A stretch of 64,000 nt of DNA from Massilia atriviolacea (GTDB lineage: Bacteria; Pseudomonadota; Gammaproteobacteria; Burkholderiales; Burkholderiaceae_D). Position 1 is the first letter of the stretch. Each line of letters starts with the position of its first letter. A program made the position numbers and the translations under genes. Below, in pieces: positions 1 through 64,000 of the stretch. The stretch lies in contig NZ_RXLQ01000003.1 in assembly GCF_003953935.1 (NCBI RefSeq), forward strand, positions 372,001-436,000, in the 5' to 3' direction. The notes under the pieces are model-generated. The model was not told the DNA's origin. It did no database searches and saw only the letters and a list, made by a program, of their open reading frames with translations.

Positions 1-173
1 CCGTGTGCATCGACGCTGACGCTGCCGGGACCGGCGGCGGCGAAGCGCCCGAACGCCAGGCCGCCGGCCGGCGCGGCACTGAGCTGGGCGCGCGCCGGCA
101 GGGCCGCCAGCAGGAGCGCCAGCAGCGCCGCCAGGAGGCGCGCCTCAGTTGTATTCGACGGTGGCGACCACAT
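1..173 (-). CDS. DUF4402-like secreted protein, 3' end outside window
   Basis: Partial gene of at least 57 codons running off the left edge. It starts at an ATG (173..171) inside the 3' end of the DUF4402 gene, so the two genes overlap by 29 bp in different frames. The N-terminus has a leucine/alanine-rich signal peptide ending near PARAQ. The mature start contains FGRFAAAGPGSVSV, which matches FGSFAAAAGGTITV of the upstream neighbour. This indicates a second DUF4402-type protein made from the same mRNA. Only the shared motif supports the family call, since most of the protein is missing. Confidence 0.6.
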   Translation of the reverse strand, partial: MWSPPSNTTEARLLAALLALLLAALPARAQLSAAPAGGLAFGRFAAAGPGSVSVDAH

Positions 174-687
174 CGCCGGCATACACGCCAGGAGCCTGGT
201 TGGCGCCCACGGTCAGGGTGCCGCCCACATACAGCGACTGGGTGCCGCCGGCGGAGAGGACGCCGGCCGTGGCCTCGCCCGAGGTGGCGTTGGCGCCGGT
301 CAGGTCGCTGAATTTGGCCAGCGCCATGGTTTCGCCGCCGCCGCCGGTGTTGGTCAACACCGCCGTGCCCGAGTGGGTGATGGTGAAGGTGCTGCCCGGC
401 TCCCCGGTAATGTCGAACCTGGCGGCACTGGCGCTCGAGGCGCCCATCGCCACCACGCCGCTGACGGCGCGCACGCCGCTGGTGCTGACGGTGATGGTCC
501 CGCCGGCGGCGGCGGCAAAGCTGCCGAAGGCCAGCGGCACGCTCGACACGATGGCGATCGGGGTCACCACGGTGCCGCCGGCCACCGCCGTCGCCTGCGC
601 GGCGTGGGCCGGCATGCCCAGGCCCAGGCCGATGGCGATGACGGCCAATGCGGCCAGGGTGCGTTGCTGTTGGATCGTTGTCTTCAT
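145..687 (-). CDS. DUF4402 domain-containing secreted protein
   Basis: A 180-residue protein with a clear signal peptide (residues 1-29, ending PAHAA) and a Gly/Ala/Thr/Ser-rich beta-type body. The body has the DUF4402 hallmarks: FGSFAAAAGGT near residue 55, a short G-x-T-F-T-I segment, and a C-terminal YVGGTLTV...G-x-Y strand pattern ending in VEYN. Family members are exported, probably surface or pilus-like, with no known enzymatic role. An AAGGAG ribosome site lies just upstream of the ATG. A second DUF4402-like gene starts inside its 3' end, so they are probably co-expressed. Confidence 0.8.
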   Translation of the reverse strand: MKTTIQQQRTLAALAVIAIGLGLGMPAHAAQATAVAGGTVVTPIAIVSSVPLAFGSFAAAAGGTITVSTSGVRAVSGVVAMGASSASAARFDITGEPGSTFTITHSGTAVLTNTGGGGETMALAKFSDLTGANATSGEATAGVLSAGGTQSLYVGGTLTVGANQAPGVYAGDVVATVEYN

Positions 688-1046
688 TCCAGCTCCTTGT
701 TGGTCGGTGATTTTTCTTTGCAGAAGCTCTTTCTGCCAAGGAATAGTACCTGCGATCCTTCATCGAAAATCCTCGTGCCCAGGACCTTGCGCCAAAGCTT
801 GATATGCATCTAAGGCAGGCTGCCCGGGCGGGCCGCCGTGTTGCGCAATTGCCGCGCAAGCGTGGCGCGCCGGCGACGGCTGGGAGGCCGTTGCCGGATG
901 TGTTATCTTTCAGAAGGGAAATACTGGCGCGGCGGCGGCCGGGAGGGCAAAGCGGGGTTTCGTCGGCGCCGGCGCGGTTTCGTCGGAATCGGTTTTATCC
1001 GCCCGCGGCCGCTTGCTATAGTCGTTTCCACTTCTCCCTGACTGGA
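688..1046. other. Intergenic region between divergent genes
   Basis: A stretch of 359 bp separates the DUF4402 gene (minus) from the LytS-like kinase (plus), so it must hold two divergent promoters. A TATAGT hexamer near 1015-1020 could be a -10 element for the kinase. No convincing gene was seen. The kinase frame stays open back to 804, but that part lacks conserved sequence. Confidence 0.4.
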
Positions 1047-2318
1047 ATGCCGACCATGACGAGTTTTTCTTTTATCTTCCGTATCACCTTTGCCTGGACC
1101 CTGGCCAGCATGGCCGTGGCCGTGTTCATGGCGCAGACCCTCCTCAGCCACCGCGACAGTGGCGGCATGCTGGTCCTGCTGGTGCTGGGGGCGATGGCGT
1201 TTGCCGCGATCAGCGCGTTCTCGCACGTGCGCCGGGTGCGCCTGCTGACCGGCCAGGTCGACCGCGGCACCCTGGCCAGCCGCCAGCGGCGCCAGATCGA
1301 GGTGCCGTTCGAAGCGGGCGAGACCTTCGACATCATCGACGCCGCCATCCGCGACCTGCCCGGCGCGGAACAGGTCGACAGTGCGCGCGACAGCCTGCAG
1401 GTGCGCGCCAAGATCCGCTACCTGCATCCCTACGGCGGCGGTGTAATGTGGCAGATGACCGGCCACACCGGCCCCAGCGCCAACCAGGTGATCGTCACGG
1501 TCACGCCCAACGGCGATGCCGGCAGCGTCACCCTGATCTGCGAACCGGAGCGCGGCGCCTGGACCGACTGGTTCCTGGTCGACGGCGGCGCCAACCTGGA
1601 AAACGCCGACGCCATCGGCCGCGCGGTGGCGCGCCGGGTGGCCGAGCGGCGCCGCAGCGAGCAGGCGGCGGCCGTGCAGTCGGCCACCGAGAAGGAGCTG
1701 ACGGTGGCCAAACTGAGCCTGCTGCACGCGCAGGTCGAGCCGCATTTTCTGTACAACACCCTGGCCAGCGCGCAACTGCTCACGCGCAGCGATCCGGCCC
1801 GCGCCGACGAGATGCTGGGCAACCTGATCGCCTACCTGCGCAACTCGCTGCCGCGCACCGACGACGCGCTTTCGACCCTGGGCAAGGAACTGGAACGGGC
1901 GCGTGCCTATCTCGACATCCTGGTGATCCGCATGGGGCCGCGCCTGCGCCTGCAGGTCGAGGTGGCGCCCGAGCTGCACGGGGCGCCGTTGCCCTCGATG
2001 ATGCTGCAGACCCTGGTCGAAAACGCGATCAAGCACGGGCTGGAGCCCAAGGCGGGCGGCGGCACGGTGTGGATCATCGCGCGCGTCGTCGATGGCGTGC
2101 TGGCGCTGACGGTGGCCGACGACGGGCGCGGCTTGAGCGGCGAGGGCGGCGGCACCGGGATCGGCCTGCGCAATGTGCGCGAACGGCTGCGCCTGGCGTA
2201 CGGCAATGCGGCCAGCTTTACCATCGTGTCGAATTATCCGAGCGGGGTGGCGGCGACGATCAGCGTGCCGTACCAGCGCAATGCGGCGGCCTCGCCGGTA
2301 CTGGAGAAAGTAGCATGA
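1047..2318 (+). CDS. LytS/AlgZ-type sensor histidine kinase
   Basis: A 423-residue membrane histidine kinase. Two hydrophobic segments lie within the first about 60 residues (near WTLASMAVAVFMA and MLVLLVLGAMAF). The His_kinase (PF06580) box HAQVEPHFLYNTLAS carries the likely phospho-accepting His233. A C-terminal HATPase follows with ENAIKHGLEP and DDGRGLSG...GIGLRNVRERL. The ATG at 1047 was chosen because the upstream open frame is unlike coding sequence; ATG 1056 is equally possible. The stop overlaps the start of the LytR-type regulator by 4 bp, so the two form a cognate pair. The signal it senses is not visible. Confidence 0.85.
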   Translation: MPTMTSFSFIFRITFAWTLASMAVAVFMAQTLLSHRDSGGMLVLLVLGAMAFAAISAFSHVRRVRLLTGQVDRGTLASRQRRQIEVPFEAGETFDIIDAAIRDLPGAEQVDSARDSLQVRAKIRYLHPYGGGVMWQMTGHTGPSANQVIVTVTPNGDAGSVTLICEPERGAWTDWFLVDGGANLENADAIGRAVARRVAERRRSEQAAAVQSATEKELTVAKLSLLHAQVEPHFLYNTLASAQLLTRSDPARADEMLGNLIAYLRNSLPRTDDALSTLGKELERARAYLDILVIRMGPRLRLQVEVAPELHGAPLPSMMLQTLVENAIKHGLEPKAGGGTVWIIARVVDGVLALTVADDGRGLSGEGGGTGIGLRNVRERLRLAYGNAASFTIVSNYPSGVAATISVPYQRNAAASPVLEKVA

Positions 2319-3088
2319 TCGATTGCGTGATCGCCGAAGATGAATTGTTGTTGCGCGACGAGCTGGTGCAGTTGCTGGCCGGCGCCTGGCCGGAGCTGCG
2401 CATCGTGGCCGTGTGCGACGATGGCGGCAGCGCGCTCGACGCGATTGCCGCGCACACGCCGCAGGTGGCCTTCCTGGATATCCGCATGCCGGGCTTGAGC
2501 GGGCTGGAGGTGGCCGGCGCGCTGGCCGAGGTCAGCCCGGCCACCCAGGTGGTGTTCGTCACCGCCTACGACCAGTATGCGATCGACGCCTTCGATCGCG
2601 GCGCGCTCGATTACCTGCTCAAGCCGGTGGCGCCGGCGCGCCTGGCGGCCACCGTGCAGCGGGTCAAGGCGCGCCTGGCCAGCGCCAAGCCGGACGACGG
2701 CGCCCTGGCGGCCTTGCTGCGCCAGCTGGGCAACGCGCTGCCGCCGCCGGCGCCGAGGAACGAGCCGCTGGTGTGGCTGACCGCCAGCGCCGGCACCGAA
2801 ACGCGCCTGATCATGGTCGAGGATGTGGCGTATTTCCAGGCCGACAGCAAATACACGGTGGTGATGACGGCGCAGGGCGAGGCGCTCCTGCGCAAGCCGA
2901 TCCGCGAACTGCTCGACGTGCTCGATCCGGCCATCTTCCGCCAGATCCACCGTTCGACCATCGTCAACGTCAAGGCCATCGCTTCGGTGGCGCGCGACGA
3001 GAGCGGACGCGGGATGCTGCGCCTGCGCACGCGCCCGGAAACCCTGGCGGTCAGCCAGCCTTTCATGGCCTTGTTCCGCGCCATGTAG
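2315..3088 (+). CDS. LytTR-family response regulator
   Basis: A 257-residue regulator. The N-terminal receiver has acidic residues E8/D9 and phospho-acceptor Asp55 in FLDIRMPG, plus the conserved Lys in YLLKPV. A proline-rich linker follows, then a C-terminal LytTR DNA-binding domain (about residues 150-257) with RLIMVEDVAYFQADSKYT and FRQIHRSTIVNV. Its ATG overlaps the kinase stop codon (ATGA), so translation is coupled. By family, it binds DNA upstream of a few target promoters. The targets are unknown; the adjacent small secreted protein gene is one candidate. Confidence 0.9.
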   Translation: MIDCVIAEDELLLRDELVQLLAGAWPELRIVAVCDDGGSALDAIAAHTPQVAFLDIRMPGLSGLEVAGALAEVSPATQVVFVTAYDQYAIDAFDRGALDYLLKPVAPARLAATVQRVKARLASAKPDDGALAALLRQLGNALPPPAPRNEPLVWLTASAGTETRLIMVEDVAYFQADSKYTVVMTAQGEALLRKPIRELLDVLDPAIFRQIHRSTIVNVKAIASVARDESGRGMLRLRTRPETLAVSQPFMALFRAM

Positions 3089-3231
3089 GGACGCGGTCGA
3101 GGGCTGTGTACGCTGGCGTACCGACGGCGCCGTTGCCTTTGCTAAACTAATGGATGTGAGCGGCAAGTCGCGTGGCGGCCTGCGCCCACGGTGCGCCTGC
3201 CGGGCGCGCCTACTCTTTAAGTGAGGCAAGC

Positions 3232-3741
3232 ATGAAACACATGATCGTCGCCATCGCCCTGCTGGGCGCGAGCCTGTCCGGGCAGGCCCAGACCAATGTC
3301 AGCATCGATATCGGGCAGCCCGGTTTTTATGGACGCATCGAGCTGGGCGACTTCGGCCGTCCGCCGGTGGTCTACAACCAGCCGATCCTGGTCGAGCGCT
3401 ACGCGCGCGCGGCGCCGGAGCCGGTGTATCTGCGGGTGCCGCCGGGGCACATGAAAAAGTGGAGCAAGCATTGCGCGCGCTACGACGCCTGCGGGCGCCA
3501 GGTGTACTTCGTGCGCGACGACTGGTACACCAATACCTACGCGCCGCGCTACCGCGAGATGCGGGGCGGGCGCGACCGCCATCACGACCACGAGCGGGGA
3601 CGCGATCGCCATGACCGTCATGACCGTCATGACCGTTACGAGCGCGACGATCGCGGCGTCGACCGAGGCCATGGCAACGGGAACGGGAACGGCCATGGCA
3701 ATGGCAACGGGCGCGACCGGGAAACCCAAGGGTTCCGCTGA
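3232..3741 (+). CDS. Small secreted protein with basic/His-Asp repeat tail
   Basis: A 169-residue protein with a signal peptide (residues 1-20, ending GQA). A short conserved core contains VYLRVPPGHMKKWSKHC and CGRQVYFVRDDWY, with two Cys that could pair. A low-complexity tail rich in Arg, His and Asp (HDRHDRHDRYERDDRG) ends in Gly-Asn repeats. Core motifs resemble the small exported beta-proteobacterial proteins often annotated as hypothetical. The tail may bind metal or nucleic acid, but that is inference. The ATG at 3232 was chosen because the signal peptide starts there. Confidence 0.7.
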   Translation: MKHMIVAIALLGASLSGQAQTNVSIDIGQPGFYGRIELGDFGRPPVVYNQPILVERYARAAPEPVYLRVPPGHMKKWSKHCARYDACGRQVYFVRDDWYTNTYAPRYREMRGGRDRHHDHERGRDRHDRHDRHDRYERDDRGVDRGHGNGNGNGHGNGNGRDRETQGFR

Positions 3742-3827
3742 CACGGCGCCGGTGCCGGGCGTATTGCGTGGGCGCGCCCGGCCCCGGCGCGGTAGACTGG
3801 TGTTGTCAAAAATTGAAGGAGATTGTC

Positions 3828-5126
3828 TTGCGTGGCGAAATTGTGATTGTCGGTGGCGGGGCGGGCGGCCTGGAGTTGGCCAGCAAACTGGGCCGCAAGC
3901 TGGGTCCGTCCAAGGTGTTCCTGGTCGATAGCCGCCTCTCGCATATCTGGAAACCCTCGCTGCACGAAGTCGCCGCCGGCACCCTCGATATCCACCAGGA
4001 AGGCTTGTCCTACCAGATGCTGGCGCACGACAATGGCTTCAGCTTCGTGTACGGCGCCCTGACCGGTCTCGACAAGGCTGCGAAACGCCTGACCATCGGC
4101 CCCATCCGCACGCCGCAGGACGAGGAAGTCCTGCCCGAACGGACGCTGGAATTCGGCGCGCTGGTGATTGCCGTCGGCAGCACCTCGAACTACTTCGGCG
4201 TGCCCGGCGCGCAGGAATACACGATTTCCCTGAACGCGACCGAGGACGCCGAGCGCTTCCGCCTGCAACTGCTCAAACTGCTGGCCCGGGCCGATGCGCG
4301 CAAGCCGCAGGAGCCGGCGGCCGGCGTCGACATCGTCATCATCGGCGGCGGCGCCACCGGGGTCGAACTGGCGGCCGAGCTGCGCGAAGCGAGCGCGGTG
4401 TACACCACCTACGGCTTCCAGCACCTGCGGCCGCAGCAGGATGTACGCATCACCCTGCTCGAAGGGGCGCCGCGCATCCTCGCGCCCCTGCCCGAGCGGG
4501 TCTCGAGCGCGGCCCTGAAGCTCCTGCACGAACGCGGCATCAAGGTGGTCAACGAGTGCCGCGTCACCAGCATCGCGCCCGACCAGGTGAGCGACAAGAA
4601 CGGCAATGTGTATCCGGCCGACCTGTGCGTGTGGGCGGCCGGGATCCGCGCCCCGGCATTTTTGGCCACGCTCGGCTTGCCGCTGGCCAAGGGCGGCCAG
4701 ATCGAGGTCGACGGCTTTTTGCGCGTCAAGGACGCGCCGGGCATCTACGCCATGGGCGACTGCGCCGCCTGCGTCGACGCCGAGGGCAAGATGGTGCCGC
4801 CGCGCGCCCAGGCCGCGCACCAGCAGGCCGACTACCTGCTCGCCACCTTCCTGCGCGCGCAGCGCGGCCAGGCGCCCCAGACCAAACCCTATACGTACAA
4901 GGATTACGGCTCGCTGGTCTCGTTCGGCCAGACCACCACCGTCGGCAGCCTGATGGGTTCGCTCAAGGGCTTGAGCTGGTTCGTGGAAGGGTTCTTCGCG
5001 CGCATGATGTATGTCAGCCTGCACCTGATGCATCACGCGGCCGTGCTCGGCCATGTGCGCACCGGCGTGCTGGCGCTGGCGCGCTTCCTGATCAAGCGCA
5101 GCACGCCGCAGGTCAAGCTGCACTGA
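3828..5126 (+). CDS. ndh: Type II NADH:quinone oxidoreductase
   Basis: A 432-residue NDH-2 flavoprotein that passes electrons from NADH to quinone without pumping protons, attached to the inner face of the membrane. It has two Rossmann motifs: VIVGGGAGGLELA near the N-terminus for FAD and IVIIGGGATGVELAAEL near residue 170 for NADH. A GIYAMGDCAA motif near residue 305 binds FAD. The C-terminus has amphipathic, aromatic-rich stretches (LSWFVEGFFARMMY) typical of the membrane anchor. The start is a TTG placed 6-7 bp after an AAGGAG site; no ATG fits as well. Confidence 0.9.
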   Translation: MRGEIVIVGGGAGGLELASKLGRKLGPSKVFLVDSRLSHIWKPSLHEVAAGTLDIHQEGLSYQMLAHDNGFSFVYGALTGLDKAAKRLTIGPIRTPQDEEVLPERTLEFGALVIAVGSTSNYFGVPGAQEYTISLNATEDAERFRLQLLKLLARADARKPQEPAAGVDIVIIGGGATGVELAAELREASAVYTTYGFQHLRPQQDVRITLLEGAPRILAPLPERVSSAALKLLHERGIKVVNECRVTSIAPDQVSDKNGNVYPADLCVWAAGIRAPAFLATLGLPLAKGGQIEVDGFLRVKDAPGIYAMGDCAACVDAEGKMVPPRAQAAHQQADYLLATFLRAQRGQAPQTKPYTYKDYGSLVSFGQTTTVGSLMGSLKGLSWFVEGFFARMMYVSLHLMHHAAVLGHVRTGVLALARFLIKRSTPQVKLH

Positions 5127-5190
5127 AGATGGCGCTGCTGTCCGGGGGCGGCCCGGCCGCTTGACAAGCGTGTTTGCGGGCGCGTCGGCC

Positions 5191-5913
5191 CTAGCCGCCG
5201 ACGGCCACCGGCGCCTTCGGCAGGGTCAGCGTCAGCACCGTGCCGCGCTCGCGTGCCGGCATCACCGACAGCGCCCCGCCCAGGTAGCGGGCGCGTTCGC
5301 GCAGCAGGCGCAGGCCGTGGCAGCCGGCCGACTCGCCGGGCTTGTCGCCCGGACCGACGCCGTTGTCGCGCACCGTCAGCATGATCTCGTCGCCGCCATC
5401 GTCGAGGATGACGTCGACTTCGCTCGCGCCGGCGTGCGCGGCGATATTGCGCAAGCCTTCTTCCAGCGCGCGCAGCAGGGCGACGCCGTGTTCGCGCGCG
5501 TAGCTTTCGTCTTCGTCGGGCAGGCTGCAGCGCGCCACCAGCTGGTGCTGCTTGCCGAAATCGCCGACCAGCTCGGCGATTGCCGATTTGATGCCCAGGA
5601 ATTCCAGCTTGTCGTTCCAGAGCGACAATTGCATGTCGCGGTTGGTGTTGATGATCGTCATCAGCAGCTGCTTCATCTGGGCGGTGCGGTCCTGCAGCGC
5701 CTTTTCCTTGGGCATTTGCTGGGTCAGCAGGGCCAGGTGCATGGTCAGGGCCGTCATCGACGAGCCGAGACTATCGTGCAGTTTGCGCGCCAGCAGGCGC
5801 CGTTCCTCATCCCAGCAGGTCGTCAGATGGCCGAGCAGTTCGCTCAGTTCGGCATTGCGCTCGGCAAGCTGGCGGTCGGCGGCGTCGGACGGAGGGGAGG
5901 GCGTCAAGGTCAT
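5191..5913 (-). CDS. Soluble NarX/DegS-type sensor histidine kinase
   Basis: A 240-residue HisKA_3-family kinase without membrane segments. A short coiled coil (residues 12-40) precedes the H-box ARKLHDSLGSS (His46). The ATPase part has an N-box-like EEGLRNIAAHAGA, a G1 box VRDNGVGPG and a C-terminal GLRLLRERA motif. Kinases of this type usually partner a NarL/FixJ regulator, but none is adjacent. The neighbour upstream on the same strand is a hybrid kinase that carries its own receivers. Its small size and lack of a sensor domain suggest it is activated through another protein. Confidence 0.8.
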   Translation of the reverse strand: MTLTPSPPSDAADRQLAERNAELSELLGHLTTCWDEERRLLARKLHDSLGSSMTALTMHLALLTQQMPKEKALQDRTAQMKQLLMTIINTNRDMQLSLWNDKLEFLGIKSAIAELVGDFGKQHQLVARCSLPDEDESYAREHGVALLRALEEGLRNIAAHAGASEVDVILDDGGDEIMLTVRDNGVGPGDKPGESAGCHGLRLLRERARYLGGALSVMPARERGTVLTLTLPKAPVAVGG

Positions 5914-5986
5914 GCTGGGCTCAATGAATGTTTCCTAAATCATACAACAGCTTGTGGGCAGCTGTCGCCGCGCAGGCGTCCGCGCC

Positions 5987-7609
5987 TCAGGCCGGGGCCG
6001 TGGGCGCGGCGCACTGGCCGATGGCGTCGAGCAGGTGGGCGATGTCGACCGGCTTGACCAGGTGCTTGTCGAAGCCGGCTTCGAGCACGCGGCGCTGGTC
6101 GTCGGCCAGGCCGTAGCCGGTCAGGGCGATCAGCTTGATGTGCCGGGTGGCGTCGCCCTGGCGCAGGCGGCGCGCCACTTCGTAGCCGTCGATGCCGGGC
6201 AGGCCGATGTCGACCAGGGCCACGTCCGGCAGGAAGCTCGCTGCCATCTGCACGCCCTGGACGCCGTCGGCCGCGTGGCGCACCGGGTAGCCGTAGGCGC
6301 CGAGCATGGTGGCCATCATTTCGCGGCCGTCGTCGTTGTCTTCGATCAGCAGGATGGCGGGCTTGTGTTCCAGCGCCGCCGGTGGCGGCGCGGCCCCGGG
6401 CAGCGCCGCCACGGGGGCGGCGCGCGGCAGGCGGATGACGAAGCTCGAGCCGGCGCTGGCGCCCTCGCTGTGGGCCGACACGCTGCCGCCGTGCAGTTCG
6501 ACCAGGCGCCGCACCAGCGCCAGGCCGATGCCCAGGCCGCCTTGGGCGCGGTCGAGCGTGATCGAGCCCTGCACGAATACGTCGAATACATGCGGCAGCA
6601 GTTCGGCCGAGATGCCGACCCCGGTGTCGCGCACTTCGAGCACGATCTCGTCCTCGGTGTCGGAGACCGCGATGTCGATGGTGCCGCCGGGCGGAGTGTA
6701 TTTGAGGGCGTTGTCGATCAGGTTGGTGGCGATCTGTTCGAGCCGGGTCGGGTCGCCGTCGACCCAGGCCGGCTCCATGTCGACATTGAGCAGGTAGTTG
6801 CCGGTGCGGCCGGTGGCCTTGAAGGTGTCGAGGCAGGCCGATACCAGCGCGGCGACGTCGAGCGTTTGCTTGTCGAGCAAGATCTTGCCGGACATGGCGC
6901 GCGACAGGTCGAGCAGGTCGTCCACGATGCGCGACAGGTGCTGGCTCTGGCGCTGGATGATCTGCTTGGCGCGCGCGACCGATTCGGGACCGGCGCCCGC
7001 CAGGCCGATCAGCGAGGCGGCGCTGCTGATGGCGCTGAGCGGATTGCGCAGTTCGTGCCCGAGCATGGCCAGGAATTCATCCTTGGCATGGCTTTTCGCC
7101 TCGGCCGCCTGGCGTTCTTCCATTTCGCGCGTGAGGCGCTTGTTGGTGGCGGTCAGTTCGGTGGTGCGCTGGCTCAGCTTGTGCGCCTGGCGCCGGAGTT
7201 CCTCGTTCTTGGTCGCCAGCGCCACGAACACCTGGACCTTGGCGTGCAGGATTTGCGGGATGACCGGGGTGAACAGGAAGTCGGCGGCGCCGCGCTGGTA
7301 GGCTTTCAGGCGATCGATTTCGTCGGCCAGGAAGGCGGTCACGAAGATGATCGGAATGTCGGCCGAGCGCGCGCGCTGGTGGATCGCTTCGGCCGTTTCG
7401 AAGCCGTCCATGCCGGGCATGTTCACGTCGAGCAGGATCACGGCGAAGTCGTGCAGCAAGACCTGGCGCAAGGCTTCCTGGCCTGAACGGGCGGAGAGGA
7501 CGGCATAGCCGGATTCGTCGGCCCATTGGTCCAGCAGACTGGTCAGGGCCAGCAGACTGGCGGCGTCGTCGTTCACGACGAGAATCTTCGGCTTGTCTAA
7601 ATTGGTCAC
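5987..7609 (-). CDS. Hybrid histidine kinase (REC-HisKA-HATPase-REC)
   Basis: A cytosolic 540-residue protein. The N-terminal receiver runs KILVVNDD...ILLDVNMPG, followed by a coiled-coil linker. The HisKA box is FLAMLGHELRNPLSA, and the HATPase has NLIDNALKYTPPGG, VRDTGVGIS and GLGIGLALV. The C-terminal receiver runs ILLIEDNDDG...LVDIGLPGIDGYE. The GTG at 7609 was chosen because it follows an AGGAA box and sits just before the receiver fold. ATGs at 7654, 7711 and 7786 are in frame alternatives. It reads an input phosphoryl group rather than an outside ligand. Confidence 0.85.
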   Translation of the reverse strand: MTNLDKPKILVVNDDAASLLALTSLLDQWADESGYAVLSARSGQEALRQVLLHDFAVILLDVNMPGMDGFETAEAIHQRARSADIPIIFVTAFLADEIDRLKAYQRGAADFLFTPVIPQILHAKVQVFVALATKNEELRRQAHKLSQRTTELTATNKRLTREMEERQAAEAKSHAKDEFLAMLGHELRNPLSAISSAASLIGLAGAGPESVARAKQIIQRQSQHLSRIVDDLLDLSRAMSGKILLDKQTLDVAALVSACLDTFKATGRTGNYLLNVDMEPAWVDGDPTRLEQIATNLIDNALKYTPPGGTIDIAVSDTEDEIVLEVRDTGVGISAELLPHVFDVFVQGSITLDRAQGGLGIGLALVRRLVELHGGSVSAHSEGASAGSSFVIRLPRAAPVAALPGAAPPPAALEHKPAILLIEDNDDGREMMATMLGAYGYPVRHAADGVQGVQMAASFLPDVALVDIGLPGIDGYEVARRLRQGDATRHIKLIALTGYGLADDQRRVLEAGFDKHLVKPVDIAHLLDAIGQCAAPTAPA

Positions 7610-7901
7610 GTCATTCCTGCACTGCGGTGGTGGTTGAATCACTTCGATTGCCATGCTGCCGGATAGCAGAACCGGAATGGGGGTTCGGACGACAGCGGAC
7701 GCGGCCGTCATATCCGTACGGCGCTCATCATAGCAACCGGGTAATCCAATGTCAAAATGCAAGCGAATAGGGGCATCGGCAAGCACGGTACGCTACCGCA
7801 CATACGAGGGAACGGGCGTATGCGATAGTGATATCAGGACAACCGCTACCGCAAGGTACGGCACATCGCCACCATCGTGGCGTGGCACATTGAAAGGGTA
7901 A

Positions 7902-8312
<411 letters not shown>

Positions 8313-8323
8313 GGTCTCTCGCA

Positions 8324-8584
8324 AGCGGGCGCGTCTGGCGCCCGTGGCCGTTACACCAAGAACCGTCGTTCCCGCGCAGGCGGGCGCGTCTGGCGCCCGT
8401 CGCCGTTACACCAAGAGCCGTCGTTCCCGCGCAGGCGGGCGCGTTTGGCGCCCGTCGCCGTTACACCAAGAGCCGTCGTTCCCGCGCAGGCGGGCGCGTT
8501 TGGCGCCCGTCGCCGTTACACCAAGAGCCGTCGTTCCCGCGCAGGCGGGCGCGTTTGGCGCCCGTCGCCGTTACACCAAGAGCC
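8324..8584. repeat. 55-bp tandem repeats derived from a REP half-site
   Basis: Four complete 55-bp units start at 8365, 8420, 8475 and 8530, with a partial unit before them and the start of another at 8585. Each unit holds GTCGTTCCCGCGCAGGCGGG followed by the palindrome GGGCGC-gtttg-GCGCCC and GTTACACCAAGAGCC. Units 2-4 are nearly identical, while the first differs at a few bases, so the array grew by recent duplication. No gene is encoded here; the open frames are by-products of the repeat. Confidence 0.9.
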
Positions 8585-8614
8585 GTCGTTCCCGCGCAGG
8601 CGGGAACCCAAGTT
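8583..8614 (+). repeat. REP element, left arm of inverted pair
   Basis: A 32-bp arm beginning CCGTCGTTCCCGCGCAGG and ending AACCCAAGTT. Its inverse complement lies about 27 bp downstream at 8642-8663 and continues at 10179-10188 beyond the inserted IS. Together the arms form a REPIN-like hairpin that was whole before the insertion. The 55-bp tandem repeats share the first 20 bp of this arm. Confidence 0.85.
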
Positions 8615-8641
8615 CGTGCTGTATCTATTGGCTGCGCCGAC

Positions 8642-8663
8642 AACTTGGGTTCCCGCCTGCGCG
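8642..8663 (-). repeat. REP element, right arm (proximal part, split by IS)
   Basis: Begins AACTTGGGTTCCCGCCTGCG, the inverse of the left arm. It is cut by the IS4-family element at 8664 and resumes at 10179 (GGAACGACGG). The last 10 bp here, CGCCTGCGCG (8654-8663), are the left copy of the target-site duplication. Confidence 0.85.
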
Positions 8664-10168
8664 CTATGCTATGCCCACATCTTTGCAAGTTTCCAGCCCT
8701 GCACCATGCTGTCGAAGCGCTGTAATCCATGCAGCATGGTGATCGGGCCAGGCTTGGCATCGCTGGCATAGCCAGTCCATCCCCCTAGCCGGGCAATTAT
8801 CCAGCTAGCCCACGCCATGCTATGCATGGCGTGGGGATTCTTCTGCTTGGCGGTCTTCCCTTCGAAGTTGCCCAGCAGTTTTTCCAGTACGGCCACCTCG
8901 TCGTCGTCGAATGCGTCGCTCGCCGGTTGTTGCGTCTGGCCGTCGCGGGCATTGGTCAGCTGGAGCGTGCGCGTTGCCGCCAGCGTTGCGATACTGGCCA
9001 ATTTCACCAATTCGCTTGCCTCCGCTAGCTGACTTGATTCCAGCCCCAGCCCTTGCCGCTTCAACGTACGGAACAACTGCTCGATCTGCCACCGTTGTTC
9101 ATACCAGTTCACCACCTGGAATGCTTGTTCGGCCGTTTCTACTTTGTGGGAAGTGAGCAGTATCCAGTGCACCGGCTGCTCGCCGGGCAATACTGTTTCG
9201 GGGCGCTCCCTCAACTCCACCACCGACAGCGCGATGCTGGCCTGGCGTGCGCGGCATCCTTGTGGTCGCCGGATCCGGACACGCCCATAGCGCAGTTCCA
9301 TGCGCGCCCGGTGCGCCGTACGGGCGCGCTTGCGCGCGCCATCCGTGCTCCGATAGGCCTTGCCCGCTGGCCGCGCCGACACATCAAGGGCCTGGCAAGC
9401 CATGGCAGGTTGCCTGGTCAACGACCCAAACACAGTGCCACCCTCTTCGATCTGTCGGTCCCATCGTGCGCGCGTAAGCAGATGCATATGACCATCGGGG
9501 ATACGGTCCCACTCTTCATAGATGTCGCTTTCGCGATCTGCCACCACCGTCACGAGCGCCGCCTGTTGCAGGCAACGCTTCGCTCCTTGCCCACCTTCCA
9601 GCCAGCACATCGATTCCTTCTCCTCGATGGGCCGTCGCTCAGGCTTTGCTGTGCTGCGCGCCTCACGCACCCATGCCAACCCGTGCGCGATGCCGAGACA
9701 AGCGTTGTTTTCAGCATCGACAGCCAGCACCGGATGGATGAACAGCCCGCACCCCTTGTTATTGCTAATGCCACCCAATCCACCAGTGCGTCGGGTATGC
9801 GCACTATAGTCCAGTTCGCTGGTGTCCTGAATTGCCAGCACATGGCGTCCGGCCGCCGCTTGCGCGGTGCGTTCGCTGCCGTAACGAATGATCTCACCTG
9901 AAGTCACATTGTGATGCTCCAGTAATCGGTGGAAGCGCCTCTGTGTGGCACGATCATCGCTCAACTGCCGCAAACACACCGTACCACGTTCGACCATTCG
10001 ACAATAGAGCAGTGATCCGGTTTTGCAAAGACGCTTATCACCGAACTCCCCGATACAAGAATCATTGGTCGTCAACATTGCCGTATCCATCGCCGCCTCC
10101 ACACAACCCAATCTCATCGTCTAGACATACGTCAAAGACAATGTTACAGAAATATGGGCATAGCATAG
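8664..10168 (-). mobile_element. IS4-family insertion sequence
   Basis: A complete 1505-bp element with one transposase gene. The ends are inverted repeats: CTATGCTATGCCCA at the left edge and its complement ending TGGGCATAGCATAG at the right, with weaker match for about 10 bp more. A perfect 10-bp target duplication, CGCCTGCGCG, lies at 8654-8663 and 10169-10178. The duplication size fits the IS4 family. Intact ends, intact transposase and an exact duplication suggest a recent, possibly still active copy. Confidence 0.9.
8669..10090 (-). CDS. IS4-family transposase
   Basis: A 473-residue DDE transposase of the IS4 (Tn5-like) group. The N-terminal part (DSCIGEFGDKRLCKT) resembles the DNA-binding region of the family. 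The first catalytic Asp is in AIQDTSELDY, the second in VVADRESDIYEEW, and the Glu lies in the YREK signature WYEQRWQIEQLFRTLKRQG. The ATG at 10090 follows a GGAGG site; an upstream ATG at 10117 is less likely. The stop codon falls inside the left terminal repeat. The frame is intact. Confidence 0.93.
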   Translation of the reverse strand: MDTAMLTTNDSCIGEFGDKRLCKTGSLLYCRMVERGTVCLRQLSDDRATQRRFHRLLEHHNVTSGEIIRYGSERTAQAAAGRHVLAIQDTSELDYSAHTRRTGGLGGISNNKGCGLFIHPVLAVDAENNACLGIAHGLAWVREARSTAKPERRPIEEKESMCWLEGGQGAKRCLQQAALVTVVADRESDIYEEWDRIPDGHMHLLTRARWDRQIEEGGTVFGSLTRQPAMACQALDVSARPAGKAYRSTDGARKRARTAHRARMELRYGRVRIRRPQGCRARQASIALSVVELRERPETVLPGEQPVHWILLTSHKVETAEQAFQVVNWYEQRWQIEQLFRTLKRQGLGLESSQLAEASELVKLASIATLAATRTLQLTNARDGQTQQPASDAFDDDEVAVLEKLLGNFEGKTAKQKNPHAMHSMAWASWIIARLGGWTGYASDAKPGPITMLHGLQRFDSMVQGWKLAKMWA

Positions 10169-10188
10169 CGCCTGCGCGGGAACGACGG
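10169..10188 (-). repeat. REP element, right arm (distal part) with target duplication
   Basis: Begins with CGCCTGCGCG, the right copy of the 10-bp target duplication, and continues GGAACGACGG, completing the REP arm that was interrupted at 8663. Confidence 0.85.
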
Positions 10189-10275
10189 TTTTACGGTTGC
10201 GGGTCGGACGAAATGCGACCTGATTTGGAAGCAAAATAGGGGCAGCGCGCGGCTGGCTTGCAACCGCCCTGCATC

Positions 10276-11256
10276 TCAACGCCGTGGCGCCACGCCCAGC
10301 GTATCCTGCACCACCGGCGCGGTCGGCGTGGCCGAGGTGGCGCAGAAGCGGTTCTTGCCGCCGCGCTTGGCTTCGTACAGCGCGTAATCGGCAATGCTGA
10401 TCAGCGCTTCCACCGTCTCGGCATCATCCGGGTAAATGCTGATCCCGATACTGGTCGACAGGCGCAAGGTCAGGTCGTTGATGAAGAACGGCTCCGACAC
10501 CGCCTCGACCAGCTTGGCCGCCGGTCCGTGCGCGTCGGCCAGGCCCGACACTTCGCCCAGCACCACCATGAATTCGTCGCCCCCGAGGCGCGCCACCGTA
10601 TCTTCCTTGCGCGAGGACGCCACCAGGCGCTGCGCGACGATCTTCAGCACCTCGTCGCCGTAGGCATGACCGTAGGTATCGTTGATCGCCTTGAAGCCGT
10701 CCAGGTCGAGATACATGATCGCGGCCTTGTGGTGGTTGCGGTTGGCGTGCTGCAAGGTGGTTTCGATGCGGTCTTCCAGCAGGCGCCGGTTCGGCAGCCC
10801 GGTCAGCGGGTCGTGCAGCGCCAGTTCCTGCTGCGCCTTGCTGTACTGCGCCAGCTCCTTGTAGAGCAGGCGCACTTCGAGCATGTTATGAATGCGCTTG
10901 TGCACTTCCAGCAGGTCGAAAGGCTTGCTGATGAAGTCGCGCGCGCCCGCTTCGAGCGCGGCAATCTTGAAGGTCGGCTGGGCTGTCAGCGCCAGGACCG
11001 GCAGGTAACCGCCCTGTTCAATTTCTTTCAGGCCCTTCATGACCTGGAAGCCGTTCATGCCGGGCATCTGCAGGTCGAGCAGGATCAGGTCGTAGCAGTG
11101 CTGGCGGTGCAGCGGACAGACTTGTTCGGGCAGCATGGTCGAGCTGACGCAGTTATAGCCTTCTTCGCGCAATATCGCTTCCATCAGGTCGATATTGTCC
11201 GCCGAATCGTCGACGACGAGGATTTTTGCGTTCAGTATGTCTTCTCGGCTTGGCAT
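10276..11256 (-). CDS. Response-regulator diguanylate cyclase (REC-GGDEF)
   Basis: A 326-residue cytosolic enzyme predicted to make cyclic di-GMP from two GTP when phosphorylated. The receiver (1-125) has Asp15/Asp16 and phospho-acceptor Asp61 in LLDLQMPG, and Lys in ISKPFD. The GGDEF domain begins at LALHDPLTGLPNRR and has an intact LGGDEFM active site plus YALYEAKRGGKNR near the end. No RxxD inhibitory site is obvious just before the GGDEF signature (there is KEDTVARLGGDEF). It stands alone on the minus strand, so its kinase is probably one of the hybrid kinases nearby. Confidence 0.9.
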   Translation of the reverse strand: MPSREDILNAKILVVDDSADNIDLMEAILREEGYNCVSSTMLPEQVCPLHRQHCYDLILLDLQMPGMNGFQVMKGLKEIEQGGYLPVLALTAQPTFKIAALEAGARDFISKPFDLLEVHKRIHNMLEVRLLYKELAQYSKAQQELALHDPLTGLPNRRLLEDRIETTLQHANRNHHKAAIMYLDLDGFKAINDTYGHAYGDEVLKIVAQRLVASSRKEDTVARLGGDEFMVVLGEVSGLADAHGPAAKLVEAVSEPFFINDLTLRLSTSIGISIYPDDAETVEALISIADYALYEAKRGGKNRFCATSATPTAPVVQDTLGVAPRR

Positions 11257-11402
11257 ACGTAGTCTCGGTCAAGGCGGATGGGCGTGCGGCAATAAGCGCA
11301 CGCGCGATTTTAATATGTTGCTAGTGTAACAGTGTATCGAACATTTCTTGTAGGACAGCGCCGCGTGCGCCGGTAGGAATCCTATTGTATGTTAAGTAAC
11401 GC

Positions 11403-14393
11403 TCAGCGCTGCGCACTGTCGGCCATGCTGGCGACCGTGGCGATCAATTCGCTCGGCTCGACCGGCTTGGGGATATGCGCCATGAATCCCGCTTCCAGCG
11501 CGCGCAGGCGGTCTTCGGAGCGGGCGAAGGCCGTCAGCGCCACCGCCGGCACATCGCCGCCGCCGGCCGGGCCCAGCGCGCGCACCCGCTGCAGCAGCTC
11601 GAAGCCATCCACGTCGGGCATGCCCAAATCGCTCACCAGCACGTCCGGCGGTCCCTCCCGGAACGCCGCCAGGGCCTCGGCCGCACTGGCCGCCGTGCGC
11701 ACCGTGGCGTTGCAGTCAGATAATATCCGACGAATCAGGTCGCGCGCGTCCGGTTCGTCGTCAACTACCAGAACATTCAGGTGAGAAAGGTCGCGCAGCA
11801 GGATGTCGGGCGCCAGCGGCGCCAGCGGCACGGCGGGGGTGCGCCCGGTGCGCGCCGCCGGGCTCTGGCGGTTGGCCGCCGGCAGTTCGATGGTGAAGGT
11901 GGCGCCGCGTTCTTCGCCGGCGCTGTCGGCGCGCACCGTGCCGCCGTGCTGCTCGATCAGGTGCTTGACGATCGACAGTCCCAGCCCCAGTCCGCCGTGC
12001 TTGCGGGTGGTGGAGGCGTCGCCCTGGCGGAAGCGTTCGAACACGTGCGCCATGAACTCGGGCTTGATGCCGACCCCGGTGTCGTGCACGGCGATGTCGA
12101 CATGGCCGTCGACCGCGCGCAGTTCGATCCGCACCATGCCGTCGCGCGCGGTGAACTTGATGGCGTTCGACAGCAGGTTCCAGATCACCTGCTGCAGGCG
12201 GGCCGGGTCGCCGGCGATCATGCCCACGCCGGGAGCGACCACTTTTTCGAGGCGGATATTCTTGGCGTCGGCGGCCGGGCGCACGGTTTCGATGGCGGCG
12301 TCGATGAATACGGTGGGCGAAATGGTCTGCATGTCGAGCAGCACCTTGCCCGAGGTAATGCGGCTCATGTCGAGCAGGTCTTCGATCAGCTGGGCCTGGG
12401 CGCGCGCGTTGCGCTCGATGGTCTGCAGGCCGCGCTGCAGGTCGGCCTGGTCGCGGCTGCCGCGCCGCAGCACCTGGGCCCAGCCCAGGATGGCCGAGAG
12501 CGGCGTGCGCAGCTCGTGCGACAGGGTGGCCAGGAATTCGTCCTTCATCTGGCTGGTGCGTTCGGCCTCGGCGCGCGCCGAGCGTTCGCTCTCGAGCAGC
12601 ACCTTGCGCTCTTCTGCCGCGTGCTGGGCCGCTTCGTACAGGCGCGTATTGTCGATCGCCACCGCCGCCTGGGCCGCGATGCCGCCCACGATGCGTTCGG
12701 TGCGCGCGCTGAAAATGCCGGTTTCCGGGTGGCTGAAGAACAGGCTGCCCAGCACTTCGCCCGAGCGCGCGATGACCGGCATCGCCAGGTAGCTGCGCAC
12801 CCCGACCTGGTCCTCGGGCACGCCTTCCTGGACGTGGAAGGCGGGGTAGCGCGGGTCGACGCCGATGTCGTCCGAGCGCAGCACGTTTTCGCCGCGCAGG
12901 GTCGGCCCGAACAGGGCGCTGCTGCGCAGCTCGCCGTCGGTTTCGAACTCGGGCGGGGCGGCGCCGGCCACGGTGTGCAGGGTGAACAGGTCGCCGTCGC
13001 TATCCTTGCCGTGGTAGAAGAAGGCGCCGAAGCGGGCGCCGCTGATGCCGGTGGCGGCGTCGGTCACGGTTTGCAGGAGCGAACGCAGGTCGCGCTGGGA
13101 GGCCAGGGCGCTGCCGGTACTGTTGAGCAGTTCGAGCACGTTCGACTCGTCGCGCAGGGCCTGCTGCACGCGCTTGACCTGGTCGACGTCGGTATTCGTC
13201 CCGAACCAGCGCACCACATGGCCGAGGCGGTCGCGCACCGCGTTCACGCGCGTGAGGAACCAGCGGTATTGGCCGTCGGCGCCGCGGATCGGGAATTCCA
13301 TCTCGAAGGGATTGCCGGTGCGGATCGACTCGTGCCAGCGCTGCAGCATTTGCGGCAGCACGTCGGGGTCGTGCGTCGATTGCCAGCCCCAGCCGACCAC
13401 CTGGTCGGGCGTGGTGCCGGTGTATTCGTACCAGCGCTTGTTGAACCAGACGATGGCGCCGTCGGCCTGCGCCATCCAGGCCAGCTGGGGAATCGAATTG
13501 GCCAGCGCGCGCAGCACTTCCTCGCTCTCGCGCAGGGTGTCTTCGGCGCTCTTGCGGGTGCTGATGTCCTGCACCACGCCGGTCATGCCGAGCACCTTGC
13601 CGTCGCGGTCGTAGTCGGCGCGCCCGACCACCGCGATCCAGCACTGGTCGGCGTCGCTGCGGTCGACCCGGCATTCGATGTTCAGGTCGGTGTGCTGGGC
13701 GAAGGCTTGCAGGAATTCGGTGCGCGCCATGTCCTTGTCGCCGTCGTGCAGGCGTTCGCGCAGGGCATCCCAGGGCAGCGGGGTCTCGGGCGGCAGGCCG
13801 AAAATTTCGGCGGCGCGCGCGCCCAGGGTGACGCGGTCGGGGCCGGCGTCCCAGCGCCAGTCGCCCAGGCGCCCGGCCGACAGGGCCACCTGCAGGCGGT
13901 TGCTGCCGTCGAGCAGGGCTTGTTCGTCGGCCTTGCGCTTGGTGATGTCCTGGAAGTAGACGGTCAGGCCGTCGTCGGACGGGTAGGCGCGCAGGTCGAA
14001 CCAGCTGCCCGGGATCGGGTAGAAAAACTCGAAGCTGACGGTTTCGCGGGAATCCATGGCGCGCCGGTACTGGTCTTCCATGGCGCTGTTGCGCAGTTCG
14101 GGGAATTCGTCCCAGATCACCCGGCCCAGCAGGGTGTCGCGGGTCTTGCCGCGCGCCGACAGCAGTTGCAGCGCGCGCGCATTGATGTAGGTGATGCGCC
14201 AGCTGCGGTCGACCGCGCAAAAGCCGTCGGTCAGGCTTTCGAGCATGTTTTCCATGCGCGTATTGGCCTGGCGCAGGGCATCCTTGGTTTCGATCAGTTC
14301 TTGCTGGGCGCGCTGGCGCGCGGCCAGCACGCTGTTGGCGTTGCGCAGCGCCACGGCGCGCATCAATTCGGTTTCGTCGCGCTCGTCGTTCAC
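11403..14393 (-). CDS. Large PAS/GAF hybrid histidine kinase with receiver
   Basis: A 996-residue cytosolic sensor. In order: coiled coil (about 1-45), three PAS-type domains (first at MLESLTDGFCAVDRSWRI, second around 175-300, third at QLAWMAQADGAIVWFNKRWYE), a GAF domain (LLQTVTDAATGISGARFGAF), then HisKA with FLATLSHELRTPLSA. HATPase has NLLSNAIKFTARDG, HDTGVGIKP and GLGLGLSIVKHL. A C-terminal receiver follows (VLVVDDEPDARD...VSDLGMPDVDG). The GTG start overlaps the stop of the MetE-like gene (GTGA), so they are co-transcribed. The frame open upstream of 14393 is only the shadow of that gene. Confidence 0.88.
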   Translation of the reverse strand: MNDERDETELMRAVALRNANSVLAARQRAQQELIETKDALRQANTRMENMLESLTDGFCAVDRSWRITYINARALQLLSARGKTRDTLLGRVIWDEFPELRNSAMEDQYRRAMDSRETVSFEFFYPIPGSWFDLRAYPSDDGLTVYFQDITKRKADEQALLDGSNRLQVALSAGRLGDWRWDAGPDRVTLGARAAEIFGLPPETPLPWDALRERLHDGDKDMARTEFLQAFAQHTDLNIECRVDRSDADQCWIAVVGRADYDRDGKVLGMTGVVQDISTRKSAEDTLRESEEVLRALANSIPQLAWMAQADGAIVWFNKRWYEYTGTTPDQVVGWGWQSTHDPDVLPQMLQRWHESIRTGNPFEMEFPIRGADGQYRWFLTRVNAVRDRLGHVVRWFGTNTDVDQVKRVQQALRDESNVLELLNSTGSALASQRDLRSLLQTVTDAATGISGARFGAFFYHGKDSDGDLFTLHTVAGAAPPEFETDGELRSSALFGPTLRGENVLRSDDIGVDPRYPAFHVQEGVPEDQVGVRSYLAMPVIARSGEVLGSLFFSHPETGIFSARTERIVGGIAAQAAVAIDNTRLYEAAQHAAEERKVLLESERSARAEAERTSQMKDEFLATLSHELRTPLSAILGWAQVLRRGSRDQADLQRGLQTIERNARAQAQLIEDLLDMSRITSGKVLLDMQTISPTVFIDAAIETVRPAADAKNIRLEKVVAPGVGMIAGDPARLQQVIWNLLSNAIKFTARDGMVRIELRAVDGHVDIAVHDTGVGIKPEFMAHVFERFRQGDASTTRKHGGLGLGLSIVKHLIEQHGGTVRADSAGEERGATFTIELPAANRQSPAARTGRTPAVPLAPLAPDILLRDLSHLNVLVVDDEPDARDLIRRILSDCNATVRTAASAAEALAAFREGPPDVLVSDLGMPDVDGFELLQRVRALGPAGGGDVPAVALTAFARSEDRLRALEAGFMAHIPKPVEPSELIATVASMADSAQR

Positions 14394-15454
14394 AGGCGCT
14401 CCCGCAGGATGGCGCTGGCGAGGGCGGTGCCGGCCACGCGCGCGGCGATCTTGGCAAAAGCCGTCTCGCGGCTGGTGGAGCGGTCGTCGCAGAAGGGCGA
14501 GAAGCCGCAGTCGTCGGTGCTGCCGAGCTGGGACGGGGGAATGAACTCGGCCGCCCGCAGGAGGCGCTCGCGCACCAGTTCGGGCGTTTCGATGCGCGCA
14601 TCGATCGGGTCGATCACGCCGACGAAGACGCGCTGGCCCGGCTTGAGGCACTCGGCGATGATGGCCAGCACGCGTTCGGGGTCGCGCTCGCGCGCCAGGG
14701 CGATGTAGAAATTGCCGACTTTCAGTTCGAACAGGCTGGGCAGGAGTTCGGCGTAGTCGACGTCGGCGCTATGGGTCGAGTCGCGGTCGGCGCCGGGGCA
14801 GGTGTGGACCCCGATCAGGGCCCTTTCTTCGCTGGAAAAGCGGGACAGGGCCAGGTTGTTCAGGTCGATGAAGCTCGACAGCAGGGCGCCGCTCGGGTCG
14901 AGCTTCATGGCCAGCCGGCCTTCGGTGAAGTCGACCTGCACCTTGTGCGCGCCGCGCTCGAGGCAGCGGCGGATTTCGGTCTCGTGTTCGCCCAGCAGGT
15001 CGTCGATGAACTGGTCGCGCGAGTAGCCGGGCAAGCCTTCTGGCGGGTACATCAGCGACAGCGCCGAGGGCGAGATGACGGCTTGCTTGACCGCCACCGT
15101 GGCATAGCGCTGCGCCACGGCCAGGTAGCTGTCGGCGTAGCGCTCGTAGCGGAACGGCGCGCGCGTCAGGCGCGGCATGCGCCGCGTGTGGCCGTCCGCG
15201 AACGGAATCTGGAAGCCGTCCGGCGCGGTGTTGGGCGAGCCGTGCACGCAGTAGGTCCAGAAGTTGTGGTACTTGCGCTGCTCGCCGTCGCTGATGACGG
15301 TCGAGCCGGTCGCTTCCATGCGCGCGACGGTATCGCGCACGGCGTCCTCGTACAACGCGTCGAGTTCGCTGGCGGACAGGGTGCCGCCTTCGACGGCGTC
15401 CATCAGTTCGGTGGGCCGCGGTATGCTTCCGATCGGCTCGGTGGGAATCGTCAT
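14390..15454 (-). CDS. MetE C-terminal-like cobalamin-independent methionine synthase family protein
   Basis: A 354-residue protein of the UROD/MetE-like superfamily, about the size of stand-alone MetE catalytic domains. It starts with TEPIGSIPRPTELMDAV, typical of the family. It has SDGEQRKYHNFWTY, KVQVDFTEGRLAMKLDP, a putative zinc-site region HTCPGADRDSTHSADVDY, and near the end LGSTDDCGFSPFCDDRS with a metal-binding type Cys. Full MetE activity cannot be assumed; paralogues act on other methyl donors or acceptors. It is the first gene of a unit with the large hybrid kinase, an unusual pairing. ATG 15454 was chosen over the longer frame by similarity to family starts. Confidence 0.75.
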   Translation of the reverse strand: MTIPTEPIGSIPRPTELMDAVEGGTLSASELDALYEDAVRDTVARMEATGSTVISDGEQRKYHNFWTYCVHGSPNTAPDGFQIPFADGHTRRMPRLTRAPFRYERYADSYLAVAQRYATVAVKQAVISPSALSLMYPPEGLPGYSRDQFIDDLLGEHETEIRRCLERGAHKVQVDFTEGRLAMKLDPSGALLSSFIDLNNLALSRFSSEERALIGVHTCPGADRDSTHSADVDYAELLPSLFELKVGNFYIALARERDPERVLAIIAECLKPGQRVFVGVIDPIDARIETPELVRERLLRAAEFIPPSQLGSTDDCGFSPFCDDRSTSRETAFAKIAARVAGTALASAILRERL

Positions 15455-15577
15455 CTGTCTGTCGGCAATCGTGAAGGAATGGGCGGGGCGGGCCCGCAAC
15501 GTCTCCTGCGCACGGCATCGGCGGCGCCGTAAGATTCTAGCCCACCGGCGCCGCGTCGAACCACACAGTAGGTCTGA

Positions 15578-16405
15578 TCATACTCCGGCCGGCAGGCGCT
15601 GGATAATCGTCGCCAGCGCCGCTTGCAGCTGTTCGAGTTCGTAGGGTTTTTGCAGCGACTGGTGCGCGAACTCGACATGGCGCAGCAGGGCGTCGCCGTA
15701 GCCGGAGGCGAAGATCACGTTCAGGCCCGGATGCAGGCGCACCGCCTCGCGCGCCATGTCGACGCCGGACATGCCGGGCAGGCTGACGTCGGAGAACAGC
15801 ACGTTGTAGCTGCCGCGCGCCATCTGCGCCAGCGCGGACTCGGCGTCGCCCACGCCGTCGGCGTCGTGGCCGAAGGCGCGCAGCATTTCGACCACCAGGT
15901 ATTGCGAGTCGAGGTTGTCTTCGACCACCAGGATGCGCAAGCCCTCGGCGGGCGCGGGCAGGCTGGCCGCGGGCGCGCTCGGCGCCAGCGCGCACAGCAC
16001 GCCGCCGACGGTGTCGCCGTCGCGCACCGGGGTGAAGTAGAGGTCGTAGTCGGCGGTGGCGAGCGCGCCGTCGCGCACGAAGCCGAGCGGCTGGCGTTCC
16101 AGGCGTTGGGTGGAGCCGGCCAGGGCCAGGGCCAGGGCGCCGGGACAGGCCGCCAGCGGCGCCGGCCAGACGGCGGGAACGCGCCCGCCCGGCGCGCGCG
16201 GATGGCGCGCCCCGGCCAGGTCGGCATAGGCGTCGTTGAACACGACCACGCGGCGCGGCCCCCATACCAGCAGCATCGGCAGCGGGGTGTTGAGGACGAT
16301 GTCGACGCACAGGCGCAAGGCGCCCGGCCAGGCGCCCGGCTCGCCGAGGTCGGAGGTGCTCCAGTCGGCGCTGGCGACTCCGGCGGCGTTACCAGTTGCG
16401 TGCAT
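15578..16405 (-). CDS. PAS-receiver signalling protein
   Basis: A 275-residue protein. Residues about 10-135 form a PAS-like sensor (DWSTSDLGEPGAWPGALR, then LVWGPRRVVVFNDAYADLAG), a form often seen before hybrid kinase modules. A Pro/Ala-rich linker leads to a receiver (ILVVEDNLDSQYL, phospho-acceptor region LFSDVSLPGMSG, and LQKPYELEQL). No kinase or output domain is present, so it may be a phosphate sink or the remains of a larger hybrid kinase that lost its HisKA/HATPase core. It lies next to the MetE-like gene on the same strand. Confidence 0.75.
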   Translation of the reverse strand: MHATGNAAGVASADWSTSDLGEPGAWPGALRLCVDIVLNTPLPMLLVWGPRRVVVFNDAYADLAGARHPRAPGGRVPAVWPAPLAACPGALALALAGSTQRLERQPLGFVRDGALATADYDLYFTPVRDGDTVGGVLCALAPSAPAASLPAPAEGLRILVVEDNLDSQYLVVEMLRAFGHDADGVGDAESALAQMARGSYNVLFSDVSLPGMSGVDMAREAVRLHPGLNVIFASGYGDALLRHVEFAHQSLQKPYELEQLQAALATIIQRLPAGV

Positions 16406-16816
16406 GTGTAGGCTGTTTCATGAAAATTGGAAAGGTTGAATTTGTAGAAACGAAAACATGAGCGAATCGTACACCAAATGGGGTGAAATAGGCCTTTTTG
16501 CTGGGGGAGGGAAGTGTGAGGTAGGTGCGGGGACGCCGCCGGCCTGGGTCGCCGGGCGGGCGCTTTCGCGACCATTGCGCTGGCAACGGGCACGGTATCG
16601 CGCATGACTGCGCATCGATGGCTTGCGGGCCGGCTATGGAACGATGACGGACAGGCAAAAAAAAGCCCGCTCAGAGAGCGGGCTGAATCTATTTTCTTGG
16701 AGGAGAATAGAGGAGACAGACGCATTATGCTGCGGTGCGGAAAATAAATCTAATTGATGTTTGTGATGTCAGTTATCCGTTCTATTTATAGCTCAAATAC
16801 AAACAAGGAGTGATTC
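16406..16816. other. Intergenic region with terminator hairpin and candidate sRNA
   Basis: A 411-bp gap with no protein gene. Its right half is AT-richer than its surroundings. It contains the hairpin and U-tract at 16657-16684, a purine-rich block at 16699-16716, and promoter-like hexamers on the minus strand at 16743-16772. On the plus strand an AGGAG site precedes the 75-aa gene at 16817. Confidence 0.5.
16657..16736 (-). ncRNA. Candidate small RNA with intrinsic terminator
   Basis: On the minus strand an 8-bp stem (AGCCCGCT/AGCGGGCT, loop of 5) is followed by eight T residues, a strong intrinsic terminator, yet no minus-strand gene lies upstream. CTGACA (16772-16767) and TTTATT (16748-16743) are spaced 18 bp and could drive an RNA of about 80 nt. 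That RNA would carry two pyrimidine stretches, CTCCTC and CTCCTCC, complementary to ribosome-binding sites. The promoter is a guess; the terminator is clear. Alternatively the purine block on the plus strand is a leader element for the next gene. Confidence 0.45.
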
Positions 16817-17044
16817 ATGGCAAGTATCGTCAAGCACAGGAAGGTCAACATCGTGGTCCTCGAGCAGGACGAGCCGATCGGCGACCATTGCAAGCCGGGC
16901 GACATCGCCATCCGCGCGGGCGCCGACGGCTGGTGGACCAGCTTCATCGGCGACGACGGCGCGGTCGACAGCTACGACATTCCCTACCCGAGCTACCAGG
17001 AAGCCCTGTGGGCGGCCAAGGCGGCGGCGGAGTTCGGCGTGTAG
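16817..17044 (+). CDS. Small conserved-type hypothetical protein (75 aa)
   Basis: A 75-residue soluble protein with mixed charge, rich in Trp and Tyr near the middle (DGWWTSFIGDDG) and ending in an amphipathic helix (YQEALWAAKAAAEFG). An AAGGAG site sits 7 bp before the ATG, and codon use matches the neighbours. It has no signal peptide. Not recognised; the compact beta-then-helix pattern suggests a small stand-alone domain. Confidence 0.6.
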   Translation: MASIVKHRKVNIVVLEQDEPIGDHCKPGDIAIRAGADGWWTSFIGDDGAVDSYDIPYPSYQEALWAAKAAAEFGV

Positions 17045-17158
17045 GCCAGCCGGCCCCCTGTCGGCAAAGCGCCACGGCACCCAAGAAACCAACGCCGGCG
17101 AATAGCTGTTAACGTGCGCTGCTTTGTGCATGACAGAAAATGTTCTACGATAGCAAGC

Positions 17159-19066
17159 ATGCGTAAACTGCCTTTCCTGACCATTTCCATCGCATGCGCC
17201 GGGCTCTTGCATGCCGCTGGCGCGCGTGCGGAAGTGGAGCAGTTGTCGCTGCTCGATTTTTCGCTGGAACAGCTCTCGGACGTGGTGGTCAGCTCGGTGT
17301 CGCGCCAGCCGGCGCGCCTGGCCGACGCCCCGATTTCGCTGTACGTGATCGCCGGCAGCGATATCGAGCGCGCCGGCGCGCGCAGCCTGCCCGAGGCGCT
17401 GCGCCTGGCGCCCAACCTGCAGGTGGCGCGCAGCGATGGCGCCAGCTACGCGATCACCGCGCGCGGCTTTGCCACCACCATCGAAAACAAGCTGCTGGTG
17501 CTGATCGACGGGCGCAGCGTGTATTCGCCGCTGTTTTCCGGCGTGTTCTGGGATGCCCAGGATGTGCTCATGGAAGACATCGAGCGCATCGAAGTCATCA
17601 GCGGGCCGGGCGCGACCATCTGGGGCGCCAACGCGGTCAACGGCGTCATCAACATCATCACGCGCAACGCCGCCAACAGCCAGGGCGTGCTGCTGTCGAT
17701 GGACGGCGGGCGCCTCGAGCGCGGCATCGCGGCGCGCCAGGGCGGCCTGCTCGACGGCGGCGGCGCCTACCGCGTGTACGCCAAGGCCGGCCGGATCGAC
17801 GATTATCCGGACGCGCCCGGCGGCGGCATGGAGCGGCGCCAGGCCGGTTTTCGCAGCGACTGGAAGAGCGGCGCGCGCGCCGCCAGCGTCAGCGCCGACC
17901 TCTACCGCACCAGCGTGCACCGGCGCGGCGGGGCCGAGATGCGCGGCAGCGGCGCCAACCTGCTGGGACGGGCCAGCGGCACCCTGGGCGACGGCAGCGA
18001 CTGGCGCCTCCAGGCCTCGCTCGACCATACCGAACGGGTGCAGGACGGCACCGGCGCCCAGCGCATCGACATCGTCGACCTGGAAGGGCAGCACGGCGTG
18101 CGCCTGGGCCGGCGCCACAGTCTGGTCTGGGGCGGCGGCTACCGGCATGCCTGGGACCGGGTCAGCGGTGGCACGGCCCTGGCTTTTTTTCCCGCAGACA
18201 AGGATCTGCGCTGGGCGAATGTGTTCGCGCAGGATAAGATAGAACTGAGCGATACCCTGCGGATGAGCATTGGAGTGAAACTGGAACACAATACGTACAC
18301 CGGCACGGAAACGCTGCCCAGCATGCGCATGGCCTGGAACGCGAGCCCGACCAGCGTGCTGTGGGCGGCCGTCTCGCGCAGCGTGCGCGCGCCATCCCGC
18401 TTCGACCGCGATTTATGGGTGCGCAATGCGACCGGCGGCTACAGCATCGCCGGCGGGCCCGGCTTCGTGGCCGAAACGGTGCGCGTGGCCGAACTCGGCT
18501 ACCGCGCCCAGCCGTTGCCCAGCCTGTCGTATTCGATGTCCGTGTTCGCCAGCGACTACGACCGCCTGCGCACCCTGGAGCCGCTCGCCGCGACCGGGCA
18601 GGGCGGGGCGGCCCAGCGTGCCGAATTCGCCAACCTGGGCGAGGCCAACACGCGCGGCCTGGAATTCTGGAGCCGCTGGCAACCGGTCCCGCGCTGGCGC
18701 CTGGTGGCCGGCCTGGTGCTGCAGGATATCGACGCCAGCCTCGATCCGGCCAGCCGCGACAGCTCGGCCGCGCTCGGCATCGGCACCAACGATCCGGCCA
18801 GCTACTGGTCGCTGCGCTCCTCGCACGAACTGTCCGATGCGCTGCAGGCCGAACTGGCGCTGCGCCGGGTCGGCCAGTTGCCGCAGCCGCCGGTGCCGGC
18901 CTACTACGAGCTCGATGTGCGCATGGCCTGGCAGCCGCGCCGGCACCTGGAACTGGCGCTGGCCGGCCGCAACCTGCTGCATGCGTCGCACGCCGAGTTC
19001 GGCGCGCCCGCGACGCGGCGCATGATCGAGCGTGCCGTCTCGCTCCAGCTGAGCGCGCGGTTTTGA
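17159..19066 (+). CDS. TonB-dependent receptor
   Basis: A 635-residue outer membrane receptor with a signal peptide (ends ARAE). A plug domain spans about 45-165, with PISLYVIAGSDIERAGARSL, the RGF motif (ITARGFATTIENKLLVLIDGR) and IERIEVISGPGATIWGANAVNG, all typical of the family. A 22-strand type barrel follows and ends in the aromatic terminus LSARF. It is shorter than siderophore receptors and close to the vitamin/colicin I receptor group often paired with sensor kinases. Its stop overlaps the YfiR gene (TTGA), and a CHASE8-like hybrid kinase completes the operon, so it may act in sensing rather than bulk uptake. Confidence 0.88.
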   Translation: MRKLPFLTISIACAGLLHAAGARAEVEQLSLLDFSLEQLSDVVVSSVSRQPARLADAPISLYVIAGSDIERAGARSLPEALRLAPNLQVARSDGASYAITARGFATTIENKLLVLIDGRSVYSPLFSGVFWDAQDVLMEDIERIEVISGPGATIWGANAVNGVINIITRNAANSQGVLLSMDGGRLERGIAARQGGLLDGGGAYRVYAKAGRIDDYPDAPGGGMERRQAGFRSDWKSGARAASVSADLYRTSVHRRGGAEMRGSGANLLGRASGTLGDGSDWRLQASLDHTERVQDGTGAQRIDIVDLEGQHGVRLGRRHSLVWGGGYRHAWDRVSGGTALAFFPADKDLRWANVFAQDKIELSDTLRMSIGVKLEHNTYTGTETLPSMRMAWNASPTSVLWAAVSRSVRAPSRFDRDLWVRNATGGYSIAGGPGFVAETVRVAELGYRAQPLPSLSYSMSVFASDYDRLRTLEPLAATGQGGAAQRAEFANLGEANTRGLEFWSRWQPVPRWRLVAGLVLQDIDASLDPASRDSSAALGIGTNDPASYWSLRSSHELSDALQAELALRRVGQLPQPPVPAYYELDVRMAWQPRRHLELALAGRNLLHASHAEFGAPATRRMIERAVSLQLSARF

Positions 19067-19674
19067 ACGCCGCGCCCGCCATCCCTCCGCGCGCGCCGCG
19101 CCGCCTGCTGCCGCGCCTGGCCGCCTGCGCCATGCCGCTGCTGATGGGTCTGGTGCTGGCGCCGCCGCCGCTGCGCGCCGCGCTCCCGGCCGGCGCCAGC
19201 GTGTTGCCGGAACGCAGCATCAAGGCCGCCTTCCTGTACAAATTCCTCGGTTACGCCGAGTTTCCGGCAGCGGCCTTCACGGATGCCGGCGCGCCGCTGG
19301 TGATCGGGGTGACCGGCGCCGACGAGCTGGCGGCCGACCTGGCGCGCATCGTCGCCGGACGCGTGGTGCAGGGGCGGCCGGTGCTAGTGCGCCCGCTGCG
19401 CGAGCAAGACCCGCTGGCCGGCGTGCACCTGCTGTTCATCGGCGGCGACGACCCGCAGCGCCTGCGCCAGGCGCTGCGCGCCACCGGCGGCATGCCGACC
19501 CTGGTGGTCACCGAATCGCAACAAGGACTGCAACAAGGCAGTGTCATTAACTTCAGGATCGTCGAAGAGCGCGTGCGCTTCGACGTCTCGCTGGAAGCGG
19601 CCGACCGGAACAGCGTCAAGCTCAGTTCGCGCCTGCTGACAGTGGCAAATCACGTTCACAAGGGAGCACCGTGA
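19063..19674 (+). CDS. YfiR-family periplasmic regulator (DUF4154)
   Basis: A 203-residue protein with an Arg-rich N-terminus and signal peptide (PLLMGLVLAPPPLRAALP). The mature part matches YfiR/DUF4154: IKAAFLYKFLGYAEFP, a central GADELAADLARI region, LLFIGGDDPQRL, and the C-terminal VINFRIVEERVRFDVSLEAA...VKLSSRLL. YfiR proteins sit in the periplasm and restrain a CHASE8-domain membrane enzyme. The start is a TTG overlapping the receptor stop; ATG 19132 is possible but would shorten the signal peptide. The gene after it encodes the likely partner. Confidence 0.85.
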   Translation: MNAAPAIPPRAPRRLLPRLAACAMPLLMGLVLAPPPLRAALPAGASVLPERSIKAAFLYKFLGYAEFPAAAFTDAGAPLVIGVTGADELAADLARIVAGRVVQGRPVLVRPLREQDPLAGVHLLFIGGDDPQRLRQALRATGGMPTLVVTESQQGLQQGSVINFRIVEERVRFDVSLEAADRNSVKLSSRLLTVANHVHKGAP

Positions 19675-21563
19675 TGCAACACGATAGCGGCTCCGTCCGT
19701 AGCAAACTCATCCTCATGGCCGTCTCGACCACCTTCGTGGCCCTGCTGTCGGCCTCGATCGCCATGTTGCTGTACGACATGCGTACCTTCCAGCAATACT
19801 GGGTCGACGACCTGATGACCCAGGCCGACATCATCGCCAGCGTCAGCGCCCCGGCGCTGGCCTTCAACGATGCCCGCAGCGCCCAGCAAAACCTGGCGGT
19901 GCTGCGGGTGCGCCCGCAAATCCTGTCGGGCGCGGTGTACACCAGCGCCGGGGTGCGTTTCGCTTCCTATACCCAGGGCTCGCTGGAGCCGTCCTACCCG
20001 GTCAAGCCGGGGCGGCCCGGCTACACCATCGACCATGGCGAGCTGGTGGTGTATCACAACATCGTCGACAATGGCGAAGTGCTGGGCACGGTGTACCTGC
20101 GCGCGCGCTTCGGCCTGGTCGAGCGCATGCTCAACTACGCCGCGATCCTCGGCATCGTGCTGCTGATCTCGCTGGTGATCGCGGCCCTGGTGGCCTCGCG
20201 CCTGCAGCAGGGCATCACGCGGCCCTTGCTGGCGGTCACCAACGTGGCGCGCGAAGTGATGCAGCGGCGCGACTTCAGCCTGCGCGTGCCGGGCAATAAC
20301 AGCGGCGAAATCGGGGTGCTGGTGGCGGCCTTCAACGACATGCTGGCCGAGATCGGGCGCCGCTCGCACGCCCTGCAGGAAGCCAACCTGACCCTGGAGC
20401 ACGAAATGCAGGTGCGCCACCGGGCCGAGGAAGCGCTGCTGGTGGCCGACCGCCGCAAGGACGAGTTCCTGGCCACCCTGGCGCACGAACTGCGCAATCC
20501 GCTGGCGCCGATCCGCACCGGCCTGGACATCCTGCGCATCCGCAGCGGCGACGCCCAGGCCACCCAGCGCGCCACCGACATCATGGAACGCCAGCTGCGC
20601 CAGATGGTGCGGCTGGTGGACGACCTGCTGGACGTGTCGCGCATCAATACCGGCAAGTTCGCCATCAAGATGGGGCGGGTCGAGCTCAAGGCGGTGGTCA
20701 ACGATGCGCTCGAAGTGGTGCGCTCCTACATCGAGCTGCACGGGCACGAACTGGCGATCGACCTGCCGGACCGCCCGGTGTTCCTGCATGGCGACGCCAC
20801 GCGGCTGGCGCAGATCCTCTCGAACCTGCTCAACAATGCCGCCAAGTACACCAATCGCGGCGGGCGGGTCAGCCTGACGGCGCGGGTGGAAGAGCGCGAC
20901 CTGGTGATCCAGGTGGCCGACAACGGCATCGGCATCGCGCCCGACATGCTCAATCACGTGTTCGAGATGTTCGTGCAGGTCGATTCGACCCTGGAACGCA
21001 CCAATGCCGGCCTGGGCGTGGGGCTGTCGCTGGCGCGCCGCCTGGTCGAGTTGCACGGCGGCAGCATCGAAGCGCACAGCGCCGGGATCAACCGCGGCAG
21101 CGAATTCGTGGTGCGCCTGCCGATCGTGGTCGAGCCGGAAATGCCGACCAAGACCAGTCCGGCCGCTTTCATGACCTCGGAGACCTACCGGATCCTGCTG
21201 GCCGACGACAATGTGGATTTCGTAAACAGCATCGGCGCCCTGCTCTCGGCCATGGGGCACAGCGTGGTGATCACCCACAACGGCCCGGACGCGCTGACGG
21301 CGGCGGCGCGCTTCTGCCCGGATTACGCCTTTCTCGATATCGGCCTGCCGCAGATGTCGGGCTACGACCTGGCGCGCGGCATCCGGCGCCTCTCGTGCGG
21401 GCAGATGACCCTGCTCATCGCGGTGACCGGCTGGGGCCAGGAAAAGGATCGCCAGCTGGCCTTCGAGGCCGGGTTCGACCATCACATGGTCAAGCCGGTG
21501 CGTTTCGAACAGATCGAAGAGATACTGAGCAACCGCAGCGTGATCAAGAAGGTGCGCGGCTAG
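19674..21563 (+). CDS. CHASE8/HAMP hybrid histidine kinase with receiver
   Basis: A 629-residue membrane kinase. TM1 (about 12-35) and TM2 (about 155-175, LGIVLLISLVIAALVAS) flank a periplasmic CHASE8-like domain (FQQYWVDDLMTQADIIAS...ALAFNDARSAQQNLAVLR). HAMP, a coiled coil, HisKA (FLATLAHELRNPLAP) and HATPase (NLLNNAAKYTNRGG, ADNGIGIAP, GLGVGLSLARRL) follow. The receiver has ILLADDNVDF and FLDIGLPQMSGYD. AAGGGAG precedes the ATG, which shares one base with the YfiR stop. By analogy with YfiN, the YfiR product probably binds the periplasmic domain. Confidence 0.88.
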   Translation: MQHDSGSVRSKLILMAVSTTFVALLSASIAMLLYDMRTFQQYWVDDLMTQADIIASVSAPALAFNDARSAQQNLAVLRVRPQILSGAVYTSAGVRFASYTQGSLEPSYPVKPGRPGYTIDHGELVVYHNIVDNGEVLGTVYLRARFGLVERMLNYAAILGIVLLISLVIAALVASRLQQGITRPLLAVTNVAREVMQRRDFSLRVPGNNSGEIGVLVAAFNDMLAEIGRRSHALQEANLTLEHEMQVRHRAEEALLVADRRKDEFLATLAHELRNPLAPIRTGLDILRIRSGDAQATQRATDIMERQLRQMVRLVDDLLDVSRINTGKFAIKMGRVELKAVVNDALEVVRSYIELHGHELAIDLPDRPVFLHGDATRLAQILSNLLNNAAKYTNRGGRVSLTARVEERDLVIQVADNGIGIAPDMLNHVFEMFVQVDSTLERTNAGLGVGLSLARRLVELHGGSIEAHSAGINRGSEFVVRLPIVVEPEMPTKTSPAAFMTSETYRILLADDNVDFVNSIGALLSAMGHSVVITHNGPDALTAAARFCPDYAFLDIGLPQMSGYDLARGIRRLSCGQMTLLIAVTGWGQEKDRQLAFEAGFDHHMVKPVRFEQIEEILSNRSVIKKVRG

Positions 21564-21580
21564 CGCAGTGGCGGAGGACG

Positions 21581-21612
21581 AAAAAAACGGAAGCCGAGGC
21601 TTCCGTTTTTTT
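21581..21612. terminator. Bidirectional intrinsic terminator
   Basis: The stem CGGAAGCC/GGCTTCCG with a short loop is flanked by seven A residues on the left and seven T residues on the right. It therefore ends both the plus-strand kinase operon and the convergent PEP-CTERM gene. Confidence 0.9.
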
Positions 21613-21629
21613 ATGCCGCTTGAAACAGC

Positions 21630-22178
21630 TTACGCTTGTTTCGCTGCCTTGCGGCGACGTGCCAGGAAACCGACCACGCCCAGGCCTGCCAGCATCATGC
21701 CGTAGGTTTCTGGTTCTGGTACCGGTGCCAGCATCACGGTGCCGCCGAAGCTGCCGCCGGTGCCCGACACCATCTTGCCGCTGACCTGCAGGTAGTAGTT
21801 ACCCAGGCCCAGGCTGTCCGCGCGCAGGCTCCAGATGTCCACGGCGCCAGTGCTTTCCTGAACGCCATTGGTGATCAGGGTGCCGGCGCTGTTGAACAGG
21901 CTCAGGCCGGTGATGTCCAGACCGGTCAGCGCGTTACGCGTGATCGACGAGACGATGGCATCGAAGTCGTGGTCGACGCGGGTGACCGAGAAGCGGAACT
22001 TGTCGGCAAAGGTGTTGCCTTGGTTGTTCAGCAGGAACGAGCTGCCGAAGTTGGCAGTGTTGTCCAGCACAGGCAATGCCTGTGGGTTATTCGAGATGTC
22101 GGCAGCGAAGGCCGCCGTCGAACCGAGTGATGCGGTCGCCAGGACAGCCGCAGCAATCAGGGATTTCATATGTTTCAT
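21630..22178 (-). CDS. PEP-CTERM sorting domain protein (FxDxF-type)
   Basis: A 182-residue exported protein: signal peptide (ends AAFAAD), a beta-sandwich body containing TFADKFRFSV and LQVSGKMVSGTGGSFGG, and a C-terminal sorting signal. That signal has VPEPETYGMMLAGLGVVGF followed by the basic tail LARRRKAAKQA. Family proteins are cut and anchored or released by exosortase with extracellular polysaccharide. No exosortase lies nearby. GAGGTAAC supports the ATG at 22178. The leader has a hairpin with a U-tract, suggesting attenuation. Confidence 0.9.
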   Translation of the reverse strand: MKHMKSLIAAAVLATASLGSTAAFAADISNNPQALPVLDNTANFGSSFLLNNQGNTFADKFRFSVTRVDHDFDAIVSSITRNALTGLDITGLSLFNSAGTLITNGVQESTGAVDIWSLRADSLGLGNYYLQVSGKMVSGTGGSFGGTVMLAPVPEPETYGMMLAGLGVVGFLARRRKAAKQA

Positions 22179-22195
22179 AAATGTTACCTCGTAAG

Positions 22196-22220
22196 AAAAA
22201 ATCAGCCGTGCGAGACGGCT
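22196..22220 (-). promoter_or_regulatory. Terminator-like hairpin in the PEP-CTERM gene leader
   Basis: On the minus strand AGCCGT-ctcgc-ACGGCT is followed by GA and six T residues, just before the GAGG ribosome site. It lies between any promoter and the start codon, so it could act as an attenuator. The stem is short (6 bp). Confidence 0.45.
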
Positions 22221-22554
22221 TGGTTTATCAAGAATCGGGGAGCTTCATGCTAGCAAAGGTGCGTTCAACATCGGCGTTGCGACGCGATATGCGCGCAACA
22301 CCTCGGCATTGTTGCTTTAATCAACTATTTACTCCCCTATACGACCATTTTGACATTTTCATAGGGGAGCGCGTCCGATTCTAATGCAATTAAACAAATA
22401 TTACCAAGCTAATGTATTGACTGTAGGCTAATACCTACACAAACACGCGCTCATCTCCTTGGAAGAGTGCGCTTCTGCACGTAAATCGCCAACTTATGCG
22501 AAACGGCTAAAGTGTAAGAGAATGTGACACAACAACAAAGCGTTGCCGGCAAAG
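22221..22554. other. AT-rich intergenic region with 9-bp inverted repeat
   Basis: No gene was found. It holds a perfect 9-bp inverted repeat, CTCCCCTAT (22332-22340) and ATAGGGGAG (22361-22369), separated by 20 bp. This could be an operator or a hairpin upstream of the PEP-CTERM gene. The rest is AT-rich and should contain that gene's promoter. Confidence 0.4.
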
Positions 22555-22584
22555 AAAAAAGGCCTGAAGATTGCTCTTCAGGCC
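22555..22584 (-). terminator. Intrinsic terminator of the tRNA-Arg gene
   Basis: A 10-bp stem GGCCTGAAGA/TCTTCAGGCC with a 4-base loop is followed by six T residues on the minus strand, directly after the tRNA. Confidence 0.92.
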
Positions 22585-22601
22585 TTTCAACTTACGAATA
22601 A

Positions 22602-22678
22602 TGGTGCGGCTGGCAGGAATTGAACCCACGACCCCTTGGTTCGTAGCCAAGTACTCTATCCAGCTGAGCTACAGCCGC
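22602..22678 (-). tRNA. tRNA-Arg (anticodon ACG)
   Basis: A 77-nt tRNA with a complete cloverleaf. The acceptor stem GCGGCTG pairs with CAGCCGC, the D-arm has AGCTCAGCTGGATAGAG, and the anticodon stem CTTGG/CCAAG encloses CTACGAA, giving anticodon ACG. The T-arm has GGTTCAATTCC, and CCA is encoded. ACG is modified to ICG and reads CGU, CGC and CGA. A strong terminator follows. Confidence 0.97.
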
Positions 22679-22805
22679 GAAAGACAAGATTATAGCAACG
22701 TTTTGCGGATTGTCAAAGTGCCTCGGATAAAAATGTCGATGGCGCGCACGGGCATGGGCGCGAATGCCGCTTGACCCGCCGCCGGGGCAGTGATAATTTA
22801 CCATC

Positions 22806-22819
22806 TGGTTAATTAACCA
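22806..22819. promoter_or_regulatory. Palindromic operator ahead of ArsR gene
   Basis: TGGTTAATTAACCA is a perfect 14-bp palindrome ending 11 bp before the ArsR start codon. It is the likely autoregulatory site of the regulator encoded downstream. Confidence 0.7.
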
Positions 22820-22830
22820 TCAGGTTCATT

Positions 22831-23178
22831 ATGGAGCAAGACCACCTCAGCACGACGTTCGCGGCCCTGGCCGATCCGACCCGGCGCGCCATCCTGGCGC
22901 GGCTGGCGGACGGCGAAGCGTCGGTGAGTGCGCTGGCGGCCCCGTTCCAGATGAGCTTGCCGGCCGTCACCAAGCATCTCAAGGTGCTGGAACGGGCCGG
23001 CCTGATCACCCGCGGGCGGCAGGCGCAGTGGCGTCCCTGCAAGCTCGACGCACAACCGCTGCGCGCGGCGGCCGACTGGATGGCGCACTACCGGCCCTTC
23101 TGGGAAGCCAGCCTGGAGCGGCTCGACGACTATCTCACCACCCTGCAAACCAAGGAGCAAGACCATGACCAGCCCTGA
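22831..23178 (+). CDS. ArsR-family transcriptional repressor
   Basis: A 115-residue winged-helix repressor: TTFAALADPTRRAILARLADG at the N-terminus, recognition region MSLPAVTKHLKVLERAGLI, wing RGRQAQWRPCKL. No metal-binding ELCVCDL-type Cys box is visible, so it is of the non-metal group commonly paired with AHSA1 proteins. The AHSA1 gene starts 14 bp before its stop. A TGGTTAATTAACCA palindrome overlaps the promoter and suggests autorepression. Confidence 0.9.
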   Translation: MEQDHLSTTFAALADPTRRAILARLADGEASVSALAAPFQMSLPAVTKHLKVLERAGLITRGRQAQWRPCKLDAQPLRAAADWMAHYRPFWEASLERLDDYLTTLQTKEQDHDQP

Positions 23179-23683
23179 TTCCAGCGTCGATTTCACCCTT
23201 ACGCGCGTGTTCGACGCCCCGCGCGACCTTGTCTTCAAGACCATGATCGAGACCGCGCACCTGCAGAAATGGTGGGGGCCGCAAGGTTGCACCATCGACG
23301 TGATCCGGCACGAGCCGCAGGCCGGCGGCGTGTTCCACTACTGCATGCGCTTCGGTCCGGGGGTGGAAATGTACGGCAGGTTCGACTACCGCGAGATCGC
23401 GCCGCCCGAACGGCTGGTGTTCGTCAACGGTTTCGCCGATGCGCAAGGGGAGCGGATTCATTACGCCATGAGCCCGACGTGGCCGCTGGAAGTGCTCAAC
23501 ACGGTCACCCTGAGCGAAGCCGGCGGCAAAACCACGCTCAGCCTGGTGTCGACGCCGCTCGACGCCAGCGCCATCGAGATCGAGACCTTCAAGTCCGGCC
23601 ACGCTTCGATGCAGCAGGGTTTCGGCGGCATGTACGATGTCTACGACAGCTATCTCGCCACTGTCAAAGCGGCCCAGGCTTAG
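23165..23683 (+). CDS. SRPBCC (AHSA1-type) protein
   Basis: A 172-residue single-domain START-like fold protein with a hydrophobic ligand cavity. Family marks are FTLTRVFDAPRDLVFKTM, the WWGPQGCTIDV motif, GRFDYREIAPPERLVFVN, and a final helix with HASMQQGFGGMYDVYDSYL. Such proteins paired with ArsR regulators are thought to bind small hydrophobic molecules, but the ligand is unknown. It overlaps the ArsR gene by 14 bp. Confidence 0.88.
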   Translation: MTSPDSSVDFTLTRVFDAPRDLVFKTMIETAHLQKWWGPQGCTIDVIRHEPQAGGVFHYCMRFGPGVEMYGRFDYREIAPPERLVFVNGFADAQGERIHYAMSPTWPLEVLNTVTLSEAGGKTTLSLVSTPLDASAIEIETFKSGHASMQQGFGGMYDVYDSYLATVKAAQA

Positions 23684-23691
23684 CTAAACTT

Positions 23692-23722
23692 GCGACACCG
23701 GGCGCCGCAGGCCCGGTGTCGC
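23692..23722. terminator. Perfect 12-bp hairpin after the AHSA1 gene
   Basis: GCGACACCGGGC and GCCCGGTGTCGC pair perfectly around a 7-base loop, 9 bp after the AHSA1 stop. The right side is followed by CATCTTT, not a true U-tract. It may terminate or stabilise the upstream mRNA. Confidence 0.55.
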
Positions 23723-23771
23723 CATCTTTCCGGGCGCTTGCCCGCAACCCGATGCTTTTACCTTAGCAACC

Positions 23772-24338
23772 ATGAAAAAAACCCTCTTTTTCCTGCTGGC
23801 CTGCATGAGCGGCGCGGCGCTGGCCGCACCGGTGACGTACCAGATCGACCCGACCCACACCTTTCCCAGCTTCGAAGCCGACCATATGGGCGTGTCGGTG
23901 TGGCGCGGCAAGTTCAATACCAGTTCCGGCAAGGTGACCCTGGACAAGGCCGCCGCCTACGGCATGGTCGATATCAGCATCGATCCGGCCAGCGTGGATT
24001 TCGGCCATGACGTCCTGAACAAATGGGCGGCAGGTCCCGACCTGTTCGACGTGGCCAAGTTCGGTCCGGCGCGCTACAAGGGCAAGCTGACCGGTTTCAA
24101 GGAGGGCGCGCCGACCGCATTGCTGGGAGAACTGACCCTGCATGGCGTGACCATGCCGGTCAATCTGGAGATCAAGAGTTTCAAATGCATCCAGCACCCG
24201 ATGCTCAAGCGCGAGATGTGCGGGGCGGATGCCTACGGCAGCTTCAAGCGCGATGCGTTCGGCCTGACTGCGGGCAAGGAATACGGCTTCAAGATGGATG
24301 TCGACCTGCGCATCCAGGTTGAAGCCGTGGCCGACTGA
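23772..24338 (+). CDS. YceI-family periplasmic lipid-binding protein
   Basis: A 188-residue exported lipocalin-like protein with a signal peptide (ends AALA). YceI marks are YQIDPTHTFPSFEADHMGVS, VDISIDPASVDFGHDVLN, LTLHGVTMPVNLEI and a final barrel strand KMDVDLRIQVE. Two Cys in the loop KCIQHPMLKREMCGADAYG are common in one YceI subgroup. The family binds isoprenoid-type lipids such as polyprenyl quinone precursors. It appears to be a single-gene unit. Confidence 0.9.
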   Translation: MKKTLFFLLACMSGAALAAPVTYQIDPTHTFPSFEADHMGVSVWRGKFNTSSGKVTLDKAAAYGMVDISIDPASVDFGHDVLNKWAAGPDLFDVAKFGPARYKGKLTGFKEGAPTALLGELTLHGVTMPVNLEIKSFKCIQHPMLKREMCGADAYGSFKRDAFGLTAGKEYGFKMDVDLRIQVEAVAD

Positions 24339-24341
24339 TAC

Positions 24342-25400
24342 TTACGCCTGCAGGGCAGGGTAGTCGGTGTAGCCGTCGTCGTTGGCGCCGTAGAACTTCT
24401 CGGGACGCGCCGGATTGAGCGGCGCGTCCAGCTGCAGGCGGCGCGGCAGGTCGGGATTGGCGATGAACCAGATGCCGAAGGCCACCGCGTCCGCTTCGCC
24501 GCTGGCGACCAGCTGTTCGGCGCTGGCCTTGGTCAGTTTTTCGTTGGCGATGTAGACGCCGCCGAATTCCTGCTTCAGGTACGGGCCCAGGCGGTCTTCG
24601 CCCAAGGCTTCGCGCGCGCAGATGAAGGCGATGCCGCGCTTGCCCAGTTCGCGCGCGACGTAGCCGAAGGTGGCCTTCGGATCGGAGTCGCTCATGTCGT
24701 GCGCGTCGCGGCGCGGCGCCAGGTGCACGCCGACCTTGCCGGCGCCCCAGACCGCGATGCAGGCGTCGGTCACTTCCAGCAGCAGGCGCGCGCGGTTTTC
24801 GATCGGGCCGCCGTAGCTGTCGGTGCGCTTGTTGGTGCCGTCCTGCAGGAACTGGTCGAGCAGGTAGCCGTTGGCGCCGTGGATTTCCACGCCGTCGAAA
24901 CCGGCCAGCCTGGCGTTTTCGGCGCCCTTGCGGTAGGCCGCCACGATGCCGGGGATTTCTTCCAGGTCCAGCGCGCGCGGCACCGGATACTCGCGCATCG
25001 GGCGCAGCAGGCTGACGTGGCCCTTGGCCGCGATCGCGCTCGGCGCCACCGGCGCGTCGCCATCGAGCAGTTCGGGGTCGGAGATGCGGCCCACGTGCCA
25101 CAGTTGCAGCATGATCTTGCCGCCGGCCTTGTGCACGGCCTCGGTCACCAGCTTCCAGCCTGCGACCTGCTCGTCGGACCAGATGCCCGGCGTGTCGGCA
25201 TAGCCCACGCCCTGCGGCGTGACCGAGGTTGCTTCGCTCAGGATCAGGCCGGCCGAGGCGCGCTGCACGTAGTACTCCGCCATCAGGGCGTTCGGCACGC
25301 GGCCGCCGCCGATGGCGCGGGCGCGCGTCAGCGGCGCCATGATGATGCGGTTTTGCAGCGTCAGATCGCCAATGGTGATCGGGTCGAATAATGTCGTCAT
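24342..25400 (-). CDS. Old yellow enzyme family alkene reductase
   Basis: A 352-residue FMN-dependent NAD(P)H ene-reductase (NemA/OYE type) acting on activated C=C bonds and other electrophiles. It has FDPITIGDLTLQNRIIMAPLTRARA, LQLWHVGRISDP, the catalytic-site region GFDGVEIHGANGYLLDQF, SYGGPIENRARLLLE and the OYE C-terminal DDGYTDYPAL. It follows the ArsR gene by 9 bp on the same strand and so is likely under its control as an electrophile-responsive unit. Confidence 0.93.
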   Translation of the reverse strand: MTTLFDPITIGDLTLQNRIIMAPLTRARAIGGGRVPNALMAEYYVQRASAGLILSEATSVTPQGVGYADTPGIWSDEQVAGWKLVTEAVHKAGGKIMLQLWHVGRISDPELLDGDAPVAPSAIAAKGHVSLLRPMREYPVPRALDLEEIPGIVAAYRKGAENARLAGFDGVEIHGANGYLLDQFLQDGTNKRTDSYGGPIENRARLLLEVTDACIAVWGAGKVGVHLAPRRDAHDMSDSDPKATFGYVARELGKRGIAFICAREALGEDRLGPYLKQEFGGVYIANEKLTKASAEQLVASGEADAVAFGIWFIANPDLPRRLQLDAPLNPARPEKFYGANDDGYTDYPALQA

Positions 25401-25409
25401 GCGATGCTC

Positions 25410-25706
25410 CTAAAGTCCCTCGTTCATATGGTCGAGGAAAGCCTTGATGGCTTCCTCGTTGCGCTTGTAATAGATCCACTGGCCTACCTTGCGCGACGTA
25501 ATCAGCCCGGCGCGCTGCAGCGCTGCCAGATGGGCCGATACGGTCGATTGCGCCAGTCCCGTCTGCGCGTCGATCAGGCCGGCGCACACCCCGACGTCGA
25601 GGTTGTGTTCCTGATGTGCGAAGTGCACATGCGGCTCCTTGAGCCAGCCAAGAATCTGGCGGCGCATCGGGTTGGCCAATGCCTTGTGAATGGCGTCGAT
25701 TTGCAT
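25410..25706 (-). CDS. ArsR-family regulator of the alkene reductase unit
   Basis: A winged-helix regulator of 98 residues from ATG 25706, or 108 from ATG 25736. Marks are HKALANPMRRQILGWL, the recognition helix AQSTVSAHLAALQRAGLI and wing RKVGQWIYYKR. A Cys in the insertion NLDVGVCAGLID could sense electrophiles, fitting the adjacent OYE reductase. The 25736 start lies inside a palindromic operator, which favours 25706 but does not settle it. It lies between DUF1304 and OYE genes on the same strand. Confidence 0.85.
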   Translation of the reverse strand: MQIDAIHKALANPMRRQILGWLKEPHVHFAHQEHNLDVGVCAGLIDAQTGLAQSTVSAHLAALQRAGLITSRKVGQWIYYKRNEEAIKAFLDHMNEGL

Positions 25707-25726
25707 ATCGGGTTTTTCCGAATCTA

Positions 25727-25746
25727 ATATCGTCATCTTACGATAT
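25727..25746. promoter_or_regulatory. ArsR-type operator ATATCGT-N6-ACGATAT
   Basis: A perfect 7-6-7 inverted repeat in the region just upstream of the regulator's coding start. Its position fits autorepression of the ArsR-OYE unit. Confidence 0.75.
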
Positions 25747-25793
25747 ATAAAAAATTCCTGCTGGGCAGGGACGAAAACGAGGGATTGCGCGGG

Positions 25794-26156
25794 TCAGTGC
25801 GAGAAGAAATACAGGGCCAGGGCGATGGCCGCCGGGACCGTCTGGATGAAGAGGATGGTCTTCTTGACCGTCAGCGCGCCCCACACGCCGGCCACCATGA
25901 TGCAGGCCAGGCCGTAGACGACGAAGGCGCGCGCGATGGCGGGGTCGGGATGGAGCAGGCCGACCGCCAGCGCCGCCACCAGAAAGCCGTTGTAGCAGCC
26001 CTGGTTCGACATGGCGGGCGCCATGATCTCGGCTTTTTCGGCGCTCAGGCCGAACACGCGCCGGCCGCGCGTCTTGAACAACACCGTTTCGAGCAGGACG
26101 AAGTAGACGTGCGCCAGCAGAATCAAAGCGATCAGTACTTGTGCGGCAATGGCCAT
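25794..26156 (-). CDS. DUF1304 family membrane protein
   Basis: A 120-residue protein with four predicted membrane helices (residues 4-25, 50-70, 75-95, 100-118). Family marks are VYFVLLETVLFKTRGRRVFGL and MSNQGCYNGFLVAAL. DUF1304 proteins are small inner membrane proteins of unknown function. The gene lies 57 bp ahead of the ArsR gene on the same strand and could belong to the same response. CAAGGAG precedes the ATG. Confidence 0.85.
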   Translation of the reverse strand: MAIAAQVLIALILLAHVYFVLLETVLFKTRGRRVFGLSAEKAEIMAPAMSNQGCYNGFLVAALAVGLLHPDPAIARAFVVYGLACIMVAGVWGALTVKKTILFIQTVPAAIALALYFFSH

Positions 26157-26310
26157 CGATGGCTCCTTGTGATGGATGTGGGGAAGCGTAGTGTAACCGG
26201 GTGCAAGCTGCGTGGCGAATGGCGGGGGGAGGGCGGCCCGCCAAGGCAGAATTTGTTAATGTTAAAATAATCTTTTGATGCACGCGGCATGCATCGCCTC
26301 GACTGTCCTT

Positions 26311-27678
26311 ATGAACCCGAACATCACGAAGATCGCCAGTTTCGACGGCGTTGCGCGTCTGACGCCCGAACAATTCCGCGAGCGCTTCCCGGCCGCGTGC
26401 GTCGGCCAGCGCCGCGATCCGCAGCCCAGGCGCTGCGCCGAGGCGGTCGACCGGGGCGCGCGCACCGTCGACAGCGATGGGGTCAGGGTTGTGCTCCTGA
26501 GCGGCAATGTCGCCATCGACAGCGCGCTGCTGGACAACGCGGCGGACGCAGACTGGACCCACATCGCGGTCGACGGCGACCTGCACCTGGACGGCTGCGG
26601 TGCCGACGTTTTTTACGCGCGCGGCATCGACAAGGTGTACTACGTCGGCGGCGACCTGCACGTCGCCTCGGTCGACCTGGGCGCGATTGCGAGCAACGCC
26701 GTGGCGGGACGCATCGTCGCCAACAGCGCCTGGCTGTGCGCGGACGACGACTGCGCGATGCGCACCGCGCCCGAGCTGCGTGTGCACGCGCGCTTCCTGT
26801 TCGCCTGGTTCTACAGCATCGACGACCTGAAGATCGCTCCCGCCACCGTCGTCTTCATCCTCGGCAGCGGCTACTACTGCGACAAGCTGCGCCTGCCCAA
26901 TCCGGTTTTTCAGTGGCACGAGGATATCCACGTGCTGGCCGAGCCCTTCGTGCGCATCGTCGAGGGGGAGGGCTCCGATGCCAACGGCTGGATCAACGAA
27001 GCGATCGACCGGGCCCTGGGCCTGGGGCGGACGATTTTCCGCGACGGATTCGACATCGCCTGCTACCCGCATCACCGCGCCGCCCAAATCGAGGCCGGGA
27101 AGGACGAGCACCGCGCCGCCTACCTGCTGCACAAGCGATCGGCGGCCGTCTCCCCCGGCTTTTACGAGGCCTGGCTTGGCATGGGCGACGCGCTGTTCGC
27201 GGTGGGGGCCTACCGCCAGGCGCTTGCGGCGTACAAGGAGGCGGGCACGCTGTTCCCGGAGGACCAGAACGTACTGGTCAACCTGGCATATAACTACGGC
27301 TCCCTGAGCGCCTTGTACCTGGGCGACCATGATCAGGCGATTGCGCTGGCGAGCATGTCGATCGCGCACAACAGCGGGGCCGGATGCGAAGACAGCGATC
27401 ATGGCTACGCCTACCGCTGCCGCGCCGAAGCCTACCTGTTGTCGCAGCGCCCGGCGCAGGCGCTGGCCGACCTGGAACGCGCCCTGGAGCTCGACAACGG
27501 CGACGCGGCCTCGCACTGGCTGCTGGGCCTCTTCCATTACCAGCGCGGCGACATGCAACAGGCGCGCGCCTGCCATGCGGCGGCCTCGAAGTACGAACAC
27601 GGTTTCGACGCCTATGCCGATGCCGGGAGCGGCACCGCCTGTCTTTATCAAGAGCCGAGCGAGGTTGACTGGGCATGA
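26311..27678 (+). CDS. Hypothetical protein with C-terminal TPR repeats
   Basis: A soluble 455-residue protein. The N-terminal half has short beta strands in a ladder-like pattern (VVLLSGNVAIDSALL, THIAVDGDLHLDG, KVYYVGGDLHVASV), suggestive of a small beta-solenoid. The C-terminal half has at least three TPR-like pairs (FYEAWLGMGDALFAVGAYRQAL, QNVLVNLAYNYGSL, YRCRAEAYLLSQRPAQALADLE). It overlaps the next gene by 4 bp (ATGA). An upstream ATG at 26278 is possible. I do not know its function; the TPRs point to protein binding. Confidence 0.65.
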   Translation: MNPNITKIASFDGVARLTPEQFRERFPAACVGQRRDPQPRRCAEAVDRGARTVDSDGVRVVLLSGNVAIDSALLDNAADADWTHIAVDGDLHLDGCGADVFYARGIDKVYYVGGDLHVASVDLGAIASNAVAGRIVANSAWLCADDDCAMRTAPELRVHARFLFAWFYSIDDLKIAPATVVFILGSGYYCDKLRLPNPVFQWHEDIHVLAEPFVRIVEGEGSDANGWINEAIDRALGLGRTIFRDGFDIACYPHHRAAQIEAGKDEHRAAYLLHKRSAAVSPGFYEAWLGMGDALFAVGAYRQALAAYKEAGTLFPEDQNVLVNLAYNYGSLSALYLGDHDQAIALASMSIAHNSGAGCEDSDHGYAYRCRAEAYLLSQRPAQALADLERALELDNGDAASHWLLGLFHYQRGDMQQARACHAAASKYEHGFDAYADAGSGTACLYQEPSEVDWA

Positions 27679-28148
27679 AGCGGCCGGGCGCCGGGCCGCG
27701 CGGAACGCGCTTGAAGGAGCAAGCCCACTGGGATGACTTCATGCGCAGGCAGCCGCGCAATCCGTCCATGCTCGGCAGCGTGCCCGTGGCGTTCCGCAGC
27801 GCGGCGCTGTGCGAATGGCTGATGCGGCAGTGCGGCGACAACGCCAGCTTTATCCGCTTGGTCCCGGAACAGGCGTTCACGCGCGCCCTGGCGCATGGGG
27901 CGCTCGCGCGTTGCGCCGGCCTGCTCGAACATATTCCCGCGCGCCTGATCGACAAGGAGCTGTGCCTGACGGCGCGCATCGGCGACCATGGCTTCGACCT
28001 GGCGCGTGTGCCGCCGCCCTGGCCCTGCTCGACGAGGGCGCGGCCGTGGCCATCGGCCCGGGCGAAGACGACGATGTGCTGCGCCCCTTCACCGCGTACC
28101 GCGCGCTGCTGCTGGGGCGCTGGCCCGGCACTTCGGCGCCGGCGGTGA
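27675..28148 (+). pseudogene. Hypothetical gene with apparent 1-base frameshift
   Basis: The first about 113 residues look like real protein ([41 protein letters not shown]). After LARVPP near 28015 the frame becomes Arg/Pro/Cys-rich with rare codons, while the -1 frame reads [18 protein letters not shown] and [12 protein letters not shown] with normal codon use. This fits loss of one base in the GCCGCCGCCC run. In the -1 frame the stop is at 28195, inside the riboswitch. It could be a sequencing error, a true pseudogene or, less likely, programmed frameshifting. It starts inside the TPR gene stop. Confidence 0.6.
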
Positions 28149-28172
28149 TATACTGGCGCCACCTTTTTCTCC

Positions 28173-28221
28173 GGCAGGGACGACCCTGCCACTGACGGAG
28201 CCAGGCATGGACGACCTTGCC
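28173..28221 (+). promoter_or_regulatory. Guanidine-II (mini-ykkC) riboswitch
   Basis: Two hairpins carry the diagnostic ACGA loops: GGCAGGG-ACGA-CCCTGCC (28173-28190) and GGCATGG-ACGA-CCTTGCC (28204-28221), the second with one mismatch. The AAGGAG ribosome site of the exporter gene follows within 10 bp. The class binds free guanidinium and frees the ribosome site. The downstream Gdx-type exporter is the expected target. Confidence 0.92.
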
Positions 28222-28237
28222 AATCAAGGAGTGTGTC

Positions 28238-28558
28238 ATGGCTTGGATCTATCTGTTTGTCGCCGGTTTGCTGGAAGTGGGCTGGGCCGTCGGCCTCAAA
28301 TACACGCACGGCTTCACGCGCCTCGTTCCCTCCGTTTTGACCCTGGCCGCCATGTCCGGCAGCGTCGGCTTGCTCGGCCTGGCGCTGCGCAACCTGCCGC
28401 TGGGGACCGCGTACGCCATCTGGACCGGTATCGGCACGGTCGGCACGGCGATCTTCGGCATGCTGGTACTGGGCGAGCCGGCCGGCGCCATGCGCCTTGG
28501 CTGCATCGCCCTGATCGTGGCCGGTATCCTGGGACTGAAGCTGCTTTCGCCGGGCTGA
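28238..28558 (+). CDS. sugE: Guanidinium exporter, SMR family (Gdx)
   Basis: A 106-residue four-helix small multidrug resistance protein. The catalytic Glu is in [16 protein letters not shown], the motif that separates Gdx/SugE proteins from EmrE. Later helices include [19 protein letters not shown] and [13 protein letters not shown]. It works as a dual-topology dimer, exchanging guanidinium for protons. The ATG at 28238 follows AAGGAG; the upstream in-frame ATG lies inside the riboswitch region and is unlikely. Guanidine-II control supports the assignment. Confidence 0.95.
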
Positions 28559-28656
28559 GTCGTCGTCGACGGCAGCGGTGCGGCTTGTGCCAATTTCGCC
28601 GCACCGCCGCCGTTGCCGCACAAGACAAGCGCGCCATCCCGGCGTATTCTTGTGAC

Positions 28657-29589
28657 ATGAAAACGATTTCCATTATCGACTCCCATACCGGCGGCGAACC
28701 TACCCGCCTGATCATCGACGGCGGTCCCGACCTGGGCCACGGACCTCTGGCCGAGCGGCGCGAGCGCTTCAGGCGCGACTTCGACCATGTGCGCTCGGCC
28801 GTCGTGTGCGAACCGCGCGGCTCCGACGTGCTGGTCGGCGCGCTCCTGTGCGAGCCGTTCGCGCCCGATTGCGCCGCCGGCGTCATCTTCTTCAATAATG
28901 TGGCCTACCTCGGCATGTGCGGCCACGGCATGATCGGGGTGGTGGTCTCGCTCGCGTTCATGGGCCGCATCGGGCCCGGACGGCACCGCATCGATACGCC
29001 GGTCGGCGTGGTCGAGGCGCAGCTGCACGACGACGGCGCGGTCACGATCGACAACGTGGCTTCCTACCGCACGCGCCACGCGGTCGCCGTGCAGGTGGAC
29101 GGCATCGGCGCGGTCACGGGCGATGTGGCCTGGGGCGGCAACTGGTTCTTCCTGGTGTCCGGCCACGGCCTGGCGCTGCGGCGCGCCAACGTCGACGCGC
29201 TCACCGCCTACGCGGTGGCGCTGCGCGACGCGCTCGCCGCGCACGGTGTCACCGGCGACGACGGCGCCATGATCGATCACATCGAGTTGTTCGCGCAGTC
29301 GAGCACCGGCGCCGACAGCCAGAGCTTCGTCCTCTGTCCCGGCAAGGCCTACGACCGCTCGCCCTGCGGCACCGGCACCAGCGCCAAGCTGGCCTGCCTG
29401 GCGGCCGACGGCAAACTGGCCGAACACGCGCAATGGCGCCAGGAGAGCATCATCGGCAGCGTGTTCGACGCCTCGTTCCGCTACGACGGCGCGCGCATCA
29501 TGCCCAGCATTCGCGGCAAGGCCTGGGTCAACGCCCAGGCGCAGCTCTTGTTCGACGAGAGCGATCCTTTTGTCTGGGGCATTCCCTGA
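28657..29589 (+). CDS. 4-hydroxyproline 2-epimerase (proline racemase family)
   Basis: A 310-residue cofactor-free epimerase. The two catalytic Cys are present, Cys88 in [10 protein letters not shown] and Cys237 in [23 protein letters not shown] opens the protein as in 4-hydroxyproline epimerases. These convert trans-4-hydroxy-L-proline to cis-4-hydroxy-D-proline for catabolism. No other hydroxyproline genes are beside it, so the pathway is not confirmed here. The ATG lies in a gap of about 100 bp after sugE, so it may have its own promoter. Confidence 0.9.
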
Positions 29590-29631
29590 GCGCCGAGGCG
29601 GGCTGCGACGCCGGCCTGCCGAGATAGGCTC

Positions 29632-30612
29632 TTAGTCGGCGAAGCGCTCGAAATCGGTGATGGCGCGGGTCAGGTAATACCACTCCGTGTTCGGTTCCGC
29701 ATTCACGGCGGGGAACAGGATCTTGCCGTCGAACTCGGCCAGCACCGGCGTGCCGTCGGCGCGCGTGCCGATTTGCTCGCCCTTGGACACCCTGTCGAAA
29801 CTGGACCACACGCGGCTGAAGCGGTCGCCGGCATCGAGCTTGTCGTGCACCGCCACCATCGACAGCGCTTCCATCCGGTCGAGCGCGATCGGCTCCGGCC
29901 GGGGCGCGTCGATCAGGCCGAGGAAGGCCAGCGTATTGACGATGGCGCGGTACGCCACCTCGGGCGCGGCCGGGTCGAGGTGCTGGCCGCATTCGAGCGT
30001 GAGCGCGTAGCCGCCGGTGCTGCGCATGTATTCGGTGGTGCCCATCCCGTAACGCAGCACCAGGTTCAGGGTCGAGGCGTCGCCGCTTTTCAGGCGCCGC
30101 TGCACGCCCTCGCCGTAGGTCGCCAGCCAGCCATCCACAAAACGCCGCACGCCCAGGCGGCGCGCCAGCGCGCGCTCCTGTTCGGCGTGGCGGAACGGCT
30201 GCAAGGCGCCCTCGTTGTTGCGCGGTCCGACCATGACGAAGGGCTCGCTTTGGGCATTGAAGGAGTGCAGGTCGAGCAGGACATCGTGCTGCGCCAGCAG
30301 GGGGCAGAGCCAGTTGGCGACGCGGTCTTCGAAGTCCTGCGGCTGCGGATTGGGGAACAGGTTGCGGTTCAGGTTACGCTCGCCCGAGCGCTGTTCCAGC
30401 GCATAGGCGAGGGGATTGGTCACCGGGACGAAGGTCACGCTGCCGGCCGCCACATGCAGCGCGCCGCTGTCGATCTCGCCCATCACGCGCAGGATCGCCT
30501 TGGTGCCGCAGGTCTCGTTGCCATGCACGGCGCCGGTGACGATCAGGCGCGGGCCGGCGCCAAGGCCGGTGTAGTTGATCGATTTGAACTGCAGCTCGCG
30601 TGCGGTGGTCAT
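29632..30612 (-). CDS. AstE/aspartoacylase family zinc deacylase
   Basis: A 326-residue M14-like zinc hydrolase. First zinc site His30 and Glu33 in VTGAVHGNETCGT, a RNLNRNLFPNP substrate region, and the second His in VLLDLHSFN. A late Glu in LTLECGQHLD is typical of the active site. The family removes N-acyl groups from amino acids. The C-terminal beta domain ends WYYLTRAITDFERFAD. It stands alone, convergent with the epimerase gene. Succinylglutamate itself is not established as the substrate. Confidence 0.85.
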   Translation of the reverse strand: MTTARELQFKSINYTGLGAGPRLIVTGAVHGNETCGTKAILRVMGEIDSGALHVAAGSVTFVPVTNPLAYALEQRSGERNLNRNLFPNPQPQDFEDRVANWLCPLLAQHDVLLDLHSFNAQSEPFVMVGPRNNEGALQPFRHAEQERALARRLGVRRFVDGWLATYGEGVQRRLKSGDASTLNLVLRYGMGTTEYMRSTGGYALTLECGQHLDPAAPEVAYRAIVNTLAFLGLIDAPRPEPIALDRMEALSMVAVHDKLDAGDRFSRVWSSFDRVSKGEQIGTRADGTPVLAEFDGKILFPAVNAEPNTEWYYLTRAITDFERFAD

Positions 30613-30699
30613 GGTCTGCCCTGGGCCTGGTGGTTGGTGGTCGTCTATTTTAGCGGACATCGCTGGCGCCTGCCGGGCCCCCGTGGCATGATGTGGCGC

Positions 30700-31821
30700 A
30701 TGAAAAATCCCGTATCCACGGCGCGCATCGAAGGTCTCGACACCCTGCGCGCGCTGGCCGTCACCCTGGTGGTGCTGCACCACTACGTGCTGTTCGTCAG
30801 CCGCAGCGACACCTTCGGCTGGGTGGGGGAGGTCGGCTGGATCGGGGTGGACCTGTTCTTCGCCCTGTCCGGCTACCTGATCGGCAACCAGATCTTCGCC
30901 GCCATGCGTTCGCCGCGCGAATTTTCGCTGGCGCGCTTCTACGGCCGCCGCGCGCTGCGCACGCTGCCGGTGTTTTACGTGATGCTGGCGATTTACTATT
31001 GTTCGCCATGGTTTCGCGCCGGGCTAGAACTGCCGCCGCTGTGGCGCTTCCTGACCTTCACCCAGAATATCAACCTGGCGCCGGGCACCGCGTTCTCGCA
31101 TGCCTGGTCGCTGTGCATCGAAGAGCAGTTCTACCTGGCGCTGCCGGCGCTGGCGCTGGCGATCGCTTCGCTGCGCCGTTCCCTGCGCTGGGGCTGGGCC
31201 GCCATTGCGCTGGCCATCGTGGCCGGCATGCTGGTGCGCGCTTACACCTGGCAGGAACTGGTCGATGCCCATCCGCGCGGCTCGCGCAACTACTACCAGT
31301 ATATTTATTACTCCACCCTGTGCCGCTTCGACGAACTGGTGGCGGGCGTGGCGCTGGCGCTGCTGAAGAATTTTCATCCGCGCCGGTGGCGCACGCTCAC
31401 CTCGCGCGGAGACCTGGCTGGCGGCGCCGGGCTGATGGTACTGGGGTTGGCGATCTGGCTGTTCCTCGACGAGCGCCAGGCCTTCGGGGTGACGGTGTTC
31501 GGGTATCCGCTGCTGGCGCTGGGTTTTTCGCTGCTGATCGTGGCGGCCCTGAGCCGCAAGTCGCTGCTGCGCTCGACCCGGGTGCCGGGTGCGGCCAGCA
31601 TGGCGCTATGGTCGTATGCGATCTACCTGACCCACAAGCAGGTGTGCATCCTGGCGGCCAGGCCGCTGGCGGAGCATGGCTACGGGCCTGGCTCGCCGCT
31701 GGCGATCGGCGCCATGCTGGCGCTGTCGGTCTTGTCCGGCTGGATACTGTACCGCTGCGTCGAAGTGCCCTTCATGGCCGTGCGCGGCCGCTACCTGCCG
31801 ACCAACTTCAAGCCGCTCTGA
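30700..31821 (+). CDS. Acyltransferase 3 family membrane protein
   Basis: A 373-residue inner membrane acyltransferase with about ten helices. It begins with the family's EGLDTLRALAVTLVVLHHY (catalytic-type His), then WIGVDLFFALSGYLIG, RFYGRRALRTLPVFY and SHAWSLCIEEQFYLALPAL. Members O-acylate surface polysaccharides or lipids. ATGs at 30688 and 30691 are also in frame. The 3' end overlaps the convergent hypothetical gene by 31 bp. No polysaccharide genes are adjacent, so the acceptor is unknown. Confidence 0.9.
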   Translation: MKNPVSTARIEGLDTLRALAVTLVVLHHYVLFVSRSDTFGWVGEVGWIGVDLFFALSGYLIGNQIFAAMRSPREFSLARFYGRRALRTLPVFYVMLAIYYCSPWFRAGLELPPLWRFLTFTQNINLAPGTAFSHAWSLCIEEQFYLALPALALAIASLRRSLRWGWAAIALAIVAGMLVRAYTWQELVDAHPRGSRNYYQYIYYSTLCRFDELVAGVALALLKNFHPRRWRTLTSRGDLAGGAGLMVLGLAIWLFLDERQAFGVTVFGYPLLALGFSLLIVAALSRKSLLRSTRVPGAASMALWSYAIYLTHKQVCILAARPLAEHGYGPGSPLAIGAMLALSVLSGWILYRCVEVPFMAVRGRYLPTNFKPL

Positions 31822-32291
31822 TGGGGGGCGGCGTCGATCACGCCGAAAGCCGACCCGCTCTCGCCGAGGAAATCGAGCACGCTGCGCAGGTCGCCGTTGT
31901 TCTCTTCGATGGCGGCGCGCAGGCCGGGCAGCACTTCCCTGGTGTACGGACTGCGGTAGGCATTGACCAGCAGCGAGACCAGGTCGAGCGGCTGGGCGGC
32001 GGAATGGCGCAGGCGGGTGCCGATCATCCCTAGTATGACGCGCTGCATGTCCGGCGTGGGATTGGCGATCTGCGAAAAAATCAGCGGCGTGTTGGCGATT
32101 TTTTCGCACAAGGCGCGCTCGATCTGGTCCGGCTTGAGGTCGGACGCGATGTCGAAATGGGCGCCGCTCCAGTGGGTACGCGCGTGCACGTGCCCGGGTG
32201 GGAAGGAGTCGACGGTGTCGAAGCCGCATACGCGGCTCACGTAGGCCAGGGCCTGGGTCAGGATTGGGAACATCCCGTCAGTGTAGCGCAA
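31791..32291 (-). CDS. Hypothetical protein (166 aa)
   Basis: A soluble 166-residue protein with no motif I recognise. It contains PILTQALAYVSRVCGFDTVDS, HWSGAHFDIASDLKPDQIE and DLRSVLDFLGESGSAFGVID. The start is a TTG 6 bp after an AAGGAGA site; ATG 32273 is the alternative. Its 3' end overlaps the acyltransferase gene by 31 bp tail to tail. The codon pattern is that of a real gene. Confidence 0.65.
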   Translation of the reverse strand: MRYTDGMFPILTQALAYVSRVCGFDTVDSFPPGHVHARTHWSGAHFDIASDLKPDQIERALCEKIANTPLIFSQIANPTPDMQRVILGMIGTRLRHSAAQPLDLVSLLVNAYRSPYTREVLPGLRAAIEENNGDLRSVLDFLGESGSAFGVIDAAPHQSGLKLVGR

Positions 32292-32343
32292 GATGTTCTC
32301 CTTGTGCTTGCGCGGCCCCGCCGCTGGCGGCGGAGCCGGTGCT

Positions 32344-33234
32344 TCAGTCGGCGAAGCGCCCGGCGCGGAAGTCCTCGACCGCCTGGAATACCTCGGCCTG
32401 GGTATTCATCACGAACGGGCCGTACTGGGCGATCGGTTCGTTCAGCGGACGCCCGGCGATCAGGATCAGGCGGCTGTCCTGGGCGGCCATGATGCGCACG
32501 CCGTCGGCTTGGGCCGCGTTGGCCAGGATCGCCATGCGCCCGGCGGGCACCGGTTTGTCGTCGACCAGCACCTGGCCGCGGAACACGTACAGGAAGGCGT
32601 TGTGCCCCGGCGGGAGCGCCTGTTCGAAGGTGGCGTTGGCCGGCAGGTCGACATCGAGGTAGAGCGGCTCGGTGACGGCGCGCTGCACCGCGCCCTGCAC
32701 GCCGTGGCTGGCGCCGGCGATCACCTGCACCTTGACCCCCGCCCCGGTGGTGAAGCGGGGGATCTCGGTGCTGGGGATGTCGCGGTACCACGGCGCGCTC
32801 ATCTTGTCCTTGGCCGCCAGGTTAAGCCACAGCTGGAAGCCTTCCATCAGGCCGTCGGTCTGCTCCGGCATTTCGGAGTGGGCCACCCCGCGCCCGGCCG
32901 TCATCCACTGCACGCCGCCGTCGGTGATCAGGCCTTCGTTGCCGGCGCTGTCGCGGTGGCGCATGCTGCCGGCGATCATGTACGAAATCGTCTCGAAGCC
33001 GCGGTGCGGGTGCTCCGGAAAGCCGGCGATGTAGTCGCCCGGCTTGTCGCTGCCGAAGGCGTCGAGCATCAGGAAGGGATCGAGGCGACGCTGCAGGGTT
33101 TGGGTGAGCACGCGGTTGATCCTGACGCCGGCGCCGTCCATCACGAACTGCCCGCCCACCAGGCGTTCGACGGTGCGCGCCCGCAGCACGCGCTCATCGA
33201 CCGGCTGCTGCTCCATATTCAACGTTTGTGTCAT
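32344..33234 (-). CDS. Pirin family protein
   Basis: A 296-residue bicupin. The metal-binding motif EHPHRGFETISYMIAG and HRDSAGNEG sit in the N-terminal cupin, with QWMTAGRGVAHSEMP typical of pirins. The C-terminal cupin has FLYVFRGQVLVDDKPV and LILIAGRPLNEPIAQYGPFVMNT. Some pirins oxidise quercetin; the role here is not shown. It lies 49 bp downstream of azoR on the same strand, pointing to a quinone or flavonoid response unit under the divergent LysR regulator. Confidence 0.92.
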   Translation of the reverse strand: MTQTLNMEQQPVDERVLRARTVERLVGGQFVMDGAGVRINRVLTQTLQRRLDPFLMLDAFGSDKPGDYIAGFPEHPHRGFETISYMIAGSMRHRDSAGNEGLITDGGVQWMTAGRGVAHSEMPEQTDGLMEGFQLWLNLAAKDKMSAPWYRDIPSTEIPRFTTGAGVKVQVIAGASHGVQGAVQRAVTEPLYLDVDLPANATFEQALPPGHNAFLYVFRGQVLVDDKPVPAGRMAILANAAQADGVRIMAAQDSRLILIAGRPLNEPIAQYGPFVMNTQAEVFQAVEDFRAGRFAD

Positions 33235-33283
33235 TTTTCTCTCCCTGCGTTATTCACATTGATGCAGCGTCGTTGCGGGCCGC

Positions 33284-33883
33284 TTACGCTACTGCGGCTT
33301 CGATGTCGGCGTCGGCGCCGGCCTGCGCCCTGGCGACCGATTCCGGGCCCATGGCCATGCCTTCGGAGTAGATGAAGGTCACGTCGGTCATGCCGAGGAA
33401 ACCGAGCAGCATCCTGGTGTGCGGGGTCTGGGTATCGTTCGGGGTGTCGCGGTACATGCCGCCTCGGGCGAACGCCACGTAGACTTTTTTGCCGGTCAGT
33501 TTGCCGACCGGGCCGGTGGCGGTGTAGGCGAAGGTCACGCCGGCACGGGCAATCGCGTCGAACCAGCCTTTGAGCTGCACCGAGCTGCCGAAGTTGTACA
33601 TCGGAGCGCCGATCACGATGGTGTCGGCCGCCTGCACCTGGGCGATCAGGGCGTCGTCGAGGGCCACGCGGGCGGCTTGTTCCGGCGTGCGCTGGTCGGC
33701 TGGCGTGAACAGGGCGCCCAGGGTCGGCTCGTCGAGGGCAGGGTGCGGGTTGCTGGCCAGGTCGCGGCGGGTCAGTTGCGCGCCAGGGTTGGCAGCCAGC
33801 AGCTTGGCGACGATGGCGTCGGCCATGCGGGTGGACTCGGAACCGGTCGAACGGGCGCTGGAATTGATTTGCAAGATGTTCAT
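33284..33883 (-). CDS. azoR: FMN-dependent NADH:quinone/azo reductase
   Basis: A 199-residue flavodoxin-like reductase. [18 protein letters not shown] binds FMN phosphate, [19 protein letters not shown] is the family signature, and [12 protein letters not shown] and [20 protein letters not shown] are conserved. It reduces quinones and azo compounds by two electrons. AAGGAAAC precedes ATG 33883. It is divergent from a LysR gene and upstream of a pirin gene, a common arrangement for electrophile response. Confidence 0.93.
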
Positions 33884-33992
33884 TTTGTTTCCTTTTTCTA
33901 CGTTGAACTGCGATGGAGCTACTTTACGCGTCCCATAATCATCGCGGAAGCCTGTAAAATGGATATCATTATTCAGCCAGTGGGACAATCAA

Positions 33993-34913
33993 ATGGATGT
34001 GGAACCGAATGACTTGCTGCTGTTCGCGCGGATCGTGGAGGCGGGCAGCTTCAGCCAGGCCGCGCTGCGGGTCGATTTGCCCAAGTCGACCGTGTCGCGC
34101 CGGATCGCGCTGCTGGAAGCGAAACTGGGCGAGCGCCTGCTGCAGCGGACCACGCGCAAGCTGATGCTCACCGAATTCGGCGCCAGCCTGCTCGATCACG
34201 CGCGCAAGGTGGTCGAGGAAGTCGAGGCGGCGGGCGCGCTGGTGCAGCACCGCCAGCAGGCTCCGAGCGGACGGCTGCGCATCTCGATGCCGGCCGATTT
34301 CGCCAGCCTTGGCATGACCCAGGTGATGACCAGCTTCATGGCGCAGTACCCGGCCATCACGCTGGAGCTGGACCTGTCGCCGCGCCGGGTCGACCTGGTC
34401 AGCGAGAACTTCGACATCGCGATCCGCATGGGCGACCTGCCGGACGACGCTTCGCTCAACGCGCGCCGGGTGGCGCTCGAAAAAATGGCGCTGTACGCGG
34501 CGCCGTCCTACCTGGCGCTGCGCGGCCTGCCCGAGCACCCGGACGACCTGCTCAAGCACGACCTTCTGTGCCTGTTAAGCCGTGGCGGCGGACCGTCGCC
34601 GTGGCGCCTCACGCGCGGCAAGACCGTGTGGGAACGCGAGCTGCCGGGACGGCTGACCGCCAATTCTCCCGATCTGCTCACCCGCGTGGCATGTGCGGGA
34701 GCGGGCATTGCCGCCAGTTCCGACCTGTTCGCCGCGCCCTCGGTGGCCAAGGGAGAGCTGGTGCGCGTGCTGCCGGAGTGGGACCTGCCGCAGGTGACCG
34801 GCTGGGCCGTGTTCCCGGGACGGCGCCTGATGCCTGCCAAGACCCGCGCCTTTCTCGACACGATGGAAGGGCTGTGCTGCACCGAGGCGCGCAAGCGCAT
34901 GGGGATGGAATAG
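33993..34913 (+). CDS. LysR-family transcriptional regulator
   Basis: A 306-residue regulator. The helix-turn-helix spans about 8-65 (FARIVEAGSFSQAALRVDLPKSTVSRRIALLE). The effector domain has GRLRISMPADFASLGMTQV and DIAIRMGDLPDDASLNARRV, close to the group that controls azoreductases and quinone enzymes. It is transcribed away from azoR, and the roughly 110-bp gap should hold its binding sites. It probably activates azoR and pirin in response to a small aromatic ligand. Confidence 0.92.
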   Translation: MDVEPNDLLLFARIVEAGSFSQAALRVDLPKSTVSRRIALLEAKLGERLLQRTTRKLMLTEFGASLLDHARKVVEEVEAAGALVQHRQQAPSGRLRISMPADFASLGMTQVMTSFMAQYPAITLELDLSPRRVDLVSENFDIAIRMGDLPDDASLNARRVALEKMALYAAPSYLALRGLPEHPDDLLKHDLLCLLSRGGGPSPWRLTRGKTVWERELPGRLTANSPDLLTRVACAGAGIAASSDLFAAPSVAKGELVRVLPEWDLPQVTGWAVFPGRRLMPAKTRAFLDTMEGLCCTEARKRMGME

Positions 34914-35034
34914 GGGCCGGATTCGGCGCTCCGGATACGTACGTTCGTGGAATCGTCGATAATGATTTCCCGGGGGCGCCTGATGTGCGTGCGCCCTGGC
35001 TGTGAAATACACCTGACCATTCAAAGGAAATCCC

Positions 35035-35667
35035 GTGCTGATTGAAAAACTCCACTGGCGCTACGCCACCAAGAAATTCGATGCCACCAAAGTCGTACCG
35101 GAAGATAAAGTCGAGCGCATCCTCGAAGCCGTGCGCCTGGCGCCGACATCGAGCGGCCTGCAGCCGTTCGAACTGATCGTGGTTACCAATCCCGCGCTGC
35201 GCCAGCAGATGCGCCCGATCGCCTCGAACCAGGGGCAGGTCGCCGACGGCTCGCACATCGTGGTGTTCGCGGCCTGGGACAACTACACCGAAGAGCGCAT
35301 CAACATGATGTTCGACCTCGTGAACGAAGAGCGCGGCATGGTCAACGAAGGCTGGGAAGCGTACCGCAAGTTCATCCTGTCGATCTATCCGCAGCGCGAC
35401 CCCAAGGTCAACTTCGAACACGCCGCGCGCCAGGCCTACATCGGCCTGGGCATCGGCCTGACGGCGGCCGCCTTCGAACACGTCGACGCAACGCCGATGG
35501 AAGGCTTCAATCCGGAGCAGCTCGACGAATTGCTCGGCCTGCGCGCGCGCGGCCTGCGCTCGGTGGCCATCATGGCGCTCGGCTATCGCGAAACCGAGGG
35601 CGACTGGCTGGTCAACCTGGAAAAAGTGCGTCGTCCGAGCGAGCAGTTCATTACCCGCATGGCGTAA
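35035..35667 (+). CDS. Nitroreductase family NAD(P)H-dependent oxidoreductase
   Basis: A 210-residue FMN enzyme: KLHWRYATKKFDATKVV, RLAPTSSGLQPFELIVV (FMN site), ARQAYIGLGIGLTAAAFEHVDATPMEGF, and a C-terminal SVAIMALGYRETEGDWL. It resembles the NfsB-type group reducing nitro compounds and quinones. The start is GTG after AAAGGAAA. Position just after the LysR gene, about 120 bp away, suggests it may belong to the same detoxification regulon. Confidence 0.9.
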   Translation: MLIEKLHWRYATKKFDATKVVPEDKVERILEAVRLAPTSSGLQPFELIVVTNPALRQQMRPIASNQGQVADGSHIVVFAAWDNYTEERINMMFDLVNEERGMVNEGWEAYRKFILSIYPQRDPKVNFEHAARQAYIGLGIGLTAAAFEHVDATPMEGFNPEQLDELLGLRARGLRSVAIMALGYRETEGDWLVNLEKVRRPSEQFITRMA

Positions 35668-35708
35668 ATTGGCCCCGGCCGCGCCGTTCGGGTTGAGGGG
35701 CGGCGCGG

Positions 35709-36437
35709 TTAGCGGGGGACGATGATATCGAGCCAGGATGAAATCGGGCGAAGCGTTCGTTTCCATGAGTCGCGCACATCGTAGATCACCTTGTTTCGGC
35801 GTCGGATATGCACCGGTGTAAACGCCAGCGCTTCGCTTCGGCTGTTGTCGACCAGAATGGACGCATCCGCGACCTTGATTGCCTCGCCGATCGCTTGTTG
35901 CGTTCTTGGAAACCGCTGAAGCAGTTTATCAGACGGCACCGCATGGCCGCCCCGACTCTGACGCGTATCGACCCGGGCTATCGACAATGTCACGGTCGAT
36001 AGCCCGACAAACGCTAACAGGACGAAGTAACCGGACGATTGCAGTGTCTTGATCAGATCGATCTTGCTCGATATCGAACCGTCCGCGTTCCGGTTCCAGT
36101 GGGAGAAGACGGTTTCGATAGCGAACGGCAAGCGTGCGCCAATGGCCGAATTAGTGAAGGCACTGACGCCTTGCTGGGCTACCTGCATCCATGCCTGGCT
36201 GGTGTCGCGGAGGGTACGTGCCCATGGTGGCAGAAATCCCGACGGGGCCGGGTCGGGCAGGATGGACATCATCATGCGATCGGCATTGAGTAAGGGCAAC
36301 TGAAGGCGCGGGGAGAGGGAACCGTACCACAGCGTTGACTTGCCTGATCCATTGTGACCGGCAAGAATGACCGCGACCGGTTTTTCGTGCGGTGGCAGCA
36401 CTGCGGCGAGCGCTTCGTCGATTGAAACCCGGATCAT
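35709..36437 (-). CDS. Zeta-like toxin (P-loop kinase)
   Basis: A 242-residue P-loop protein. Walker A is VILAGHNGSGKST (residues 22-34), followed by LLNADRMMMSILPD and AIETVFSHW in the expected zeta positions, then DASILVDNSRS. Zeta toxins phosphorylate UDP-GlcNAc and block wall synthesis. It overlaps by 4 bp the preceding gene, which would encode its antitoxin. Codon use is less GC-rich than its neighbours, consistent with transfer. The substrate is not proven. Confidence 0.8.
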   Translation of the reverse strand: MIRVSIDEALAAVLPPHEKPVAVILAGHNGSGKSTLWYGSLSPRLQLPLLNADRMMMSILPDPAPSGFLPPWARTLRDTSQAWMQVAQQGVSAFTNSAIGARLPFAIETVFSHWNRNADGSISSKIDLIKTLQSSGYFVLLAFVGLSTVTLSIARVDTRQSRGGHAVPSDKLLQRFPRTQQAIGEAIKVADASILVDNSRSEALAFTPVHIRRRNKVIYDVRDSWKRTLRPISSWLDIIVPR

Positions 36438-36805
36438 CGCTTCACCTGTATGAAGCGGCCTTTCTTGTCGAAACGCCCCAGAGTCCGCGTTTTTCCGAGC
36501 TTGCGCACGACCAGGTTGGGGTCCTTCGAATCGGCTTCGTAGAGCGGCGTTGTATCAGGAAAGTTCAAGCGCACGCCACGGCGTGGCATGGCATCGGCAA
36601 ATGCGCGCATCACACGCGCACTTTCGGCAAGCCGCTCTTTGAGTTCGGCCTCCGTTGGCGTCGGAACTTCGACGGTGACGCCGCCAATCGAGACAACCGT
36701 CATCGGCTTGCCCTCAGCCGTAACGCGCCGGGTCATCGGATTGTCGGACTGCGCCGCATTTGCGGTATTGACCGTCGATTTAGATAAACGAGTAGGCTTG
36801 GCCAT
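36434..36805 (-). CDS. Putative antitoxin partner of zeta-like toxin
   Basis: A 123-residue basic protein encoded just upstream of the zeta-like gene, with a 4-bp overlap. It has a disordered Ser/Thr-rich N-terminus, a central helix (EAELKERLAESARVMRAFADAM) and a C-terminal basic segment (RKLGKTRTLGRFDKKGRFIQV). It does not resemble the classical three-helix epsilon antitoxin. The role is inferred from position alone. A related unnamed family often accompanies zeta-like genes in Proteobacteria. Confidence 0.6.
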   Translation of the reverse strand: MAKPTRLSKSTVNTANAAQSDNPMTRRVTAEGKPMTVVSIGGVTVEVPTPTEAELKERLAESARVMRAFADAMPRRGVRLNFPDTTPLYEADSKDPNLVVRKLGKTRTLGRFDKKGRFIQVKR

Positions 36806-36941
36806 GGTGCGCTGCCGAGTGACAAGGTGTTGAATGAAGAATGAACCCGCTGATTCATCTTCATTCTAGCCCCAAATCCGAAGGCATGACGCGCGCAGCG
36901 CGCCCTTGCACACTCTCAATTATCCGAACGCAATCCCGCCC

Positions 36942-38417
36942 TCACGGCCGTTCCGCCAGCCGCTGCTTCATCCGCTCCAGCACCGGCACGATCTTGCTGC
37001 CCACCTTGATCTGCGGGTTCGAATAGCCGTCGTCCTTGCCCGCTTCGGTCTCGCGCCGCTGGATGATCGTGCGCGCCGCGGCGTGCGCCTCGGTAAAGGA
37101 GCGCGTGGTGCTGCGCAGCTGTTCGTCGTACATGGCGCGGCCGAAGAAGGTCAGCGCCGACTTCCTGCCGCAGCCGTAGGAGGTATGGTCGGCATCCGAG
37201 GCCGTCATCACCAGCGTGCCGTCCGCCGCCAGCGGGGCGATCCAGTTGCCGGCGTAGCAGGCCGAGATCGACAGCACGCGGTAGCGGATGCCGGCCGCGT
37301 CGAGCCAGGCCCTCAGGTCCGGCGGCATCACCGGCGCCACGTCGACCGGCCAGAAATTGGCCGCCAGTTCGCCGTCCGCCGCGCCGTGCGAGGTGAGGTG
37401 GACGAACAGCACATCCTCGTCAGGGTCCATGACGGCGGCGATGCCGTCGATGGCGCGCTCCAGGTTCAGCGGCGTGGCCCACGGCAGCTGTTCGGCCGTC
37501 TTGCGGTGGTTGATCAGTTGCAGGCCGCGCCCGGCGGCGTCGAAACGCGTCGCCATCACGTCGGCCACCATCGCGCTCTCGCGCCGGAACACTTCTTCGC
37601 CTTGGTACGGCGCGAAGGTGATCGTGTACATGTCGATCACGCCCGGGCGCTGCGGCTTGAGCGCGTCGATCTGCTCGCCCAGCAGGGGGAGCTGGGCTTC
37701 CATCATTTCCTGGCTGACCTCGAACGGTTCTTCCTTTTCCTGCGCCTCCGCCTGCGGGGCGGCGCGCCAGATGTCCGGCGTCACATCGAAGTGATAATCG
37801 AGCATCGAGACGAACATGACCACCACCAGCGTAGCGAGCGCGCGCCACGATGCAAGCGGGCGCGCGGCGCGCAGCAGCACGACCAGTCTTGCCAGGAACG
37901 CCCACAACAGCGGCAGGCTCCAGGTGGCCCGCAGGGCCACTGCGTTATTCTCGCCGGCGACACCTGTGCGTACCAGGGCGAAGTAGACGCCCCAGATCAG
38001 CAGGCCGAAGATCGTCGATTGCGCCAGCACCAGTGTGATCAACCGGGCCGCGCCGGGGGCGGCATGCGCACGGCGCGCCACATGCGGCGCGGGCTCGATC
38101 AGATAGCACAACCACGCGATCATCGCGATACCGCACCAGCCGGCCAGCAAGGAGCGCCAGACCAGGATGGCATCGCCCTCGATGGTCAGGCGCTGGAACA
38201 GCACGAGCATGCCGAGCTGCAGCAGCATCTGGCAAGCCATCTGCCACGGCGACGCCGCCAGCCTTTCCCAGCGCGGCGCCAGGAACAGCGCCGAGCGTGC
38301 GCCTTCGCGCAGCCAGTCGCACGTTACCAGCACGCCCGGACGGGGCGCGCGCGCAGGTGTCGCCGCCGTCACCGTTGCCGGTGCACCGGCGCTGTCGTCC
38401 ACCACCGCGTCGCTCAT
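36942..38417 (-). CDS. Membrane-anchored C13 (legumain-like) cysteine peptidase
   Basis: A 491-residue protein. Five or more hydrophobic segments lie between residues about 60 and 240 (LLQLGMLVLF, LITLVLAQSTIFGLLIWGVYF, ALATLVVVMFVSMLDY). A soluble C-terminal C13 peptidase domain follows, with catalytic His in LFVHLTSHGAADG and Cys in VLSISACYAGNWI. The ATG at 38417 follows GAGGAA. Bacterial C13 peptidases are poorly studied; some relate to GPI-transamidase-type folds. It lies next to the phosphatidylserine decarboxylase gene on the same strand (17-bp gap). Confidence 0.85.
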   Translation of the reverse strand: MSDAVVDDSAGAPATVTAATPARAPRPGVLVTCDWLREGARSALFLAPRWERLAASPWQMACQMLLQLGMLVLFQRLTIEGDAILVWRSLLAGWCGIAMIAWLCYLIEPAPHVARRAHAAPGAARLITLVLAQSTIFGLLIWGVYFALVRTGVAGENNAVALRATWSLPLLWAFLARLVVLLRAARPLASWRALATLVVVMFVSMLDYHFDVTPDIWRAAPQAEAQEKEEPFEVSQEMMEAQLPLLGEQIDALKPQRPGVIDMYTITFAPYQGEEVFRRESAMVADVMATRFDAAGRGLQLINHRKTAEQLPWATPLNLERAIDGIAAVMDPDEDVLFVHLTSHGAADGELAANFWPVDVAPVMPPDLRAWLDAAGIRYRVLSISACYAGNWIAPLAADGTLVMTASDADHTSYGCGRKSALTFFGRAMYDEQLRSTTRSFTEAHAAARTIIQRRETEAGKDDGYSNPQIKVGSKIVPVLERMKQRLAERP

Positions 38418-38434
38418 GCCGCTTCCTCGTCGGA

Positions 38435-39298
38435 TCAGGCGCGTTTGACGGCCGGTTTGTTGCCCATCACCTCGCCGAGGCGCACCGGACGCTCGGGCGC
38501 CCAATCGGGATTGAAGCCGATCGTGTCTTTTTTAAACAGCATCACGATGGTCGACCCGAGCAGGAAGCGGCCCATTTCCTCCCCTTTTTTGAGCACGATG
38601 TTCTTGTCGTCGTAGCGCCATTCCTTGACCACGCCCGGGCGCGGCGGGTTGACCAGGCCGTGCCAGGCGGTGGCCATGCTGCCGACGATGGTCGCGCCCA
38701 CCAGCACCAGCACGAACGGGCCATGCTCCTTCGACTCGAACACGCACACCACGCGCTCGTTGCGCGCGAACAGGCCGGGAATGCCGCGCGCGGTGGTCGG
38801 GTTCACCGAAAACAGCGCGCCGGGCACGTAGATCATGCGCGTCAGGCGGCCTTCGCACGGCATGTGCAGGCGGTGATAATCCTTGGGGCTCAAGTACAGG
38901 TTGGCGAAACTGCCATGCTGGAACTGGGCCGCCAGCGCCGCGTCGCCGCCCACCAGCGCGGTGGTGCTGAATTTGTGGCCCTTGGCCTGGAAGATCTGGT
39001 CGTCGTCGATGGCGCCGAACTGGCTGATCGCGCCGTCCACCGGGCACACGAAATCGGCCTTGGCCAGCGGCCGCGCGCCGGCGCGCAGCGGGCGCGTGAA
39101 GAATTCGTTGAAGCTGGCGTAGCTGGCAATGTCGGGATTGGCCGCTTCTTCCATGTTCACGCCGTATTTGCCGACGAACCAGCGGATCAGGGTGGTGGTG
39201 TACTGGCCGCCCTGGTGGCCGGCGACGCGCCCCGCGAACCGGGTCAGACCTTGCTTCGGAAGTAAATATTGGGGAATGACTTTTATGCGATCGGACAC
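38435..39298 (-). CDS. psd: Phosphatidylserine decarboxylase proenzyme
   Basis: A 287-residue PSD. It has YLLPKQGLTRFAGRVAG, CPVDGAISQFG, SPKDYHRLHMPCEGRL with the catalytic His, and the self-cleavage motif LGST in RFLLGSTIVMLF, where Ser becomes the pyruvoyl group. It makes phosphatidylethanolamine at the inner membrane. The GTG at 39298 was chosen because family members begin SDRIKVIPQYLL; an upstream frame is open but unlike family sequence. It probably shares an mRNA with the C13 peptidase gene. Confidence 0.95.
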   Translation of the reverse strand: MSDRIKVIPQYLLPKQGLTRFAGRVAGHQGGQYTTTLIRWFVGKYGVNMEEAANPDIASYASFNEFFTRPLRAGARPLAKADFVCPVDGAISQFGAIDDDQIFQAKGHKFSTTALVGGDAALAAQFQHGSFANLYLSPKDYHRLHMPCEGRLTRMIYVPGALFSVNPTTARGIPGLFARNERVVCVFESKEHGPFVLVLVGATIVGSMATAWHGLVNPPRPGVVKEWRYDDKNIVLKKGEEMGRFLLGSTIVMLFKKDTIGFNPDWAPERPVRLGEVMGNKPAVKRA

Positions 39299-39427
39299 GG
39301 GCTTCAACCTGTTTAAAAAACGATGGGCAATTATAAACGCGCGCCGCGCTGGTGCAGCGCTTTCCGCCCGCACGGACCGTCAAAGCGCTAAAAATACGCG
39401 ATATGGCGCGATATGGCGCGATGCTGC

Positions 39428-40261
39428 TCAGCGCGGACGCACGCCGCCGGCCAGGACGGCGGGCGGATAGTGGCGCTTGAGGCTCTCGTACACGGCGCCG
39501 GACTTGACGGCGCTCGCGAACAGGCCTTGCAGCGCGGCGCGGTCGCTGGCGCTGACGGTCTGCTTCGAAATGTAGATGCCGCTTTCGCCCCACGGCAGTT
39601 CTTCGAGCGGCTCGATGCGCAGTTTCGGCATCATCCAGGCGAAGCGCTTGTCGTCGGCGATGGCGCTGGCGAACACGGTGGGCGCCATCAGGGTCACGTC
39701 GGCAAAGCCGGCATCGAGCACGCGCGCCACGGCGGCGCCGTCCTTTTCGAGCAACAGGCGGCCCTGGGCCGACAGCTGGCTGACCAGGTCCAGGTAGGCG
39801 TTGCCGTAGTCGAAGCCGCGCACCAGCACCACGCGCAGCTCTTTGCGCGCCAGCAGTTCGCGGATCGAGCGCACCGGCGCGCGCTGGCTGTCGACCGACA
39901 TGAGGGTCGCCCGGGTGCCGATCACGGGAACGAAATAGCCATGCTGGTCGCGCCGCGGCGTGCGCACGGCCGGCATCAGCAGGTGCGATTTGCCGGCTTC
40001 GAACATGGCTTCCTGGCGCGCGCGCGGCACCACCGAAAAGGTGAAGGTGCAGTCGCTTTTGGCGCTGACCCCGCGCAGCAGGTCGGGATAGATGCCGCTC
40101 ACCGACTCGCCGCTGATCGCCACGCTCATGCCCGTGGGCGCGACCGGCACCAGGAACGGCTGCTCGCAGATCGCCATCGCAGGAGCGCTGGCGCCGGCGG
40201 CGAAGGCGGCAACGATGAACGCGGCCGCGCGGATCCTGCTGGGAGTCGACGATTTGCCCAT
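39428..40261 (-). CDS. Periplasmic amino-acid-type solute-binding protein
   Basis: A 277-residue SBP_bac_3-like protein with a signal peptide (ends APAMA). It has ISGESVSGIYPDLLRGVSAKSDCTFTF in lobe one, a hinge around RVVLVRGFDYGNAYLDLV, and a return segment KQTVSASDRAALQGLFASAV. No ABC permease or ATPase is next to it, so it may be an orphan binding protein or a sensor part. Upstream (higher coordinates) lies a divergent-free gap of only about 25 bp to the MFS gene on the same strand. Confidence 0.8.
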   Translation of the reverse strand: MGKSSTPSRIRAAAFIVAAFAAGASAPAMAICEQPFLVPVAPTGMSVAISGESVSGIYPDLLRGVSAKSDCTFTFSVVPRARQEAMFEAGKSHLLMPAVRTPRRDQHGYFVPVIGTRATLMSVDSQRAPVRSIRELLARKELRVVLVRGFDYGNAYLDLVSQLSAQGRLLLEKDGAAVARVLDAGFADVTLMAPTVFASAIADDKRFAWMMPKLRIEPLEELPWGESGIYISKQTVSASDRAALQGLFASAVKSGAVYESLKRHYPPAVLAGGVRPR

Positions 40262-40286
40262 TTGCCAATTCTAGCGTATGACCGCC

Positions 40287-41519
40287 TCATGTGCGCATCC
40301 GGTGCGCTTTGAAATAAAAAAGTGCAACGCCGATCGCCACACCCTGCATCGCCGCGCACAGGAAGAAGGTGCTGCCGATGCGCCAGTCGTGCGGCGGCAG
40401 GTGGCTGGCCATGCCCAGAACGGCGCTGCCCAGCAGGGGCATGAAGATCACGCCCAGGGCGCTGATCGAATGCAGCGAGCCCATCAGTTCGCCCTGGGCA
40501 CTTGCGTCGGAATCTCGCGAAATGATGCTTTGCAGCGCGGGAACCGTGGTATATGACAACAAATTACACAAAATAAAGACATACATCATCCAGCCCTCGG
40601 TCGCCAGGCCGAACAGGACATAGGTAATCGTGCCCGAGGCCATGCCCAGCAGCGCCAGGCGCACCTCGCCGAGGCGCTTCATGAGCATGCCGAGCAGGAC
40701 CGCCTGCACCACGGCCGAGGACAGCCCCACGCAGAACAGGGCGACACCGTTGTCGCCCGGGCTCCAGTCGAAGCGGAAAGTGGTGTACAGGACCCAGGTC
40801 GTCTGCAGCATCATCTGGGCGAAGGCGGTCAGGGCGTACACGATCACCACGGTGCGCACCTCGGTGCGCCGGATCAGCCGCAGCAGCGAGGAAAAGGGAT
40901 TGATCTTCGCCAGCGACAAGGCCGAGCGGCGCGCCAGCGGCAGCGATTCCGGCACCGCGATGTAACCGTACACGAAGTTGGCGGCGCACAGGCCGGCCGC
41001 CACGTAGAAGGGCAGGTGCAGGTTGATGTCGCCCAGCAGGCCGCCCAGCGCCGGGCCGCAGATGAAGCCCAGGCCGAAGGCGGCGCCCACCTTGCCGAAG
41101 CTTTTGGCGCGCGTTTTCGGCGTCGAGACGTCGGAGGCGTAGGCCGAGGCGACCGACATGCTGGCCGAGGACATGCCGCCGATCACGCGGCCGATGAACA
41201 TGAAGGCCAGGTTGGGCGCCCAGGCGGTGGACAGGAAGTTCAGGCACATGCCGGCCATGGAATAGAGCATCACCGGGCGCCGTCCCACGCGGTCGCTGAT
41301 GGCGCCCAGCATCGGCATGAAGAGGAACTGCATCAGCCCGAACACGGTGGAGAGCACGCCGAACCAGAACGCCTGTTCGTCGCGCCCGCTGACGAACTGG
41401 CCGACCAGGGGCGGCATCACCGGGATGATCAGGCCGATGCCGAGCATGTCGATGAACACCGCGACCAGCACGAAATTGAGGTTGGCCGGGGCTTGGGGGG
41501 CGTCTGGGCTACTGCTCAT
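40287..41519 (-). CDS. MFS transporter, TetA-like (DHA1) group
   Basis: A 410-residue 12-helix major facilitator. Motif A in GAISDRVGRRPVMLYS, DMLGIGLIIPVMPPL in helix 1, and motif C-like GFICGPALGGLLGD are those of TetA-type proton-coupled exporters. The substrate cannot be named; many relatives in this branch do not give tetracycline resistance. The SBP gene follows on the same strand with a 25-bp gap, which may be chance. Confidence 0.88.
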   Translation of the reverse strand: MSSSPDAPQAPANLNFVLVAVFIDMLGIGLIIPVMPPLVGQFVSGRDEQAFWFGVLSTVFGLMQFLFMPMLGAISDRVGRRPVMLYSMAGMCLNFLSTAWAPNLAFMFIGRVIGGMSSASMSVASAYASDVSTPKTRAKSFGKVGAAFGLGFICGPALGGLLGDINLHLPFYVAAGLCAANFVYGYIAVPESLPLARRSALSLAKINPFSSLLRLIRRTEVRTVVIVYALTAFAQMMLQTTWVLYTTFRFDWSPGDNGVALFCVGLSSAVVQAVLLGMLMKRLGEVRLALLGMASGTITYVLFGLATEGWMMYVFILCNLLSYTTVPALQSIISRDSDASAQGELMGSLHSISALGVIFMPLLGSAVLGMASHLPPHDWRIGSTFFLCAAMQGVAIGVALFYFKAHRMRT

Positions 41520-41597
41520 AAAGGCAAGCCCGGGGCCGGGCGCGAAAGGGCGATGGCCTATCTTAACGCAATGTTCTTCCGGCGAGCGCAGCCGTGA

Positions 41598-42245
41598 CTA
41601 CAAAGTCCATTCCTCCGCGAAAGCGGCGCGGAAGCCGGTCAGCTGCGCCAGTCGCGCCGCCCCCAGCGCGCGGCCGGCGGCGGTCTGCATCATGCCCGGC
41701 AGCCTGGCCAGCTTGACCTCGATATGGTCGAGCGCATAGGCGCGGTCGTCGCGTTCGCGGTGCTCGGCCAGCGGATCGTCGGGATGGGCCAGCGCGCTGC
41801 CCATCTGGCCGGCGATGTAGAACAGGCGCGCCAGGCCCACCGCGCCCAGGGCGTCGAGGCGGTCGGCATCCTGCACCAGCTTCGCTTCGATGGTGTGGGG
41901 CGGCAGCGCCGCCGAAAAGCTGTGGGTTTCGATGGCGTGGGCCACCGCATCGCGTTTCGCGTCCGGGAAACCGATGGCGGCCAGCTCGCGCCGCGCCAGT
42001 TCGGCCGAACGGCGCGAGGCCATGCTGCGTTGCGGATGGTTCTTGGGCAGGTTGACCAGGTCGTGCAGGTAGCACGCGGCCATCACGGCCAGCGCGTCCG
42101 CTTCCGGATGGCTGGCCAGCAGCGCCTGGGCGTTGCGCCAGACCCGGTGCAGGTGGTTGATGTCGTGGGCGCCGTCGTCGCCGCAGGCGGCGCTGGCCAG
42201 TGCCTGCAGGCGCGGCTGCCAGGCACGCAGTTCGTCGGTGTTCAT
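41598..42245 (-). CDS. HD domain phosphohydrolase
   Basis: A 215-residue metal-dependent phosphohydrolase. Metal ligands are in HDINHLHRVWRNAQ, the HD pair in CYLHDLVNLPKNHP and the third site in HAIETHSFSA and KLVQDADRLDALGA. This is the YedJ-like family. Substrates of close relatives are mostly unknown nucleotides. CAAGGAG precedes the ATG at 42245. It is followed closely by the RNase H-like gene on the same strand upstream. Confidence 0.88.
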   Translation of the reverse strand: MNTDELRAWQPRLQALASAACGDDGAHDINHLHRVWRNAQALLASHPEADALAVMAACYLHDLVNLPKNHPQRSMASRRSAELARRELAAIGFPDAKRDAVAHAIETHSFSAALPPHTIEAKLVQDADRLDALGAVGLARLFYIAGQMGSALAHPDDPLAEHRERDDRAYALDHIEVKLARLPGMMQTAAGRALGAARLAQLTGFRAAFAEEWTL

Positions 42246-42270
42246 TGCTTGCTCCTTGTAGGGAGCGCGA

Positions 42271-42957
42271 TTATGCCATGTCCGCCTGGCCGAACGCGGC
42301 CACGGCGCGCTGCGAGAGGGCGTCGGCGGCCTGGTTCTTGTGGCGCGGCAGCCAGCGCAGGCAGGCGCCGTCGATGCGGCCAAGCAGGGCGTGCGCGCGC
42401 AGGCGGTAGGCCCGCAGCGAGGGAGCGGCGGCGGCCTCGGGGCCGTTCATATCGTCGATGACGACGCGGCTGTCGCCGTGCACGGTCAGGCCGCGCGCGC
42501 CGGCGCCGACGGCCGCTTCGAGCAAGGCGATCAGGGCCAGGTATTCGGCTTCGCTGCTGTTGCCGTAGCCGGCCGGCTGCGAGATCTCGACCCGTTCTCC
42601 GCCCGGACCGGTGAGCAGGGCGCCGATGCCGCAGCGGCCCGGATTCGGATGGGCCGAGCCGTCGAACCAGGCGCGCCAGGCGGACGGCGGGCCGTCGTGC
42701 CGGGCAGTGGTGGCGCGGCGCGCCAGTGCGCGCCTGGTATCGCGCGCGGCCAGGCGCGCCGCTTCGGTGGCGGCCAGCGCGGCGCGCTGTTCCAGCAGGT
42801 GCGCCAGGCCGTGCGTGCCGGCGCGCTGTTCGAGCGTGGCGCGCAAGGCCTGTTCCGCGCTGATGCCGGTGCGGGCGGCGAGTGTGCGGCTGGCCCGGAG
42901 TTCGGCCTTGAAGGCCGCTGCCAGCAATTGCGGCAATGCGTGAATCGGTTCGTTCAT
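42271..42957 (-). CDS. RNase H-like (reverse-transcriptase-like) domain protein
   Basis: A 228-residue protein. Residues about 1-85 are helical and unassigned; residues 95-228 form an RNase HI-like fold. The acidic catalytic residues are visible: Asp in AWFDGSAHPNPG, Glu in NSSEAEYLAL, Asp in VHGDSRVVIDDM and Asp in KNQAADALSQ. It probably cleaves RNA in RNA-DNA hybrids. ATG 42957 was chosen since the region upstream is a terminator. It is 25 bp from the HD gene on the same strand. Confidence 0.85.
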   Translation of the reverse strand: MNEPIHALPQLLAAAFKAELRASRTLAARTGISAEQALRATLEQRAGTHGLAHLLEQRAALAATEAARLAARDTRRALARRATTARHDGPPSAWRAWFDGSAHPNPGRCGIGALLTGPGGERVEISQPAGYGNSSEAEYLALIALLEAAVGAGARGLTVHGDSRVVIDDMNGPEAAAAPSLRAYRLRAHALLGRIDGACLRWLPRHKNQAADALSQRAVAAFGQADMA

Positions 42958-42991
42958 GCCGACAGCATAACCGGTCGCGCCATCGCGCAAC

Positions 42992-43026
42992 AAAAAAAGC
43001 GCCAGCCGGGTTGCCGGGCTGGCGCT
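42992..43026 (-). terminator. Intrinsic terminator after YXWGXW gene
   Basis: A 10-bp perfect stem AGCGCCAGCC/GGCTGGCGCT with a 9-base loop is followed on the minus strand by a run of six or seven T residues. It ends the YXWGXW gene transcript. Confidence 0.92.
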
Positions 43027-43046
43027 TGGACGGTCACACGGCCGGA

Positions 43047-43793
43047 TCAATCGCGGCGCGGATTATCGGGACGGCCGTCGCGGTGGTTCGGGACGCCGTC
43101 GCCATCGCGGTCGCGGTCGGCGCGGTTGGGCACACCGTCGTTGTCGCGATCGCGGTCGTAGGCATCGGGCACGCCGTCACGGTCGCGGTCACGGTGTTCC
43201 AGGCGGTCGGGGATGCCGTCGCGGTCGCGGTCACGTCCCTCGCCATGGCGGCTCCAGCGCGCCGGTTCCATGTACCAGTGGCCGTCGCGCTGGATCCAGG
43301 CCGGCTGCGAGTACACATAGCCGGCGCGTTCGCGCATCCACTGGCCGCCGACCCAGGCGTGGCGGTTGCCGCGCCATTCCCAGTGACCGGGCACCCACAC
43401 ATGGCCGGCCCGTGGGCGCGGCACGCGTTCGTAGCGTGGCGGCGGCGGGGCGACGCGCACGACGTCGTAGTCGCGCTGCGCCACCTGGCGCCAGCCGCCG
43501 CGGTCGAGGCGGTAGCCGTCGTTATCGCGGATCCATTCGGTGCGGCGGTATTCGTAACCGCTGCGCGCGCTCTCCCAGTGGCCGGGCGTCCATACGTGGC
43601 GGTTGTGTTCCCAGTTCCAGAATCCCGGCGCCCACACGTAGCCGTGGCGCGGGGCGGGCACGCTTTCGAAGCGCGGTGGGGGCGGGGCGGTATTGATGAT
43701 CACGCGGAAATCGGTTTGAGCGACCGACGGCAGCGGCATGAAACCGGCGGCGCCAAGGGTGATCAGTGCTGCGAATGTCAGGGTGCGCTTCAT
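43047..43793 (-). CDS. YXWGXW-type repeat protein with calcium-binding repeats
   Basis: A 248-residue exported protein with a signal peptide (ends SVAQT). Two copies of a Trp-rich module follow (YVWAPGFWNWEHNRHVWTPGHWE and a second with HVWVPGHWEWRGNRHAW), typical of YXWGXW proteins. A C-terminal array of DxDxDG motifs (DRDRDGIPD, DRDRDGVPD, DRDNDGVPN, DRDGDGVPN) resembles thrombospondin type 3 calcium-binding repeats. It is probably on the outer face of the cell; the function is unknown. Confidence 0.8.
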   Translation of the reverse strand: MKRTLTFAALITLGAAGFMPLPSVAQTDFRVIINTAPPPPRFESVPAPRHGYVWAPGFWNWEHNRHVWTPGHWESARSGYEYRRTEWIRDNDGYRLDRGGWRQVAQRDYDVVRVAPPPPRYERVPRPRAGHVWVPGHWEWRGNRHAWVGGQWMRERAGYVYSQPAWIQRDGHWYMEPARWSRHGEGRDRDRDGIPDRLEHRDRDRDGVPDAYDRDRDNDGVPNRADRDRDGDGVPNHRDGRPDNPRRD

Positions 43794-44005
43794 TTTGCTT
43801 CTCCTAGTGAATTCCTGTGAGTTCAATATAGCAAGGCGTCCGGCGCGCACGGACGATTGATTCACCTGCTTACAAATGAAACAGAATCGCAGGCAAACGT
43901 AAGTTCCGTTACGTGTCCCGCAAAATTGCACAGATTGCAATCTTGCACGCTTTCGTGCGCCCCCCGCTAGTGCCAGGCAGGCCACGCGCGCGGCGTGCCG
44001 GGCGG

Positions 44006-44051
44006 GATGCGAAACGATGCGAAACGATGCGAAACGATGCGAAACGATGCG
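44006..44051 (+). repeat. Short tandem repeat GATGCGAAAC x4
   Basis: Four exact 10-bp copies of GATGCGAAAC plus a partial fifth (GATGCG) end a few bases before the transpeptidase start codon, overlapping its ribosome-site region. The unit length is not a multiple of three. Confidence 0.95.
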
Positions 44052-44056
44052 GAGAG

Positions 44057-47000
44057 ATGATGAGAGGCTGGTTCGATTCGGTTGTGCAGGCGTGCTGCGT
44101 ACGGCGGACGGCATGGCGCCGTGCGCGCCACCTGCGCCAGGGGACGCGCGCAGCGGGGGCGGCAAGCACCTTTGCCATCGGTCCGGTGCACCGGATCGGC
44201 GCCGCCGGCGTCATCGCCGCCGCGGCCGGCGCATTGCTGATCGCAGAGCACGCGCGCCACCTGGCCGCGTCGTCGGAACCCGGCGCCGCCGTCCTGCACG
44301 GCGCCGGCCTGCCGGTATCGGCAGAGGCCTTCCAGGGCGCTTTGCCCGGGGCGCAGTTCAGCGTCGCGCCGCAAGCGGGCATCGGCGTCACGTCGCATGG
44401 CGGCGCAACGCTGCTGATCGCGTCGAACCTGCGCAGCGCGCCGCCGGTGCGCATCGACCTGTGCACGCACATGCTCGATCCGGCCAATGGGCGCCTGCTC
44501 CCGCTGCGCATCGGCTACCAGTTCGCCGACGTCGCGCGCTGGGTCGCGCGCAACGCGTCGGCGGCCAGCCCGGTCACGCTGCGCAACATCGCCCTGGCCG
44601 GTCCGGATCTGGCGGGCATGCCGCAGGTTCAACTGAGCGGCAAGGCCACGGGCGACCTTGCCGGGCCGCTGCGGCTCGACTGGAATGGCGCGCAGGCCGC
44701 CACGCGCTGGGTGGGCGAGGGCGCCGGCGCGTCTGCCGGTGCGCGCGGCGCGGTCGAACTGCGGCGCGAGGGCTGGCTGGTGTGGAAGGACGCGGCCCTG
44801 CGCTTCCAGCGCCGCCCCGTCGCGCGCTGCCCGCAAGCCGGCGAACTGCTGGTCCAGCTGTTTCGCACGGGCGGCGCGGCCAGCGCCGCCAAATCACTGG
44901 CCGTGGCGTTTCCGGCCCAGGGTGCCGCCGTGTCGGCGTGGCTGGCGCCGGGACGTTACCAGGTGCCGCTGCTGCCGCGCGCCAGCCTGGAGGACCAGGC
45001 GCTGTTCCAGGCCTTGCAGCAGCGCGGCCTGGTGCGCCTCGGCGCCGGGGGGCTGGCCGAACTGGCGCCGCGCGACCTGGCGGCATGGCAGGCGGCCGGC
45101 GACGGTGCGCGCGCCGCGCAACTGGCCGGCTGGCCGGGCGCGCGCCTCGATCCCGAATCCCTGAAACTGCTCAAGCGCCTGTACCGCATGGCCGACGGCG
45201 ACTACGTGCGCGAACAGGTCCGGGTGTTCAACAGCGAACGGCGCCTGCTGGCGTGGCGCATGAAGCCGCAAGCGCCGCAGCAGGGCGGGGACTGGCAGGC
45301 CAGCGTGGCCGGCGCGCCGGCCTCGACCACGGGGTCGATGCCGCCGGCCGCCGCGCGCCTGTTCGCCGATGTGCCGCAAGGCTGGGCGCCCTGGACCCGC
45401 ATCGGCGCCTGGCCGGACGCCGCCGCCGGCGCGCCGGCGCGCCTGACCCTGGCCCTGCCGCGCGCGGCGCACGCCGGACAGCTTATCGAACTGATGCTGC
45501 TCGGGCGCCTGCTGTCGGTGCAGGGCGCGCGCGTGCGCGGCCAGCCGCGCGACGCCTGCAGCGGGCGCGATTGCCCGTCGCCGGCGTCGGTCCAGTCGCT
45601 GGTGCTGGAGCTGGAAGCGGGGGCGCGCAGCGTCAGCCTGGACGCCGCGCCGCTGCGCATGGCCTCTCTGGCGGGCGACCAGCAATACCGTCACCTGCGC
45701 GTGGCCGGCGGCCAGTTGAGCTGGCGGCCGCTGGCGGCCAACAGCGCCACCGCGCGCGCGCCATCGCTGGCGGCGGTGACGCTGGCCGACCGCCATGGCA
45801 CGGTCCTCTGGAGCGGCGGCGAGCCGACCCGCGCGGCGCTCGATGCGGGCCTGGCGCCCTTGCTGGGCATCCGCGCGGCGCACGCCAACAGCGTGGCCGG
45901 GATGCTGGCGCGCCTTCCCGCGCAGGGCGGCGCCGCCCACCAGGCGCGCCTGACACTCGACCTGGCCCTGCAAACGGCCAGCCAGCAGGCGCTGGAGTGC
46001 ATCGGCATTCGGCGCGGCCACTGGAGCGGGGGAACGTGCAGCGGCGCCAGGGCGCCGGAGCCGGGCCGCCAGGCGGGCCTGGTCATCCTCGACACCGCCA
46101 GCGGCGACGTGCTGGCGGCGGCCGGTGCCGGCGGCGGCGCCGTGACCCCGGCCAACTGGAACGAGGTGCGCGATTTCGACCGTGCCAATCCGGCCCGCAG
46201 CCCCCTGCGCCTGCCGGCCTTGCAGCACGACGGCGGGGCGCACCGCAGTCCCGGCTCGACCTTCAAGGTGATCAGCGCCCTGGGGCTGGAACTGGCCGCC
46301 GGGCGCGATCCGCAGCTCGAAGCGCTGCTGGCCGGCCTGCCGCTGCCGGCGATCAACCGCATGGCGCAGGCCAAGGGCTTCGCCTTCCAGACCAACGCAG
46401 CCAGCTACCCGCAGGGCACCCGGCTGGCCCACATCACCAACTACAAGGACCAGCACCTCGACCGGCGCGCGCAGGATGGGCGGCTCGGCCTGTCGCAGGC
46501 GCTGACCTACAGCCTCAATACCTGGTTCGCCTGGTCCGGCGAATTGAGCGACCGCAGCCTGTTCGGCCGGCCCGAGGGCGGCGCGCCCGACCTGCAGGCC
46601 CTCGATGGCGGCGCCCTGGACAGCGTGCGCCCGATCGTGGCGATGGCGCACCGCCTCGGCTTCGAACAGGCTACGCGCCTCGATGGCGGACTGCTGCCGC
46701 CCGATTATGCGTGGTCGACCTGGGACGCGCTGCAAGCCAGTCCCGCCCACATCGATCCGATTCATACGCGCCACGAGCTGCGCCAGATGGCGATCGGCCT
46801 GCGCATGCAGGTCACCCCGCTGCAAATGGCGCTGGTGTCCGGCGCCGTGGGCGAGGGCAGGGTGATCGCCCCGCGCCTGCTGCTCTCGCTCGACGGGCGC
46901 CCAGCGCAGGCGGGCGCGCGGCCGGCGCTGGGCGTGCGGGTGGACCGGGTGCGGGCCGGGATGAAGGGCGTGGTCGACCATGGCACGGCGGCCGGCGCCT

Positions 47001-47266
47001 TTCGTGGTGCGAACCTGGAGGCGGTGCGGCGTGGCCTGTCCGGCAAGACCGGCACCTCGCCCTCGCTGGTCGACGGGCGCGAGCTGGCCACGGTATGGTT
47101 CACCGGCTGGCTGGAACCGGGCAGCCTGCCGGGGCAGACACGGCGCCTGGCGGTGGCGGCTTTTGTCAGCCATTCCGACGCCACCGGCGGCGAGCACGCG
47201 GCGCCCATCGTGGCCGCCGTGCTGGGGGCGATGGCGGCGCAGAATCCGGAACAGAAGGGTAAATAG
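44057..47266 (+). CDS. Transpeptidase-domain protein (PBP-like) with long N-terminal region
   Basis: A 1069-residue protein. An N-terminal membrane helix (about 45-65, RIGAAGVIAAAAGALLIAEHA) is followed by about 640 periplasmic residues I cannot assign. The C-terminal penicillin-binding domain has all motifs: SPGSTFKVI (Ser734), SLN in TYSLNTWFAW (Ser819) and SGKTGTSPS (Lys997). No glycosyltransferase domain is seen. GGAG precedes two adjacent ATGs (44057 and 44060). The frame stays open to 43913 through the tandem repeat. It heads the row of genes up to 55887 and is unusual in size for a class B PBP. Confidence 0.85.
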   Translation: MMRGWFDSVVQACCVRRTAWRRARHLRQGTRAAGAASTFAIGPVHRIGAAGVIAAAAGALLIAEHARHLAASSEPGAAVLHGAGLPVSAEAFQGALPGAQFSVAPQAGIGVTSHGGATLLIASNLRSAPPVRIDLCTHMLDPANGRLLPLRIGYQFADVARWVARNASAASPVTLRNIALAGPDLAGMPQVQLSGKATGDLAGPLRLDWNGAQAATRWVGEGAGASAGARGAVELRREGWLVWKDAALRFQRRPVARCPQAGELLVQLFRTGGAASAAKSLAVAFPAQGAAVSAWLAPGRYQVPLLPRASLEDQALFQALQQRGLVRLGAGGLAELAPRDLAAWQAAGDGARAAQLAGWPGARLDPESLKLLKRLYRMADGDYVREQVRVFNSERRLLAWRMKPQAPQQGGDWQASVAGAPASTTGSMPPAAARLFADVPQGWAPWTRIGAWPDAAAGAPARLTLALPRAAHAGQLIELMLLGRLLSVQGARVRGQPRDACSGRDCPSPASVQSLVLELEAGARSVSLDAAPLRMASLAGDQQYRHLRVAGGQLSWRPLAANSATARAPSLAAVTLADRHGTVLWSGGEPTRAALDAGLAPLLGIRAAHANSVAGMLARLPAQGGAAHQARLTLDLALQTASQQALECIGIRRGHWSGGTCSGARAPEPGRQAGLVILDTASGDVLAAAGAGGGAVTPANWNEVRDFDRANPARSPLRLPALQHDGGAHRSPGSTFKVISALGLELAAGRDPQLEALLAGLPLPAINRMAQAKGFAFQTNAASYPQGTRLAHITNYKDQHLDRRAQDGRLGLSQALTYSLNTWFAWSGELSDRSLFGRPEGGAPDLQALDGGALDSVRPIVAMAHRLGFEQATRLDGGLLPPDYAWSTWDALQASPAHIDPIHTRHELRQMAIGLRMQVTPLQMALVSGAVGEGRVIAPRLLLSLDGRPAQAGARPALGVRVDRVRAGMKGVVDHGTAAGAFRGANLEAVRRGLSGKTGTSPSLVDGRELATVWFTGWLEPGSLPGQTRRLAVAAFVSHSDATGGEHAAPIVAAVLGAMAAQNPEQKGK

Positions 47267-47288
47267 GGCTTTCAAGCGCGCCTTGCCG

Positions 47289-47335
47289 ATCCCCGTTGTA
47301 TGGCATCATTTTGATGCTCGAACAACGATGGGGAT
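47289..47335 (+). promoter_or_regulatory. Hairpin covering the ribosome site of the next gene
   Basis: ATCCCC-GTTGT pairs with ACAAC-GGGGAT (3-base bulge), enclosing a second perfect stem GCATCA-ttt-TGATGC. The right arm holds the GGGGAT ribosome-site sequence 3-4 bp before the ATG at 47339. Translation of that gene could be restrained by this structure. Confidence 0.5.
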
Positions 47336-47338
47336 GGT

Positions 47339-48586
47339 ATGCGCTTGCCGGGAACCCGGTATCAGGAACAAGGCTGGGAACAGGTGCGCAAACTGCTTGG
47401 GCACTGTTCCCTGGAGGCGTTCGGCGTCCTCTCGCCCGCGCACCTGTCCGATGCGCTGGCCGGGTATGTCGACCTGACGGCGGAAGCGCTGCGCGCCTGC
47501 GCGCGCTCGGCGCGTGCCGAGGCTCCGGCCAACAGCTATGGCGAGAGCGTGCTGGAACTGTCGCTCAGCCTGTTGTACGAATTGCAGGCCCGTCCCGCCG
47601 ACTGGGCCGCCCTGTGCGACGCCGTGGACAAGGAATACGGGAAGATCGGCGCCTTCTGGACGGCGCCCGGGGGCGACGCCATCCTGCGCAAGAAGGTCAA
47701 CGACATGTACGCGGGCCTGCGCGACAAGGTCGATTCGGACAACTACCAGGCCGCCTGCGGACGGGCGTGCAGTCCGAACAAGATGTATGCCTATCGCATG
47801 CTCGATACCGCCTACAGCGATATCGCGCGCCTGTTCGGCGCCTGGCGCGAGCACCCCGAGCAGGTCGGCGCCATCCTCGGGCGCGAGGTGACGGCAATGC
47901 CGATCGAAGCACGCCAGATGCGCGCCATCGGGGCCTGCAAGGCGCAATGGGTGCTGCGCTGGAGCGAGTCGCTGGAACGCTTCGGCGGCGCCGCCGGTCC
48001 CCTGCACACCAAATCCAAACGCTTCGCCAACCTGAAAACCAGCCCTGACAAAATCGGCGCCATGCTGGCCGAGATCGGCGACTACGAAGAACTGTCGTCG
48101 AACCGCGACAGCGACTGGCTGCACGACGCCGGCGAAGCGGCCAACTGGCTCGACGACCTGTGGCGCGTGAGCGATGCCGCCGTCGAGGAGGGCGAGGGCC
48201 GCATCCTGGCGGAGGTGGAGCCCGACAGCGAAGCCCCGGACCCCGATCCCGAGCCTGCCGAGGCGCCCGAAGCGGTCGCGTACGACACCGCGATCGCGGC
48301 CAGCCTTTCACTGCCCCCCCGCTTCATGGAACTGGCGTGGTCGGCGCAGGACCACGCCAGCTGGACCGCCCGCGCGCTGGCGGCCTATTCGCTGCCGGTG
48401 CGGCTGGCGGTGTACCTCAAGACGATCGGTGGGCTGGACGACAGCTATCCCGGCGAATGGCTGGATCCGGCCACCGGCGAGCTGCCGACCATGCAGCAGC
48501 TGGCGGTGCTGGACCAGGTGTCGCTGCCGACCCTGCGCAAGCGCCGCGACGCCGCCATCGCCAGCCTGCTGGAGGCAGTTCCATGA
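47339..48586 (+). CDS. Hypothetical protein in transpeptidase/kinase gene row
   Basis: A soluble 415-residue protein not recognised. It is mostly helical with an acidic, Pro-rich linker around residue 290 (DSEAPDPDPEPAEAPEA). The C-terminal part (LPPRFMELAWSAQDHASW to LPTLRKRRDAAIASL) may be a small helical domain. The start follows a hairpin that includes its ribosome site. Its stop overlaps the next gene by 4 bp (ATGA). Function unknown; context puts it in the same unit as the transpeptidase and Ser/Thr kinase. Confidence 0.7.
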   Translation: MRLPGTRYQEQGWEQVRKLLGHCSLEAFGVLSPAHLSDALAGYVDLTAEALRACARSARAEAPANSYGESVLELSLSLLYELQARPADWAALCDAVDKEYGKIGAFWTAPGGDAILRKKVNDMYAGLRDKVDSDNYQAACGRACSPNKMYAYRMLDTAYSDIARLFGAWREHPEQVGAILGREVTAMPIEARQMRAIGACKAQWVLRWSESLERFGGAAGPLHTKSKRFANLKTSPDKIGAMLAEIGDYEELSSNRDSDWLHDAGEAANWLDDLWRVSDAAVEEGEGRILAEVEPDSEAPDPDPEPAEAPEAVAYDTAIAASLSLPPRFMELAWSAQDHASWTARALAAYSLPVRLAVYLKTIGGLDDSYPGEWLDPATGELPTMQQLAVLDQVSLPTLRKRRDAAIASLLEAVP

Positions 48587-49167
48587 AGGAGAATGATGTG
48601 AAAGTGAACCAGGAACCGGACCGCAAGCTGCTCGAACGGCTGCTGCTGTCGCCCCGCGTGGAGGGCGACCGCCTGATGCTGGCCGATGCCGTGCTGCTGG
48701 CGGCCCTCGACGGCAGCCATCCCTTGAACCGCGCCGAACTGGCCGCCTTGCGTGCCTCGCCGCTGACCTTGCGCCGTTTTCGCCAGTTGTCCATCGCGCG
48801 CCGCAACGGTGCGCGCGCGGCCAACGACGAGGCCTGGAGCGGCAGCGCCGGCATGCTGCGCGCCGCTGACGATGGCGCCGACCTTGAGCGCCTGCTGACC
48901 GACGACGGCCACTGGAGCTTGCATTTCGTGGCGCAGGACGGCGCCTGGCGCCTGATCCTCTCGCTCGACGCCGCCGCGCCGTTCGCCGCGCGCCTGCTGC
49001 GCGAGCAGCCGATGCTGCGCGTGGTCGACGGCGGCGGCGCGATCCTGCTGCAAGGCCGGCTCGATGCCGATGGCGAAGTGGAATGCGGCTGGCCCTTCGA
49101 GGGCGCGCCCGCGCCGCACTTCCAGCAGTTCGGCGCGCACTTCGCGGTCGAACCGGTGCACGTGTGA
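48583..49167 (+). CDS. Hypothetical protein (194 aa) in the same operon
   Basis: A soluble 194-residue protein. Residues 10-75 are helical (RKLLERLLLSPRVEGDRLML, ALRASPLTLRRFRQLS). The second half is beta-rich with W, F and short charged loops (HWSLHFVAQDGAWRLILSLD, GAILLQGRLDADGEVECGWPF). No known motif. It overlaps the upstream gene by 4 bp and the next begins within or a few bases after its stop, so it is translationally coupled to both. Confidence 0.7.
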   Translation: MKENDVKVNQEPDRKLLERLLLSPRVEGDRLMLADAVLLAALDGSHPLNRAELAALRASPLTLRRFRQLSIARRNGARAANDEAWSGSAGMLRAADDGADLERLLTDDGHWSLHFVAQDGAWRLILSLDAAAPFAARLLREQPMLRVVDGGGAILLQGRLDADGEVECGWPFEGAPAPHFQQFGAHFAVEPVHV

Positions 49168-49175
49168 GTAACGCC

Positions 49176-50225
49176 ATGATCGGCCTGTTCAAGCGTCCCG
49201 CCAGAACCACCCCGCCCGACACGTCGGCGCTCGGCACGGCCACGCTGGCGCTGCGCATGGGTTCCGGCTGCACGGTGCCGAAGGGCTGCACCGGCGTGGT
49301 GGCCGACGGCGGCGGCCACACGCGCCGCGTGGCCGAGGGCACCCGCATCGTCCTGGCCGAGACCGAGAACGCATTCTGCTTTCATCCCGGCCCGTACGGC
49401 GCCGACCTGCTGCCCTTCGCGGGGGCGCCGGAACTCGGCCTGCGCCTGTCGTTCGCCGTCGACGCGCCCGATCCGCGCGTGGCGCAGCAGCGCTTCGACC
49501 TGTTCCTGGCCAGCGAGGCGGGCGACACGCTTGCTCTCTCCGCATTCGCCGCGTCCGTCGAGTCGGCGCTCCAGCAGGAGCTGGCGCTGGGCCACCTGGC
49601 GCTGCCGCCGTGCACTACGCTGGACGAATGGAATGCGTTTCGGGGCGGCTTCAATCAACTGTTGTATACCCGCTTCGGCATCAGCGTCGACGATTGCGTG
49701 CCGGTGGACCTGGGCGACCGGGTCGACTACGCCGCCATGCTGCTCGCGCGCGCGGCCGACGTGCCGCAGGCGGAGCCGCCGCCGTCAAAGGCCGCCGCCG
49801 CGCCCGTCGACGCCCAGGGCAGCGATGCCAGGGCGCTGCGCCGCCTGTTCCTGGAACTGCCCTGCGTGATGCACGGCCTGCGCATGGCGGTGCTGCCGCC
49901 GGGCCAGGCGCTGTTCCAGCAGCATAGGGCGCTGCTCCAGCGGCTCGACCAGGTCAGCCTGTCGGTAAACACCATGCCGGCACTGGAACTGGCCGCGCCG
50001 GGCGAGCCGCTGGCGGCCGAACGCCAGCGTGCGCGCACGCGCCACAGCCTGCGCGCCAGCGCCGCCCTGGATGAAGCGTGGGCGCTGCTGGCGCGCCTGG
50101 GACTGGCGGGCGAGGGCGAACTGGCGCCGCTGTTCGACGACGCCGACCGCATCATCGCCAATCTCGAACACGAATGCGCCGCGCGCCGCGTGGCCAATCC
50201 CACGGCCGAAAGCGAGCCGGCATGA
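49176..50225 (+). CDS. SPFH-like or virion-core-like protein, hypothetical
   Basis: A 349-residue protein. Residues 15-150 recall the head part of the larger SPFH-like protein downstream: a beta-strand start (CTVPKGCTGVVADGGGHTRRV), then a long helix pair (SVESALQQELALGHLALPP and FRGGFNQLLYTRFGI). The C-terminal half is helical. The similarity is by pattern, so the family is a guess. GTG 49164 is an in-frame alternative start overlapping the previous stop. Its stop overlaps the next gene (ATGA). Confidence 0.6.
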   Translation: MIGLFKRPARTTPPDTSALGTATLALRMGSGCTVPKGCTGVVADGGGHTRRVAEGTRIVLAETENAFCFHPGPYGADLLPFAGAPELGLRLSFAVDAPDPRVAQQRFDLFLASEAGDTLALSAFAASVESALQQELALGHLALPPCTTLDEWNAFRGGFNQLLYTRFGISVDDCVPVDLGDRVDYAAMLLARAADVPQAEPPPSKAAAAPVDAQGSDARALRRLFLELPCVMHGLRMAVLPPGQALFQQHRALLQRLDQVSLSVNTMPALELAAPGEPLAAERQRARTRHSLRASAALDEAWALLARLGLAGEGELAPLFDDADRIIANLEHECAARRVANPTAESEPA

Positions 50226-51235
50226 GATGCGCAAACGACAAGCGCCACGGCGCCGAATGCCGCAGCGTGCTGGCCGGCGGGGCGCTGCTGACCGTCAGCG
50301 CCACGGTGCGCCCGCGCGCCGGCCGCGCCGACGTCAAATGCAGCGGCGCCGGCGACGCCGCCGTGGCCGAACGCATGCAGCAGGTGGTGCGCCTGGCGCG
50401 CCTGACCGAAGGCTGTGTCGACAGCCGCGACCAGGTGGTCATCAGCATCGACCGCGCGCCCGGGCGCCATGAACGCGACTGGGAACTGGCCGTGGTGCTG
50501 GCCGACCGCATGGCGCGCGGAGTATGGCAGCCCGCCGGCCCGGTGCTGGCCAACGGCTGGTCCGAGCAATGGCAGCTGGGACGCATCGGCGGCCATGACG
50601 TGGCCAATGCGCCGGCCCACGCGCTGCTGGGCGGGCCCGCTGGCCTGGGATGGCTGGGCGCCCTGACCGGGCAGCCCGACAGCGCGGCCAGCGTGGCCTC
50701 GGCGCGCGCCTGGTTTCCGCTGCACAGCGGCGGCATCAACGACAGTTTGTGCTGGGTCGAGGTGAGCGTTCATCCGCTGGCCGGGGCGGGCGGGGATGAG
50801 GAAGAGAGCATCGCCGCGCCGGGCCTCGACCCGGTCCAGCTGCTGGCGGTGCGCCAGGCGCTGGCCGGGGCGCGCCACTTCGACGGCCGCGCGCTGGGGC
50901 GCTGGCGCACGGTGGTGCGCTTCGGCCAGGCGCGCTTCCAGGGCAATTCCTTCGAACTGGCGCTGGTGATGGCCGACCGCATGGCGCGCGGACGCGAATT
51001 TGTGGCGCGCGGGCGGCTCATCGCCAGCGGCTGTTCGGGCGCCTGGCATGCGGGGCGGGTCGATACGGTCGAAGGCTGCGCGCCGAAGTGCGCGCTGATC
51101 CTGCAGCAAACCGTGGCCGGCGACCGCATTTTGCTGCCCAAAGCGTGGGAAAGCGCGCTGGCGCCCGGGTTTGCCGAGGCGCTGCGCGCGCGCGGCGCCA
51201 GCGTGGCGCTGGTCGAGCGGATCGGGATTATTTGA
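50222..51235 (+). CDS. Protein with two tandem ChlI/Lon S5-like domains
   Basis: A 337-residue protein with an internal duplication. Segment ELAVVLADRMARG (about residue 88) recurs as ELALVMADRMARG (about residue 246). The first half follows the order of the ChlI N-terminal S5 fold: beta strand LTVSATVRPRAG, GAGDAAVAERMQQVV, then VVISIDRAPGRHERDWELAVVLADRMA. No AAA+ ATPase motor and no catalytic Ser-Lys are visible. A structural role or protease regulation is possible but unproven. It overlaps the preceding gene by 4 bp. Confidence 0.6.
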   Translation: MRCANDKRHGAECRSVLAGGALLTVSATVRPRAGRADVKCSGAGDAAVAERMQQVVRLARLTEGCVDSRDQVVISIDRAPGRHERDWELAVVLADRMARGVWQPAGPVLANGWSEQWQLGRIGGHDVANAPAHALLGGPAGLGWLGALTGQPDSAASVASARAWFPLHSGGINDSLCWVEVSVHPLAGAGGDEEESIAAPGLDPVQLLAVRQALAGARHFDGRALGRWRTVVRFGQARFQGNSFELALVMADRMARGREFVARGRLIASGCSGAWHAGRVDTVEGCAPKCALILQQTVAGDRILLPKAWESALAPGFAEALRARGASVALVERIGII

Positions 51236-51352
51236 ACACCCGTTTACATGACCCGCGTGCGCGGCGGTGGTGCGTGGCGTCCCCTGCTAAAATCGGGACG
51301 GCCGGGGCTGGATTGGTAAAAAGTGGTGCAAGTTGAACAACCAGGAGTCGAT

Positions 51353-53593
51353 ATGTTGCAGATGTTTGGTTTTGGCGGACTTACCTGTCCGCGTTGCGAG
51401 CATCACAATGCCGGCGATGCGGGCTATTGCGCCAAGTGCGGGCTGACCTTGGGCGCGCCGCGCAACGAACCGGTATTCCGCGAGAACCGCTGGATTCCCG
51501 GCCCCGACGAACTGGCCGTGTTTTTCGGCGTCGAACAGCTTTCGGGCCTGTTCGTCAAGACCTTGCGGGTGCCGGCGACCACGCGCGCCTACATCCTCCA
51601 GGCGGGCAAGGCGACCGAAGTGCCGCAGGGCGAATACGAGATCGAGGGCTTCTTCACGCGCCTCAATCACCTGCTGCGCAACCAGCACGCCGAAATCCTC
51701 ATCACCCGCACCGCCGCAATGCCGGTCGAATTTTCCTTCGACGACCTGCAAACGGCCGAACACCTGGCCATCGGCGCGCAGTTGACGGTCAGCGTGAAGA
51801 TCGAGCAGGTGAGCGCCTTTGCCCAGCACTTCATGACCATGCCGGGCGCGGTCGGCGCAAGCCACCTGCGCGAACTGCTGGCGCCTTCGGTACGCCAGCT
51901 GGCGGCCGAATTCATCGCCGGCCAGTCGATCCGCGACATGGCCGGCAACCGCGACCTGCGCCCGCAGCTCGACGAGCGCCTGCAAGGATCGCTCAAGCTG
52001 CGCCTGGCCCAGTACGGGCTGGCGGTATCCCAGGTCGATACGCTGTCCCTGCGCCACGATAAATTCGACGCCCACCAGGCGCGCATCGGCACCCTGTGGC
52101 TGGTGGCCGACGAGCGCCACGTCAAGCTCGAACACGCCAAACAGCTCGACCAGCTCTACAACGACGAAGAATGGCAGCGCATCCGGGTCGAAGAGCAGCA
52201 GAACCGCCTGCGCTACCGGCGCCAGGAACTGCGCCAGGACGACAGCATCGAAAAAGCCGAGCTGACCTTGCAAAACGCCGAGCGCCTGCAGGCGCTGCGC
52301 GCGCGCGAGATCGACCTGTATGGGCGCATCGTCGAGTCCAGGAACCGCAAGCAGGCGCTGGAACGCGGCGCCGGCGACATCGTCACCGAACTGGAACACG
52401 AACTGGCCAAGAAGGGCGCCGCGCGCGAGGACGAATCGACCGAGTGGGCGCACCTGCGCCACCTGGCCCAGATCCGCATGCGCACCGAGCTCGAAGTGGC
52501 GCAGCAGGGCGCGCTGGAGATGCGCCAGCTGGCGCAGCAGCGCTTTTCGCACCAGTTGCTGCAGCAGCAGATCGACAACAAGATCGCGCAGGCGCTGGGG
52601 ATCGAGGACGAGGCGCGCAAACGCGCCGAAGTGGCGCGCCTGCACCAGGCGCAGCAAGCGGCCAACGAACGCCAGGCGGCCATGGAAGCGGAGCAGCACA
52701 CGGCCCAATGGCAGTCGCTGGCGCTGGCCAACGCGGCCTACAAGCGCGAGGCCGAGCGCATCGCCGAATGGGAAGAGGAGCTGGCGCTGGACCGCAAGCG
52801 CGACCTGCTGCGGGCGGACATGCTCAAGGATGCGGGCGCGAAGGCCGACGCCGAAGACATCAACCAGAAGATCGCGGCCCTGCGGCGCGGCGGCGCGCAG
52901 CAGGACGCCATCGCCCAGCACGAAAAGCTGCTGCGCACGATCGAGGCGGACGGGCGCCATGCGCGCCAGTCGCAGCAGATCGCGCTGGAAGCGGAAGAGC
53001 GGCGCCACGCCTTGCGCCAGCAGGAGCAGGAAGCGGCCTGGCAGCAGGAACTCAAGCGCCTCGCCCACGAACGCGAGACCCAGTTCGCGCGGCAGGCGCA
53101 CGAAGCGGAACTGGCGCGCATCGAGATCGATCGCGTCTCGACCATCGGCAACCTGAGCGACACCGGCAAGGTGGCGCTGGCGGCCGGTCCCAACGCGCTG
53201 GCGCTGGCCGACGTGATGAAGACCCAGGTCCACGCCGGCATGACGCCGCACCAGCTGGCGGCGCTGGCGTCGGTGGTGGCCGCGACCTACAGCGTGACGC
53301 CGGCGGAAGCGGCGCGCGGGGCGCAGGAAAGGGCCGAGCGCGAACGCGCCCTGCGCGACGCCGAAGTGGACAAGGACCGGCGTCACCAGCTCGACCTGCT
53401 GGGCATGCAGAACGACGTGAACAAGGCGGCGCTGGCCTCGCAGTCGGCGCTCGGCACCGGCGTGGCGCAGGGCGGCGCGCAGGTGCGCTATGATCAGGCC
53501 CCGCGCCCGCAGGTGCGCATGTGCGTCAACGGGCACCGGGCCGGTCCCAACGATAAATTCTGCGCCGAATGCGGCGCGGCGATCCAACCTTGA
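51353..53593 (+). CDS. Zinc-ribbon / SPFH-like / coiled-coil protein
   Basis: A 746-residue cytosolic protein. An N-terminal zinc ribbon has CPRC...CAKC, and a second at the C-terminus has CxxGHR...FCAEC. Between them lies an SPFH-like head (about 35-240) with FGVEQLSGLFVKTLRVPATTRAYIL and IGAQLTVSVKIEQVSAFAQHF, followed by a long charged coiled coil (about 250-650) rich in Arg, Glu and Gln. CAGGAG supports ATG 51353. It likely forms large oligomers. A kinase gene follows within 9 bp. Confidence 0.75.
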   Translation: MLQMFGFGGLTCPRCEHHNAGDAGYCAKCGLTLGAPRNEPVFRENRWIPGPDELAVFFGVEQLSGLFVKTLRVPATTRAYILQAGKATEVPQGEYEIEGFFTRLNHLLRNQHAEILITRTAAMPVEFSFDDLQTAEHLAIGAQLTVSVKIEQVSAFAQHFMTMPGAVGASHLRELLAPSVRQLAAEFIAGQSIRDMAGNRDLRPQLDERLQGSLKLRLAQYGLAVSQVDTLSLRHDKFDAHQARIGTLWLVADERHVKLEHAKQLDQLYNDEEWQRIRVEEQQNRLRYRRQELRQDDSIEKAELTLQNAERLQALRAREIDLYGRIVESRNRKQALERGAGDIVTELEHELAKKGAAREDESTEWAHLRHLAQIRMRTELEVAQQGALEMRQLAQQRFSHQLLQQQIDNKIAQALGIEDEARKRAEVARLHQAQQAANERQAAMEAEQHTAQWQSLALANAAYKREAERIAEWEEELALDRKRDLLRADMLKDAGAKADAEDINQKIAALRRGGAQQDAIAQHEKLLRTIEADGRHARQSQQIALEAEERRHALRQQEQEAAWQQELKRLAHERETQFARQAHEAELARIEIDRVSTIGNLSDTGKVALAAGPNALALADVMKTQVHAGMTPHQLAALASVVAATYSVTPAEAARGAQERAERERALRDAEVDKDRRHQLDLLGMQNDVNKAALASQSALGTGVAQGGAQVRYDQAPRPQVRMCVNGHRAGPNDKFCAECGAAIQP

Positions 53594-53601
53594 CAGGACA
53601 G

Positions 53602-55887
53602 ATGCAAACGGCAAGAGACAAGATCCGCGAACTGCGCAGCCTGCACGAAGATGGCCTGTTAAGCCAGCAGGAGTTCGACAGCCGCAAGAACGCCATCCTG
53701 GATGCGGAGTACGCGCCGCCCGGCGGCAGCGGTACGCCCATGGCGCCGGCGATCCACATCCGCCAGGGCACCGAGATCGGGCTGATGGTGGGGCAGGAAA
53801 TCGGCCCGCAGAACCGCCGCTACCGCCTCGAACAGCTGATCGCGCAGGGCGGCATGGGCCAGGTGTGGCAGGCGATGGACCTGGCCACGCACGCAGAACT
53901 CGGTCACAGCGCGATGGTTGCGCTCAAGATCCTGCCGCCGCAGCTCACGCAAAGCGCCACCCACGCCAAGCTGCTGATCGAAGAAGCGACCCAGGCGCGC
54001 CGCCTCGCGCACGAACACATCGTGCGGGTCTACGAGTGGGCGCAGGACCCTGCCACGTCGAGCTACTTCATCATCATGGAATGCCTGGAAGGCGAGGACC
54101 TCGACAGCCTGCTGGCGCGCGAGGGGCCACTGAGCCTGGATCGGGTGCAGGCGCTGCTGGCGCCCATTTCGGACGCCTTGCAGTACGCATGGGAGAAGCA
54201 CAAGCTGGTGCACCGCGATATCAAGCCTGGCAATGTCTTCGTCACCAAAAAAGGCGAGATCAAGCTGCTCGACTTCGGCATCGCCGCGCGCGCGCGCAGC
54301 AGCGCAAGCAGCATCGGACTGGAAGCGCCCGGCAATTCCGGCACCGCCGGCTACCGCGCACCGGAGGCGGGCACCCTGCAACGCCAGCCCAGCCGCGCGC
54401 TCGACGTGTACGCGGTGGCGGTGATGATCTACCAGATGGTGGAAGGGCGCATGCCTTTCGACGGGCCGCGTAGCGCCAGTCACGAGCCGCCGCGGCCCGA
54501 GGCGCTGTCCGCACGCGAATGGGATGCGCTGCGCAGCGGCTTCGCCTTCGATCCCGACCAGCGCCCGGCCACGGTGCCGGACCTGCTGGCCGCCCTGCGC
54601 GGTGCGGTGGGTCCGTCGCCGCAGGAGCTGGCGGCGCAGCATGCCGCGCAACAGGCCGAGGAACAGGTGGCGCACGCGGCGCAGCAGGCGGCCCAGCGCG
54701 CGCAGGAAGAACTGCGCGCCAGGCAGCTGGCGGTGCAGCGCAAGGCCGAGGCGGAAGCGGCCGCCGCCGCCCATCTGCTCAAGGAAAAGCAGCGCAAGGA
54801 ACAGGAAGCCATCGAGCGCGCCGAAGCCGATGCGGCCAAGCGCGAACGCAAGGAGGCGCTGAGCAAGCAATTGCGCGAGCGGCGCGAGGCCGACGCCGAA
54901 AAGGCGCGCAAGGCGCGCGAGGAACAGCAGCGCAAGGCGATGCAGGCCAAGGCGGTGGCTGCCTATCGCGCCGAGCAGCAGCGCGCGCGCGAAGAAATGG
55001 CCGAACGCAGCGTGGCCGAAGTGACGGCCCAGCTGCCCGAGCAAAGCGGCCCGGTGGCCGATACCGACGGCGTGCTGCGCGACCGCTTCCTGGACGGCAC
55101 GGGCAAGGGGCCGGAACTGGTGCTGCTGCCGACCGGGCGCTTCCAGATGGGGTCTCCCGAGCACGAACGCAAGATCGCGATGCGGGCCGGCTCCCAGCAA
55201 TCGTGGGTGGAACGCGAAACGCCGCAGCACTGGGTCGGCATCGAGCAGCCGCTGGCGATGGGGCGTTTTCCGGTCACGGTGGGCGAGTGGCGCCAGTTCG
55301 TGCGCGCCACCGGCTGGCAGCCGCATGGCGAAGTCAATTGGGCCGATCCCGGTTTCGCCCAGACCGACGAGCATCCGGTGGTCGGCGTGACCTGGCACGA
55401 CGCGCAGCAGTACGTGCGCTGGCTGAGCGAGAAGACCGGGCAGCTCTACCGCCTGCCGAGCGAGGCGGAGTGGGAATACGCCTGCCGCGCCGGCACAAAG
55501 ACTGCCTTCAGCTTCGGCGACGAGATCGACACCACCCTGGCCAACTACGACGGCAACTACACCTACAACGGCAGTCCCAAGGGCGAGTACCGCCAGGGCA
55601 CCACGCGCGGCGGATTATTCCCGCCCAATCCGTGGGGGCTGTACGACATGCACGGCAACGTGTGGGAGTGGGTGCAGGACCCGGTGCACGACAACTACGA
55701 AGGCGCGCCGAACACCGGCGACGCCTGGGAGCAGGGCGGGGACCAGAGCCGGCGCATCCTGCGCGGCGGATCGTGGCTGTACAACCCGCGCTACCTGCGC
55801 TCGGCCCTGCGCAACGGGTTTTCGGCGCAGTTAAGTAACGATATCGTGGGCTTTCGGGTCGCGCGCAATATCGTCACCCCATCATGA
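53602..55887 (+). CDS. SHOCT-Ser/Thr kinase-coiled coil-FGE fusion protein
   Basis: A 761-residue protein. Residues 1-35 are a SHOCT motif (KIRELRSLHEDGLLSQQEFD). The kinase (about 75-340) has glycine loop IAQGGMGQVWQA, catalytic LVHRDIKPGN and DFG. An Ala/Glu/Arg coiled coil spans about 345-480. The C-terminal FGE-sulfatase domain (about 500-760) has LVLLPTGRFQMGSPE, LPSEAEWEYACRAGT and MHGNVWEWVQD. FGE domains of kinase fusions often act as binding modules; Cys residues for oxidase activity are not evident. TTG 53590 is an alternative start. Confidence 0.85.
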   Translation: MQTARDKIRELRSLHEDGLLSQQEFDSRKNAILDAEYAPPGGSGTPMAPAIHIRQGTEIGLMVGQEIGPQNRRYRLEQLIAQGGMGQVWQAMDLATHAELGHSAMVALKILPPQLTQSATHAKLLIEEATQARRLAHEHIVRVYEWAQDPATSSYFIIMECLEGEDLDSLLAREGPLSLDRVQALLAPISDALQYAWEKHKLVHRDIKPGNVFVTKKGEIKLLDFGIAARARSSASSIGLEAPGNSGTAGYRAPEAGTLQRQPSRALDVYAVAVMIYQMVEGRMPFDGPRSASHEPPRPEALSAREWDALRSGFAFDPDQRPATVPDLLAALRGAVGPSPQELAAQHAAQQAEEQVAHAAQQAAQRAQEELRARQLAVQRKAEAEAAAAAHLLKEKQRKEQEAIERAEADAAKRERKEALSKQLRERREADAEKARKAREEQQRKAMQAKAVAAYRAEQQRAREEMAERSVAEVTAQLPEQSGPVADTDGVLRDRFLDGTGKGPELVLLPTGRFQMGSPEHERKIAMRAGSQQSWVERETPQHWVGIEQPLAMGRFPVTVGEWRQFVRATGWQPHGEVNWADPGFAQTDEHPVVGVTWHDAQQYVRWLSEKTGQLYRLPSEAEWEYACRAGTKTAFSFGDEIDTTLANYDGNYTYNGSPKGEYRQGTTRGGLFPPNPWGLYDMHGNVWEWVQDPVHDNYEGAPNTGDAWEQGGDQSRRILRGGSWLYNPRYLRSALRNGFSAQLSNDIVGFRVARNIVTPS

Positions 55888-56072
55888 GCATGCCGCCTGC
55901 CGGTCTGCCACACGCCAAACCAGTCGTTTTTACCTGACTTGCCCAGGGCCGCTTGGTGGCGGCCGTATGGATTTTCGGGATGGGGCCGGGGACACCCCCA
56001 TTCCGTGGGATGCGCAATCGCGCGAAACGGTGTAAATTCCGCCAACACCCACCCTCATCCAGAAGGAAACCC
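55888..56072. other. Intergenic gap with GC hairpin
   Basis: A 185-bp gap. It contains GGCCGC-ttggtg-GCGGCC (about 55949-55966), a stable stem without a T-run. It may mark the end of the kinase operon and the promoter region of the OsmC gene. Confidence 0.35.
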
Positions 56073-56477
56073 ATGTCCATTACCGTCAAGCGCGATCTGT
56101 CGCAGCCGATGCGCCACATCGTCCACGTGCGCAACCACCTCATTCCCGCCGACGGCTCGGTCGAGGAGGGCGGGGCCGATGCCGGTCCGTCCCCGCACGA
56201 CCTGTACGACGCCGCCCTCGGCGCCTGCAAGGCCCTCACGGTGGTCTGGTACGCCAAGCGCAAGGGCATTCCCGTTGAAGACATCGAAGTGACCATCGAC
56301 CGCGACGCCAGCGACGAGCGCAAGGGCGTGTACCGCCTGTCGGCCGCGCTGCACCTGGGCGGCGACCTGTCCGAGTCGCAGCGCGCCGACCTGCTGGCGG
56401 CCGCCGAAAAGTGCCCGATCCAGAAACTGATGACCGGCGTGACCACCGAAATCACTACCACCCTGGTGCAGCCGTGA
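56073..56477 (+). CDS. OsmC family protein
   Basis: A 134-residue OsmC-fold protein. The two reactive Cys are in LGACKALTVVWYAK and AEKCPIQKLM, the pattern of thiol peroxidase-type OsmC or YhfA proteins. It also has PSPHDLYDAALGAC. Relatives reduce organic hydroperoxides. AGAAGGAAAC precedes the ATG. Its stop overlaps the GTG start of the pirin gene, so the two are co-expressed. Confidence 0.88.
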   Translation: MSITVKRDLSQPMRHIVHVRNHLIPADGSVEEGGADAGPSPHDLYDAALGACKALTVVWYAKRKGIPVEDIEVTIDRDASDERKGVYRLSAALHLGGDLSESQRADLLAAAEKCPIQKLMTGVTTEITTTLVQP

Positions 56478-57382
56478 GCGTCGTCCACTTCTTCAAGCCG
56501 CACGAAAAAGACATCGGCGGCGGCTTTCGCGTGCGGCGCGTGCTGCCGGCGGCCGCCAAGCAGGCGGTCGGGCCGTTCATCTTCTTCGACCACTTCGGTC
56601 CGATCGATGCGCCGGCCGAGGCCAACCACGATGTGCGCCCGCACCCGCACATCGGCCTGGCCACCGTGACGTATCTGTACGAAGGCGCGATGGAGCACCG
56701 CGACAGCGTCGGCTCGGTGCAGCGCATCGAACCGGGCGCGATCAACTGGATGACGGCCGGGCGCGGCATCGTCCACTCCGAGCGCACCCCGCCCGACCTG
56801 GCCGGCAAGCCGCGCCGCTCGCACGGCCTGCAGCTGTGGGCCGCGCTGCCGCGCGCGCACGAGGAGGACGCGCCGAGTTTCGCGCACACGCCGGCGGACG
56901 CGATTCCGGTGGAGCGGCTCGACGGCGCGCTGGTGCGGGTGCTGATCGGCAGCGCCTACGGCCATACCTCGCCGGTGGCGACCTTCAGCGAAACGCTGTA
57001 TCTCGACATCACCCTCGATCCGGGCCGCAGCATCGAGCTCGACAACCTGCCGCAGGAAGCGGCGATCTATCCGGTCACGGGCGAGATCGCCATCGATGGC
57101 GAGCTGCTGGCGCCGCACACGATGGCCTGTCTCGACGCCGGCAGCGGCGCCAGCGTGTACGCCGCCGCCGGCGCGCAGTTCGTGGTGATCGGCGGCGCGC
57201 CGTTGGACGGCCACCGCCACATGGTGTGGAATTTTGTATCGTCGAGCAAGGAGCGCATCGCGCGCGCGGTCGAGGACTGGGAACAGCAGCGCTTCGACCA
57301 GGTACCCGGCGAGACCGAATTCATTCCTTTTCCAAAACGCCAGGCAGGCACTGGCGGTCAGGCCCCCTTGGCGCGGGAATGA
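56474..57382 (+). CDS. Pirin family protein (second copy)
   Basis: A 302-residue bicupin. Metal-site motif VRPHPHIGLATVTYLYEG and HRDSVGSVQRIEPGAINWMTAGRGIVHSE in the N-terminal cupin, LDITLDPGRSIEL and EAAIYPVTGEIAIDGE in the second. The start is a GTG overlapping the OsmC stop (GTGA). It is not a close copy of the pirin at 32-33 kb; motif variants differ (HPHIGLAT versus HPHRGFET). Its exact role is unknown, though its pairing with OsmC suggests oxidative stress. Confidence 0.9.
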   Translation: MSVVHFFKPHEKDIGGGFRVRRVLPAAAKQAVGPFIFFDHFGPIDAPAEANHDVRPHPHIGLATVTYLYEGAMEHRDSVGSVQRIEPGAINWMTAGRGIVHSERTPPDLAGKPRRSHGLQLWAALPRAHEEDAPSFAHTPADAIPVERLDGALVRVLIGSAYGHTSPVATFSETLYLDITLDPGRSIELDNLPQEAAIYPVTGEIAIDGELLAPHTMACLDAGSGASVYAAAGAQFVVIGGAPLDGHRHMVWNFVSSSKERIARAVEDWEQQRFDQVPGETEFIPFPKRQAGTGGQAPLARE

Positions 57383-57496
57383 TGGAGCCGAGGCGCGGGG
57401 CAAAACAGCTTATCTCGGCGGCATGAGGCACTGACGGGAACTTTTCAGCATCGTATGCATCCAAGCCTTCACGCAAACAACCGTGTGGAGGCGATC

Positions 57497-57601
57497 ATGA
57501 AGATTCCCGACGAGCTGCAGATTCCCGCCGTCGTGTTCAGCTTGCAGGCAGCGCTGTTGATCGGCGTGGCGATGGTATTCCTGGTGCTTCTGCCGGACTG
57601 A
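57497..57601 (+). CDS. 34-aa single-pass membrane miniprotein
   Basis: An open frame of 34 codons: a short polar start (MKIPDELQIPAVVFS) and a hydrophobic segment (AALLIGVAMVFLVLLPD). A GGAG site lies 6 bp before the ATG. Codon use resembles real genes. It is too short for most gene callers. No neighbour suggests a role; many such miniproteins modulate membrane complexes. Confidence 0.5.
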   Translation: MKIPDELQIPAVVFSLQAALLIGVAMVFLVLLPD

Positions 57602-57920
57602 GCACGCACCCGGCCGGCGGCTTCGCGCTGCCGGCTTTTCCCTTCCTTGCTCCGCGCATTTTCCTTCAATCAAGCCGCGTTGCGCCGGACCGCAAGGTAT
57701 GCACGCGCCCCGTTGTGACAATGCATATGCAATTTTGCATGCCATAACCACTGCTTCCACGCGGAAGATTATTGGTTCGGCCATATTCAAGCGCGCCCGT
57801 GCCCGCTTGTGTTCCTTCGATACAACGATTTAGCGAATTTGAAGTGATCCTCGGTATCTAAAAAGTTGCCCGTAGTCCACAATCCTTTCCCTCGAAACAA
57901 GCAACCAATTGAGGAAAAGA
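57602..57920. promoter_or_regulatory. Leader region of first porin unit with conserved 95-bp block
   Basis: No gene. The segment 57733-57827 is repeated without gaps at 59723-59817 ahead of the second porin gene. Shared stretches include TTTTGCATGCCATAA, GGTTCGGCCATATTCAAGCG and TGTTCCTTCGATACAACG. It ends about 94 bp before the ATG, so it probably holds promoter and regulatory sequence. Confidence 0.6.
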
Positions 57921-59120
57921 ATGAATCAACCACTGCGCCTGGCCCTGGTCACCGCGATCCTGGCAGCCTTCAGTGTTTCATCGCATGCAGCCGATGATGC
58001 GCCAACCGTCACCATCAGCGGGTTCGGCACTGCCGCCCTGACCGCCGCCGATACCGACGATGTCGAATACGCGCGTTTCAACCAGGCCGCCGGCGTGGGC
58101 AACAGCCCGCGCGCCGGCGTGGATTCCAATTTCGGCATCCAGGGCACCGCCAAAATCAACGACTGGCTGTCGTTCACCGCGCAGGGCCTGGCCCGCAAGA
58201 ATGCACGCGATTCCTACGGCGCCGAACTGAGCTGGGCGTTCGCCAAGTTCAAGGTCAGCGACGAAGTGTCGATCCGCGTCGGCCGCATCGGCATGCCGGT
58301 CTACATGATTTCCGATTTCCGCCAGGTGGGCTACGCCAACACCATGATCCGTCCGTCGCAGGAAGTGTACGGCCAGGTCTACGGCGATTCCTACGATGGC
58401 ATCGATGCGATGTACCAGCACAACTTCGGCGAGACCACCGTGACCGCGCAAGTCGGCGTCGGCAAGATGTCGACCAAGGTCGTCGGCGACAACCGCATCG
58501 AATACAAGCCAGCCACGACCATCCACATCGTCGCCGAGAACGGCCCGTTCACGCTGCGCTTCGGCCGCGCCGACGCCAAGGTCACCCTGGAAGACAGCGA
58601 AACGCTGGACGGCCTGCTGGCCACCCTGCGCAAGGTTGGCATGGGCAATGTCGCCAACCAGCTGTCGGTGACCGATGTGGACGGCTCGTTCACGTCGCTC
58701 GGCTTCACCATGGACTACAAGAACGTCCTGCTGCAGACCGAATACGCCGTGCGCAAGACCGACTCGCTGGTGATTCACGACACGACGTCGTACTACGCGA
58801 TGCTCGGCTACCGTTTCGGCAAGGTCACGCCGTACTATTACTATGGCAACGTCAAGCAGGACAGCGACCGCGCCTACGCCGGCCTGCCATCGACCGGTCC
58901 GCTGGCGCCGCTGAGCGCCGGCGTGAACACCGCCATGAAGGCCGGCCTGCAGTCGACCAACGCGGTCGGCGTGCGCTGGGACTTCCACAAGTCGGCCGCC
59001 CTGAAGGTACAGGTCGACCGCATCAAGCCGCGTGACGGCTCGGGCACCTTCCTCAACGCCAAGCCGGGCTTGCGCGATGCGGTCAATGTCTACGCCGCCG
59101 GCATCGACTTCGTCTTCTAA
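57921..59120 (+). CDS. Porin-like outer membrane protein, copy 1
   Basis: A 399-residue beta-barrel protein with a signal peptide (ends SSHAAD). The barrel pattern is evident in repeated aromatic strands (VSIRVGRIGMPVYMISDF, FTLRFGRADAKVTLEDSE) and a C-terminal Phe (IDFVF), the usual outer-membrane insertion signal. It has about 75% visible identity to the copy at 59.9 kb. The gene for a small phosphate-binding-like protein follows within 10 bp. Together they may serve anion uptake, which is inference. GAGGAAAA precedes the ATG. Confidence 0.85.
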   Translation: MNQPLRLALVTAILAAFSVSSHAADDAPTVTISGFGTAALTAADTDDVEYARFNQAAGVGNSPRAGVDSNFGIQGTAKINDWLSFTAQGLARKNARDSYGAELSWAFAKFKVSDEVSIRVGRIGMPVYMISDFRQVGYANTMIRPSQEVYGQVYGDSYDGIDAMYQHNFGETTVTAQVGVGKMSTKVVGDNRIEYKPATTIHIVAENGPFTLRFGRADAKVTLEDSETLDGLLATLRKVGMGNVANQLSVTDVDGSFTSLGFTMDYKNVLLQTEYAVRKTDSLVIHDTTSYYAMLGYRFGKVTPYYYYGNVKQDSDRAYAGLPSTGPLAPLSAGVNTAMKAGLQSTNAVGVRWDFHKSAALKVQVDRIKPRDGSGTFLNAKPGLRDAVNVYAAGIDFVF

Positions 59121-59130
59121 GGAGAGCAGC

Positions 59131-59541
59131 ATGACTACAACGATCGGCAAGATGCTGCTGGCAGCGAGCTTGTTCGCGGCAACCGTGCCCGCCATGGCGG
59201 ACATCGTGGTCATCGTCAACCCGAAGAATCCGGCCACGCGCATGTTCAGCGAGCAGGCCGGCCAGTTCTTCATCGGCAAATCGGCCCTGTTTACCCCGGT
59301 CGAATTCAATGAAGGCGCGGCCATCCGCAACGAGTTCTACAGCAAGGTGCTGCAGAAGGAACCGGCGCAGGTCAAGGCCATCTGGTCCAAGCTGGTGTTC
59401 ACCGGCAAGGGCACGGCGCCGAAGGAATACCACACGGCAGCCGAGGTCAAGAAGGCGGTCGCCGCCGATGTCAGCGCCATCGGCTACATCGACAAGTCGG
59501 CCGTGGACGACAGCGTCAAGGTCATCCTCACCGTGCAGTAA
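59131..59541 (+). CDS. Small periplasmic phosphate-binding-like protein, copy 1
   Basis: A 136-residue protein with a signal peptide (ends PAMAD). It has IVVIVNPKNPATRMFSEQAGQ and KAIWSKLVFTGKGTAPKE, pattern of the PBP-like domain of PstS-related proteins, but less than half the usual length of PstS. It resembles one lobe only. The ribosome site TAAGGAG includes the stop codon of the porin gene. The near-identical copy lies at 61117. Ligand unknown. Confidence 0.8.
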   Translation: MTTTIGKMLLAASLFAATVPAMADIVVIVNPKNPATRMFSEQAGQFFIGKSALFTPVEFNEGAAIRNEFYSKVLQKEPAQVKAIWSKLVFTGKGTAPKEYHTAAEVKKAVAADVSAIGYIDKSAVDDSVKVILTVQ

Positions 59542-59909
59542 TCGATTGGCCGGGCCTGCGGGTCCGGCAAGCAGTCGCACGCTCATCCATTGCGGCGGCC
59601 TTCACGGCCGCGCAATGTCTCCTCGCAGCATCTCCGCAGTCATCCTCTTTTTCCCTTCGGATCGCCTTTGCTTGCCAAGCGTAATTCACGCTTGCGCTTC
59701 GTCACGTTCAAAGCTTTTATCTTTTTGCATGCCATAAAAATACGGCTGAGCAGGAAGCTTATTTGTTCGGCCATATTCAAGCGCGCCAATGCCTGTCTAT
59801 GTTCCTTCGATACAACGCTTTCGTTAATTATGCTGCGTCCGCTGTACACAAATAGTTACCCGTGGCCCACACTAGGGCCTCAGCACTTGCGAACCATTGA
59901 GGAGAAAGT
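59542..59909. promoter_or_regulatory. Leader region of second porin unit
   Basis: A 368-bp gap. The first part holds a hairpin GCCGGGCC-tgcg-GGTCCGGC (about 59550-59570) lacking a T-run, perhaps a weak terminator. The part 59723-59817 is the second copy of the 95-bp block found at 57733-57827. No gene was seen. Confidence 0.6.
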
Positions 59910-61106
59910 ATGAATCAACCACAGCGTCTTGCCCTTGTATCAGCACTCCTGGCGGCCTTCAGCATGTCGTCGCATGCGGCCGATGGTCCGACCTACACCA
60001 TCAGCGGCTTCGGCACCGCGGCCCTGACCGCGACCGATACCGACGATGTCGAATTCGCACGGCCGAACCAGCAGGCCGGTGTCGGCAAAAGCCCCCGTAC
60101 CGGTGTCGATTCGAACCTGGGCATCCAGGGCATGGCCAAGATGAATAATTGGCTATCGTTCACGGTGCAGGGACTGGCGCGCAAGAATGCGCGCGACTCC
60201 TGGGGTGCTGAACTGGCCTGGGCTTTTGCCAAATTCAAGGTCAACGATGAGTTGTCGGTGCGGGTCGGCCGCATGGGCATGCCGGTATATATGATCTCCG
60301 ACTTCCGCCAGGTGGGCTACGCCAACACCATGATCCGTCCGCCCACCGAAGTGTATCGCCAGGTCAACGGCGACTCCTTCGACGGCGTCGACCTCGTCTA
60401 CCAGCGCAGTTTCGGCGACACCACGGTGACCGCGCAGGCCGGCATCGGCAATGTGTCGGCCAAGATCACCGACGACAACCGGGTCAAGTACAAGCCGGCC
60501 ACGATGATTCACATCGTTGCCGAAAACGGTCCGTTCACCTTCCGCGTCGGCCGCGCCGACGCCAAGGTCACGATCGAGGACAGCGAACAGCTCGAAGGCT
60601 TGCTGGGCACCCTGCGCCGGGTCGGCCTGTCCCAGGTCGCGAACGACCTCAGCATTACCGATGTGGATGGGTCGTTCACCTCGGCCGGCTTCACCATGGA
60701 TTACAAGAACATCCTGGTGCAGGCGGAGTATGCGATCCGCCGGACCGATTCGCGCATCGTTCCGGATACCAATTCCTATTACGCCATGTTCGGCTACCGC
60801 TTCGGCAAGATCACCCCGTATTACTACTATGGCGATACCAAGCAGGACAATGCCCGCACGTATGCCGGCTTGCCCACCAGCGGCCCGCTGGCGCCGATTA
60901 CGGCCGGCGTGAACGGCGTGGTCAAGGCGGCGCAGCAATCGACCAACGCGATCGGGGTGCGCTGGGACTTCGCCAAGTCGGCGGCACTGAAAGTGCAGAT
61001 CGACCGCATCAAACCGCGTGACGGTGCAGGTACTTTCCTGCGCGCCAGGCCGGGCTTTCAAGATACCGTCAATGTGTATGCCGCCGGCATCGATTTCGTA
61101 TTTTAA
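59910..61106 (+). CDS. Porin-like outer membrane protein, copy 2
   Basis: A 398-residue paralogue of the porin at 57921, with the same signal peptide type (ends SSHAAD), barrel strands and final IDFVF. Differences are spread along the barrel, for example in the loops around VYRQVNGDSFDGVD and IVPDTNSYYAMFGYRFG. Nucleotide use differs at many third positions, so the duplication is not new. It pairs with the following small binding protein. GAGGAGAA precedes the ATG. Confidence 0.85.
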   Translation: MNQPQRLALVSALLAAFSMSSHAADGPTYTISGFGTAALTATDTDDVEFARPNQQAGVGKSPRTGVDSNLGIQGMAKMNNWLSFTVQGLARKNARDSWGAELAWAFAKFKVNDELSVRVGRMGMPVYMISDFRQVGYANTMIRPPTEVYRQVNGDSFDGVDLVYQRSFGDTTVTAQAGIGNVSAKITDDNRVKYKPATMIHIVAENGPFTFRVGRADAKVTIEDSEQLEGLLGTLRRVGLSQVANDLSITDVDGSFTSAGFTMDYKNILVQAEYAIRRTDSRIVPDTNSYYAMFGYRFGKITPYYYYGDTKQDNARTYAGLPTSGPLAPITAGVNGVVKAAQQSTNAIGVRWDFAKSAALKVQIDRIKPRDGAGTFLRARPGFQDTVNVYAAGIDFVF

Positions 61107-61116
61107 GGAGAGCAGC

Positions 61117-61527
61117 ATGAAGAAAACATTCGGCAAGATGCTGCTGGCTGCAGGCTTGTTCGCGGCGGGTGTCCCTGCCTTCGCGGAAATCGTGGTGATC
61201 GTCAATCCCAAGAACCCGGCAACGCGCATGTTCAGCGAGCAGGCGGGCCAGTTTTTCGTCGGCAAATCGACCCTGTTCACGCCGATCGAGTTCAATGAAG
61301 GCGCGGCAATCCGCAACGAGTTCTACAGCAAGGTGTTGCAGAAGGAACCGGCCCAGGTGAAGGCGATCTGGTCCAAGCTGGTGTTCACCGGCAAGGGCAC
61401 GGCGCCCAAGGAATATCACACGGCGGCCGAAGTCAAGAAGGCGGTTGCCGCCGACGTCAGCGCGATCGGCTACATCGACAAGTCGGCCGTGGACGACACG
61501 GTCAAGGTGATCCTGACGGTGCAGTAA
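61117..61527 (+). CDS. Small periplasmic phosphate-binding-like protein, copy 2
   Basis: A 136-residue paralogue of the protein at 59131, identical over long stretches (NPKNPATRMFSEQAGQFF, FNEGAAIRNEFYSKVLQKEP) but with a different signal peptide. The conservation is far stronger in this gene than in the porin, implying constraint or recent gene conversion. TAAGGAG overlaps the porin stop. A true intrinsic terminator follows this copy only. Confidence 0.8.
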   Translation: MKKTFGKMLLAAGLFAAGVPAFAEIVVIVNPKNPATRMFSEQAGQFFVGKSTLFTPIEFNEGAAIRNEFYSKVLQKEPAQVKAIWSKLVFTGKGTAPKEYHTAAEVKKAVAADVSAIGYIDKSAVDDTVKVILTVQ

Positions 61528-61552
61528 GCAGCGCCCTTGTCCAGGCGCAGCA

Positions 61553-61585
61553 AGCCCTCCGCAGTCCGGGAGGGCTTTGTCGTTT
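61553..61585 (+). terminator. Intrinsic terminator after second porin unit
   Basis: An 8-bp stem AGCCCTCC/GGAGGGCT with an 8-base loop is followed by TTGTCGTTT, a T-rich tail. It ends the transcript of the second porin pair. Confidence 0.8.
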
Positions 61586-61665
61586 CTGGCGCACAGGCCT
61601 TGCCGAGATTGAACGGCATCTGCTAGGCTGGGCGACCGCGGCCCGCCGCTCACCATGCCATTGCG

Positions 61666-62643
61666 ATGACGCCACTTCCCGCCGCGCCCCTGACCGTTCC
61701 CGGACCCGACGGCCAGCCCGTCTTCGGCCGCTTTGCCGGCGCCGCCACGCATGTCGACTGGTCGCGCCTGGGCGCGCCGTACGCGCGCGGCCGATGGTGG
61801 CGGCGCTTTCATCACAAGCGCTGGCATTACACGGCGCTGGCGACCGAACAATTCTTCTGCGGCATCGCCATTGTCGATGTCGGCTGGACCAACACGGCTT
61901 TCGCCTATGTGTTCGATCGCAGCCGGCGCGCGCTGGCGGCCGGCTTTTCGCGCGACGGCTTGCCGGGCTTGACGGCGCGGCTGGCCGATCATGCGGGCGG
62001 AGGCAGCCGTTTCCGCTTCGCGGGCAAGCGGATCGAGATGTCGGCCAGCAAGTTGTCGCTGCGCTGCGAGGGGCTGGAGATCGATGCCGCCTTCGGCGCG
62101 CCTGGCGCACCGCTGCTGCTGGCCGTGGGCCCGGTGCAGGGCGGGGCGGTGCATGCGACGCAGAAATCGTCGGGGCTGGCGCTGACGGGCATGCTGCGCG
62201 TCGGCGCACAGGCTTGTTCGCTCGCTGGCGGGGTGGCCAGCTTCGACTATTCCAACGGCTTGCTGGCGCGCGAGACCGCGTGGCGCTGGGCCTCGGCGCA
62301 CAGCCTGGCGCTGGGCTTCAACTTGCAGGCCGGCTACTTCGGCGCGCACGAGAATGCCTTGTGGCTGGACGGGCAGTTGATCGGCCTCGGCGCCGCCACG
62401 TTCGTGTTCGACGCGGCCGATCCGATGGCGCCCTGGCATGTCTTCACCGATGACGGCTTGCTCGACCTGCATTTTACGCCGGAAGGCTGCCGGCGCGAGG
62501 ACAAGAACCTGCTGGTGGCGGCAAGCCGCTACGTGCAGCCCATCGGCAGCTTTTCCGGATGGGTGAGGGCGAGCGCCGCTGCGCCCAGACGCGTGGTGAC
62601 ACGCCTGCCCGGCGTGACCGAAGACCACGCGTCGCGCTGGTAG
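61666..62643 (+). CDS. DUF2804 family protein
   Basis: A 325-residue protein of the DUF2804 family. Conserved points are KRWHYTALATEQFFCGIAIVD, DYSNGLLARETAWRWASAH, GYFGAHENALWLDG and WHVFTDDGLLDLHFTPEG. The body looks like an all-beta lipocalin-type fold related to carotenoid 1,2-hydratase-like domains. Function unknown. The ATG has no strong ribosome site; an upstream start is not evident. It stands alone. Confidence 0.85.
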   Translation: MTPLPAAPLTVPGPDGQPVFGRFAGAATHVDWSRLGAPYARGRWWRRFHHKRWHYTALATEQFFCGIAIVDVGWTNTAFAYVFDRSRRALAAGFSRDGLPGLTARLADHAGGGSRFRFAGKRIEMSASKLSLRCEGLEIDAAFGAPGAPLLLAVGPVQGGAVHATQKSSGLALTGMLRVGAQACSLAGGVASFDYSNGLLARETAWRWASAHSLALGFNLQAGYFGAHENALWLDGQLIGLGAATFVFDAADPMAPWHVFTDDGLLDLHFTPEGCRREDKNLLVAASRYVQPIGSFSGWVRASAAAPRRVVTRLPGVTEDHASRW

Positions 62644-62717
62644 GGCGTGCGCGCGACAGCCATTTCTTTTTATCTTGACATCAAAATTCAATCGGCATAT
62701 ATTTCACATTCCTGATT

Positions 62718-62731
62718 TGGAAGCGTTTCCA
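62718..62731. promoter_or_regulatory. LacI-type operator-like palindrome 1
   Basis: TGGAAGCGTTTCCA, with central CG, fits LacI/GalR-type sites that control sugar genes. It is placed inside a 9-bp inverted repeat about 330 bp ahead of the GH16 gene. Confidence 0.55.
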
Positions 62732-62979
62732 TAACGGGAAGAATGTGAAGTTTCTTCGCTCCAATAATCGATAAAGCGCCCATGCCATGGGCTTGCACTG
62801 CGGCAGGCAAGGAGACCGTTGCCGCACCTGAATCGCCCATGCAGCAGGCGCCCGCGCACCTGGCTTGTTCCGCTCAACCCCTGCCGTCCCGCGCACTACG
62901 CCCGAGGCCGCCCCCCAGTTCCACGCGTATCCTGCCCGGCTCCCTGCGAGCGCCGGGCACAGCGCGGCGAAGACGATAT

Positions 62980-62993
62980 TGGAATCGTTCCCA
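62980..62993. promoter_or_regulatory. LacI-type operator-like palindrome 2
   Basis: TGGAATCGTTCCCA, a close variant of the site at 62718, lies 57 bp before the GH16 start codon. Two such sites on one leader suggest DNA looping by one regulator, whose gene is not in this window. Confidence 0.5.
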
Positions 62994-63049
62994 CAACGGT
63001 TTCCGCTGCCTCGCCGCATTTTTATGAAGCGTAGTCATCAGGAGACATT

Positions 63050-64000
63050 GTGAAAAATCAAAATAACATGCAGGCCAGCCGGAAACCCCGTCAATTCGTG
63101 CTCTCCGCCATTGCCGGCGGCATCCTCGCCCTCTACGGCAGCGGCGCGGGCGCCAGCGTCACCAATCCCGTCATCGGACAGTTGCTGTGGTCGGAAGAAT
63201 TCAACGGCCCGGCCCTCAACACCTCGGTCTGGACGGCGGACGACGGCAACGGATGCCAGATCAACCTGTGCGGCTACGGCAACCAGGAATTGCAGTATTA
63301 CAGCCCCAACAACCTGTCCATCGTCAACGTGCCGTTCGAATCGAACTCGCGCGCGCTGGCGATCAAGGCCCAGCGCCAGACGGTGGGCAGCAACTCCTTC
63401 ACCTCCGGCAAGATCACCTCGGCCGGCAAGGTCCAGGTGCAGTACGGCATGATCGAAGTACGCGTCAGCACGCCGGCGCTCGGCACCGGCTTGTGGCCGG
63501 CCGCGTGGATGCTGGGCGTGAGCCCGCAAACCTGGCCGCGCAACGGCGAGATCGATATTATCGAGATGGGCCACCGCGCCAGTTCGCGCGCGGCCGCCGG
63601 CAATGCGCCGATCGACAGTTTCGTCGGCGCCAATGTGATCACCTGGCAGCAGGCCGCCTGCGTGCCGGGCAACGAAAGCTGCGCCGCGTCGACCGCCTGG
63701 CAAACCAAGAACTGGTATATCGCGCCGACCTCGATGGCGAACCGCTTCGTCACCTATCGCCTGTACTGGACCGAGTCGCAGATGCGCTTTACGGCCATCG
63801 ACAACGGCGTCGAACGCAATCTGTACGATAACCCGCTGCCGGTCAATTCGACCGCGCTGCAGGCGCCGTTCTACCTGCTGCTCAATCTCGCCGTGGGCGG
63901 TAATTTTACCGATGCCGCCTCGCCGGGGCAGGTGACCGCGCCGCTGCCGGGCACCATGTATGTCGACTATGTGCGCGTGTATCAGCTCGACGGCAAGGGA
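63050..64000 (+). CDS. Glycoside hydrolase family 16 (beta-glucanase), 3' end outside window
   Basis: At least 317 codons, open at the right edge. After a signal-type segment (LSAIAGGILALYGSGAGAS) the GH16 fold begins at LLWSEEFNGPALNTSVW. The catalytic motif EIDIIEMGH carries the nucleophile and acid/base Glu. Later WPAAWMLG and FYLLLNLAVGGNF are family marks. It should cleave beta-1,3 or mixed-linkage glucans outside the cell. The GTG at 63050 follows GGAG; ATG 63068 is also possible. LacI-like sites upstream suggest sugar-responsive control. Confidence 0.92.
   Translation, partial: MKNQNNMQASRKPRQFVLSAIAGGILALYGSGAGASVTNPVIGQLLWSEEFNGPALNTSVWTADDGNGCQINLCGYGNQELQYYSPNNLSIVNVPFESNSRALAIKAQRQTVGSNSFTSGKITSAGKVQVQYGMIEVRVSTPALGTGLWPAAWMLGVSPQTWPRNGEIDIIEMGHRASSRAAAGNAPIDSFVGANVITWQQAACVPGNESCAASTAWQTKNWYIAPTSMANRFVTYRLYWTESQMRFTAIDNGVERNLYDNPLPVNSTALQAPFYLLLNLAVGGNFTDAASPGQVTAPLPGTMYVDYVRVYQLDGKG

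Follow-up and report, generated by a model that had tools for sequence, protein, structure and literature searches.

A conserved seven-gene set of Massilia and its link to a kinase-SEDS operon: a candidate accessory peptidoglycan synthase under Ser/Thr phosphorylation control

We describe here seven genes of Massilia atriviolacea, g1 to g7, which keep their order among relatives and which, as judged from sequence, are part of a larger module that includes a second operon encoding a kinase and a SEDS polymerase. On balance we think it likely that g1-g7 and this second operon together constitute an accessory synthase for peptidoglycan, controlled by Ser/Thr phosphorylation. The evidence is computational and comprises conservation, gene order, co-occurrence, one joint absence of two genes, a shared upstream motif, domain matches and predicted folds. 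We did not find the g1-g7 set described in the open-access literature searched.

Layout of the seven genes and their upstream elements

The window analyzed here is the whole 64,000-nucleotide stretch of M. atriviolacea contig NZ_RXLQ01000003.1. From its ORF list and translations, positions 44057-55887 are filled by seven plus-strand reading frames, in agreement with the strand and positions given by the first-pass annotation. That annotation also counted three 4-bp stop/start overlaps. Two of these are firm, at 48583-48586 (g2/g3) and 50222-50225 (g4/g5), but the third, at 49164-49167 (g3/g4), requires a GTG start for g4; the ATG, 12 bases past the GTG, leaves an 8-bp gap after g3. The gap between g5 and g6 is 117 bp long and contains a promoter-like element, so the seven genes need not share one transcript. 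This element, P2 (CTGCTAAAAT, 51284-51293, plus strand), is extended -10-like; an equivalent stands before g6 in 19 of 27 loci, L023 not being counted, and in 0.3% of random stretches. Upstream of g1 lies P1 (CCCCCGCTA, 43961-43969, plus strand), part of a motif around CCYCCGCTA that follows a T-rich run and is present in 18 of 19 loci (L020 and L023 left out; L016 has no motif by regex). Both elements come from the comparison of loci, and a sigma-70 scan of the region returned no promoter-like site by its own rule. A gene with WXXGXW repeats (43050-43793, minus strand) diverges from g1 and is a frequent neighbor, occurring in 15 of the 16 named loci described below.

Several other features flank the set. 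A tandem repeat of GATGCGAAAC (44006-44051) runs for 4.6 perfect copies immediately before g1, and none of the 18 orthologous loci checked has it. Behind g7 come OsmC and pirin genes (56070-57382), with an OsmC match in the fetched flank of 6 of the 16 named loci and also in L033, L072 and L075, all without g1-g5. Further on, at 57909-61524, the translations read as a pair of similar outer-membrane-like genes with a small secreted-protein-like gene behind each, an arrangement that looks like a tandem duplication.

Domains and predicted folds of the encoded proteins

Matches over Pfam cut-offs were obtained for the transpeptidase domain of g1, the Band_7/SPFH domain of g6, and the kinase and FGE domains of g7. 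Pfam gave no match for g2, g3, g4 or g5, and NCBIfam and PADLOC gained no assignment for them, nothing reaching a useful score in any of the three libraries (g3 being searched as a single sequence only). The earlier view that the set matches no named system is supported to this extent: the genes are conserved as a set, and the unassigned proteins among them have no match in any family of these libraries.

The g1 protein (44057-47266, plus strand) is a long transpeptidase, as annotated, and is class B PBP-like (Pfam 2.9e-13). Its 1069 residues include a long region with no family match, and a PDB sequence search with the C-terminal part found no match. By regex, the SxxK and KTG-type motifs are each kept in 19 of 19 loci and SxN in 16 of 19 (L020 and L023 dropped). 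Hydropathy picks out a modest membrane-helix-like stretch near the start of g1, the sole such stretch among g1-g7. The next two genes, g2 (47339-48586) and g3 (48583-49167), both on the plus strand, encode conserved proteins that remain without a family, as first described, in Pfam and profile searches for g2 and in Pfam and a single-sequence scan for g3. The start of g2, MRLPG.RYQE.GWE.VRK, is almost invariant. A GntR-type HTH was considered for g2 and not accepted (2 of 17 members, best E 0.091), and PDB sequence searches with the g2 and g5 profiles returned chance-level rows only.

The g4 protein (49164 with the GTG start or 49176 with the ATG, to 50225, plus strand) had been proposed as a possible short SPFH-like protein. 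Its predicted structure (pLDDT 82.9) has a beta-rich N-terminal part followed by helices, and the top Foldseek match is flotillin (E 2e-3, prob 0.97), with HflK/C further down (prob 0.87) among V-ATPase hits; none of these matches reaches E 1e-3, and TM-scores are about 0.25. Profile comparison of g4 with g6 gave an hhalign probability of 1.4%. On its modeled fold, g4 is probably a second SPFH-type protein, in modest agreement with the proposal. The g6 protein (51353-53593, plus strand) matches Band_7 at 8.1e-7; its SPFH domain is followed by a long coiled-coil-like region, and the two are flanked by a zinc ribbon on either side. The SPFH part of its original description is confirmed, while the two zinc-ribbon stretches each score a little below the Pfam cut-off. 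No clear membrane helix was found in g4 or g6 by hydropathy.

The g5 protein (50222-51235, plus strand) was first read as a tandem S5-fold protein with no motor, which proved right and can now be sharpened to a Lon-type fold. Its two halves match each other (hhalign 97.6%), and the predicted structure (pLDDT 85.7) has the Lon proteolytic domain 4ypm as its best Foldseek match (E 2.8e-8), the best 50 of 899 rows being all Lon, RadA or ComM. The second copy contains Ser243 and Lys289, invariant in 19 of 19 sequences, whereas the first copy has no such serine and carries a tryptophan in its place. In the model, Ser243 lies right before a helix and Lys289 within a later helix, as for the Ser-Lys pair of Lon; the spacing of the two residues is 46, against 43 in Lon. 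The relation to Lon rests on fold and residue positions, sequence methods being negative: hhalign against Lon_C gave no more than 1.4% for the whole protein and the second half and 2.4% for the first half, pairwise alignment with Lon scored 25 against a shuffle mean of 25.5, and Pfam gave no Lon match. Nor did Pfam find an AAA+ motor in any of g1-g7. Peptidase activity of g5 is plausible from this model.

The g7 protein (53602-55887, plus strand) is composed of a SHOCT-type start, a Ser/Thr kinase, a charged linker and an FGE-like (C-type lectin) domain. The kinase (2.8e-39) and FGE-like domain (9.5e-58) of the annotated fusion are secure, and SHOCT scores a little below the Pfam cut-off. An HRD-type kinase motif is present by regex in 25 of 26 sequences (L023 dropped), and hydropathy shows no helix-like membrane stretch. 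PASTA domains were found by Pfam in neither g7 nor the kinase of the second operon. The stretch of human FGE that holds the active-site cysteine pair aligns to a cysteine-free stretch of g7, and the FGE-like domain of g7 is, by this alignment, without the FGE cysteines. It shows no hypervariable block among five close sequences. A conflict system diversified by a DGR was considered and rejected, there being no reverse transcriptase near the FGE gene and no hypervariable stretch. One g7 orthologue (L034:4854-8036) reaches 1061 residues, its kinase and FGE-like domain being separated by a far longer linker.

Co-occurrence of the genes and the second operon

Scanning GTDB contigs with g6 yielded 16 named loci from Massilia, Duganella and an Oxalobacteraceae assembly, and g1-g7 stand in the same order in all 16, at identities down to 42%. 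In L020 g1 is cut by the contig end; several genes of L023 (Massilia sp. H-1) have broken frames, perhaps a matter of assembly quality. Among 195 genomes of the family, g6 is found in 58, g5 in 38 and g1 in 36. All 36 g1-bearing genomes are among the 38 with g5 (Fisher 3e-37, not a true probability as the genomes are related), and all 38 copies of g5 adjoin g6, within about 135 bases when coordinates are compared; g5 is lacking from 20 of the 58 g6-bearing genomes. The separate promoter-like elements of g1 and g6, and the finding of the blocks apart in some genomes, could be taken to mean that the genes are merely co-located with no joint function. We regard this as very improbable given the linkage of g1 to g5 and of g5 to g6, the persistence of gene order across identities that range from about 40 to over 90%, and the lack of scattered copies in the 195 family genomes searched, scattering among relatives being what the first-pass annotation had said would count against the set.

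In L033, L071, L072, L073 and L075, g6-g7 lie beside the divergent WXXGXW gene without g1-g5 (the L071 contig is 4.8 kb long and cuts g7). Four loci of one genus combine an SPFH gene, a kinase lacking the FGE part and an FHA protein, whose gene adjoins the others in three of these loci and lies 3.4 kb away in L027. As far as sequence comparison can tell, g1-g5 and g6-g7 are two blocks that can be separated, each with a promoter-like element of its own. The original idea of a seven-gene unit holds for the conserved set but not as simply one operon, and the set appears as part of a larger module.

The rest of this module lies outside the window. About 17-22 kb past g7, on the minus strand, is an operon encoding a kinase, a SEDS polymerase, a 501-aa protein and an SH3 protein. 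Between the window and this operon are PP2C-like and FHA genes, among others, so that the whole group is 12-22 kb beyond g7, at about 68256-78069 in window-equivalent coordinates, with g1 and the SEDS gene about 30 kb apart. Pfam matches in the region are SEDS (PF01098, 4.3e-22), kinase (2e-31) and FHA (PF00498, 7.5e-6, over cut-off); the PP2C-like gene matches PP2C_2 at E 0.0025, below the cut-off. The 501-aa protein (L091:13227-14729) has no Pfam match and is well conserved across the genomes fetched. All 29 of 29 SEDS frames contain PxxxDDF, a narrower regex having given 6 of 30. The first-pass suggestion of a wall reshaped by the transpeptidase under kinase control thus gains a nearby SEDS polymerase, a second kinase, and FHA and PP2C-like genes.

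The SEDS gene follows g1 closely across genomes. It is present in 30 of 33 g1-bearing genomes with downstream sequence (28 above 150 bits, G171 and G120 at 148-149), these 33 being drawn from the 36 with G003, G091 and G181 left out. In two of the other three (G108, G125) the contig ends before the SEDS position; in G045, searched over 50 kb of its 60-kb contig, the FHA and PP2C-like genes were likewise not found. No SEDS gene was found in the stretches fetched nearby in any of 19 genomes without g1, comprising 14 that lack g1-g5, three from the FHA-SPFH-kinase genus, G182 and G001. The resulting contrast of 30/1 against 0/19 (Fisher 7e-13) is to be discounted for kinship. The 14 genomes without g1-g5 carry FHA in 14 of 14 and the PP2C-like gene in 12 of 14. 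A telling case is G182, which keeps g2-g7, the second kinase and the 501-aa, SH3, PP2C-like and FHA genes, and lacks both g1 (no match genome-wide at E 1e-30) and this SEDS gene. Here only 676 bases separate g2 from the WXXGXW gene, and 117 bases lie between the second-kinase and 501-aa matches with no SEDS gene between them.

The two operons also share an upstream motif. Of 30 genomes compared, G182 being one, 21 have the g1-type motif upstream of the second kinase, against 0.4% of random stretches, and close variants can be made out by eye in several of the nine that the regex misses. In the 7.36-Mb M. atriviolacea genome a fuller pattern has three matches, against one for the reversed control. 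(This pattern contains TTTC and was used for the genome count after a first version with TTTT, which matched nothing in the genome.) One site is before g1 and another, 34 kb from it, before the kinase-SEDS operon; the third is within the end of a gene reading as a cytochrome-type oxidase, probably by chance.

Outside the family the set is rare: when 250 to 399 genomes were drawn from each of the class, the order and the phylum, only one belonging to another family, G603, gave a match. The SPFH profile matched in 3 of 250 genomes in the order draw, the g3 profile in 7 of 399 in the order draw and the g5 profile in 2 of 398 in the phylum draw, and the SPFH single sequence matched in 1 of 274 in the class draw, this being M. 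atriviolacea itself. G603 (loci L070 and L076) carries g2-g5, a 183-aa protein, an FtsK-type ATPase, FGE, SH3 and SPFH genes, and a caspase-FGE fusion, near a tyrosine integrase; PADLOC reports HerA/SspH-type and caspase matches, and the SH3 protein is similar to the one encoded in the SEDS operon (29%, E 3e-13). No match to g1, the kinases or SEDS was found within 24 kb. Similarly, G001 has g2-g6, and within 69 kb none of g1, g7, the second kinase and SEDS was matched. Since both genomes carry g2-g6 without wall genes, g2-g6 are not bound to the wall genes, and this keeps alive a conflict or defence reading, which the first-pass annotation had offered as phage or stress defence and which we consider unlikely. 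The SPFH protein, Lon-type peptidase and FGE-like sensor would here detect an invader, the kinase (or caspase) would kill or arrest the cell, and the transpeptidase would be accessory. The G603 arrangement, in which g2-g6 accompany an FtsK/HerA-like ATPase and a caspase-FGE fusion next to an integrase, fits this, as do the proposal of FGE-like domains as conflict-system sensors, in PMC7159879 and PMC10907252, and the resemblance in PADLOC of the g7 kinase to PD-T4-6 and Mad6 kinases. Direct support was nevertheless not obtained. The g7 kinase matches are generic, g5 gave a weak PADLOC match (E 0.012) and no single PADLOC defence system matches the set; g6 was not found in phages nor g5 in plasmids, and no g5 match in viral contigs was confirmed. 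The upstream WXXGXW neighbor makes the place look stable rather than island-like, no reverse transcriptase is near (4 matches in the genome, 0 in the window), the FGE-like domain has no hypervariable block, and the link to g1 and SEDS is tight.

The same genomes bear on how g2-g6 relate to wall synthesis: either they form a general platform for which the wall synthase is one output, or the wall genes are an addition recruited within this family. Tentatively, and with less conviction than we hold for the synthase itself, g2-g6 might be a portable SPFH platform with a motor-less Lon-type peptidase that connects phospho-signals or other triggers to interchangeable outputs. These outputs could, equally tentatively, be the SEDS-transpeptidase synthase in Massilia and Duganella and the caspase with FtsK-like ATPase in the other family. 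An SPFH platform with a built-in motor-less Lon-type peptidase was not found described in the open-access literature searched.

Proposed working and comparison with known systems

In the kinase-controlled synthase that we favor, the transpeptidase g1 and the SEDS glycan polymerase would be a cognate wall-building pair, and the apparently soluble kinase g7, with its FHA partner and the PP2C-like protein, would set the phosphorylation state. The g6 protein, probably with g4, would form an SPFH scaffold that brings kinase and synthase together at the inner membrane; this is suggested by the SPFH domain and zinc ribbons of g6, which recall YdjI. At this scaffold g5 might act as a motor-less Lon-type peptidase or processing factor, the least certain step, and the FGE-like part of g7 would bind a ligand or protein rather than make formylglycine. 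What we infer here from the genomic observations is the purpose of the module and, within it, which proteins pair physically, what the kinases target, how the scaffold assembles and that g5 may be active as a peptidase. If the synthase reading is true, the module is a Gram-negative counterpart, made of other parts and tied to SPFH proteins and a motor-less Lon-type protein, of the kinase-linked actinobacterial synthases considered below, and such wall control has evolved or spread more than once. Being present in only part of the family, g1-g7 should be deletable, unlike core synthases. The conserved proteins of no family (g2, g3 and the 501-aa protein) would gain a context, and the role of SPFH scaffolds in wall synthesis would become testable in one locus.

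Individual parts of the module resemble several known systems. Like the Lon (S16) proteolytic domain and the Lon-like domains of RadA and ComM, g5 has the predicted fold and the Ser and Lys placement; unlike them it is motor-less and tandem, its first copy is without the serine, and sequence similarity is not detectable. HflK/HflC-FtsH likewise combines two SPFH-type proteins (g4 being the probable one here) with a protease, but g1-g7 contain no FtsH or other AAA+ motor, and their peptidase-like member is of the Lon type. Conflict systems that bear FGE (VMAP ternary systems, DGR targets) also join an FGE-like C-type lectin domain to a kinase (in G603, to a caspase), whereas g1-g7 have no MoxR, vWA or STAND components and no reverse transcriptase nearby.

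The YdjFGHI operon of Bacillus subtilis with PspA is similar in placing SPFH and zinc-ribbon proteins in an envelope operon, as described in PMC8581546 and PMC11237479, and in the former deletion of the YdjI partners YdjG/H is reported to misplace wall synthesis under stress. Together with the SHOCT-type start of g7, this likeness would fit membrane repair under envelope stress, with SPFH and zinc-ribbon proteins steadying the membrane and the wall genes responding. We think this quite unlikely: a PspA-type domain is present in none of g1-g7, nor in nine neighbors scanned, in contrast to YdjFGHI/PspA, and G182, in lacking both g1 and SEDS, points to wall synthesis as such.

For a phosphorylation-controlled wall synthase the closer comparisons are with SEDS-transpeptidase pairs. 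As in RodA-PBP2 and FtsW-FtsI, a SEDS family protein and a transpeptidase occur together, and SEDS polymerases require cognate class B transpeptidases, according to PMC8078798. The Massilia pair differs in the length of g1, with its long unassigned region, in its restriction to part of one family, and in the distance between the two genes. The genes for such a pair stand together with kinase, PP2C and FHA genes in Actinobacteria, and a kinase-phosphatase link is reported for Firmicutes also, in PMC6554272. The actinobacterial pstP-rodA-pbpA-pknA-pknB-fhaA/B locus has, as described there, a SEDS protein, a transpeptidase, two Ser/Thr kinases and FHA components in one neighborhood, as Massilia does, and a PP2C-type phosphatase, to which the PP2C-like gene with its match below the Pfam cut-off may correspond, and it is because these roles are seemingly filled in Massilia that phosphorylation-controlled wall synthesis is proposed. 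The Massilia genes form two operons in opposite orientation with other genes between them rather than one cluster, neither kinase has PASTA domains, g7 has no clear membrane helix, and SPFH, Lon-type, FGE-like, SH3 and unassigned proteins are added; the likeness is one of parts list. The actinobacterial locus is the functionally closest known system, from which the Massilia set departs in kinase architecture and in clustering. The best reading is that the Massilia set works like the pstP-rodA-pbpA-pknAB-fha locus while not being a member of it.
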